From an uncultured Clostridium sp. (GTDB lineage Bacteria > Bacillota > Clostridia > TANB77 > CAG-465): a stretch of DNA of 35,871 bases. Positions 1-35,871 of this stretch are shown in pieces (position 1 is the first letter of the stretch; every line of letters begins with the position of its first letter). The position numbers were made by a program, and so were the translations under genes. Below the pieces are notes generated by a model. It was given only the letters and a program-made list of their open reading frames with translations, was not told the origin of the DNA and did not search any database. The stretch is from NCBI GenBank assembly GCA_948470565.1, contig CAOKPF010000011.1, positions 1 to 35,871 of the forward strand, given 5' to 3'.

Positions 1-305
1 TTTTTAATTGATTTTTGCAATACTTTATATAAAATTTTTTGAATAAAATTTCGTTAATGTGTTCTACTATAATATTATGAAATATATTATTAACAATAGT
101 ATTTTTATGTTTTGAATATCAACAAAAATATACTAAACTTAAATTTTCCCTTTAAGTATTAAAATATTTATACTAACTAGATTTAAAAATACAATGGCTT
201 ATTAATAAATATTATATTTATAATATTTTGTTTGGTAATTATTAAAAAAATTATTAATGTAATATATATTAAAATATACAATTAATAGTATAAAAAATTT
301 AAAAA
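1..305. other. AT-rich non-coding stretch
   Basis: No convincing coding frame with a ribosome binding site, no strong hairpin and no RNA gene was seen here. The sequence is almost pure A/T with scattered stops in all frames. Confidence 0.5.
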
Positions 306-310
306 AAATC

Positions 311-352
311 AGTGATACTACATGATAAAAAATCAGATAATATCACTTTTTT
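311..352 (-). terminator. Intrinsic terminator, usable on both strands
   Basis: AGTGATA at 311-317 pairs with TATCACT at 341-347, with a further short inner pairing (TGAT/ATCA). The A-run at 301-308 reads as a T-tract on the minus strand, behind the small ORF that ends at 398. On the plus strand the hairpin is followed by six T. Confidence 0.5.
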
Positions 353-397
353 GGGTTATTTTTTTGGTATACTTTTTGCATGTATTTTGTCATTATA

Positions 398-535
398 CTA
401 ACATCCCTCACACCCACCAAGCCAACATATAAATCTACAGAATGTATATGGCAATACTTGTGTACTAATTATTGTTAAAATTAATGTACACATAACACAA
501 AAACTAACCGCAAAAACTTCATATCTATTTTCCAT
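398..535 (-). CDS. Putative 45-aa Cys-rich membrane micropeptide
   Basis: Unrecognised small ORF. It starts with ATG four bases after a GGGTGAG ribosome binding site and is followed by a hairpin terminator at 311-352, so it has the layout of a complete gene. The peptide has a short charged start (MENRYE), a hydrophobic span at about residues 7-29 that could cross the membrane once, and a C-terminal tail with four Cys (C33, C37, C42, C45) ending in CWLGGCEGC. Two more Cys lie in the hydrophobic span. The tail could bind metal or form disulfides; that is inference. It is divergent from the M14 peptidase gene that starts about 100 bases away. No family was recognised, and chance ORFs of this size occur in AT-rich DNA, but the site, terminator and non-random tail argue for a real gene. 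Confidence 0.5.
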   Translation of the reverse strand: MENRYEVFAVSFCVMCTLILTIISTQVLPYTFCRFICWLGGCEGC

Positions 536-631
536 ACACTCACCCATTATATTTATATGCAAATATTTTAAATATTATTCCTATTTTGCATAATATTTGT
601 ACAAACTTAATATCATTTAACAGGTGATACT

Positions 632-1804
632 ATGATAAATAAAATATATTTACATGATTATATTATGTCTTACGAAAAAATTAAAAATTATCTTTATGTA
701 ATTTTAAAGAACAAAAAGTATAGTGATAAAATTATAAAAGAGGAATGTATTGGAAAAACTACTTTTGACTACAATATAGAATGTTTCAAAATTGGTAATG
801 GAAGAAATCACGTCATACTATATGGTACTACTCATGGTACTGAGATTTGTACTACTTATTTTTTAATTGAGTTTATATTGACCTTACTAAATGATGAAAA
901 ATTGTATAATAAATATTCTAAAATTTATACTTTCCATATTATACCAATTCTTAATATAGAAGGTTACATTATATCAAGTTCGAGTATTTGCAAAAATATT
1001 GAAAATTTAAATAATACAGAACTTCAAAAACTTGCAAAAAAATATCAAGATAACTACGTCTTAGATGATGAAACTGCAATAAAAAAATTTCAAATAGCTA
1101 AAAATTATAAAAATGTTTTAAAATCTTCGACTAGATATATAACTGATATAAAACTTAGGAAAAGTGTTGAAAATATACTAAAAAGCTGTAATTTAGAAGA
1201 AAATGTTTTACCAATTTGGTCAAGTAATGGAATGGGAATTGACCTTAATAAAAATTCTATTCATAAATTCAAAGAAGCAAAAAAATATGCTAATAAAAAG
1301 AAATTTGCAAAACTTAGATATAATGATATTCCAATCATAAAACCTAGCCCAATTGGATATGTAGGAGGCTGCCCATTTGATACTAGAGCACCTGAAAATT
1401 TATTTCTTCATAAATATATAAATTGTTTATACAATATGAATTTTAATACTTGTTGTAAAGATAGATTAATTGCAATTTTTTCATTCCATTCAACAGGTGG
1501 TGAAATTTATGGCTACCCTGACTCAAAATTTGCTACTAACAAAAAGATTCAATTTTATGTAGATGCTATGAAACGTTATGCAAAATACACTAACTACAAT
1601 ATCATAAATGAGGAGAGAAAATTTGGTATAATGGACTTTTATAGAGCGTGCCTAAAAGATGTACTTGCACTTACCATAGAACTATCTGTATCCCCTGCTA
1701 ATCCTATTGGACCATTTGCAGATATTGATAAATTTTTACAGGAAGTTCAGCTAAATAAAATTGCTATATTCAATACATTAAACTATATAATCAATAATCT
1801 ATAA
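632..1804 (+). CDS. M14-family zinc carboxypeptidase
   Basis: Metallo-carboxypeptidase-like protein of family M14, the group that includes murein tripeptide amidases and gamma-D-glutamyl-diamino acid endopeptidases. The zinc-binding HxxE motif is HGTE at residues 68-71, the third zinc ligand is probably H286 (FHSTGG), and the catalytic glutamate is probably E350 (TIELS). GIDLNKN at 202-208 matches the family's DLNRN substrate-carboxylate motif, but the usual Arg is Lys. An extra helical stretch of about 80 residues lies between the first ligands and this motif (about 110-195). No signal peptide, so it probably acts in the cytoplasm, for example in recycling wall peptides; that role is inferred. 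ATG follows an AGGTGAT ribosome binding site. Monocistronic, closed by the terminator at 1817-1860. Confidence 0.8.
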   Translation: MINKIYLHDYIMSYEKIKNYLYVILKNKKYSDKIIKEECIGKTTFDYNIECFKIGNGRNHVILYGTTHGTEICTTYFLIEFILTLLNDEKLYNKYSKIYTFHIIPILNIEGYIISSSSICKNIENLNNTELQKLAKKYQDNYVLDDETAIKKFQIAKNYKNVLKSSTRYITDIKLRKSVENILKSCNLEENVLPIWSSNGMGIDLNKNSIHKFKEAKKYANKKKFAKLRYNDIPIIKPSPIGYVGGCPFDTRAPENLFLHKYINCLYNMNFNTCCKDRLIAIFSFHSTGGEIYGYPDSKFATNKKIQFYVDAMKRYAKYTNYNIINEERKFGIMDFYRACLKDVLALTIELSVSPANPIGPFADIDKFLQEVQLNKIAIFNTLNYIINNL

Positions 1805-1816
1805 TTATAATGTAAT

Positions 1817-1860
1817 AAAACGGTTAAAATACATTTGTATAATAACTGTTTTCTTTTTTA
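1817..1860 (+). terminator. Intrinsic terminator of the M14 peptidase gene
   Basis: The arm at 1817-1826 (AAAACGGTTA) pairs with 1843-1852 (TAACTGTTTT) through ten pairs including one G-U. An inner ATACA/TGTAT stem extends it. The tail is CTTTTTTA. Lies 12 bases after the stop codon. Confidence 0.85.
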
Positions 1861-1931
1861 TATAATAGGAAAGTCATAGTGAAAAGTATTAATTCTTGAA
1901 AATATCATGGTATCATATTTAAAAAGAGACC

Positions 1932-1978
1932 AAACTATTTATAGTTTAGGGAGTAACAAACTTATTTGTTACTTTTGT
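1932..1978 (+). terminator. Tandem hairpins ahead of the 573-aa gene, terminator-like
   Basis: A small AAACTA/TAGTTT hairpin (1932-1947) is followed at once by AGTAACAA (1952-1959) pairing with TTGTTACT (1966-1973) over a 6-base loop, then TTTG. The gene-free stretch at 1861-2079 thus holds a structured segment that could be an untranslated leader, an attenuator or a short RNA. Confidence 0.45.
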
Positions 1979-2091
1979 TCTAAATTACAACTAATATTTT
2001 TTCTCTATCGAAATAATAATTAATGATTTTTTATTAATTTATTGAATATTTTTTTTGTTTGATATACAATATATAATAAATGGAGGAAGAT

Positions 2092-3813
2092 ATGGTTAAT
2101 TATTTAGAAAACTTTAAGAAAAAATGTAATTTAACAGATGATTTTATAAATATAATTGCGTCTTTATTTGATAAATTAGTAGATTTTGGATATATAACTA
2201 CTAGACAAGAAAATAAACTACAACAAAAACTATACAACAATATAGATACTGTACTGTTTGGTAATGATATATCAGTAGATTATAAATCTGGATATTATGA
2301 TGCTATAAAAAAGGAACTATACATAAAGGATCCTACCAATGTTGAAGCAATATATTTGCGTATACTTTATGCAATTACTACTAATGAAATATCAAAATAT
2401 AACTATGAGGTTGGCTACTCTACTGCTATACAATCATCACAAAATTACAAAATCATACATAAAAATTTTAGTATAAATAGGGCTATTATATCTAATTTAG
2501 TATGTAGATTATTATATGCTTGCCCTACAACCCTTAGCATAGTACCAACATATAGAACCTATGAAAATGATTTTTTAGGCAATAAATTAAAAAGTGATAA
2601 TGATATATATTTTCTTGAAGCAAAGATACTAAACCAGATTTGTTATGCTTTTGATATATCAATTGAGAATTTATATATTAATTTATTTACAAACTCGCCT
2701 ATTAAGTATTTTTACAAATCAATATCAAATTTAGAAGAAGAAAAATGTGAACAATTACTTTTTTTATTTGATACAATTAGCAAAAATTACTCAAGTTATA
2801 ACAAATTATGCTTTCTTAATGTAATGTTAGATAAAAATTATATTGAAATGAAAAAAAATATATTAAATAAAGATATAACTTCTCTAAAAAAGGAAGAACA
2901 AAAAATAAAAAATCATATAAAATCAGCTATTTTAAAACTTCATCCTGAATTAGATGATATTATAGAGGAAAATGTTAATATAGAAAATAGCATTTCTGAA
3001 CAAATATATAATCTTGAAAATAATATATTAGAAGATATAGATAATTTACAAATTATACTTGTAAATTATACTATAAAAAATTGGAGTAAAAATTCTACCA
3101 TAGAATACATAATTAGATTAAAGGAATTAGAAAAAATAATCATTTCGCAAAATGAATTACTATCAAATACAATTTATAACACAATTACAAAAAAGCTACT
3201 AAATTCAAATGATGTTTCAGATTCAAACTATATACAAAAAATTAAATACAGTTTGATAAATGAATTATTAGCTACTGATAAATTTGAAAAAATTTTTAAA
3301 GAGTTATCTTTTAAGCAAATACTTACATCCGAAGATAACGTTAATAGTGATAATGCTTTAGTAGCAACAACTATAGGCAATTCATTTGTACAATTAGTTG
3401 CAATAAAAGATTTAAATAGTCAAGCAAAATCTATACATGATAACACTATTTCTATACAAATTGATAATTTAAAGTATTTACTTGATACACCTTCCGCTAA
3501 TAAAGATATAAGAAAAATTGAAGAACTATTTTCAGATATAAGAAGCAAATATACAAGGTTTAGCAAACTTAGAATTGAAAACTTCTATCTTTTTAACTAT
3601 AATTCAAAAGATTATATATTAATACTTGGAAAAGATAGTTTTAATGTATTATCTATTAAAAGGGATGAACAAAATACTGAATTTAAATTACTAAAATTAT
3701 CAGACTGCTATAAAATTTTCAATTTAACAGATTACTCTAAATTACCTATAGTATATACTAAGCGAAAACGAAAAAATAAAATTTTGAAATTTGTACAATT
3801 GTTATTTTCTTAA
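2092..3813 (+). CDS. Hypothetical helical protein, possible inactive metallopeptidase relative
   Basis: Not recognised. The ATG at 2092 is preferred over the one at 2080 because GGAGG (2082-2086) sits five bases before it and would otherwise be inside the gene. The 573-residue product has no signal peptide or clear membrane span, is rich in Asn, Ile and Lys, is predicted mostly helical in its middle, and ends in a basic segment (KRKRKNK) followed by a short hydrophobic tail. Around residues 60-150 the layout (a short beta hairpin ending ELYI, then a helix, then a region containing GYSTAI and a second helix) resembles ImmA/zinc-metallopeptidase-like folds, but the position expected to carry HExxH reads YLRILYAITT. 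If related, it is catalytically dead; this is a weak inference. A J-domain gene follows after 41 bases, probably in the same operon, suggesting it could be a client or partner of a chaperone. Confidence 0.7.
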   Translation: MVNYLENFKKKCNLTDDFINIIASLFDKLVDFGYITTRQENKLQQKLYNNIDTVLFGNDISVDYKSGYYDAIKKELYIKDPTNVEAIYLRILYAITTNEISKYNYEVGYSTAIQSSQNYKIIHKNFSINRAIISNLVCRLLYACPTTLSIVPTYRTYENDFLGNKLKSDNDIYFLEAKILNQICYAFDISIENLYINLFTNSPIKYFYKSISNLEEEKCEQLLFLFDTISKNYSSYNKLCFLNVMLDKNYIEMKKNILNKDITSLKKEEQKIKNHIKSAILKLHPELDDIIEENVNIENSISEQIYNLENNILEDIDNLQIILVNYTIKNWSKNSTIEYIIRLKELEKIIISQNELLSNTIYNTITKKLLNSNDVSDSNYIQKIKYSLINELLATDKFEKIFKELSFKQILTSEDNVNSDNALVATTIGNSFVQLVAIKDLNSQAKSIHDNTISIQIDNLKYLLDTPSANKDIRKIEELFSDIRSKYTRFSKLRIENFYLFNYNSKDYILILGKDSFNVLSIKRDEQNTEFKLLKLSDCYKIFNLTDYSKLPIVYTKRKRKNKILKFVQLLFS

Positions 3814-3854
3814 ATATTTGTGTACATATATTAAATATTAATTGGGGTGATACT

Positions 3855-4415
3855 ATGAAAAATTATTATGAACTTTTAGAAGTCAATCCTAAAGCTTCTA
3901 AAGAAGTTATCAAAAAAGTTTTTAAATATAAAATAAAGCAAAATCACCCTGATTTATTCACTGGTGATGAAAAAATTGTTGCTGAAGAAAAGGTTAAAGA
4001 TTTAAATATTGCTTATGAGATACTATCAGATGATGAAAAAAGAAAAAACTATGATTTAGAAATAAAAAATGAGTATGAAAGTGAATATACAAATATAATA
4101 GAAAACCTAAAAAATGAAAATACTTTTTTAAAAGAAAAACTTATGGCATCACAAAATATTATCAATCAATTTTTAATGCAAAATGAGGAAAATTACAGTA
4201 ATTACAACAATTATAGTAATGAAAAACAAAATAACACTACCCTTACGAGTAATAATAAGACTATATATTATAAAAAAAATTCTAAAATATCCGGTCTAAA
4301 AAACTTATTTTTTAAGCTTATGCTAACTGCTATTATAATATTACTTGGTATTACTATTATAATAAATTTATTTCTACGACCATTAGCTTTTTCAATATTT
4401 GGATTAATATATTAA
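3855..4415 (+). CDS. Membrane-anchored J-domain (DnaJ-like) co-chaperone
   Basis: Residues 3-65 form a J domain: NYYELLEV at the start, the diagnostic HPD at 31-33 that stimulates Hsp70 ATPase, and the AYEILSDDEKRKNYD end. A coiled-coil-like stretch (about 70-105) and an Asn/Ser-rich linker follow, then a C-terminal hydrophobic segment (about 152-180) that should anchor it in the membrane with the J domain in the cytoplasm. It lacks the Gly/Phe, zinc-finger and C-terminal substrate domains of DnaJ, so it is a type III J protein that would recruit DnaK to a membrane site. ATG follows GGGGTGAT. It lies 41 bases after the 573-aa gene, likely in one transcript. Confidence 0.85.
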   Translation: MKNYYELLEVNPKASKEVIKKVFKYKIKQNHPDLFTGDEKIVAEEKVKDLNIAYEILSDDEKRKNYDLEIKNEYESEYTNIIENLKNENTFLKEKLMASQNIINQFLMQNEENYSNYNNYSNEKQNNTTLTSNNKTIYYKKNSKISGLKNLFFKLMLTAIIILLGITIIINLFLRPLAFSIFGLIY

Positions 4416-4465
4416 ACGTTTTTGACTTAATATGCATAAAATATGACTAATTATACAAAAAGCAC

Positions 4466-4494
4466 TTGACAAAATAGCAATATGTGAGTATAAT
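4466..4494 (+). promoter_or_regulatory. Consensus sigma-A promoter of a small RNA
   Basis: TTGACA at 4466-4471 and TATAAT at 4489-4494, separated by exactly 17 bases. Both hexamers match the consensus perfectly. The predicted start of transcription is about 4501. Confidence 0.85.
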
Positions 4495-4500
4495 CTATAT

Positions 4501-4597
4501 CAAGCTATAAAATTTTTATAGCTTGCGTTTATATTACAACGCATTTGTAAAATATACATCCATTTTTCAAACACCTACTTTTTGTAGGTGTTTTTTT
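4501..4597 (+). ncRNA. Putative ~97-nt structured small RNA or attenuator leader
   Basis: The stretch from the predicted start of the perfect promoter to a strong terminator contains no credible ORF. It would fold into three hairpins: a near-perfect palindrome at 4501-4525 (arm CAAGCTATAA), a small GCGTT/AACGC hairpin at 4525-4542, and the terminator ACACCTAC/GTAGGTGT at 4571-4591 followed by a T run. Between hairpins two and three is a single-stranded A/U-rich stretch. Because another promoter (4627-4656) lies after the terminator for the next gene, a free-standing trans-acting RNA fits better than a simple leader. No known family was recognised. Confidence 0.6.
4571..4597 (+). terminator. 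Strong intrinsic terminator of the small RNA
   Basis: Perfect eight-pair stem (ACACCTAC at 4571-4578, GTAGGTGT at 4584-4591), five-base loop, then a run of T to 4597. Confidence 0.9.
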
Positions 4598-4626
4598 ATA
4601 AATATCTTAAAAATTTTAATAGAATA

Positions 4627-4656
4627 TTGACTTTTTTATGTAAAATAGTATATAAT
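4627..4656 (+). promoter_or_regulatory. Sigma-A promoter of the zinc-ribbon gene
   Basis: TTGACT at 4627-4632 and TATAAT at 4651-4656 with an 18-base spacer, just behind the terminator of the small RNA and about 55 bases before the ATG at 4711. Confidence 0.7.
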
Positions 4657-4710
4657 ATTAGTGTAGAGTATATTATATCTTATTTTAATAAAGAAAGTGA
4701 GGAATTTAAT

Positions 4711-5118
4711 ATGAAAAAAATAGACTTTAAAGAACTAAGAACTTTGTATAATGGTACTGCTCTAAAGATAATAATTGAAAAAACATTAAGGATAAGATAC
4801 AAAAACTTGATGTGGTGTAAATGTAAAAAAGATTTTTATTACAGAGTAGAAAAAATTCTACCTGATAAAATGCTTGTTATGGTCCAGTGCCCTACTTGCC
4901 ATAACAAGATCTTCTTAGAATTTATACTAACAGATGAATTTGTAAAAGAATATCATAAAAGAAACTTAGAACTATTACAGTCAGATGAAAAAGATGAGAT
5001 GAAGTTATTAATAGAAAATATCACAAAATCCTGTGGGCATATAAGGTGTAAGGATATAACACATTTTGTAAATTCTAATCTTATACTGCCTTTTAAAACA
5101 GAAAAAAAAGTTGTATAA
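4711..5118 (+). CDS. Small zinc-ribbon-like hypothetical protein
   Basis: A 135-aa cytoplasmic protein of unknown function. The ATG at 4711 follows GTGAGG with an 8-base spacing; the open frame reaches further upstream, but that part overlaps the small-RNA terminator and the promoter, so it is not used. Cys pairs at residues 36/38 (CKC) and 60/63 (CPTC) frame a short beta-rich segment (YYRVEKILPDKMLVMVQ), the arrangement of a zinc ribbon, and a further C108-G-H110...C113 group may add ligands. No enzyme motif is visible. It could be a small nucleic-acid-binding or regulatory protein; this rests only on the ribbon. Transcribed alone, with a terminator 28 bases downstream. Confidence 0.65.
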   Translation: MKKIDFKELRTLYNGTALKIIIEKTLRIRYKNLMWCKCKKDFYYRVEKILPDKMLVMVQCPTCHNKIFLEFILTDEFVKEYHKRNLELLQSDEKDEMKLLIENITKSCGHIRCKDITHFVNSNLILPFKTEKKVV

Positions 5119-5145
5119 TAATGTTCTTGTTTCATCATAATTGTG

Positions 5146-5173
5146 CCCCTAGCATAGCTGGGGGTTATTTTTT
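5146..5173 (+). terminator. Intrinsic terminator of the zinc-ribbon gene
   Basis: CCCCTAGC (5146-5153) pairs with GCTGGGGG (5157-5164) over a three-base loop, with one G-U pair, followed by TTATTTTTT. Its GC-rich stem stands out in this AT-rich DNA. Confidence 0.85.
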
Positions 5174-5218
5174 GTACTATAAAAAAAGCCAAAAATCTTT
5201 TTGGAAAGACAAAAAAAT

Positions 5219-5257
5219 AAACTTGAAGTATACCTTTTATACTCAAGTTTATTTTTT
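5219..5257. terminator. Bidirectional terminator between convergent genes
   Basis: The arm at 5219-5232 pairs with 5238-5250 (AAACTTGA, bulged A, GTATA against TATAC, TCAAGTTT). T-rich tails follow on the plus strand (5251-5257) and on the minus strand (the A run at 5211-5217). It serves the minus-strand gene ending at 5273 and backs up the terminator at 5146. Confidence 0.8.
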
Positions 5258-5272
5258 AGTTTTTATAGCTTT

Positions 5273-6619
5273 TTAATCTAATTTCATAACTCCTTTTTTT
5301 AATCTCCTTTGTATTTCCTTAAATATAGGAATTAACAAAGGTAACTTTTTATCTACCATAAATTTATAGATTTTCTCATTAGTTTTTTCGTCTATTCCTC
5401 CCATTTGTGGAAGGTAACTTCTTACAATTGTATTGTTTAAAAATCTTTTGTTTTCCTCATAAAAGTTTAAAAATTGCCTTACATTTTCAACCTTTAATTG
5501 TTCGCTAAAAATGTAGACTTTTTCTTTCAACTCATTAATATCCATTTTCACTTTCAAATAATAATCTAAAAGTGAATATGGAACAATTGAACCATCTTCA
5601 AGTTCAACATTATCAGTTATATCCTGAAGTATAAAATCAATTTTTCCTATTTCTTTTTCTCTTCTATAATAAATAGAATATTCTATATCTTTTATATATT
5701 TGAAAAAGTCCAGCTTTGCGTATTCTATACATTTCTCAAATTTTTCAGCAGGTATTTCTTTCCTACAAAACTCTTCTTTAGTAAGTAACGAATTTTTAAA
5801 TCGTTCTAATACTCTTACAGAACTTGATATAACTGAATCTTGTTTCCAAGTTCGATCAGATATTATCTTTTGTAGCAAACTGTCAGTCCTTGCTTTTTCT
5901 CTATCTCGTTCCCAAGGACAATATGATAAATATATATATATATATTTCTGAAAGGTGTTAAGATTAACACTATTTCTTGATGCATATTCCCCTTTAAACT
6001 CTTGTGAATTCAAATATTCTTGAACCATAGCTTTTTGACTTTCAAAGGTATGTGGAAAATACTCAATATAATTCCCATAACAAAATTCTGTTCCATTTTT
6101 TTCATCAAGTTCCTTTATTACTTGTGCCATATCTGGTCTGTATATAAGATATCTTGATATATAATCATTAATTTTATTTTCATCAATATGGTATTTTTCA
6201 TAAATCCAGTCTTTTGTATATCCTTCTAAATATTTCTGCACAATCAGTATCTCTAGATACTGATCAAATTTTTTCTCTCCCCTATAACTCATAATATATA
6301 TTTCCGATAAATATTCTTTTACATATTTATCTTCATATGTACTTAACATAGCTGAAAAATTTGAATCTACATAATTGTGTACCATTCTTTGGTAATCCTC
6401 ATATGAATCCAAATATTTCTCCAACGTTTCTCTTTTTCTCAATCGTTCTTTATCTTTTCTCTCATCAGGTGTAATTAAAAAGTAAAGTTTTAAGCACCTT
6501 TTAAACTCTTCATGTGTAATTCTATATTTGGATATAATTCCTTCCTTAAAGTCCCGTCCATCCAAATACTCACTTGTAATAGAATAAGCAAAAGTGCTAA
6601 TCATATTCTCTCTTTCCAT
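5273..6619 (-). CDS. Hypothetical protein with HTH-like internal repeats
   Basis: Unrecognised 448-aa soluble, highly charged, almost all-helical protein. At least four segments share one pattern of about 35 residues: a YL helix, a K/F-rich turn, a short I/V-x-x-x-x-F turn and a helix ending in YL or YF, often with a Pro. They lie near residues 16-50, 127-162, 199-235 and 269-305, for example YHIDENKINDYISRYLIYRP in the second. The spacing recalls sigma-region-4 or helix-turn-helix units, so a repeated nucleic-acid-binding scaffold is possible but unproven. Start ATG lies six bases after GGAGGT. Its promoter at 6678-6706 is a perfect consensus, which implies strong expression. A (TA)n run inside the gene encodes part of repeat three (near residue 226-231). 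Confidence 0.75.
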   Translation of the reverse strand: MERENMISTFAYSITSEYLDGRDFKEGIISKYRITHEEFKRCLKLYFLITPDERKDKERLRKRETLEKYLDSYEDYQRMVHNYVDSNFSAMLSTYEDKYVKEYLSEIYIMSYRGEKKFDQYLEILIVQKYLEGYTKDWIYEKYHIDENKINDYISRYLIYRPDMAQVIKELDEKNGTEFCYGNYIEYFPHTFESQKAMVQEYLNSQEFKGEYASRNSVNLNTFQKYIYIYLSYCPWERDREKARTDSLLQKIISDRTWKQDSVISSSVRVLERFKNSLLTKEEFCRKEIPAEKFEKCIEYAKLDFFKYIKDIEYSIYYRREKEIGKIDFILQDITDNVELEDGSIVPYSLLDYYLKVKMDINELKEKVYIFSEQLKVENVRQFLNFYEENKRFLNNTIVRSYLPQMGGIDEKTNEKIYKFMVDKKLPLLIPIFKEIQRRLKKGVMKLD

Positions 6620-6677
6620 AAAATTACCTCCTTATATTATTATTAAATTATATATTCAAATAAAATTTCCCTTTGAT

Positions 6678-6706
6678 ATTATATCATCACTTTTAGTTTA
6701 TGTCAA
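6678..6706 (-). promoter_or_regulatory. Perfect sigma-A promoter of the HTH-repeat gene
   Basis: On the minus strand TTGACA (6706-6701), a 17-base spacer, and TATAAT (6683-6678). Both hexamers match the consensus exactly. The leader to the ATG at 6619 is about 50 bases. Confidence 0.85.
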
Positions 6707-6783
6707 CCTATTTTGAAAAATTTGTAAAATATTGTTAACACTTTATATACAGATTTAATATATTGTAAAAGGAGGTGATTTTT

Positions 6784-7659
6784 TTGCTTTTTAAAGGTTC
6801 AGGTGTAGCTTTAATAACACCATTTGATAAAAATATGAATATAAATTATGAAAAATTAGAAGAATTAATTAATTTTCATATTACAAATTCAACAGATGCA
6901 ATTATAATTTGTGGAACTACTGGTGAGAGTGCAACTCTTAATGAAAAAGAAAAAAAAGATATTATTAAATTTACTGTAAACAAAGTTAATCATAGAATTC
7001 CTGTTATTGCTGGAAGTGGTACTAATTGTACTAGTAGCACAATAGAAATGTCAAAATATGCAAAAAGTATTGGTGCTGATGGTATTCTTGTAGTCACTCC
7101 ATATTATAATAAATGCTCACAAAAAGGGTTATATTTACATTATAAAAAATTAGCTAATAGTGTTGATATTCCAATCATACTATATAACGTTCCTAGCAGA
7201 ACTGGAGTAAATATTGACTTAGATACAGTTATAAAACTTTCAGAAATTAGAAATATCGTTGGAATTAAAGAAGCTAGTGGAAATATTTCACAAGTAACAG
7301 ATATTTCAAATAATACGCCAACTGATTTTGCTATATATTCTGGAAATGATGATCAAATACTACCTATATTATCTATTGGTGGATGTGGAGTTATTTCAGT
7401 ACTTGCTAATGTATACTCAAAAGATGTACATAATATTTGTAAATATTTTTTTGATAATGATTTAAAATCTTCAAAATATATACAATTAAAATATTTAGAA
7501 CTAATCCATTGCTTATTTAGCGATATAAACCCTATACCGATTAAATGTGCTATGAATATACTAGATTATAATGTAGGTGATTGTAGACTACCTTTATGTA
7601 AAATGGATATAAAAAAAAGGAAAAACTTAGAAATAGCATTGAAAAAAATAACAAATTAG
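6784..7659 (+). CDS. dapA: 4-hydroxy-tetrahydrodipicolinate synthase
   Basis: Condenses pyruvate with aspartate semialdehyde, the first committed step of diaminopimelate and lysine synthesis (also feeding dipicolinate in spore formers). With the TTG start at 6784 the protein is 291 aa, the usual length, and the key residues fall where expected: GTTGES at 44-49, Y134 in YNVPSRTG, R139, and Schiff-base lysine K162 in GIKEASGN. The TTG is chosen because AAGGAGGTGA (GGAGG 6771-6775) sits eight bases before it; the upstream GTG at 6775 is part of that site. An aspartokinase lies at 9961 but no other lysine genes are adjacent. Stands alone between the divergent HTH-repeat gene and a terminator. Confidence 0.93.
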   Translation: MLFKGSGVALITPFDKNMNINYEKLEELINFHITNSTDAIIICGTTGESATLNEKEKKDIIKFTVNKVNHRIPVIAGSGTNCTSSTIEMSKYAKSIGADGILVVTPYYNKCSQKGLYLHYKKLANSVDIPIILYNVPSRTGVNIDLDTVIKLSEIRNIVGIKEASGNISQVTDISNNTPTDFAIYSGNDDQILPILSIGGCGVISVLANVYSKDVHNICKYFFDNDLKSSKYIQLKYLELIHCLFSDINPIPIKCAMNILDYNVGDCRLPLCKMDIKKRKNLEIALKKITN

Positions 7660-7706
7660 ATAAACTCTAAAATCACTATATTGAACAATCAATTTATTCC
7701 TTACAA

Positions 7707-7736
7707 AAAGAGCAGAAACTAATAAATCTGCTCTTT
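7707..7736. terminator. Terminator between dapA and the methyltransferase gene
   Basis: Perfect ten-pair stem AAAGAGCAGA (7707-7716) / TCTGCTCTTT (7727-7736). On the minus strand it is followed by a T tract (A run 7705-7709), which suits the gene ending at 7763; it may also stop dapA transcripts. Confidence 0.75.
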
Positions 7737-7762
7737 AAAATTTATAACATTTATATATTTAT

Positions 7763-8431
7763 TTAATGTTTACGTATCAAAATATGATAATGATATGAAT
7801 CAGATAATTTATCATGAACTTTATAATAATCTACTACTTGATATATATTTATAATTTCAAAATCTTTAAATAATTCTTGTACTAAATTATAATCTACATA
7901 AAAGTGCGGTATCTTATATTCTGGTCCCTCTTCCATTCTAAGTCTTGTATTATCATCAATTAAAGACCAATCTTCTTGCTTAAATCCCCATGTGTCTTTT
8001 GAACCTAATGTTATATAACACTCAGAGTTACTTTTCATCACTCTATAAAGTTCATTTATTACTTTCTTCATTCCTTCTGTATCTGTATGAGATATTACAT
8101 TTCTACAATAAATACAGTCAAATTGTTCATTTTTATAAGGTAAATAAAGCATATCCCCAACTTTATAATCAAACTTTAATCCTTCACTCTCTGCCCATTC
8201 TTTAGTTCTATTAATTGCCTCCTTACTTATATCAAAACAACTAACATTAAAACCATTTTTTCCAAATAACATTGAATGCCTTCCTAGCCCACAACCTAAG
8301 TCAAGAAATTCCTGTTTTCCCTGCGATTTCCATCTGTTTAAAAGATAATAGGATTCAATGCTTGGATTTTTCCAAACTTCTTCTTCATCATCTTTGATGA
8401 TTTTCCAATTCCAGCCTTTTGATTCTACCAT
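7763..8431 (-). CDS. Class I SAM-dependent methyltransferase
   Basis: The SAM-binding motif I FLDLGCGLGRH is at residues 42-52, followed by motif II-like FDIS and motif III-like GDMLYLPY, and the YRVMKSNSECYIT post-motif typical of Methyltransf_11/25 proteins. Substrate unknown. The ATG at 8431 follows TTGGAGG with a five-base gap and gives 222 aa; the open frame starting slightly upstream would overlap the binding site. It begins 12 bases after the histidine phosphatase stop, so the two are probably cotranscribed, and both could act on the same small molecule. Confidence 0.85.
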   Translation of the reverse strand: MVESKGWNWKIIKDDEEEVWKNPSIESYYLLNRWKSQGKQEFLDLGCGLGRHSMLFGKNGFNVSCFDISKEAINRTKEWAESEGLKFDYKVGDMLYLPYKNEQFDCIYCRNVISHTDTEGMKKVINELYRVMKSNSECYITLGSKDTWGFKQEDWSLIDDNTRLRMEEGPEYKIPHFYVDYNLVQELFKDFEIINIYQVVDYYKVHDKLSDSYHYHILIRKH

Positions 8432-8443
8432 TTTTTCCTCCAA

Positions 8444-9067
8444 TCATACAATTTGTTCTAATTCTAGTAATTCTTTATTATTAAAAGTTAATTTTAATAA
8501 ACAAGGAGATGTAATATTTAATACATTATTTTTATACTCTAATTTTATATCCTTGTTTACTTTGCACCAATTTAACAACATAAACTTTATTGAACCACCA
8601 TGACTAATTATTGCTACTTTTTTACCATTATACGTATCTAATATTTCATCTAAAAATTCTGATATTCTTTTGTTAGTATCCTCTGCACTTTCTCCATCTG
8701 ACGTTTTAAATTTTGGAAACAATAGCTGTTCTTGCGATGGATCTCTTGTTTTTTTGTCTTTCATAAATATAGCTAATTCATCTAAGTTGCCTAATTTTCT
8801 TTCAGTTAATCTTTCATCTAAGTTAACAGGTAAATTATTTTCATTTGCTATATATTTAGCTGTTTGTTTTGCTCTTGTATAACTACTACACCATATTACA
8901 TCAATATTTTTAAGTTCCCACTCTTTACTTAAAACTTTTGAGGCTTCTTCCCCTTCGATAGATAATATTTCTTTTTCATTTATCATTTGACTTGTTTCAC
9001 TTGTATTTCTTATTCCATTCTCATCAATTGTATCTGCATGCCTAATCAAATAAATTGTTGTATTCAT
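8444..9067 (-). CDS. Histidine phosphatase family protein
   Basis: Phosphoglycerate-mutase-like phosphatase. The RHA triad at residues 9-11 supplies the phosphorylated H10 (the second residue is followed by Ala rather than the common Gly), R65 lies in YTRAKQTA, E89 in LTERKLG, and the second catalytic His is H156 in IISHGGS. The 207-aa length matches broad-specificity members. Small phosphometabolites or phosphoproteins are possible substrates. ATG follows GGAGGGAG. First gene of a pair with the methyltransferase, 12 bases between them. The 213-base gap upstream holds no clear gene or hairpin. Confidence 0.88.
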   Translation of the reverse strand: MNTTIYLIRHADTIDENGIRNTSETSQMINEKEILSIEGEEASKVLSKEWELKNIDVIWCSSYTRAKQTAKYIANENNLPVNLDERLTERKLGNLDELAIFMKDKKTRDPSQEQLLFPKFKTSDGESAEDTNKRISEFLDEILDTYNGKKVAIISHGGSIKFMLLNWCKVNKDIKLEYKNNVLNITSPCLLKLTFNNKELLELEQIV

Positions 9068-9280
9068 AATAATCTCCCTCCTAAATTTAATATTTTATTA
9101 CTAAAAAAACTTTGTATAAAATTTATATTTATTTACTACATTTTCTTATAAACTATTTAAAAATATTATTATTAATATATTCTCCACTAAACTATTCTAA
9201 TGCCATTGTATTCCTATATTAAAATACTTGTCCTTTAATACAAAATATCTATTTTATTTACAAATATGGTAAATATACAT

Positions 9281-9784
9281 TTATCTATCGAAATATTTAC
9301 TTGTTTCTTGTAAATCTTTAAATTCCTGTTGTCTTAATATTTCATAAGTAATTATAGCAACTGAATTAGATAAATTAAGTGATCTTAATGTTGGCAACAT
9401 TGGTATTCTTATTGTTTTAGTATTTAAATATTTCTCTAAAAGCCATTCTGGTAATCCTTTCGTTTCTTTTCCATATAATATAAATATATCATTCATTTTC
9501 GAATAGTCTATATCCGTATATTTAGTTTTTCCTTTAGTTGTAGCAAAAAACATATTATTATCTTCTGGTGAGTATTTTTTTAAAAATTCATCTAATGAAC
9601 TATGTTCTTCAATTTCAATTTTATCCCAATAATCTAACCCCGCTCTTTTTAACGACTTATCGTCTATTTTAAAACCTAATGGATAAACTAAATGTAATTT
9701 AGCTCCTGTTATTGCACATGTTCTTGCTATATTTCCTGTATTTTGTGGTATTTCTGGCTCTACTAATACTATATTAATTCCCAT
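9281..9784 (-). CDS. trmL: tRNA (cytidine(34)-2'-O)-methyltransferase TrmL
   Basis: SPOUT-class enzyme that 2'-O-methylates the wobble base of tRNA-Leu. The signatures are all present: EPEIPQNTGNIARTCA at residues 9-24, LKRAGLDYW at 45-53, the SAM-knot glycine segment YGKETKGLP at 104-112 and the C-terminal IPMLPTLRSLNLSNSVAI run (127-144). The 167-aa length is close to the family's usual 150-160 or so. ATG follows TGGAGG with a four-base gap. Own sigma-A promoter at 9830-9858. Confidence 0.95.
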   Translation of the reverse strand: MGINIVLVEPEIPQNTGNIARTCAITGAKLHLVYPLGFKIDDKSLKRAGLDYWDKIEIEEHSSLDEFLKKYSPEDNNMFFATTKGKTKYTDIDYSKMNDIFILYGKETKGLPEWLLEKYLNTKTIRIPMLPTLRSLNLSNSVAIITYEILRQQEFKDLQETSKYFDR

Positions 9785-9829
9785 ATTTCCTCCATTTTAA
9801 AATTTGTTATGTATAGTAAAATTATATTT

Positions 9830-9858
9830 ATTATACAATAACTATGTGCTTTTTTCAA
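9830..9858 (-). promoter_or_regulatory. Sigma-A promoter of trmL
   Basis: On the minus strand TTGAAA (9858-9853), a 17-base spacer and TATAAT (9835-9830), 45 bases ahead of the start codon. Confidence 0.75.
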
Positions 9859-9960
9859 TACTCAAATACTAAAATCTATGTAATTATACTTTTTATATAC
9901 TAAAACTACAATCACACCTACTTTGTAATTTGCATAAACTATTGTAAAGGAGGGTAAATC

Positions 9961-10971
9961 ATGAATATTTTAGTACAAAAATATGGTGGAACTTCTGTTG
10001 AAAGCAAAGATAAATTAGAAAAAATATGTGATAACATAATTGAATATAAAAAAGATGGATATGATATGGTAATAGTCGTATCAGCTCAGGGAAAGTATAC
10101 AGATAATCTTATAAAAAAAGCCCATGACTATGTAAATTCTCCCAATAAAAAAGATTTAGACTTTTTGCTTGTTACAGGAGAAATGCAAACTGTTGCACTT
10201 CTTAGCATGATGTTAAATGACAAAGGTTATGACACAATACCACTAACAGGCGAACAAGCAGGTATCATATCTGACTCTACATATGGTAATGCTAAAATAA
10301 AGTTTATACATAAAGAGAATCTTCTCAATCATCTAAATGATAATAAAATAGTTATCGTAACTGGATTCCAAGCAGTTGATAAATTTGGTAACCTTACTAC
10401 TTTAGGACGTGGCGGAAGTGATCTTAGTGCAGTTGCAATTGCTTCAGTATTAGATGCATGTAAATGCGAGATATATACAGATGTAGATGGAATATACTCA
10501 GCAGATCCTAGAATAATACCAAATGCAAAACTTGTTGATGCCGTATCTTATGATGAAATGTTAGAAGCTGCAAGCCTAGGTGCAAAAGTTATGCATAATA
10601 GAGCTGTAAATATAGGGAAAAAATATAAAATGCCTATTATTGTAAAAAACTCTCAAAAATATTCTAGAGGGAGCATTATAGAAGACTATTCAGATGAATG
10701 CAAATACATGAACTGCATTGAAAACAACAAAATAAAATTTATCACAAAGAAGGAAAATCTAACAAAAATTTCGATTGTTGGCGATATGGTAGCTTCTAAT
10801 CAAGATATATTTACTCATATATATACTCTTGCAAATAAGTTAGATGTAAAAATTGAAATGATTACATTTAGTGAACTTGCTATTAATATTACAATTGATT
10901 CCAAAAAAGCTGAAACTTTTATGAGGCAACTTCATAGACTTATATTTGAAGAAAAAGAAGATATCATATAA
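9961..10971 (+). CDS. lysC: Aspartokinase, short form
   Basis: Phosphorylates aspartate at the head of the lysine, threonine and methionine pathways. The kinase domain has KYGGTS at residues 8-13, the TGE block near 68-70, GRGGSD in the LGRGGSDLSAVA segment, and TDVDGIYSADPR. The C-terminal part is short: after the kinase ends near residue 240 there is only one recognisable ACT domain (KISIVGD ... IEMITFSELAINITID ... AETFMRQLHRLIF), which corresponds to the second ACT of ordinary enzymes. At 336 aa it is about 65-70 residues shorter than usual, so feedback control may differ. The reading frame is intact and ends just before a good terminator. ATG follows AAGGAGGG with a six-base gap. Confidence 0.92.
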   Translation: MNILVQKYGGTSVESKDKLEKICDNIIEYKKDGYDMVIVVSAQGKYTDNLIKKAHDYVNSPNKKDLDFLLVTGEMQTVALLSMMLNDKGYDTIPLTGEQAGIISDSTYGNAKIKFIHKENLLNHLNDNKIVIVTGFQAVDKFGNLTTLGRGGSDLSAVAIASVLDACKCEIYTDVDGIYSADPRIIPNAKLVDAVSYDEMLEAASLGAKVMHNRAVNIGKKYKMPIIVKNSQKYSRGSIIEDYSDECKYMNCIENNKIKFITKKENLTKISIVGDMVASNQDIFTHIYTLANKLDVKIEMITFSELAINITIDSKKAETFMRQLHRLIFEEKEDII

Positions 10972-10983
10972 CCATAGAAAAAA

Positions 10984-11024
10984 ACTTGCAAAGTGGTATA
11001 ATTCCACAATAGCAAGTATTTTTT
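10984..11024. terminator. Bidirectional terminator between lysC and the topA operon
   Basis: ACTTGC (10984-10989) pairs with GCAAGT (11012-11017), with an inner GTGG/CCAC stem. T tracts follow on the plus strand (11019-11024) and on the minus strand (A run 10978-10984). Confidence 0.8.
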
Positions 11025-11061
11025 ATTTTATATCTTTTTTATATTTTATATCTAATTTATA

Positions 11062-11559
11062 TTACTGTCTTTGCAATAAATATGATATTCCACCCTCTGC
11101 CCCAGCAGTTCCTAGTAATATTATAACTCCAGCTGTAATTACACCTAGTACTAAAGGAGGAATTGCCTTCTTAGGAGGTAAATCTAAAAAGTTTGCAATA
11201 AGAGAGCCTACCCATGCACCAGTACCAGGTATTGGAATTGCTACAAATAAAAATAGTCCTAATGCTGTAAAGTTTTGTAATTTTTCACTTTCTTCAATTT
11301 TCTTTGTAGCTTTATTAGTTGCCCAATCTATTATAACTTTAAATGGTTTCCACCTTCCAAAGAAATCAAATAATGGTCTAATATATTTTACTATAAAGTA
11401 TATAGGTATTATATTACCAATAAAACTTAATATAAATGCCTCTACATAAGATAAGTGAAAAGATAATACCGCAATTGGTATTGCCCCTCTTAATTCAATT
11501 ATTGGTAACATACCTATTATAACAGTAGCTATATACTTAAATACAATACTTTCAAACAT
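11062..11559 (-). CDS. Small multi-drug export family membrane protein (PF06695-like)
   Basis: A 165-aa integral membrane protein with about four hydrophobic segments. The conserved MLPIIELRGAIP near the start and PIPGTGAWVGS in the middle match the family named 'small multi-drug export protein' (PF06695); the name comes from one early report and transport has not been shown widely. It starts 19 bases after topA stops, behind GGGGAG, so it is the last gene of that operon. Tandem Gly/Ala residues near the C-terminus probably pack helices. Function in this cell is unknown. Confidence 0.8.
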   Translation of the reverse strand: MFESIVFKYIATVIIGMLPIIELRGAIPIAVLSFHLSYVEAFILSFIGNIIPIYFIVKYIRPLFDFFGRWKPFKVIIDWATNKATKKIEESEKLQNFTALGLFLFVAIPIPGTGAWVGSLIANFLDLPPKKAIPPLVLGVITAGVIILLGTAGAEGGISYLLQRQ

Positions 11560-11578
11560 TTATTTTCTCCCCTTTATT

Positions 11579-13564
11579 TTATTGTTTCTTTGGTTTATTC
11601 CATGAAATATAATCACATTTACTGTCTTCTGAATTTGTGTTATTTTCACAAACATAAAAAGTTCTTTTTTTCTTCGTTTTCTTTACTAATACCTTGCCAC
11701 CACATTTTGGACATGGTATATCAATTGATTTTTCTAGTGGTTTTGCATTTTTACATTCAGGATACCCAGGACAAGCTAAAAATTCTCCAAACCTTCCCTG
11801 TTTTATTACCATATTTCTACCACATAGCTCACATTTTATGTCAGTTTCTTTATCTGGTATTTTTACTCTTTCAATCTTATCTTCTACGTCTTCTAAATTA
11901 GTTATAAAAGGCTTGTAAAATTCACTTAACATTTCTATATAATTTTGTTTACTTTCCGCTACCATATCAAGTTTATTTTCCATATCAGCAGTAAAACTTA
12001 CATCAACTATATCTTTAAAATTATTTTCCATCATTGTATTTACAATTGTTCCAAGTTCAGTCGGAATTAAATATTTCCCTTCTTTTTCAATGTATAATCT
12101 ATCAAGTATAGTTGATATTGTAGGTGCATAAGTACTTGGTCTTCCAATTCCCTTTTCTTCTAACATTTTTACTAAACTTGCCTCAGTAAATCTAGCTGGT
12201 GGTTCTGTAAACTTTTGCTCAGGCTTTAATTCTTTTTGCTTTAATATATCACCTATATTCATAATTGGTAATATATTTTCAGTTTCATAATTTTCTTCTA
12301 TCTCTTCATCTTTTTTTGACTTTACTCTATCATCTTTTCCCTCTGTATATAATTTCATAAAACCATCAAATTTTATTACACTACCATTTGCATAAAATAT
12401 ATAATTATTAACATTTATCCTTACTCTTGTAGTATCATATATTGCAGTTTCCATCTGACTTGCAAGAAATCTATTTAATATTAAATAATATAATTTTTGT
12501 TCATCTTTTCCAAGTTCATTAATAATTTCATCTATATTAGAAAGATTACTTGGCCTAATTGCTTCATGTGCATCTTGAGCAGTTTGCTTTGTTTTAAAGT
12601 ATCTATTATTATAGTAGTTATTTCCATATTTATTTACTATGTATTCTTTTGCCATAGCTCTTGCATCATCAGATAATCTAACAGAGTCTGTTCTCATATA
12701 TGTTATATAACCTGCTTCATATAATTTTTGAGCTACCATCATTGTTTTCTTTACACTAAATCCTAATTTTCGTGAAGCTTCTTGTTGCAATGATGATGTT
12801 GTAAATGGAGGAGATGGATTTCTTTTTCTCTCACTTTTTTTAATATCTTCTACAATATAATCTTTTTTATCTATACATTTTATTATCTCATCTACTTGTT
12901 CTTTATTGCTTAATTCTATTTTTTTGTTAATATCTCCATAAAATTTGGCAAAAATTACATCTTCATCTTTTTGTAGTTTGGCAGTAAGTAACCAGTATTC
13001 CTCTGATTTAAAGTTAGTTATTTCTCTTTCTCTATCAATTATAATTTTTAATGCTACTGATTGTACTCTTCCAGCACTAAGACCTTTTTTTATCTTTTTC
13101 CATAGTAATGGAGATAATTTATATCCAACAATTCTATCCAATATTCTTCTTGCTTGTTGTGCATCTACTAAATTCATATCTACATTTCTTGGAGTACTAA
13201 CCGCTTTTTTTACTGCATTTTTTGTAATTTCATTAAATTCTATTCTACATTTATCATTATCATCTATATTCAAAGCATTTTTTATATGCCAAGCAATTGC
13301 CTCCCCTTCTCTATCAGGGTCGGTTGCAAGATATACCTTCTCTTTTCCTTTTGCCTTGCTTTTTATTTCATTTAATATTTTTGCCTTACCTCTCATAGTT
13401 ATATATTCAGGCTTAAAATTATTTTCTACATCAACTCCAAGTTTACTTACAGGTAGGTCAATTATATGTCCTTGTGAAGCTATTACTTCGTAGTCACTTC
13501 CAAGATATTTTTTTATAGTTTTTGCCTTTGATGGTGATTCAACTATTACTAATTTATTTGCCAT
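11579..13564 (-). CDS. topA: DNA topoisomerase I
   Basis: Type IA topoisomerase that relaxes negatively supercoiled DNA. Domains in order: Toprim at about 1-115 with VESPSKAKTI, the acidic DPDRE at 82-86 and HIID; the central arch domains; catalytic Tyr Y289 in YITYMRTDS; then two C-terminal Cys4 zinc ribbons beginning CELC and CPKC, ending in a Lys-rich tail. At 661 aa it is somewhat shorter than Bacillus TopA, with two rather than three clear zinc ribbons. GGAAGG precedes the ATG. Its own promoter overlaps the end of spoIIP. Confidence 0.96.
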   Translation of the reverse strand: MANKLVIVESPSKAKTIKKYLGSDYEVIASQGHIIDLPVSKLGVDVENNFKPEYITMRGKAKILNEIKSKAKGKEKVYLATDPDREGEAIAWHIKNALNIDDNDKCRIEFNEITKNAVKKAVSTPRNVDMNLVDAQQARRILDRIVGYKLSPLLWKKIKKGLSAGRVQSVALKIIIDREREITNFKSEEYWLLTAKLQKDEDVIFAKFYGDINKKIELSNKEQVDEIIKCIDKKDYIVEDIKKSERKRNPSPPFTTSSLQQEASRKLGFSVKKTMMVAQKLYEAGYITYMRTDSVRLSDDARAMAKEYIVNKYGNNYYNNRYFKTKQTAQDAHEAIRPSNLSNIDEIINELGKDEQKLYYLILNRFLASQMETAIYDTTRVRINVNNYIFYANGSVIKFDGFMKLYTEGKDDRVKSKKDEEIEENYETENILPIMNIGDILKQKELKPEQKFTEPPARFTEASLVKMLEEKGIGRPSTYAPTISTILDRLYIEKEGKYLIPTELGTIVNTMMENNFKDIVDVSFTADMENKLDMVAESKQNYIEMLSEFYKPFITNLEDVEDKIERVKIPDKETDIKCELCGRNMVIKQGRFGEFLACPGYPECKNAKPLEKSIDIPCPKCGGKVLVKKTKKKRTFYVCENNTNSEDSKCDYISWNKPKKQ

Positions 13565-13593
13565 AATTTTTTCCTTCCTTTAAAATACAGTTT

Positions 13594-13623
13594 ATTATAT
13601 CATACTTTAATTATTATAGTCAA
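13594..13623 (-). promoter_or_regulatory. Sigma-A promoter of topA, overlapping the spoIIP stop
   Basis: On the minus strand TTGACT (13623-13618), an 18-base spacer, and TATAAT (13599-13594). The -35 hexamer contains the TGA stop codon of spoIIP, so topA can be expressed independently of sporulation. Confidence 0.75.
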
Positions 13624-14834
13624 TCTTTATATAAAATATTTAATAAATTTGAAATACATCTAGTAGTTCTTTGTGCCTCCTCTATTGTATTACCAGTAGC
13701 TCCGACTTCTATTAGTATAGAATATTTATTTAAATCTTGATTATATATAGAATTTCTTATATACATTGGTCTAAATAGTCCTGGATATACTTGCTCTGCA
13801 ATTTTATATAATCTTAATGCAAGTCTTAAATTATCTTCCCAATATTCATTAGGATTTTTATCAGAACCTACCCCCATAACTAACATACATTGAGCTACCT
13901 TTACTCCATTTATTTCTACTGATGGTGCAAAGTCTAAGTTTGCACTCGCATCTCTATGTACATCTATTGATATTCCAGCTCCCCCCATTTGGGACAAAGC
14001 GTTTTGAACAGTTACTCTTGATTTTGCATAAGCACTAGTATATGTTCCATAATCATGTGGTGTTGTATCTTGTGTACAACTAAATCCCTTATATGTCAAA
14101 TTTTGTTCTAATTCTTTTGCTATTGCAATCATGTTATAACTTGCATCTGTTGTTCTTTTGGTTCCTGTATATTCAAATACATAATTCTCACTATTAGCAT
14201 ATGATTCTGAAGTATGAGTATTATATAACAATATTTTATCACTTGCTTTAGTAAGTATAACATCTTTTGACATTATATCATTAAAATCTATATTTCGTTT
14301 ACTAGAATAGTTTAGTATATGTGTCTGACCTATTGATATTCTTTGCAACGTAGCGGTCTCCTCAGTAACAACAGCCTTTTCTTCATTACTAAATACAATT
14401 TGAGATTTTTTCCCTTCTGCGGGTTTATCTAATAACGCATTTTCAGGATTTCCATCAATAATTTCATTTTCAGTTTGACTATCTGCTTCTGCCTTTTGAA
14501 TTTGTTCTATATTATCATCTGATAACAAATAGTTTTTAGGATTATACAGTGCAAATACACCTATTATATCTTTTATATCTGGATCATACTTTTCTGCTTG
14601 TCTAAAGTTGGTAGCAAAGTTTAAAATTTTAGGTGATAATCTTAAATTTGATATAAAAAATACTAATGATATAATTAATACTATAAGACACATACAAATT
14701 GAAATTATATCCATAAATAAATTAACTTTATTTGAAGATTTTGTTTTGCTTGAACCTTCATTTACAACTCTACTATAACCTTTATTTTTAAATTCCTTGT
14801 TTTTTTCTCTTAAAAAAGCAACCGTAACTTTCAC
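13620..14834 (-). CDS. spoIIP: Stage II sporulation protein P
   Basis: Peptidoglycan amidase/endopeptidase of the SpoIIDMP engulfment machine. One membrane anchor (about residues 40-62) is followed by an acidic linker and the catalytic domain, which has the hallmark LLYNTHTSESY, SIDVHRDA and VMGVGSDKNP motifs, with the motif His and Glu residues expected to bind zinc. GTG at 14834 is preferred because AAGGTG lies eight bases before it; a GTG two codons further upstream is too close to that site. Its presence argues for endospore formation. It lies 49 bases after the DivIVA-like gene, probably in one operon, with topA following. Confidence 0.93.
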   Translation of the reverse strand: MKVTVAFLREKNKEFKNKGYSRVVNEGSSKTKSSNKVNLFMDIISICMCLIVLIISLVFFISNLRLSPKILNFATNFRQAEKYDPDIKDIIGVFALYNPKNYLLSDDNIEQIQKAEADSQTENEIIDGNPENALLDKPAEGKKSQIVFSNEEKAVVTEETATLQRISIGQTHILNYSSKRNIDFNDIMSKDVILTKASDKILLYNTHTSESYANSENYVFEYTGTKRTTDASYNMIAIAKELEQNLTYKGFSCTQDTTPHDYGTYTSAYAKSRVTVQNALSQMGGAGISIDVHRDASANLDFAPSVEINGVKVAQCMLVMGVGSDKNPNEYWEDNLRLALRLYKIAEQVYPGLFRPMYIRNSIYNQDLNKYSILIEVGATGNTIEEAQRTTRCISNLLNILYKD

Positions 14835-14883
14835 AAACACATCACCTTATGTCTATGTATATTACAATTGCTCATCTTTATTA

Positions 14884-15303
14884 CTAACCCATCAAATTAT
14901 TCATTTCTTTACTATATTTATCTAAAATTTTTATTGTTCTTTCTTTTAAATCTATTACTTCTTTTTTTACATCAAGCAATTTTTCTTTTTCCATTTCTAT
15001 CAATGTTTGTACTTTTTCTTTTTCTTGATTTGCTTCTGCTTTGGCATTATATATTATAGTCTTTGCTTGATCTTCTGCAGTTATTAGTGCATTTGCTACC
15101 TTTTCTTGTCTTTCTATATAATCTGTTTCATATTTTTCTAATTTTTTCTTCACAATAGTAAGCTCATTTGCAATTCTATTTGCATCTGAACGTTCAGCCT
15201 GTATTCTACTTTCATATTCTGCTTTTACATCTCTTATATATTCTTCAACTTCTTCTTTGTTATATCCAAACATTTCATTACTAAATCTTTTTTCGTTCTC
15301 CAT
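14884..15303 (-). CDS. DivIVA-domain coiled-coil protein
   Basis: The first 30 residues carry the DivIVA/GpsB signature (F-GYNKEEVEEYI at 12-23) that binds curved membrane. Almost all the rest, about 30-130, is a long heptad coiled coil rich in Glu and Lys. At 139 aa it is shorter than DivIVA and longer than GpsB. It is likely a membrane-associated scaffold in division, wall growth or polar organisation. It is placed directly before spoIIP, which hints at a septum-related role. ATG follows AGGAGG. Promoter at 15343-15371. Confidence 0.82.
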   Translation of the reverse strand: MENEKRFSNEMFGYNKEEVEEYIRDVKAEYESRIQAERSDANRIANELTIVKKKLEKYETDYIERQEKVANALITAEDQAKTIIYNAKAEANQEKEKVQTLIEMEKEKLLDVKKEVIDLKERTIKILDKYSKEMNNLMG

Positions 15304-15342
15304 TTCATACTACCTCCTAAACACATTTACTACTACAACTAG

Positions 15343-15371
15343 ATTATACCAAATTTATTTTTATTTTTCAA
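15343..15371 (-). promoter_or_regulatory. Sigma-A promoter of the divIVA-like - spoIIP unit
   Basis: On the minus strand TTGAAA (15371-15366), a 17-base spacer, and TATAAT (15348-15343), about 40 bases ahead of the start codon. Confidence 0.75.
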
Positions 15372-15379
15372 TATTTTTG

Positions 15380-16090
15380 TTAAAAAAAACTTGATATACT
15401 AAAAATATAATTTAATATATAATTTTTACAATTTTGCAAATTATCTATAAATTCTTGCTTCTCGAAAAGCTTAAAAGTATTGTATCTTTGTGGTTTTATA
15501 AATTCTCCTTTGCTTTTCTTTAACATATCTAAATGATTTATAATTTTGTATACATCATCTTTTGTTGCTAAAATTTCTTTCATATCAGACAAATTATCTA
15601 TTATTTTATCACTAAAACTTGGCATTTGTATGTCATATTTGCTAAGTAAATATTTACAAAAATTAGCAAAATCATCTTGTTTTTGAATTCTCATTGTATC
15701 TTCATCACATAAAAATCTTTCACCTGTTTTTAGTATTGTCCCCATTGGTTTACTACTGTCTACACTAAACCAATGCTTAGAATATGTTAAATTATTCCAG
15801 TAATAATCTGTTAATAAATGTGTTAAATATCCAAGTATTAATGGATTATCTAGCTTATATTTGTAATTTTCTACAAATTTATTTACATTTGGTAAAATTA
15901 CATTCATTCCATTTACAAACTGTCTGTGACCATAATGACTTATATCATATTCAACATAATATGATAAATTATCTACAACCCACCTTTGGGCATCTGGTAT
16001 AACATTGCCTATTAAAAAACTATTCTTTTCTACATTTAATTCTTCATTTAGCATATTAGCTGTTACTATATGCATAGTCCATGAAGGCAT
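15380..16090 (-). CDS. Zinc-dependent phospholipase C-like protein
   Basis: A 236-aa protein beginning MPSWTMHI, where the N-terminal Trp and His resemble the zinc-binding start of the bacterial phospholipase C / S1-P1 nuclease fold (PF00882-like). Other matching elements are FLIGNVIPDA, HYGHRQF and GYLTHLLTDYYW, which supply the expected His and Asp ligands. No signal peptide, unlike secreted toxins, so it is one of the cytoplasmic uncharacterised members and the substrate is unknown. Start ATG 16090 is used because GGAGATG lies just before it; an upstream in-frame ATG would add 18 residues without a site. Own promoter. Confidence 0.78.
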   Translation of the reverse strand: MPSWTMHIVTANMLNEELNVEKNSFLIGNVIPDAQRWVVDNLSYYVEYDISHYGHRQFVNGMNVILPNVNKFVENYKYKLDNPLILGYLTHLLTDYYWNNLTYSKHWFSVDSSKPMGTILKTGERFLCDEDTMRIQKQDDFANFCKYLLSKYDIQMPSFSDKIIDNLSDMKEILATKDDVYKIINHLDMLKKSKGEFIKPQRYNTFKLFEKQEFIDNLQNCKNYILNYIFSISSFF

Positions 16091-16153
16091 ATTTTCATCT
16101 CCAATCATTTTATTACTTTTAATAATAATATATAAATATATCATTGCAGATAT

Positions 16154-16182
16154 ATTATATAATTTTTATGAAAAAATATCAA
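16154..16182 (-). promoter_or_regulatory. Sigma-A promoter of the phospholipase-like gene
   Basis: On the minus strand TTGATA (16182-16177), a 17-base spacer, and TATAAT (16159-16154), about 65 bases before the ATG at 16090. Confidence 0.7.
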
Positions 16183-16453
16183 CATTATGGAAACATTTTT
16201 ATGAGATTTTAGTAAAATTGTTGTATTTTTATAAATTATACAAAAAATATATACCACTATTTAGTGATGTTTAATAAAAAAGTGAAGCTTCTAATAATTA
16301 TGCAATTTTTAAATTAAGTAATATTAACTGTAAATCATACTTTTTTATAAATTTACAGCTATATATTTTGTATCATTATACATCGATTATTTTAATATTT
16401 TACATTTTCTACATTTACTAAATAGTGTTTTTAAAATTCTACCCTCTTTATGC
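16183..16453. other. AT-rich spacer with one perfect hairpin
   Basis: No supported gene. The only structure seen is CTGTAAAT (16328-16335) against ATTTACAG (16351-16358), eight pairs over a 15-base loop, without a T tract beyond either end. It lies between the terminator of the DUF3990 cassette and the phospholipase-like promoter. Confidence 0.45.
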
Positions 16454-16482
16454 AAAAAAATAGCAGTAATTTTTTACTACTA
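16454..16482 (-). terminator. Intrinsic terminator of the DUF3990/DUF3791 cassette
   Basis: Read on the minus strand, nine pairs including one G-U form between 16474-16482 and 16461-16469 over a short loop, followed by seven T (A run at 16454-16460). Confidence 0.75.
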
Positions 16483-16583
16483 TATTATTTATTATCTATT
16501 TTACTACAATTAAATATATATAACTATTTCAAATTTGTAATTTAGTTATAAATAAATCCTTTTTATGTTTAAAACATCTATAT

Positions 16584-16799
16584 TTACCAATTATTATATC
16601 CTCTAATTTTTAAAAAATCTTCTATATCATTTATAATCCAGCCATCTCCTTGTGTATGAAGCATCTCATAGCCATCTTGCAAATACTCTATTACACCATA
16701 TTTTTCAAATATATCGTATGTATCTTTTCCACTTAAATCATTTTTTACTTTATACAATTATATGCAAAATATTACAAAATCATTTATTTTCTTATCCAT
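16584..16799 (-). pseudogene. DUF3791-like gene with an in-frame stop
   Basis: A 71-codon frame whose product resembles DUF3791 proteins across its length (INDFVIFCI, LSGKDTYDIFEKYGVIEYL, YEMLHTQGDGWIINDIEDFL) but is broken by TAA at codon 14 (16758-16760), where relatives usually carry a Glu, so a single G-to-T change from GAA would explain it. Translation would start at the ATG at 16799, which overlaps the stop of the preceding gene by eight bases behind GAGGTG. No good restart follows. This is the third gene of the cassette. Alternatively the stop is an assembly error. Confidence 0.7.
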
Positions 16800-17037
16800 G
16801 TTGCACCTCACTTGTCGAATACTTTCCTGTTTCCATTTCTTCTAAAAACATCCTAAATAAGTCATAATTGCTGTAATACCACATCTTTGTTTTCTCATCT
16901 TCTAAAGCATTGTATAATTTTGAATGGTATAGCAAACTCATAGCTTCTTTATAGCTAATATTATAATAATTTTTTATACTATTACATAATGTTTGTACTA
17001 TTACAAACATCATACAAGTAAACTTACTTGCATTCAT
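16792..17037 (-). CDS. DUF3791-domain protein
   Basis: Intact 81-aa protein resembling the other DUF3791 subgroup, with YKEAMSLLYHSKLYNALEDE and KTKMWYYSNYDLFRMFLEE as the recognisable core. Small, mostly helical and acidic at the end; no enzyme motif. DUF3791 genes are commonly found behind DUF3990 genes, and here the ATG overlaps the frameshifted end of the DUF3990 gene by 14 bases and the stop overlaps the next gene by eight, which implies translational coupling. It may be the antitoxin-like or accessory partner of the DUF3990 protein; this is inferred from context. Confidence 0.8.
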   Translation of the reverse strand: MNASKFTCMMFVIVQTLCNSIKNYYNISYKEAMSLLYHSKLYNALEDEKTKMWYYSNYDLFRMFLEEMETGKYSTSEVQHG

Positions 17038-17541
17038 TTTCCATCACCTCTATTGTCTCTATATATTTTATACATTCAAGTGATTTTAACGTATGAAATG
17101 ATATTTGGTTTGATAATAAGTATGTTTTTAATCTTTTTGTTGTTTCATCTATATCATAAACTCCTGTTTCATACCCCACTAATACTTGATATAAATTATC
17201 ATCGCTACAGGTCCTACTACAATATCATATTGGTGTACAAATTCATTACCCTGCCTATTTTTAAATATAAATTTTAACCATTCTTCTGTGGCATTTTCAA
17301 ATTTTAATATATTAAGCTCTACATTTTCTGTATATTCATAAATATTAACATATTGATTAACTTTATCTTTACTTTTTTCTTTTTCTAATCGCTCTCTTTT
17401 TATTTTGGTCCACTTTTTTGCTTGCTCAATATCTGTTGTTGTATAAAATCCTTTTCCAAAATCAGTTCTAAAATTAAGTATTTCTAAACTCGGTTTTTCT
17501 ACAATAAACGTACTACCATGATATATTTTCAAATTTATCAT
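17024..17541 (-). pseudogene. DUF3990 gene (ADP-ribosyltransferase-like fold), frameshifted
   Basis: Residues 1-112 match DUF3990: IYHGS near the start, DFGKGFYTTT, a Trp/Lys-rich helix, EEWLKFIFKNR and YDIVVGPVA. DUF3990 is, to my knowledge, placed in the ADP-ribosyltransferase superfamily, so it may be a toxin-like NAD-dependent enzyme. After GPVA (about position 17204) the frame runs into TAG at 17179. One base is missing: reading on in the next frame gives DDNLYQVLVGYETGVYDIDE and then a KRLKTYLLSNQ-type helix typical of the family's C-terminus, ending at TAA 17024-17026. The whole C-terminal third is therefore lost. The ATG at 17541 is chosen for the GGAAGTGAG before it. Confidence 0.78.
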
Positions 17542-17609
17542 CTCACTTCCAACTATATTCTCCCACATCAATTACTATTTTTCAATAACAAAACTTATTT
17601 ACACTACAA

Positions 17610-17632
17610 TAATTAAGTTTTAAACTTAATTA
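17610..17632. repeat. 23-bp palindrome ahead of the DUF3990 cassette
   Basis: A perfect inverted repeat with a single central base: arm TAATTAAGTTT at 17610-17620, partner AAACTTAATTA at 17622-17632. It covers the DUF2797 stop codon (17626-17628) and lies about 70-90 bases before the DUF3990 start. It could be an operator for autoregulation of the cassette or simply part of a weak terminator, as no T tract follows. Confidence 0.5.
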
Positions 17633-18522
17633 ATATTTATCACAAAACCTTCTAATGCTTTCATATTAACTAAATAATGTACTTCATTATTTTCTAATAA
17701 CATAAGGCTTCCAATTACTGCTTTTACAATTCCTTTTATTTTTGTAGGCTTTAATATTTTTTTGTACTCTTTGTATTCTATATTATCTTCGAATATACTT
17801 AATTGATTACTGCTATCTACTAAACATGACTTTACATTATATAATATTTCTAAAAAATTATTATGTTCTGGCAAAATCAAATACTCTTTTAATTCACTTT
17901 TTAATGAAGACTTTACTTCATCGTATTTTTCAAGTAACATATTACTAATTTCATTCTGATTTTTTTCTATAATTAAATTATTTATTTTATATGATATATT
18001 TACTTTTGTAGTAACATCAAGTTTTGCAACTTCACTTTCAATTTGTCTTGCTAGTTTTCCAGTTGGAGTTTTTGCTATAAATATAGAGTATAGTGCTCCT
18101 TGCTCTAGTAACCTTTCATATCTTCTTGAATATACAGCAGTCCCTACTTTTAATTTATCACTAGCAAAATATGCTGAATATACATAATGTTGATTTTGAC
18201 AAAATTTTAATGCACTTTCATGATTATTTTTACATACACTTCCATTACACCATACACAGGTAGTAAATTTTGATAAATTTCTACATTCGAAGCATTGTGA
18301 AAATCCTTTATCTGTCATATTCGTATATGCTCTACAAGCCACATGTTTTCTATTTTCTACATCATAATATCCGACACACCTTTTCTCATCTGTTCTTTCA
18401 ATGCTTATATTACTACCAATTTCTATTACGTTTTTTTCTATAAAATCTTTTGCTCTATCATATAACATAAGTTTAGGAATATTATCACTCCATTTTATCC
18501 CTAAAAACTGCCTTTTTATCAT
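17626..18522 (-). CDS. DUF2797 zinc-binding protein
   Basis: A 298-aa protein matching DUF2797. Five Cys (77, 80, 89, 92, 97, the C-x2-C and C-x2-C spacing) and an ensuing His/Cys form a compact zinc module. It is followed by YSAYFASDKLKVGTA, an Arg pair, LLEQGA and ARQIESEV (about 115-165), an order resembling a GIY-YIG/T5orf172-like nuclease core (KVG, R, E); this is a speculative reading. ATG at 18522 follows GGAGGT; a start nine codons upstream lacks a site. It follows the S1 gene, 52 bases away across a hairpin. Function of the family is unknown. Confidence 0.75.
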   Translation of the reverse strand: MIKRQFLGIKWSDNIPKLMLYDRAKDFIEKNVIEIGSNISIERTDEKRCVGYYDVENRKHVACRAYTNMTDKGFSQCFECRNLSKFTTCVWCNGSVCKNNHESALKFCQNQHYVYSAYFASDKLKVGTAVYSRRYERLLEQGALYSIFIAKTPTGKLARQIESEVAKLDVTTKVNISYKINNLIIEKNQNEISNMLLEKYDEVKSSLKSELKEYLILPEHNNFLEILYNVKSCLVDSSNQLSIFEDNIEYKEYKKILKPTKIKGIVKAVIGSLMLLENNEVHYLVNMKALEGFVININ

Positions 18523-18538
18523 ATTACCTCCATATAAT

Positions 18539-18565
18539 AGAGAAGACATATCACATATCTTCTCT
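18539..18565 (-). other. Hairpin between the S1 gene and DUF2797
   Basis: On the minus strand AGAGAAGATAT (18565-18555) pairs with the arm at 18549-18539 through eleven pairs including a G-U. The following bases (ATTATAT) are only weakly T-rich, so it may be a partial terminator or a processing site at the end of the secretion operon. It stands just before the DUF2797 ribosome binding site. Confidence 0.5.
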
Positions 18566-18574
18566 AATTTTTAT

Positions 18575-19411
18575 TTAACCTATTATTACAAGTTTTATCT
18601 TCTTCTTTTCTGGTATAATTCTTTTTATACTTACTAATACTTTTTGACCATATTCAACACCATTTACATGCTCTGCAAGTCCTACTAAGTTAGGTTTTAT
18701 TTCTACAAAGACGCCTGATTTTATTCTATTTCTAATTATTCCGTCTACTATATCACCTTCATTTAACTTTGAAACATTTTCCTCAAATGTACCAAGTAAT
18801 TCTTTATATGAAAGCTCTATTCTACCTGTATCTCTATCATATTTTTTTACAATAACTTCAATTCTTTGACCTAAATGAAATACATCACTTGTGTGTTGTA
18901 ATGGTACATCAGATATTTCAGGTAATTTTAATATTCCTGTAACTCCTCCACCAACATCAACAAAAGCCGCATATTCAGTTGTACTTATAACTATACCTTT
19001 TAATTTCATTCCAGGTTTTAAGTGCATATACATCCAGCGCCTAACTTTTAGTTCTAATATTCTCTTTGAAAGTATTAGTTCTATAACTCCATCTCTTTCA
19101 ATTATTTCCTTTATGCATGTTGGAATTATTTTTCCTTTTTTATTTACAATAAATTTTTCTTCAACAAGCCCATCATCTCCAACTATACTTGAAGCTTCAT
19201 CCCTTGGTATTATTGCTTTTATATCTTTTCCCACAATTCCAACCATATTTAGACTATCATCTATATCTTCAACATACATGTCTAAAACTTGTTCTTCTTT
19301 TTTTATTTTTTCCAAATCTTTTACTGAATATTTAGTCTTTCTTGGTTTTCTTTTTACATTATTACCTAATTTATTTTTTCTTGGTTTACTATCTTTTTTT
19401 TCTTCTTCCAT
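18575..19411 (-). CDS. S1-domain RNA-binding protein
   Basis: A 278-aa protein with a very basic, Lys/Arg-rich start (1-40), a degenerate first S1-like barrel (about 45-118) and two clear S1 repeats: 133-205 (KLKGIVISTTEYAAFVDVGG, ending with DTGRIELSYKEL) and 218-278 (DGIIRNRIKSGVFVEI ...). Such partial S1 proteins bind mRNA or ribosomes. It is smaller than ribosomal protein S1. It starts 14 bases after the last VirB8-like gene behind GGAAGG, so it is probably cotranscribed with the secretion genes; whether it works with them is unknown. Confidence 0.85.
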   Translation of the reverse strand: MEEEKKDSKPRKNKLGNNVKRKPRKTKYSVKDLEKIKKEEQVLDMYVEDIDDSLNMVGIVGKDIKAIIPRDEASSIVGDDGLVEEKFIVNKKGKIIPTCIKEIIERDGVIELILSKRILELKVRRWMYMHLKPGMKLKGIVISTTEYAAFVDVGGGVTGILKLPEISDVPLQHTSDVFHLGQRIEVIVKKYDRDTGRIELSYKELLGTFEENVSKLNEGDIVDGIIRNRIKSGVFVEIKPNLVGLAEHVNGVEYGQKVLVSIKRIIPEKKKIKLVIIG

Positions 19412-19425
19412 TTATTTTTTCCTTC

Positions 19426-19968
19426 CTATTCATCTATTAAAATATCTATACTATACTTATTTAAACCATCTTCAATTACTAATATATATTTTATGCTTCC
19501 ATTAAAAGCCATATCTCCTTCCACCATCGATGTATCAGAAACATCTAATGAATTATTTAAAAACATTATGCTATATTTTATACTCTCTCTATTATCATTT
19601 TTTATATGTTCAAGTTCACTTATAGTTATGGAATATTTTTCTTCATCAAATTTTAATATATCATTTACCATTATATACTCTTCTAATTTTTCAAAACTGC
19701 CAAATCTCTTTTTGGAATTTTCACTTAGTTTTTCATATGCCATATCATATCTTTTTTCTTTTAAATTATCTATAAAACTTTGTAAATATTCCATTTCATT
19801 ATATGATACTATATTATTTACTTCTACATCTGTATATAAAACACCAAAGTCTGATAAATAAGTTAGGTAACACTTATTTAAAATAAAAACTATCAAATAT
19901 ATTAATATAAAAAATAATATTATATTTCTGATTGTTTTACTATTTATTATCTCTTTAAAAATATTCAT
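19426..19968 (-). CDS. Small membrane-anchored VirB8/TcpC-like protein 4
   Basis: 180 aa: a basic start, one transmembrane helix (about 15-32), a short linker and an extracellular domain whose first helices (FIDNLKEKRYDMAYEKLSENSKKRF) and later beta strands look like the NTF2-like fold of VirB8 and TcpC. Assignment rests on layout, not on strict motifs. In VirB systems this protein links inner-membrane parts to the channel. ATG follows GGAGG, which overlaps the end of the preceding gene (gap 10 bases). It is the fourth such protein in the operon. Confidence 0.6.
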   Translation of the reverse strand: MNIFKEIINSKTIRNIILFFILIYLIVFILNKCYLTYLSDFGVLYTDVEVNNIVSYNEMEYLQSFIDNLKEKRYDMAYEKLSENSKKRFGSFEKLEEYIMVNDILKFDEEKYSITISELEHIKNDNRESIKYSIMFLNNSLDVSDTSMVEGDMAFNGSIKYILVIEDGLNKYSIDILIDE

Positions 19969-19978
19969 ATATCCTCCA

Positions 19979-20443
19979 TTAAGAACTAATTTTTATATCT
20001 AGTATCTTGTATTTCATTCTATTAGTATATATTTTTATAATTATATAATTATCATTAAATGTTACCTTATTCATATCATCATCAAATATCTGCATAGAAA
20101 ATTCACATTTGTATGTATTATGATTAAGTATATATGCATTTTGCATATATACTTCATATCTATTATCTATCGGATTTAATAACCTAATAGTCTGTTTATT
20201 AATATCGATATTTTTTTTTGCATTTAACATACTTGCATTATTTAAATACATCTCACTATTATTATACAAGTATGATATATAATCCAAAGTGATATTCTGT
20301 AAATTATAAAATAATTGAGCATCTTCTACTTTTTTATTAGGTTTTATATTTAATACAAAATAATAATCAAATAAAAAATATATAATCAATATTATTAAAA
20401 CAAAGATTAAAATTATATTAATTTTTTTTATTTTTTTCTCCAT
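19979..20443 (-). CDS. Small membrane-anchored VirB8/TcpC-like protein 3
   Basis: 154 aa: Lys-rich start, one transmembrane helix (about 8-30) and a small outer domain with LDYISYLYNNSEMYLNNAS as a helical start and beta strands after it. Recognised only by layout as a possible VirB8/TcpC-like relative; it could be an unrelated lineage-specific subunit. GAGGAG precedes the ATG. Gaps of 24 bases upstream and ten bases downstream mark it as part of the secretion operon. Sits between the big hydrolase and the next VirB8-like gene. Confidence 0.55.
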   Translation of the reverse strand: MEKKIKKINIILIFVLIILIIYFLFDYYFVLNIKPNKKVEDAQLFYNLQNITLDYISYLYNNSEMYLNNASMLNAKKNIDINKQTIRLLNPIDNRYEVYMQNAYILNHNTYKCEFSMQIFDDDMNKVTFNDNYIIIKIYTNRMKYKILDIKISS

Positions 20444-20467
20444 TTTTCTCCTCTTCTAAAACATTGT

Positions 20468-23400
20468 TTATTTATTATTTAACTTACTAAAATACCAGTT
20501 ATCTCCTATATTTTCGCCTGAAGGATGATTTGATCTAGCACTTGAACTGTCAGCTCTAAAAGATAGATAGTTATGATTCCTTTTTCCATTTAATGCATCA
20601 TTTACAGCTTTTTTTGTCGTATCTTTTATCTTACCCAATCTATCATGCCAATGCTTATCTATAGTATAACAAAATTGACCAGAAGCAGTTGCTTGCTTTA
20701 CAGGATCTGTTCCACCATAATTTTTCCATGCATTAGATTCACAACGATTTAATATACAACTCATAACTGCTAAAGTACCATCATAACTAGTATTACATTC
20801 CTGTTCACAAATAGCATATAAAAGAGTCAATGCACCATGCTCCTTATTACATACTCTACATTTAACTTTTGTATTATTATTAACAATATATTTTTTATTA
20901 TTTCCTGTACTTACTCCATTTGATGAAGCTGAACTTTCTGCAATACAATTTGCATTACTTGTATATCTTATATAATGAGTATATGTATTTTTTATTTTAT
21001 AATTTGGTCCTGGCTCTGAGCCTGAAGCTCCTCCTCCCAAATCAATTTGATATTTTTCCCCATAATATATTCCAACATGCTCACCATATGCTTTATTTCC
21101 TGAAATAGAACCTCTCCATAGTATATCACCTGGTTGAACATTAGAAAAGCTATTATCTAATTTACCATATGTAACAGAGTAACCATCTGGAGCAATTTTA
21201 TCAATTGCTGTTTGCATAATACTAGATGTAGCTCTTTCGTTTCCACCACTTGCTTGCGTAATATTAATTCCTAAATATGCTTTATACATTGAGCCTACAA
21301 ATCCACTACAATCATTAGCTCTCATTGAATCTATATCAGCTTTATTACTATATACCGCATGATTTGCTTGACTATACGATACGCTACCATCTCCTGAACC
21401 AGTAAGTTCTTTTGCTTTTCTTAACATTTCATACATTCCCTCTGGTTCACCACAATTTGTATTACTACAATTATTCGTTGAAGAACTTGAGGACGAACTA
21501 CTTGTTATACTTGAACTCTTATCCTTAGTTATATATATATATTGATTCCTATCAAGTTTTGTATCTGTGATATAAACTGTTATATCTCCTACTCCACCAA
21601 GATTTAAAAATTTATTCCATTTAACTTCCAAATTATATTCTGAACCTGAACCATTAGAACCATTATCTTTTGCATAATTAAAATATAAATCTAATTGATT
21701 ATTTACTACTGCTCCACCAGTATCAGCTACAATAGCCCAACCATAATCTTCAACATTTTTTTTATTACTTTTTACATATATAAGAGTTCCATATGGTATC
21801 ACTGGTGTACCACCATCATTATGAACAGCTACTACTCTTGGAAGCCAACCTTTTTCAGCGGCATCTGGAAATTTCGGAGATATACCATATGCTGTACCTG
21901 TTTGATCATTACAATATAAATAACCATTAGCATCTGTTCCAGTACCATTACTACAAGCTGAACCTGTATCTCCATATAGACCATATATAGTTGCCTTCAT
22001 TTGCCTTGTTTCAACAACACCTTCTGTTGGTGCTGTTTGTGGTTGATATTTACTAGGTAAATTATGCCATGTATAATTTCCTGATGATAAGCTCCCACCA
22101 CTTAATGACTCTCCAGCCAAACATTCACAATTATTTGTAGTCGTTCCAGCATACTTAAATGCGTTTGGAAAAGAAATATTCATTCCTGATTTATATTCTC
22201 CAAAAACCCCACTTGTAGGTTCAACTTTATAAAATTGCAAAGGATCAACTGCTCCTGTACTACCATTAACTTGAAAATGTAAATGCACACCCGTAGACAT
22301 TCCCGTAGTTCCCATTCTACCAATTTTCTGTCCAGCTGAAACTTGAGAACCTACTTTCAAACTAGGATCTATTTCTGATAAATGTAAATAATATATAAAA
22401 TAGCTTCCATTAGTTATTACAACGTAATTTCCGTTAGCTCTTTTTGGTCCTGAATTAGGTATAGTTACATTTCCGCCACTTACAATAGAATCACTTTCCT
22501 GTTGCCAACTAACAATATGTACTGTACCATTAGTAGCTGATAAAATATCTGGTCCCTTTGTAAGTGTATTACCATCTTTACCAGTTGTTTTCTCAAGATT
22601 ACCGCCATTAGATATATCTATTCCCTCATGTCTTCCGCCATAAGCTGATGTATTTCCAAATATATATCCTATAACATCTGTTCCAGATTTACTTAAATCT
22701 ACTGGCCATTTCCAATTATCATCTCCAGATGTATCACAAGTATTAATACTTCCACTAATTGCTGATGAAGAATTATTATATTCTTCATATAGTTCTTGTA
22801 TCTTATTATACGCAAAATACATATCCTCATATGAATATCCCTGATTTCTACCAGTTTTACCATATTTATTATATGCTTCTTCTTGATCTGATAAAGTCTT
22901 TACAGGATATGTAGTATATACGGGAATTTTATTTCCTTCTGTATTACCTATAGAATGTAAATATGCTCCATAATCTTGTATCCATTCAACTCTAGAAATA
23001 TATCTATCATCGCTCTTAATTTTATCTTCCTCATCATACTGTTCATCAGAATAATTTGAAGTTTTATAATGTTTAGTATTGGTATTAGATACTATTTTTT
23101 CTTTCCAAACTTTTGTCTCAACAGTAAAACCTATAGCAGTCCCATTCTCCTCTGTTATTGTAATATCAGTAGTTCTCTCAGAGTTAGGTTGCTCTTTTTC
23201 ATTTATTGGATATACAGTAGAATTAGTTTTTTGTATTTCGTAAAATCCCTCTATATATGATATTTTAGGAGTATATGAAGATTTCATATTCCTTTTCATT
23301 GTTAAATCTCTTAGTTTTTCTATTTTATCCTCATTTGAATAAGCTCCTTCGTTTTCATTTATAACTCTTTCATATACAGTTTTCTTAATTCTTTTTCCTA

Positions 23401-25594
23401 TATTAGTAGCAAATTCATCATCAGTAGCTAAACTTAACCAAAAAAATTTATTCCACCCTTCAGAATCGCTTGCATCTTTCATTCCTAATGTTGCTGCAAA
23501 GGCATTTTGGATTTGCTCTCCTGTTATTGAAGCTGATACTACACCTTCTCTACAAGATCTTAATTCTCCTCCATCAGCAATATCTGAACAACTAGATGAA
23601 AATTGATCTTCCTCTGCTATAGTACCTGAATTCATTGGAGTACCACTAGTAGTAGGTCCTATTGGAGCATTATAAGTAGGGTCAGAGTTCTCCTCTTTTT
23701 CTTTTTCTGCTTTCTCATAACTATCTACAGTAGATTTTACCAATGATGCTATATAATCTTCGCTAAATTTTGCATACCCAGATTCCTCTGTTGCAATATA
23801 CGAACCAAATGATGTTAAGGCACCTGGTAAACCTCCTTCACTTATTACAGCATCTACAATTTCACTTCTTGAATATTCTTCTGACGATAGTAATCCAACT
23901 TTTTCAAAACCAGATTTATCCGTACTTGATTGTTCTTTATTATAATCAGAATATGGTATTGTTGCTCCATTTATTTTGGCTACACCAGTATCATCATCTA
24001 TTGATAATTCACCTGATAATCTACTACTTGGAGTATTATCATAAGTTACTGTCATTTTTACTACTTTTACATAGTAATTTCTTTTTATAACTCTCTCATC
24101 TGTATTTACATTATATAGCGTAACCTGTATTGGGAATGCCATATCATCCATTACTTTTTTTATAAAATTCCAGTCATTCGTATCTTCATACATTGTATAT
24201 GGTATAAACCATCTTTCTACATATTTACTAAGTAAAGTAACATAGGCAACACCTGTAGTATTATTATCAACCTTATACTTTTCTGTTGATGGTGCAATAA
24301 GAGTAGTATATGAACTTATTAAATCATTATCCTGCATTTTTATATATTGATAGTTTGACTTCCCACTACTATCTTTATCAGGTATAGGCTCTTCTGTTAT
24401 TAAAGCATCTTGTCTTGGTTGTGTAGATGCATACTCATCATCACTTTGTTCAGAATCATATCCAATTTCAAGTTCCTGACATGACTCTGAATTTCTTTCG
24501 TCACCACCTTTATCCACACATTTATATGTTTGATTATATGAGTTCCATTCTGCCTTATTAAAGTTTTTTGCCTCTACTTGTAATATTTCATATAATTTAT
24601 CACTTGCTACTTGAGTTGTCTTTTCATTATATATTTCTTCATTTGTAGCATTTGGTCTTAATGAAGATAATTCCTCATCTAACTCAAAATCTTCAATATT
24701 TACATCTTCTGTAAATAATGAATTATATTCATAATTAGCTGCATATTCTAACATTCTTTTATAACATGGATCTTCGTATTTTTCATCACCTTCTGCATAT
24801 ACATTCTCTCCATATATTTTAGCTTCTGTTGAAATATTTTCATAATTATTATATATTAAATCATATATTTCATCATATTTAAATGAATTTTGTGAACTTA
24901 TTGGTTTTGAACCAACACTTTCATTATATTTTTTTCCTATTGTTACATCATTAGGTAAACCTGTTTTATCTTTTTGTAAAGTAGTTTTATATAAAAATGA
25001 AATTATCCTTTTATTTTGTCTAAATTCTCTTCTATTTATAAGAGTTTGAACAGAATCTGTTAACTGCACAGAGGCAAGATAATTAGTTCCAGCGACGCCA
25101 ATTATTAAGAAAATTATTATACCAATTATACTCAAAATAATAATAAAAGGCAATGAACGTTTTATTTTCTTTTGAGTTTCATCTACATCTACGCCAGTTT
25201 TTTCTTTTATTTTTTCATTGGCTTTATCTTTTACTTGTTTTGCTTTATCCGCCGCCTCTATCGCAACAGCAGCTGTACCACCTGTTGCAGCACCAGCCGC
25301 AACTTCTGCTCCTGCCTTAGCACCAGCTTTTGCACCTTGCTTTGCAACTTGTTTACCTGCTTGTCCAGCAGCTCTTTTGCCTGCTTCTTTGCTAGCCTGT
25401 TTCCCACCTTCCTTAGCTAAATTTCTTTCAGCTTGTGAAGCTCTTAATGAATTAGTAAACTCTTTAGCTTTACTAGCACCTTCCTTTATATCTCTATAAT
25501 CATTATAAGCATCACCTAAAGAATAACTATTACTAGATTCATTTTCTAATTCTTCATCTAATAATTCATTCTCATTTTCCTCAAAATCATCCAT
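20468..25594 (-). CDS. Giant four-enzyme wall hydrolase of the secretion operon
   Basis: A 1708-aa type II-like membrane protein. An acidic start leads to an Ala/Gly/Lys-rich low-complexity stretch (about 60-135), then one transmembrane helix (about 148-175); the rest should be outside. Residues 180-940 match nothing I recognise. Then come: M23/LytM endopeptidase (about 955-1135, GGRHEGIDIS and HLHF zinc ligands); a 3D barrel (about 1200-1330, MKATIYG to ADTGGA, with the catalytic Asp-rich DTG); NlpC/P60 Cys-peptidase (about 1400-1530, NDCSGF with the nucleophile and EHVGIYYG with His); and a SleB/CwlJ-like hydrolase_2 (about 1580-1708, AVMSCILNRC and GQFCYT). Together they can cut bonds in both peptides and glycans. 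It plays the VirB1/CwlT part, opening the wall for the channel. Ser- and Asn-rich linkers join domains. ATG follows GAGGTGAG. Confidence 0.88.
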   Translation of the reverse strand: MDDFEENENELLDEELENESSNSYSLGDAYNDYRDIKEGASKAKEFTNSLRASQAERNLAKEGGKQASKEAGKRAAGQAGKQVAKQGAKAGAKAGAEVAAGAATGGTAAVAIEAADKAKQVKDKANEKIKEKTGVDVDETQKKIKRSLPFIIILSIIGIIIFLIIGVAGTNYLASVQLTDSVQTLINRREFRQNKRIISFLYKTTLQKDKTGLPNDVTIGKKYNESVGSKPISSQNSFKYDEIYDLIYNNYENISTEAKIYGENVYAEGDEKYEDPCYKRMLEYAANYEYNSLFTEDVNIEDFELDEELSSLRPNATNEEIYNEKTTQVASDKLYEILQVEAKNFNKAEWNSYNQTYKCVDKGGDERNSESCQELEIGYDSEQSDDEYASTQPRQDALITEEPIPDKDSSGKSNYQYIKMQDNDLISSYTTLIAPSTEKYKVDNNTTGVAYVTLLSKYVERWFIPYTMYEDTNDWNFIKKVMDDMAFPIQVTLYNVNTDERVIKRNYYVKVVKMTVTYDNTPSSRLSGELSIDDDTGVAKINGATIPYSDYNKEQSSTDKSGFEKVGLLSSEEYSRSEIVDAVISEGGLPGALTSFGSYIATEESGYAKFSEDYIASLVKSTVDSYEKAEKEKEENSDPTYNAPIGPTTSGTPMNSGTIAEEDQFSSSCSDIADGGELRSCREGVVSASITGEQIQNAFAATLGMKDASDSEGWNKFFWLSLATDDEFATNIGKRIKKTVYERVINENEGAYSNEDKIEKLRDLTMKRNMKSSYTPKISYIEGFYEIQKTNSTVYPINEKEQPNSERTTDITITEENGTAIGFTVETKVWKEKIVSNTNTKHYKTSNYSDEQYDEEDKIKSDDRYISRVEWIQDYGAYLHSIGNTEGNKIPVYTTYPVKTLSDQEEAYNKYGKTGRNQGYSYEDMYFAYNKIQELYEEYNNSSSAISGSINTCDTSGDDNWKWPVDLSKSGTDVIGYIFGNTSAYGGRHEGIDISNGGNLEKTTGKDGNTLTKGPDILSATNGTVHIVSWQQESDSIVSGGNVTIPNSGPKRANGNYVVITNGSYFIYYLHLSEIDPSLKVGSQVSAGQKIGRMGTTGMSTGVHLHFQVNGSTGAVDPLQFYKVEPTSGVFGEYKSGMNISFPNAFKYAGTTTNNCECLAGESLSGGSLSSGNYTWHNLPSKYQPQTAPTEGVVETRQMKATIYGLYGDTGSACSNGTGTDANGYLYCNDQTGTAYGISPKFPDAAEKGWLPRVVAVHNDGGTPVIPYGTLIYVKSNKKNVEDYGWAIVADTGGAVVNNQLDLYFNYAKDNGSNGSGSEYNLEVKWNKFLNLGGVGDITVYITDTKLDRNQYIYITKDKSSSITSSSSSSSSTNNCSNTNCGEPEGMYEMLRKAKELTGSGDGSVSYSQANHAVYSNKADIDSMRANDCSGFVGSMYKAYLGINITQASGGNERATSSIMQTAIDKIAPDGYSVTYGKLDNSFSNVQPGDILWRGSISGNKAYGEHVGIYYGEKYQIDLGGGASGSEPGPNYKIKNTYTHYIRYTSNANCIAESSASSNGVSTGNNKKYIVNNNTKVKCRVCNKEHGALTLLYAICEQECNTSYDGTLAVMSCILNRCESNAWKNYGGTDPVKQATASGQFCYTIDKHWHDRLGKIKDTTKKAVNDALNGKRNHNYLSFRADSSSARSNHPSGENIGDNWYFSKLNNK

Positions 25595-25625
25595 AGTCTC
25601 ACCTCACAATCCTAAAGAATATATT

Positions 25626-26522
25626 CTAAATTGAAAAATTTAAATCTTTTATAGCATTAGAGTTTCCAAATAATACATCTTTAAATTCAATTCCTTCAAT
25701 ATTTCCATGAGCTAAATTAGACAAATTAAATATAATATCAAAATTTAAACTTTGATTATTTTCCACGTCTAAGGCTTTACCATAAGTCAAACTACTACTA
25801 CTAGTTATTCCTTTACTATTATTTTTCATTTTTAAATAGCAAGCCTCTTCATATTCACTTTTGCAATTTAAAGTTATAACATCTGAATTTAAATTAGTAA
25901 GTTTTGCTTTAGCTCTATAAGAATCAATATATGCTAACTGTTCAGATAACTCAAATTTTACACCATCATTATTATACTCTTGTGTATCTTTTTTATAATA
26001 TACAAAATTATCAAATGCAATAGAAAAGCTATTAGGTGAATATTCTTTTATAACTAAATCGAACGATGTAGTTTTATCACTTGTATAAAAATTAACAGCA
26101 AAAACTTTTTTATTATCAATTATTGAATATATATAGTCACTAGCAATCAGATTTTTGCCTAAACAACCTTTTGACTCAAATAATTCTTTAGCATTTTTTT
26201 TATTAATATTATAATACTCCTTATAATCGTTATTTAATAAATCATATAATCTATCAATATCATTTGTTCTCATATAACTAATTACTTCTTTTGAATATGA
26301 AGTAAGTTGTTCTTCTAATGATGATGTTTTTGAAGTATAAGTTCCTAAATCAGTTACTGTTACTGTATTTGCTTTTTCAGAATTCTCTACTACTTTATCA
26401 TTGGAAGATAATATATTTCCCCATATTATTCTTAATAAAAAAGCAACTATTACTAATGTAACTATTACACCTATTGCAGAATAAATAAATATTCTTTGAT
26501 CTTTATCTAAATCTTTTAACAT
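25626..26522 (-). CDS. VirB8/TcpC-like protein 2, 298 aa
   Basis: A transmembrane helix at about 11-33 and an outer part of 260 residues. The first outer unit (LTSYSKEVISYMRTNDIDRLYDLLNNDY and following strands) has the helix-plus-sheet outline of NTF2-like VirB8/TcpC domains; the second half (strands ending in FSI) may be a second, beta-rich unit. TcpC of Gram-positive conjugation also carries two such domains, which fits. ATG follows GGGAGG and begins five bases after the previous gene stops, so the two are translationally linked. Assembly scaffold for the channel is the likely role. Confidence 0.6.
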   Translation of the reverse strand: MLKDLDKDQRIFIYSAIGVIVTLVIVAFLLRIIWGNILSSNDKVVENSEKANTVTVTDLGTYTSKTSSLEEQLTSYSKEVISYMRTNDIDRLYDLLNNDYKEYYNINKKNAKELFESKGCLGKNLIASDYIYSIIDNKKVFAVNFYTSDKTTSFDLVIKEYSPNSFSIAFDNFVYYKKDTQEYNNDGVKFELSEQLAYIDSYRAKAKLTNLNSDVITLNCKSEYEEACYLKMKNNSKGITSSSSLTYGKALDVENNQSLNFDIIFNLSNLAHGNIEGIEFKDVLFGNSNAIKDLNFSI

Positions 26523-26527
26523 TACAT

Positions 26528-27166
26528 TTATTCCTCCCCTAATTCTAAATAGAACACATTATAAGTCTTATTAATAGTATTTAATTCTATTCCAATTTTA
26601 ATCACATCTTTATTTATATTTATAACATCACATAAATAACAATTATCGTAATCATTAAGTTTATATAATTTTAATAAATTATTTACATTGGCATAATTTA
26701 TAAAGTCTATCTCTTCATCCTTGTTAATTGGTAAATTAGGATCTGCGTTTAAAAAATTATACTCAGTAAACTTCTTTATTTTTTCTAGATAAGACTTTTT
26801 GTCATACTTATTCTGCAATGAAACATTTAATACCTTATATGTATTTTCATAATCCTCATCCATGATGTATCGTATAAAATTTTGTAATGCATCTTGTACA
26901 GAGAAAAATGTAGTATAATCAGTTACTAAAGTAGATTTTTCTGTACTATTATCAAACAAATTAGTATCATTAGAAATATAATTTACAATATTTGAACTAT
27001 TTATATTAGATAAATCATTTGCTTGTTTAGTATTTTTGTTTCCACCAAATATAGCATTAATTAGTGATATAAAAATAAATATTATAAAAAATATAGCAAA
27101 TAGTAATAATACTAAAATTTCTCTTTTGTTTAACCCTTTTAAATAATCTTTTAATACATCTAACAT
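26528..27166 (-). CDS. VirB8/TcpC-like protein 1, 212 aa
   Basis: One transmembrane helix at about 16-38, a Ser/Asn/Thr-rich linker (about 45-75) and an outer domain beginning with DALQNFIRYIMDEDYENTYK, the helical start seen also in the other three small proteins. Probably the first NTF2-like periplasm-equivalent subunit. Closely packed: it starts ten bases after the split-VirB6 second half ends, and AGGGAG overlaps that stop codon. No catalytic residues are seen. Confidence 0.6.
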   Translation of the reverse strand: MLDVLKDYLKGLNKREILVLLLFAIFFIIFIFISLINAIFGGNKNTKQANDLSNINSSNIVNYISNDTNLFDNSTEKSTLVTDYTTFFSVQDALQNFIRYIMDEDYENTYKVLNVSLQNKYDKKSYLEKIKKFTEYNFLNADPNLPINKDEEIDFINYANVNNLLKLYKLNDYDNCYLCDVININKDVIKIGIELNTINKTYNVFYLELGEE

Positions 27167-27176
27167 AATAACTCCC

Positions 27177-28898
27177 TTAATTTATATCTCCAACATCTTT
27201 TACTCTTATATTTTTTACTTTAGCCTTTTTACCATCATCAATTGTTCTTTGAGCTGTTCTCCACTGAGAAGCCATTTGTTTAGTCGTGTCTTTTGATATC
27301 TTTTTATTATTTTCACTTATTTTCTGTGCAACTGTTTTATTAACAAACTTAGCAATATCTTTAGTATTTACACCATTTTGAACTGATTGTTCAACTTGTG
27401 CTTGTACATTTTGTATAGTTTGATTATCAAGATTAACGTTTGTATTAGTGTCACCTGCATTTACATTTACGTTTGGTGATATATTAGGATTAGCATTTAC
27501 ATTTACATTTTGTGATACATTAGTATTCGTAGAACCTACATTAACTTGAGATGATTGTGGTGTAGTTGAATCAGGACGTTCAACTGCATAATGATATTTT
27601 TGTGCTTCCTTATTAACAGAATTTTCAGCATGTTTATTTGTAAAATCATGTGAACTTTGATAAAAATCTGCTACTTCATTCATAACACTAATAGGTCTTT
27701 CTCTAGTAAGCTTATTTGCAACATCATAATGTTTTTGAGCCCCAGCATAATCGCCCTTTTCTTCAAGCTCTTTTCCTTTTTCAATTTCAATTTTTATTCT
27801 AGGATTATCATATTGTCTATAAATACCGTTCTCAATAGCTTTATCAGTAACAGCATCCATTGGTGCATCTATTTGATTAGCCAACGAAACCATACCTGAC
27901 ATATCCTCTGAAGCTCCAAATGCCATACCTGCAGCTGCAATTGATGTTCCAAGCCTTGTAAACCTTTGTAAATTAGACTTAGCAGAAGCCTTCTTTGCAT
28001 CTTGGTATTCTTGATCTGCCTGTTCATATTCAGAAAGCTTACTATTAAATTGTTGTAGTCTACTATTAGTTTGTTCTCCATTTTGTCCTTGTTGAGTTCC
28101 ATCCACTGAAACATTTGCACCATCTGCATTAACTGTTTGAGCACTGATATTTTGTGCTTCTACGCCTTGTACATTACCACCAGCAAGTGCCATTTGCTCG
28201 ACATTATCTATATGTACACCTCCATTAGCATTTACTCCGCCTTGTACATTACCACCATTATAACCTGATGCCATTTGATAATTAGGTGATGATAAACTTG
28301 TTCCTGATGAAGCCACTGTATCACTATCTATTCTATCAGTAACTACTTCTACTCCATTATCAGAAACTATAGTATCAAGACCATCATTGTATCTTGGTTC
28401 TTCTACAACATCGCTTTCAGTCATTCTTCCTCTTGCCTCTTCGATTGCATTTCTATCATCAGGATCACTAAGTCCAGCTGCTTGAAGTGATGATTTCAAA
28501 GCATCCCTTCTTGCTTTTAATTGTGCTTCATTTCTCTTATTATCTGCATATTCTTTAAAAGGCTGAGCAGTTCTTGCTGCAAATTTTGTACCATCTTGTA
28601 GTGATTTTGAAGTCTTTACTAAGTTTTCCATTGGAGATCCCATTGGAGTTCCCTTTATACCTAAAACCCCTTTTACTAACTTATCAAATTTAAGTATTGC
28701 TGCAATTCCAACAATACTAAATAATCCAACAGTCATGTCCAAACCTGCATCATACCCTTCTGTAGCTGCTTGTTCTAAACCTCTTATTATTACTAAAATT
28801 ACTGTTAGAAATATAGCATGAAAACTTTGCTCAAATACTGCTAAGCTAAAACTACTAAACCATTTTTCTAATAATCCTGCTTTTTTTTCTTTTCCCAT
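27177..28898 (-). CDS. VirB6-like channel, second half with a long tail
   Basis: Residues 1-90 hold two hydrophobic helices in an order (KWFSSF ... FEQSFHAIFL ... ILKFDKLVKGVLGIKG) that is found at the C-terminal end of VirB6/TcpH-like proteins of Gram-positive conjugation. The preceding gene supplies the missing N-terminal helices. After residue 90 comes a cytoplasmic tail of nearly 480 residues: a charged part, a Gly/Asn/Val-rich stretch (about 200-270), a TPR-like helical segment (YAGAQKHYDVANKL near 390), and an Asn/Val/Gln repeat zone (about 445-500, with NVNVNA-type units). Such a tail may hold substrates or mediate assembly. The gene has its own AAGGAG and starts 12 bases after its partner stops, so the split looks genuine. 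Confidence 0.65.
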   Translation of the reverse strand: MGKEKKAGLLEKWFSSFSLAVFEQSFHAIFLTVILVIIRGLEQAATEGYDAGLDMTVGLFSIVGIAAILKFDKLVKGVLGIKGTPMGSPMENLVKTSKSLQDGTKFAARTAQPFKEYADNKRNEAQLKARRDALKSSLQAAGLSDPDDRNAIEEARGRMTESDVVEEPRYNDGLDTIVSDNGVEVVTDRIDSDTVASSGTSLSSPNYQMASGYNGGNVQGGVNANGGVHIDNVEQMALAGGNVQGVEAQNISAQTVNADGANVSVDGTQQGQNGEQTNSRLQQFNSKLSEYEQADQEYQDAKKASAKSNLQRFTRLGTSIAAAGMAFGASEDMSGMVSLANQIDAPMDAVTDKAIENGIYRQYDNPRIKIEIEKGKELEEKGDYAGAQKHYDVANKLTRERPISVMNEVADFYQSSHDFTNKHAENSVNKEAQKYHYAVERPDSTTPQSSQVNVGSTNTNVSQNVNVNANPNISPNVNVNAGDTNTNVNLDNQTIQNVQAQVEQSVQNGVNTKDIAKFVNKTVAQKISENNKKISKDTTKQMASQWRTAQRTIDDGKKAKVKNIRVKDVGDIN

Positions 28899-28910
28899 TT
28901 ATTTTTCTCC

Positions 28911-29873
28911 TTATCCCATAGATCTCGATATTGTATCCACAGCCACAACTAAAGGCGCCATTATTCCTAAAAATATACAATAAAATAGTCTTTTCATATA
29001 TGTTACAATTAATGCAACAGATTCACCTAATATTATAGCACACATAAATGCCGATGTGAAATCACCACCAATTGATTTTAATATCAACCTTATATAAAAT
29101 CCATACATACCATCTACTGTTATTGTTGTAATGTCAGTAATAACATTAGTATTAAAAAAATCTTCTATTCCCTTTATAACTGAATATATTTTCTTACCAG
29201 TAAATGGTATAACTTCTATACCACTAAACTTAAAAGATATATCTCCAGCCTGTTCAGAAGCGAATTCTACAATTTTTTCATTTACTGTAAATATAGCAGC
29301 CATAATTATATGTATTACAAAAAGCATGACTATTCCAAATATCCATTGACCAATAGCTTCTTTATATTTTGCTTTTTCAGCAGCAACTGTTGAAACTGCA
29401 AGTTTAATACCTATAACCATTGCAGCTATTGCCATAACTGCTACAGCAATAACTACAAAAGAATAATATAAACCTGCTATTACTCCTTGAATTGCATGAA
29501 TTTTAGAATAATCAGAGTTTGCTGGATTAATAAAATTAGGATCAAAGAAAGCCATTCTATTAAATACTATATTATCTACACTTGGAAACATATTAAAACT
29601 AGTTAATTCTCCTGCTACAAATATTGTATAAATCAACATAAAAATAATTACATTTACTGCATTTACTAATCCTGCAAATGGTACTCCAAGTATTCCTAAA
29701 CCTCCACCTAAAATAGTTCCTATTACATCTTGAAGGAAATTTTCTTGCTCTGCTTCAGGAGAGTCAGGATTTATTAATGCATAAACACTATTACCCCCAA
29801 TTATATTTATTATACTTACTAGAAACATTAGTATCATTATATATTTCTTATTTTTCTTAATCCATTTTAACAT
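28911..29873 (-). CDS. VirB6-like channel, first half
   Basis: A 320-aa polytopic membrane protein. The N-terminus (KKNKKYIMILMFLVSIINII) looks like an uncleaved or cleaved signal; later spans lie near 55-85, 140-175, 185-215 and 260-320. The last span with KRLFYCIFLGIMAPLVVAVD matches the RLF...(I)xSPL element of VirB6/TrbL-like channel proteins, just before the point where its continuation moves to the next gene. It should form the inner-membrane pore. AGGTGATG precedes the ATG. It lies 14 bases after the VirB4 gene. Confidence 0.75.
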   Translation of the reverse strand: MLKWIKKNKKYIMILMFLVSIINIIGGNSVYALINPDSPEAEQENFLQDVIGTILGGGLGILGVPFAGLVNAVNVIIFMLIYTIFVAGELTSFNMFPSVDNIVFNRMAFFDPNFINPANSDYSKIHAIQGVIAGLYYSFVVIAVAVMAIAAMVIGIKLAVSTVAAEKAKYKEAIGQWIFGIVMLFVIHIIMAAIFTVNEKIVEFASEQAGDISFKFSGIEVIPFTGKKIYSVIKGIEDFFNTNVITDITTITVDGMYGFYIRLILKSIGGDFTSAFMCAIILGESVALIVTYMKRLFYCIFLGIMAPLVVAVDTISRSMG

Positions 29874-29887
29874 TTACATCACCTATT

Positions 29888-31912
29888 CTATTGTTGTTTG
29901 TTAGATATTATTTTTGACAAGTTTGTTTCAACAAACTCAAATTCCTTTTGAGTTGGACGTATTGATATAACAGCTGATTCTTGCCCTATATGTATAAGTC
30001 CTTCTCCTCTTGAACATGTAAGTAAGAAATCTGTTTCACCCTCACTTAATTTAAATACTTCTCTTAAATATTCTATTTCTGATTTATCTTGTGCTAAGAA
30101 TAATTTTGTATCTGATGATGTAAGAACTGCTTGTGCTTCTTTTTTCTCATAGAAGTCTTGGAATTTTTGTGATACAACTGCAAGAGATACATTTCTTTTT
30201 CTAGCACGTCTTGCCATTGTATTTAAAAATTGTACAGCTTCTGGATAATCAAGTAACATCCAAGCTTCATCAATAAGAACTCTCTTTTTCCTAGCTTTTT
30301 GTCTATTTTCACTATTTTTCTTAACGTATTTTTCCCACACCCATGAAAGTAATATTTGTTGTGCAAGTGGTCTTGCAAATTTTTCCTCTAGTAAAGATAA
30401 ATTTATATTTATAAATAAGCAGCCGTCTAAAAGTTCAAATGTAGACTGTCCATCAAAATATGCCATCTGACCATTAAATTTTTTGCAATATTGTTTCATA
30501 ACTTTTAGTAAGTAATTATAATGGTAGTCATATGTTGCAGTTTTATTTTCATTAGCCTTTTCTTCTAATAATTCGTACCATTCAGTAATAGTTGGCATAG
30601 GCTTTTTAGTCTTTCCTACATAATTATTAGAGTTTGCCATTCCATCTTCAACATATAATGAATTTACATCACTATTAATACCTTTTCTGCTATATAATTC
30701 AGATACAATTTCAGCTATTATTTGTTTTGTAAGTTCGTTTACTTCCTGACTTCTTGTAGCACCACGTGCCATTGTAAGAAGTGACTGTGTAGCATCCTCT
30801 ACTTTATTTTCTACATTTAATACTAATCTTTCCTTACCAGTTATTTCATCTTTTGTTATCTCAGGCTCAATATCGAATATATTTATTATTGTCTGCGAAT
30901 TTGGACTAATTGTTATATTTATCCCATTTAATGCTTCTGCAACAACAACATATTCACCTTCTGCATCAATTACAAGATTTTCAATTTTCATAAGGACTGC
31001 AGATCTTGCCATAATTGTTTTTATTGTAACAGATTTACCAGCACCTGACTTACCAAATATAATCATATTATAATTAGTAAGCGTAGGATGGAAATTATCA
31101 AATAAAAGTGGTAAACCTGTCTGCTTGTTTATTCCAATTGGTACTCCAATATCATGACCTATATCAGAAGATACAAATGGAAACACAGTTGCCATAGAAC
31201 CTCTATCAAAAGTATGCTTTCTATTAAGTTTATTTTTATTAAGAGGTAAATTGGTTTGAAATGCCTCTTCTTGAAGTGCCCATGTTGCTTTTATACCAAC
31301 CATATTTTTTGAAGCTTCCATTGCAAGTATTTCAGACGCTTTATCAAGTTCATGTTTACTATATGCAAATAATGTTGCAACTATAGTAGCTTCAAAAAGT
31401 TTATTATACCCAGCTGCGATTTGATCTCTTAGTGCTTCTGCTTCACTTTGCTTTGTTGTAAGTACAGCTACCCTATTTATATCTCCTCTATCAGCAGCTA
31501 CATATCTTTCTGATTGTAATTCAACTATAGTCTTATTAAGATCTTTTTGTGAGGCTGTTTCTGATATTGGACTTATATATACAGAAGTATTTACATCTCC
31601 AAACTCATATATATTAGCTAAGAAATATGGGAATGATGCTTGTCTTGGAAGTGTTGTTACGTAAAAAGTTCTAACATACCTTGATATCTTTGAAAAGATT
31701 TCCATATAATCATAATGACTTGCATCTATCCCAGATGGAGCCATCAAATCTTTTAAATTAGCCTTATTTAATTCTAAATGATTAACTTCACCACCATCAG
31801 CTTTTATTACCCCATCCTTATTTTCTTCATTTGAATTACTGTCATTTGTATTCTTATTTTCTAATTTCTTATTATCTTTTTTCTTATCCTTTTTATCTTT
31901 CTTATTAAACAT
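29888..31912 (-). CDS. virB4: VirB4-like ATPase
   Basis: The motor of the secretion machine. After a Lys/Asn-rich start comes the VirB4 N-domain (about 75-270, with YVRTFYVTTLP, PRQASFPYFLA), then the P-loop NTPase: Walker A GKSGAGKS near residues 289-296, Walker B RVLIDEAWML near 545-553, and VVSQKFQDF behind it. At 674 aa it is a complete VirB4 and fits the Gram-positive type. No relaxase or VirD4 is near, so VirB4 may act without DNA-handling partners. AGGAGGT lies ten bases before the ATG. Confidence 0.93.
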   Translation of the reverse strand: MFNKKDKKDKKKDNKKLENKNTNDSNSNEENKDGVIKADGGEVNHLELNKANLKDLMAPSGIDASHYDYMEIFSKISRYVRTFYVTTLPRQASFPYFLANIYEFGDVNTSVYISPISETASQKDLNKTIVELQSERYVAADRGDINRVAVLTTKQSEAEALRDQIAAGYNKLFEATIVATLFAYSKHELDKASEILAMEASKNMVGIKATWALQEEAFQTNLPLNKNKLNRKHTFDRGSMATVFPFVSSDIGHDIGVPIGINKQTGLPLLFDNFHPTLTNYNMIIFGKSGAGKSVTIKTIMARSAVLMKIENLVIDAEGEYVVVAEALNGINITISPNSQTIINIFDIEPEITKDEITGKERLVLNVENKVEDATQSLLTMARGATRSQEVNELTKQIIAEIVSELYSRKGINSDVNSLYVEDGMANSNNYVGKTKKPMPTITEWYELLEEKANENKTATYDYHYNYLLKVMKQYCKKFNGQMAYFDGQSTFELLDGCLFININLSLLEEKFARPLAQQILLSWVWEKYVKKNSENRQKARKKRVLIDEAWMLLDYPEAVQFLNTMARRARKRNVSLAVVSQKFQDFYEKKEAQAVLTSSDTKLFLAQDKSEIEYLREVFKLSEGETDFLLTCSRGEGLIHIGQESAVISIRPTQKEFEFVETNLSKIISNKQQ

Positions 31913-31938
31913 ATACCTATATACCTCCTAAAATGATT

Positions 31939-33228
31939 CTATAATAAAGTATCATTTACTAAATCTCCCATATCATCACTACTGTCCCCAGTTTCATTTT
32001 CTTGGTTTTCACCATCTTCTTCCTGATTTCCTTCAGTTTCTATATTCTCTCTTTCATGCTGTTTCATTCTTCTTTCTTCTTTTCTTTTTTCAGCATTTTC
32101 AACATGTCTTTCTGCAATTATATTAGACAAATTTTCTTTAGATTCTTCATCAATGTCAGCATTCCTTATAATTTCAAGTGCCTGCCTATCTACTTGTTCT
32201 TCAAAATCATCTTCTAATTGCTCTGGTGTTTTAACATCATTCCCAGACAAAGTTTCTTTTATTGCAGCTCTTACTCTCCTTGCTCCCTCTTCTTGAATTT
32301 CCTTTTTCATAAGTTGTTCTCTTTTTTCAAATACATCCTGACTTGTAGAATATAACCTATAAAATCCTGATTCCAATGCAGTACGTATATCAAGAATTTG
32401 TTCATCATCTCTATTGTATGATATATATAACAGTTCAGCTAACTCATTTGAAGTAAGCACTTTTCCTGTAACAGAACATGAAGCTAATGCGCTTATAATA
32501 GTCTGAGCTCTTACATATAATTCTCTATAACACATATCATATATTTCTTTTTTTGTAAACTCCGATGTTGTTCCAAGTTCTGATTTATGATACGAAACTA
32601 TAACATAAAACCTTCTTTGCAATACATGTTTATTTAAACTCATTCGCTCAACATATTTAGTTATATCTTGCGCATATTCTAATATATTAGCATACTTAGC
32701 TTTTTCAATTGTAGCTTCCTGAACCTCTCTATTAGTTGAATTTATATCATTATTTACTTTATTTAATCTATCTTCTGCTGCATAATACTGAGTAGTAATA
32801 TCAGCAACTCCCTCTTTATATAAATCCATACTATTTTTTAAGTCAATAGCCCTTGCTTGTACATACAGTTGAACTGGATATTTAAGAGTATTAAGAAAAG
32901 TTATAAAACCTTCTTCTACTGCTAATTGTTCAATATCTGACATCAAATCATAGTTAATACCTTTACATTGTACTACCATTGTATATTTATTTTCATTTTC
33001 CTGTAAAATCATATTATCTACAATTTTATCAAATTCCATAAACTCATTCATGTCTTTTTTTGGTACATCTTTATTATTATTTCTCTTTATCTCATTATTA
33101 GTTACAATATCTTTTTGCTTCGCATTAGCTTCAACTTTTTTTTCTTTATTTTTCTGTGCACTAGTGTATATAACATATACCAAACCAAATAGTCCAATCC
33201 CTATCAAACCTATAACTGTAATATCCAT
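31939..33228 (-). CDS. TraC/VirB4-N-like membrane protein
   Basis: A 429-aa protein with one N-terminal transmembrane helix (about 5-22), a basic linker, and a domain (about 60-330) with VVQCKGINYDLMS, YVQARAID and KEIYDMCYRELYVRAQTI, similar to the separate TraC-like N-domain proteins found between prgI and virB4 in monoderm and Patescibacteria systems. An acidic, Glu/Arg-rich tail ends it. Its ATG overlaps the stop of prgI by one base (TAATG), indicating coupling. Likely a VirB4-docking subunit; no Walker motif. Confidence 0.7.
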   Translation of the reverse strand: MDITVIGLIGIGLFGLVYVIYTSAQKNKEKKVEANAKQKDIVTNNEIKRNNNKDVPKKDMNEFMEFDKIVDNMILQENENKYTMVVQCKGINYDLMSDIEQLAVEEGFITFLNTLKYPVQLYVQARAIDLKNSMDLYKEGVADITTQYYAAEDRLNKVNNDINSTNREVQEATIEKAKYANILEYAQDITKYVERMSLNKHVLQRRFYVIVSYHKSELGTTSEFTKKEIYDMCYRELYVRAQTIISALASCSVTGKVLTSNELAELLYISYNRDDEQILDIRTALESGFYRLYSTSQDVFEKREQLMKKEIQEEGARRVRAAIKETLSGNDVKTPEQLEDDFEEQVDRQALEIIRNADIDEESKENLSNIIAERHVENAEKRKEERRMKQHERENIETEGNQEEDGENQENETGDSSDDMGDLVNDTLL

Positions 33229-33572
33229 TATTTATTACCTCCATATCTATAAATATAAATTTTCTTTCTTTTTTTAAAAGTAATAGTTCTTATAAGTATA
33301 TTAAGTATTGGTTCTCCTCCAGCTTTTCTTAAATTTCCTACTATTGGTGTATCTGGTATAGACATCTCTCCCAATATCCAACCTATTAAAGCAAATATAG
33401 CAGTCATAATAAACGTAGCTTTCTGCCCAAGTCCAATTAATGCCAATATATATCCTAATGCAAATCCAATCAAACCACAAAATACTGTAGTAATCATAGA
33501 CTTTACTGAAAAAATATATAGCAACCTAGTTTCACCTTTCACATTTCTTGGTACTGTATAAGTTTTTCCCAA
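33228..33572 (-). CDS. prgI: PrgI family protein
   Basis: A 114-aa protein of the PrgI family (inner-membrane VirB3-like subunit of Gram-positive type IV systems). YTVPRNVKGETRL at the start, two transmembrane helices (about 20-45 and 50-68), the SIPDTPIVGNLRKAGGEPI segment and a basic end fit the family. The start is a TTG at 33572 behind GGGGGAG. Own promoter at 33599-33627. It begins the main secretion operon and overlaps the next gene by one base. Confidence 0.88.
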   Translation of the reverse strand: MGKTYTVPRNVKGETRLLYIFSVKSMITTVFCGLIGFALGYILALIGLGQKATFIMTAIFALIGWILGEMSIPDTPIVGNLRKAGGEPILNILIRTITFKKRKKIYIYRYGGNK

Positions 33573-33598
33573 TTATATCTCCCCCTCTAATTTCTAAA

Positions 33599-33627
33599 AT
33601 TTTATCATAAAATAAAAACAAAATCAA
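33599..33627 (-). promoter_or_regulatory. Sigma-A promoter of the prgI operon
   Basis: On the minus strand TTGATT (33627-33622), a 17-base spacer, and TAAAAT (33604-33599). It begins within the T tract of the terminator that closes the tandem pilin gene, so the core operon can be expressed independently of the pilins. Confidence 0.65.
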
Positions 33628-33672
33628 TAAAAAAAAGAAAATAATGTAAGAAATTATATATTTCTTACATTA
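33628..33672 (-). terminator. Terminator enclosing the tandem pilin stop codon
   Basis: A perfect 12-pair stem (33661-33672 with 33642-33653) and a seven-base loop that contains the TAA stop (33654-33656), followed by a T-rich tract on the minus strand. Translation to the stop should melt the hairpin, so terminator strength may depend on ribosome traffic. Confidence 0.8.
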
Positions 33673-34364
33673 TCTTTTTCCATATTTTCAATTACATTTA
33701 TTTCTTCATCATAAATTACATTTGATGTTAAAATATCATTAGATACATTTATAAATACATTAATAACATTTACTGAGCTATAAACTAGTATTATACCTAT
33801 AACTAAAGGAGCAAGCTGCTTTTTTATATCTGCCTTTTTATCAGAAGATGCAAACATATATTTTACTCCTGCAAAAATAACTCCTGATAATGCAGCAACA
33901 TTTACAATTGGTACAATTACTCCCCAAATTTCATTTTTAACACCTTCAAATGTAGTTTTTCCAACAATTATGTCTAAAAGTCCATTTCCATTATTAGTAA
34001 ATATCTGAAGTACCAAATCTGTTAAATACACAAATACAATTGCAACTGCTAAAGATGGTAAAGTTTCTTTAAAATTAGCCTTTTCTTCTGAACTAGAAAA
34101 AATATATTTTATTCCTAAAAATATTGTACAAATTAATATTACAAACTTTCCTATTTCCCTTACCAAAGGCACTATATCGCTATTTATATATGATGTTACA
34201 TTTTCTCCAAAACCTATACTGTTATTTCCACTCTGCCCCAATTGAAAAAAATTTTTGCCACCATTTAAAGTATCATCTAACAGATTTGCGGCACTTATAA
34301 AATTTAAACTAAAATAGATAAGTACGCATATAAAAACAAAACTGATTTTTAAATAATTTTTCAC
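33654..34364 (-). CDS. Tandem VirB2-like pilin protein
   Basis: A 236-aa secreted/membrane protein. A signal peptide at 1-26 (FISAA cleavage-like) precedes two similar units, each with two transmembrane helices separated by a charged turn: GIKYIFSSSEEKANFK (unit 1, about 80-100) and GVKYMFASSDKKADIKKQ (unit 2, about 165-185). The same block, GVRYMFASADAKADIKQQ, occurs once in the neighbouring 124-aa pilin. It is thus a duplicated-and-fused pilin or an initiator of pilus assembly. Start is GTG at 34364 behind AAGGAG. The gene is closed by a terminator whose loop holds the stop codon. Confidence 0.8.
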   Translation of the reverse strand: MKNYLKISFVFICVLIYFSLNFISAANLLDDTLNGGKNFFQLGQSGNNSIGFGENVTSYINSDIVPLVREIGKFVILICTIFLGIKYIFSSSEEKANFKETLPSLAVAIVFVYLTDLVLQIFTNNGNGLLDIIVGKTTFEGVKNEIWGVIVPIVNVAALSGVIFAGVKYMFASSDKKADIKKQLAPLVIGIILVYSSVNVINVFINVSNDILTSNVIYDEEINVIENMEKDNVRNI

Positions 34365-34447
34365 ATTATACTCCTTCTATAATTTTTATAAACTAAAATA
34401 AATTAATCTACTTTTCTATACACTAATCAGCACAAAATTCTAACACA

Positions 34448-34481
34448 AAAAGATATTAAAGATTTATCTCTAATATCTTTT
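34448..34481 (-). terminator. Terminator behind the single pilin gene
   Basis: AAAAGATATTA (34448-34458) pairs with TAATATCTTTT (34471-34481), eleven pairs; the minus-strand tail is TTTTTGTG. It separates the first pilin from the rest and allows higher pilin output. Confidence 0.8.
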
Positions 34482-34499
34482 ACATAAGAAAATATTATA

Positions 34500-35871: not shown

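Follow-up and report, generated by a model that had tools for sequence, protein, structure and literature searches.

A predicted four-enzyme, membrane-anchored wall hydrolase in an order-wide type IV secretion operon of uncultured gut Clostridia

The open reading frame at 20468..25594, on the minus strand, encodes a protein of 1708 amino acids (P0001) that the reading frame and its Pfam matches predict to be a four-enzyme, membrane-anchored wall hydrolase. One transmembrane (TM) helix, a scaffold shared with relatives and four wall-enzyme domains stand in a single chain, encoded within the operon of a type IV secretion system (T4SS); relatives keep the ATPase of this system and exchange the enzyme set. 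The finding is real and not due to chance, and P0001 probably serves a chromosomal monoderm T4SS as its PrgK/VirB1-like wall-opening subunit, in a version that is peculiar to the order and has interchangeable enzymes. What is new and unusual about it among multi-enzyme T4SS wall hydrolases is the four-enzyme set in an order-wide T4SS. The window, by which we mean the whole stretch of DNA analysed, is the entire contig C11 (35,871 bases) of a genome of 2.1 Mb in 126 contigs.

An earlier note on this DNA had reported both the reading frame and four enzyme domains in it, and each was recovered. In the order M23, 3D, NlpC/P60 and SleB-like from the N- to the C-terminus, all four domains exceeded the curated Pfam cut-offs: Peptidase_M23 with 63.9 bits against 28.7 (residues 1036–1118), 3D with 40.9 against 23.8 (residues 1265–1315), NLPC_P60 with 27.8 against 23 (residues 1426–1518) and Hydrolase_2, the SleB-like family, with 29.8 against 27 (residues 1602–1686), the last two by a narrow 3–5 bits. 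The same scan matched no SLT, CHAP, spore or peptidoglycan-binding domain in P0001; the spore cortex-lytic enzyme SleB, by contrast, has a peptidoglycan-binding domain next to its hydrolase domain.

Along the chain, a predicted cytoplasmic N-terminus that is first acidic and then Ala/Lys-rich (residues 1–148; 25151..25594) leads into the single strong hydropathy helix of the protein, near residues 148–172 (25079..25153) and also present in the structure model; the enzymes all lie C-terminal of this helix, on the outer side of the membrane in the orientation that we infer. The scaffold follows in two parts, residues 173–545 (23960..25078), homologous to the same-slot proteins of relatives, and residues 726–885 (22940..23419), made up of beta strands according to profile comparison and the model. 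Between these a low-confidence stretch (residues ~546–725; 23420..23959), with pLDDT below 50 over most of its length, appears in the model to interrupt the scaffold. The enzymes occupy residues 954–1155 (M23 peptidase; 22130..22735), 1265–1315 (3D domain, of the MltA/YuiC lytic transglycosylase type; 21650..21802), 1426–1518 (NlpC/P60 cysteine peptidase; 21041..21319) and 1575–1708 (SleB-like Hydrolase_2 module; 20471..20872).

Loss of catalytic residues in most domains, a concern raised in the earlier note, was not what we found: most of these residues are present and, judged by alignment, the active sites are largely intact across the four domains. In M23 both H989xxxD993 and H1104xH1106 are in place, and the modelled domain matches known M23 structures with Z up to 16.0 (4rnz). 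NlpC/P60 retains C1429 and H1506. For the 3D domain, alignment pairs D1291 with D151 of YuiC and D1302 with D162, of which D162 is the catalytic aspartate and D151 another position of the Asp set (PMC4499186); the first aspartate of the YuiC 3D motif, D129, has no aligned partner in P0001. A QE pair (E1599) in the SleB-like module is invariant in a three-sequence alignment with two stand-alone relatives that are 50% identical, and E1599 may be the catalytic residue; the module alone as query gave no PDB match by sequence search.

P0001 belongs to a run of same-strand genes between 34874 and 17626, most of them separated by short gaps, and the operon content and hydropathy agree with the earlier reading of one TM helix ahead of the enzymes in a secretion operon. 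On this minus strand the run opens with a VirB2/TrbC-type pilin (34500..34874; Pfam 40.1 bits, cut-off 27.9) and a 236-amino-acid protein (33654..34364) with two pilin matches in Pfam (T4SS_pilin at residues 60–121, TrbC at 141–203), which from its sequence looks like a fused double pilin; in relatives up to seven pilin-like genes stand in tandem. There follow a weakly PrgI/VirB3-like protein with two TM helices by topology (33228..33572; Pfam E 0.042, below cut-off), a conserved 429-amino-acid protein with one N-terminal TM helix whose TrsD-like role is suggested by position only (31939..33228), the VirB4-like ATPase P0002 identified by Pfam (29888..31912), a polytopic membrane protein with six TM helices and only a weak pilin-like Pfam match, a VirB6 candidate (28911..29873), and a 573-amino-acid protein with two TM helices and no Pfam match (27177..28898). 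By topology, bitopic proteins of 212 (26528..27166) and 298 amino acids (25626..26522), the latter directly upstream of P0001, are VirB8 candidates. Downstream of P0001 lie a small bitopic protein (19979..20443), another with a weak NTF2-like (MecA_N) match (19426..19968; E 0.028, below cut-off) and an S1-domain protein (18575..19411; Pfam) that in relatives, by synteny, delimits the locus on its downstream side.

The upstream end is marked by a divergent single-domain M23 protein on the plus strand (35111..35632; Pfam and synteny), a homologue of which stands at the same place in 19 of the 24 loci L077–L100. With a VirB4 ATPase in the operon and VirD4 in the genome, though unlinked, the system has two of the components by which monoderm (FATA-like) T4SSs are recognised; its VirB3/PrgI, VirB6 and VirB8 proteins are candidates from weak matches or topology. 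Just downstream of the operon a DUF3990 protein is encoded at 17179–17571 (E 1.6e-33). Directly upstream of the T4SS locus of one relative (L079, 5480–6166) is a gene for a 228-amino-acid SSB-like protein with an N-terminal extension, and a gene of similar length occupies that place in L082.

The slot before the S1 gene is kept in relatives within the window's family, and 25 same-slot proteins, that of the window included, were scanned with Pfam; one (L210) was counted by position and did not come up with the scaffold profile. At least one enzyme over cut-off was found in 19 of the 25, making up 17 different sets from 14 Pfam families. Beside the M23+3D+NlpC+Hydrolase_2 set of the window these were CHAP+M23+GDSL+SLT+C39 (L084); glucosaminidase+M23 with CHAP (L077), with C39 (L078), with M15 (L030, a partial protein) or as such (L034, also partial, a contig end cutting the gene); GDSL+M23+lysozyme (L040); M23+lysozyme (L029); phage-tail lysozyme+M23 (L035); M23+C39 (L080); lysozyme-like+M15 (L082); YkuD+NlpC (L088); lysozyme+CHAP (L091); CHAP (L093, L094 and L095); lysozyme (L096); NlpC (L205); and SLT+C39 (L209). 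The earlier note had suggested looking for the same architecture in relatives; the four-enzyme set was found in the window's own genome only, and what relatives share is the scaffold, carrying other enzymes. The remaining six proteins (L090, L092, L201, L202, L203 and L210) had no enzyme over the Pfam cut-off, with matches just below it in L210 and in the partial L201, and the enzyme may therefore be dispensable or too divergent to be seen. Outside the window's family, operon proteins of the same region carried phage-tail lysozyme (L102), phage-tail lysozyme+GDSL (L133), M23 (L137 and L039), NlpC (L152) or Hydrolase_2 (L190), and L113, L119, L145, L191, L122 and L107 had none over cut-off.

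That a conserved machine carries different enzymes at the same place suggests that they are matched to the wall that the machine must open. It also bears on the earlier proposal that the 3D and SleB-like domains join spore-type with conjugation-type wall processing, which we do not retain: relatives draw on so many wall-enzyme families in this slot that these two are better described as two picks from a broad menu. Sps/3D proteins have in any case been proposed not to act in sporulation or germination (PMC4499186). YuiC/Sps and SleB-like hydrolases belong to the same Pfam families as single domains of the P0001 tail, but are stand-alone secreted or spore enzymes, whereas in P0001 they are modules of a T4SS protein. 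Two further observations concern the slot itself. In L088 the slot protein (16183–20484) has a YkuD L,D-transpeptidase, a wall-linking rather than wall-cutting enzyme, beside NlpC/P60. In some relatives several scaffold-related reading frames, some with a CHAP or C39 domain of their own, stand in a row instead of one large protein (L209, 6174–9265; L201, 5131–9704; L205, 4201–9846; L040, 14987–16979).

Six syntenic loci were compared with the window, and VirB4 was 73–83% identical, the S1 protein 60–74% and the slot protein 24–32%. The other operon membrane proteins compared (those starting at 28911, 26528 and 25626) were 26–45% identical; thus the whole exposed part evolves fast, and not the hydrolase alone. 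In one relative (G002) three contig ends fall inside the slot-hydrolase gene (the end of L079/L173, L031 and L030): the first contig has the T4SS and ends within the gene, a 4.6-kb contig runs from the last part of one copy into the first part of a second, and in a third the end of a copy adjoins further chromosomal genes. The copies are 90–96% identical in their overlap, which indicates a tandem pair or two strain variants across an unbridged gap.

The 750-residue region ahead of the enzymes had been described as being of unknown fold. It is not one domain but a scaffold shared with relatives; a beta domain of long strands is predicted within it, and no convincing PDB match was found. Iterative profiles relate nearly all same-slot proteins of the family to one another at and beyond the TM helix, covering window residues 122–543 at E 6e-42, and full-gene comparison extends this to about residue 882; such profiles can drift, above all in the Lys-rich N-terminus. 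The first model of P0001 was poor (pLDDT 52.2, pTM 0.38), with a good structure match for M23 only. Residues 30–505 of a compact relative, L090, were modelled from 22 sequences with pLDDT 83.5 and pTM 0.70, and the predicted fold comprises a TM helix, a helical neck and a beta domain whose longest strands reach 40 residues. The top PDB rows given by Foldseek for this model were mostly secretins (T3SS, T2SS, T4P and phage pIV) at TM ~0.1 and rmsd ~20, not a convincing match; the best Z given by VIA was 3.7, and a search of the viral library found nothing credible.

With regard to the origin of the C-terminal tail, residues 1199–1708 had a full-length match in the window's own genome only (385 genomes of the order searched). 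In the window's own family the one other match was in G022, weak and to its NlpC region; the 3D part was matched in G070, which belongs to a further family. The SleB-like module has relatives of 39–59% identity in another family of the order, mostly stand-alone proteins of about 350 amino acids; it also matched two large proteins there, L190 (1129 amino acids, Hydrolase_2 over cut-off) and L191 (1101 amino acids, no Pfam match over cut-off), both adjoining homologues of the T4SS operon. This fits a module exchanged between T4SS slots, or recruited repeatedly. Recent acquisition of the tail was considered and set aside, with GC3 at 0.09–0.15 in all segments against 0.15 in VirB4, so that there is no compositional sign of it. 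A phage or plasmid origin of P0001 was likewise rejected: the matches in 61 phage and 140 plasmid records all fell short of 80% query coverage, and P0001 had no match among viral contigs. The 20 phage matches listed of the 61 lie around the M23 domain, and the 20 plasmid matches listed of the 140 (67 of the 140 being Enterococcus records) all lie at residues 953–1160, with no similarity to PrgK-type plasmid proteins outside M23 among those 20.

To our knowledge, Gram-positive T4SSs have been described almost wholly from mobile elements. CwlT of ICEBs1 is a membrane-tied wall hydrolase of such a system with two enzymes, encoded on a mobile element; TraG of pIP501 resembles P0001 as a membrane-tied, multi-enzyme wall hydrolase of a Gram-positive T4SS, but likewise has two enzymes and a mobile element as its home. 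The statement in the earlier note that one or two wall enzymes are usual is an understatement, given that the multi-enzyme PrgK of conjugation systems was already known. PrgK of pCF10 has a cytoplasmic N-terminus, a TM helix and several extracellular wall-enzyme domains (PMC11323569), and the likeness to P0001 extends to its place in a T4SS locus. Its domains are LytM (degenerate), SLT/muramidase and CHAP, whereas P0001 has an intact M23, 3D, NlpC/P60 and SleB-like; P0001 further differs in its large scaffold without convincing PDB match and in its chromosomal home with no PF03432 relaxase nearby. The LytM domain of PrgK is degenerate, and the effect of LytM and CHAP is only to dampen the muramidase (PMC11323569), so that four domains in P0001 need not mean four activities.

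In the mechanism that we propose for P0001 as the wall-opening subunit, the N-terminus would lie inside the cell and anchor the protein to the T4SS, and the scaffold would hold the enzymes out in the wall. There M23 and NlpC/P60 would cut peptide links, and 3D and the SleB-like domain glycan strands, making a local hole in the peptidoglycan for a pilus or channel. Which enzymes are selected would depend on how the wall in question is built, and the cutters could be changed without rebuilding the machine. A shared scaffold with exchanged enzymes would amount to a natural experiment on which wall such a hydrolase fits, that of the donor itself or that of a partner.

In its spread through the order the T4SS resembles a fixed trait of the chromosome. 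Strong matches to VirB4 occur in 141 of the 191 genomes of the order and in 35 of 39 genera, nearly always once per genome, with 62–84% identity over full-length matches. Among 391 genomes sampled from the class there were 18 matches at E 1e-60, in 15 of the 18 listed members of the order and in 3 of the 373 others, these at 30–33% identity. The VirD4 coupling protein was found in 180 of the 191 genomes, including many with no detected VirB4; in the window's own genome it is encoded by a stand-alone gene (L157, 9168–11120 of G000:C10) on a separate contig from VirB4, with neighbours that we take, from the starts of their proteins, to be ftsH- and dnaB-like genes. VirB4 served as seed for named relatives, as a search of named genomes with the whole of P0001 gave no match; these relatives, among them Candidatus Merdicola faecigallinarum, are uncultured Clostridia recovered from metagenomes of gut and similar origin. 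We found no paper on type IV secretion in TANB77 or CAG-508. Strict vertical inheritance was considered and not retained: across 10 genomes the distances of VirB4 and of the unlinked VirD4 were weakly correlated (r 0.25, 470 of 10000 permutations as high), or r 0.49 (55 of 10000) when G015, with a VirD4 fragment, was left out. Close pairs agree (G028–G032 and G002–G024) and deeper ones do not clearly do so; some exchange within the family is therefore possible.

This distribution invites a different reading, in which the enzymes act outward on a neighbouring cell and the T4SS is a contact-dependent attack or attachment machine whose enzyme set follows the target wall, as proposed for epibiotic Patescibacteria. 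An order-wide chromosomal T4SS with no nearby PF03432 relaxase, tandem pilin genes and an unlinked VirD4 has traits reported for that group (PMC12102498 and PMC12857230), in which the T4SS is chromosomal, mostly has no relaxase near virB4, has arrays of VirB2-like pilin genes and mostly has VirD4 elsewhere; one strain at least also encodes wall enzymes close to virB4 (PMC12102498). The likeness would be one of analogy, and the window's T4SS differs in its host, an order of gut Clostridia, and in carrying its wall enzymes on one shared scaffold on which they are exchanged. The many enzyme families in use, and exposed parts that diverge far faster than VirB4, are also in keeping with outward action; phage escape, however, or drift in a protein for which any cutter serves, could likewise produce fast divergence. 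Further, PrgK is thought to reach only to about the middle of its own wall (PMC11323569), and the analysis brought out no effector, immunity gene or host dependence; we consider outward attack unlikely. Its boldest form, a conjecture that we hold if anything more loosely, is that throughout an order of uncultured gut Clostridia a fixed, non-conjugative T4SS with pili breaks through the walls of neighbouring bacteria by means of a scaffold with exchanged, target-matched cutters. These Clostridia would then join Patescibacteria as the second monoderm lineage with a lifestyle of T4SS-based cell contact, and the long beta strands of the scaffold might form part of a wall-spanning conduit. A 2025 review describes Patescibacteria as unique among monoderms in the potential to make T4SS pili (PMC12857230); the picture of monoderm T4SSs is broadened by gut Clostridia in which a chromosomal T4SS with pilin genes occurs across an order.

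The earlier note had taken the genes for a conjugation operon, and an ordinary integrative conjugative element, common in the order by chance, would be the corresponding explanation. P0002 resembles the CD1110 conjugation family, with a score below cut-off, and PF03432 relaxases occur somewhere in 74 of the 191 genomes and in 55 of the 141 that are VirB4-positive (lists compared by eye). The window's own genome, with no PF03432 match, has a MobV relaxase on contig C62. However, in no genome with both was a PF03432 relaxase found within 20 kb of VirB4 on the same contig, a result weakened by the many short contigs and relating to the PF03432 class only; the nearest over cut-off was at 59 kb (G039), with a sub-cut-off match at 27 kb (G073). 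No integrase was matched by Pfam among the 31 window reading frames scanned, the upstream side ending at the contig end, and the window otherwise encodes largely metabolic and housekeeping functions (DHDPS, amino-acid kinase, SpoU methylase, DnaJ, topoisomerase, SpoIIP and DivIVA). Given these neighbours and essentially one VirB4 per genome, we think a conjugative element highly improbable and do not keep the conjugative label. An autolysin for growth or sporulation that is in the operon incidentally is scarcely credible: stand-alone relatives of the SleB-like module do exist in another family, but relatives have, in this operon slot, proteins that combine the same scaffold with different enzymes, and the Pfam scan found neither a spore nor a peptidoglycan-binding domain in P0001.

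Two further T4SS-related loci were noted. A genome of another family (G122) has, beside its own VirB4 (64% identical to that of the window), a second one that is 75% identical (L060; G122:C39:5932–7920), due to transfer or contamination. The window's own genome harbours a second, mobile-element-like T4SS region (L158; G000:C61), where a VirD4-like gene is split and genes for an M23 protein and for a surface protein of 1455 amino acids are found.
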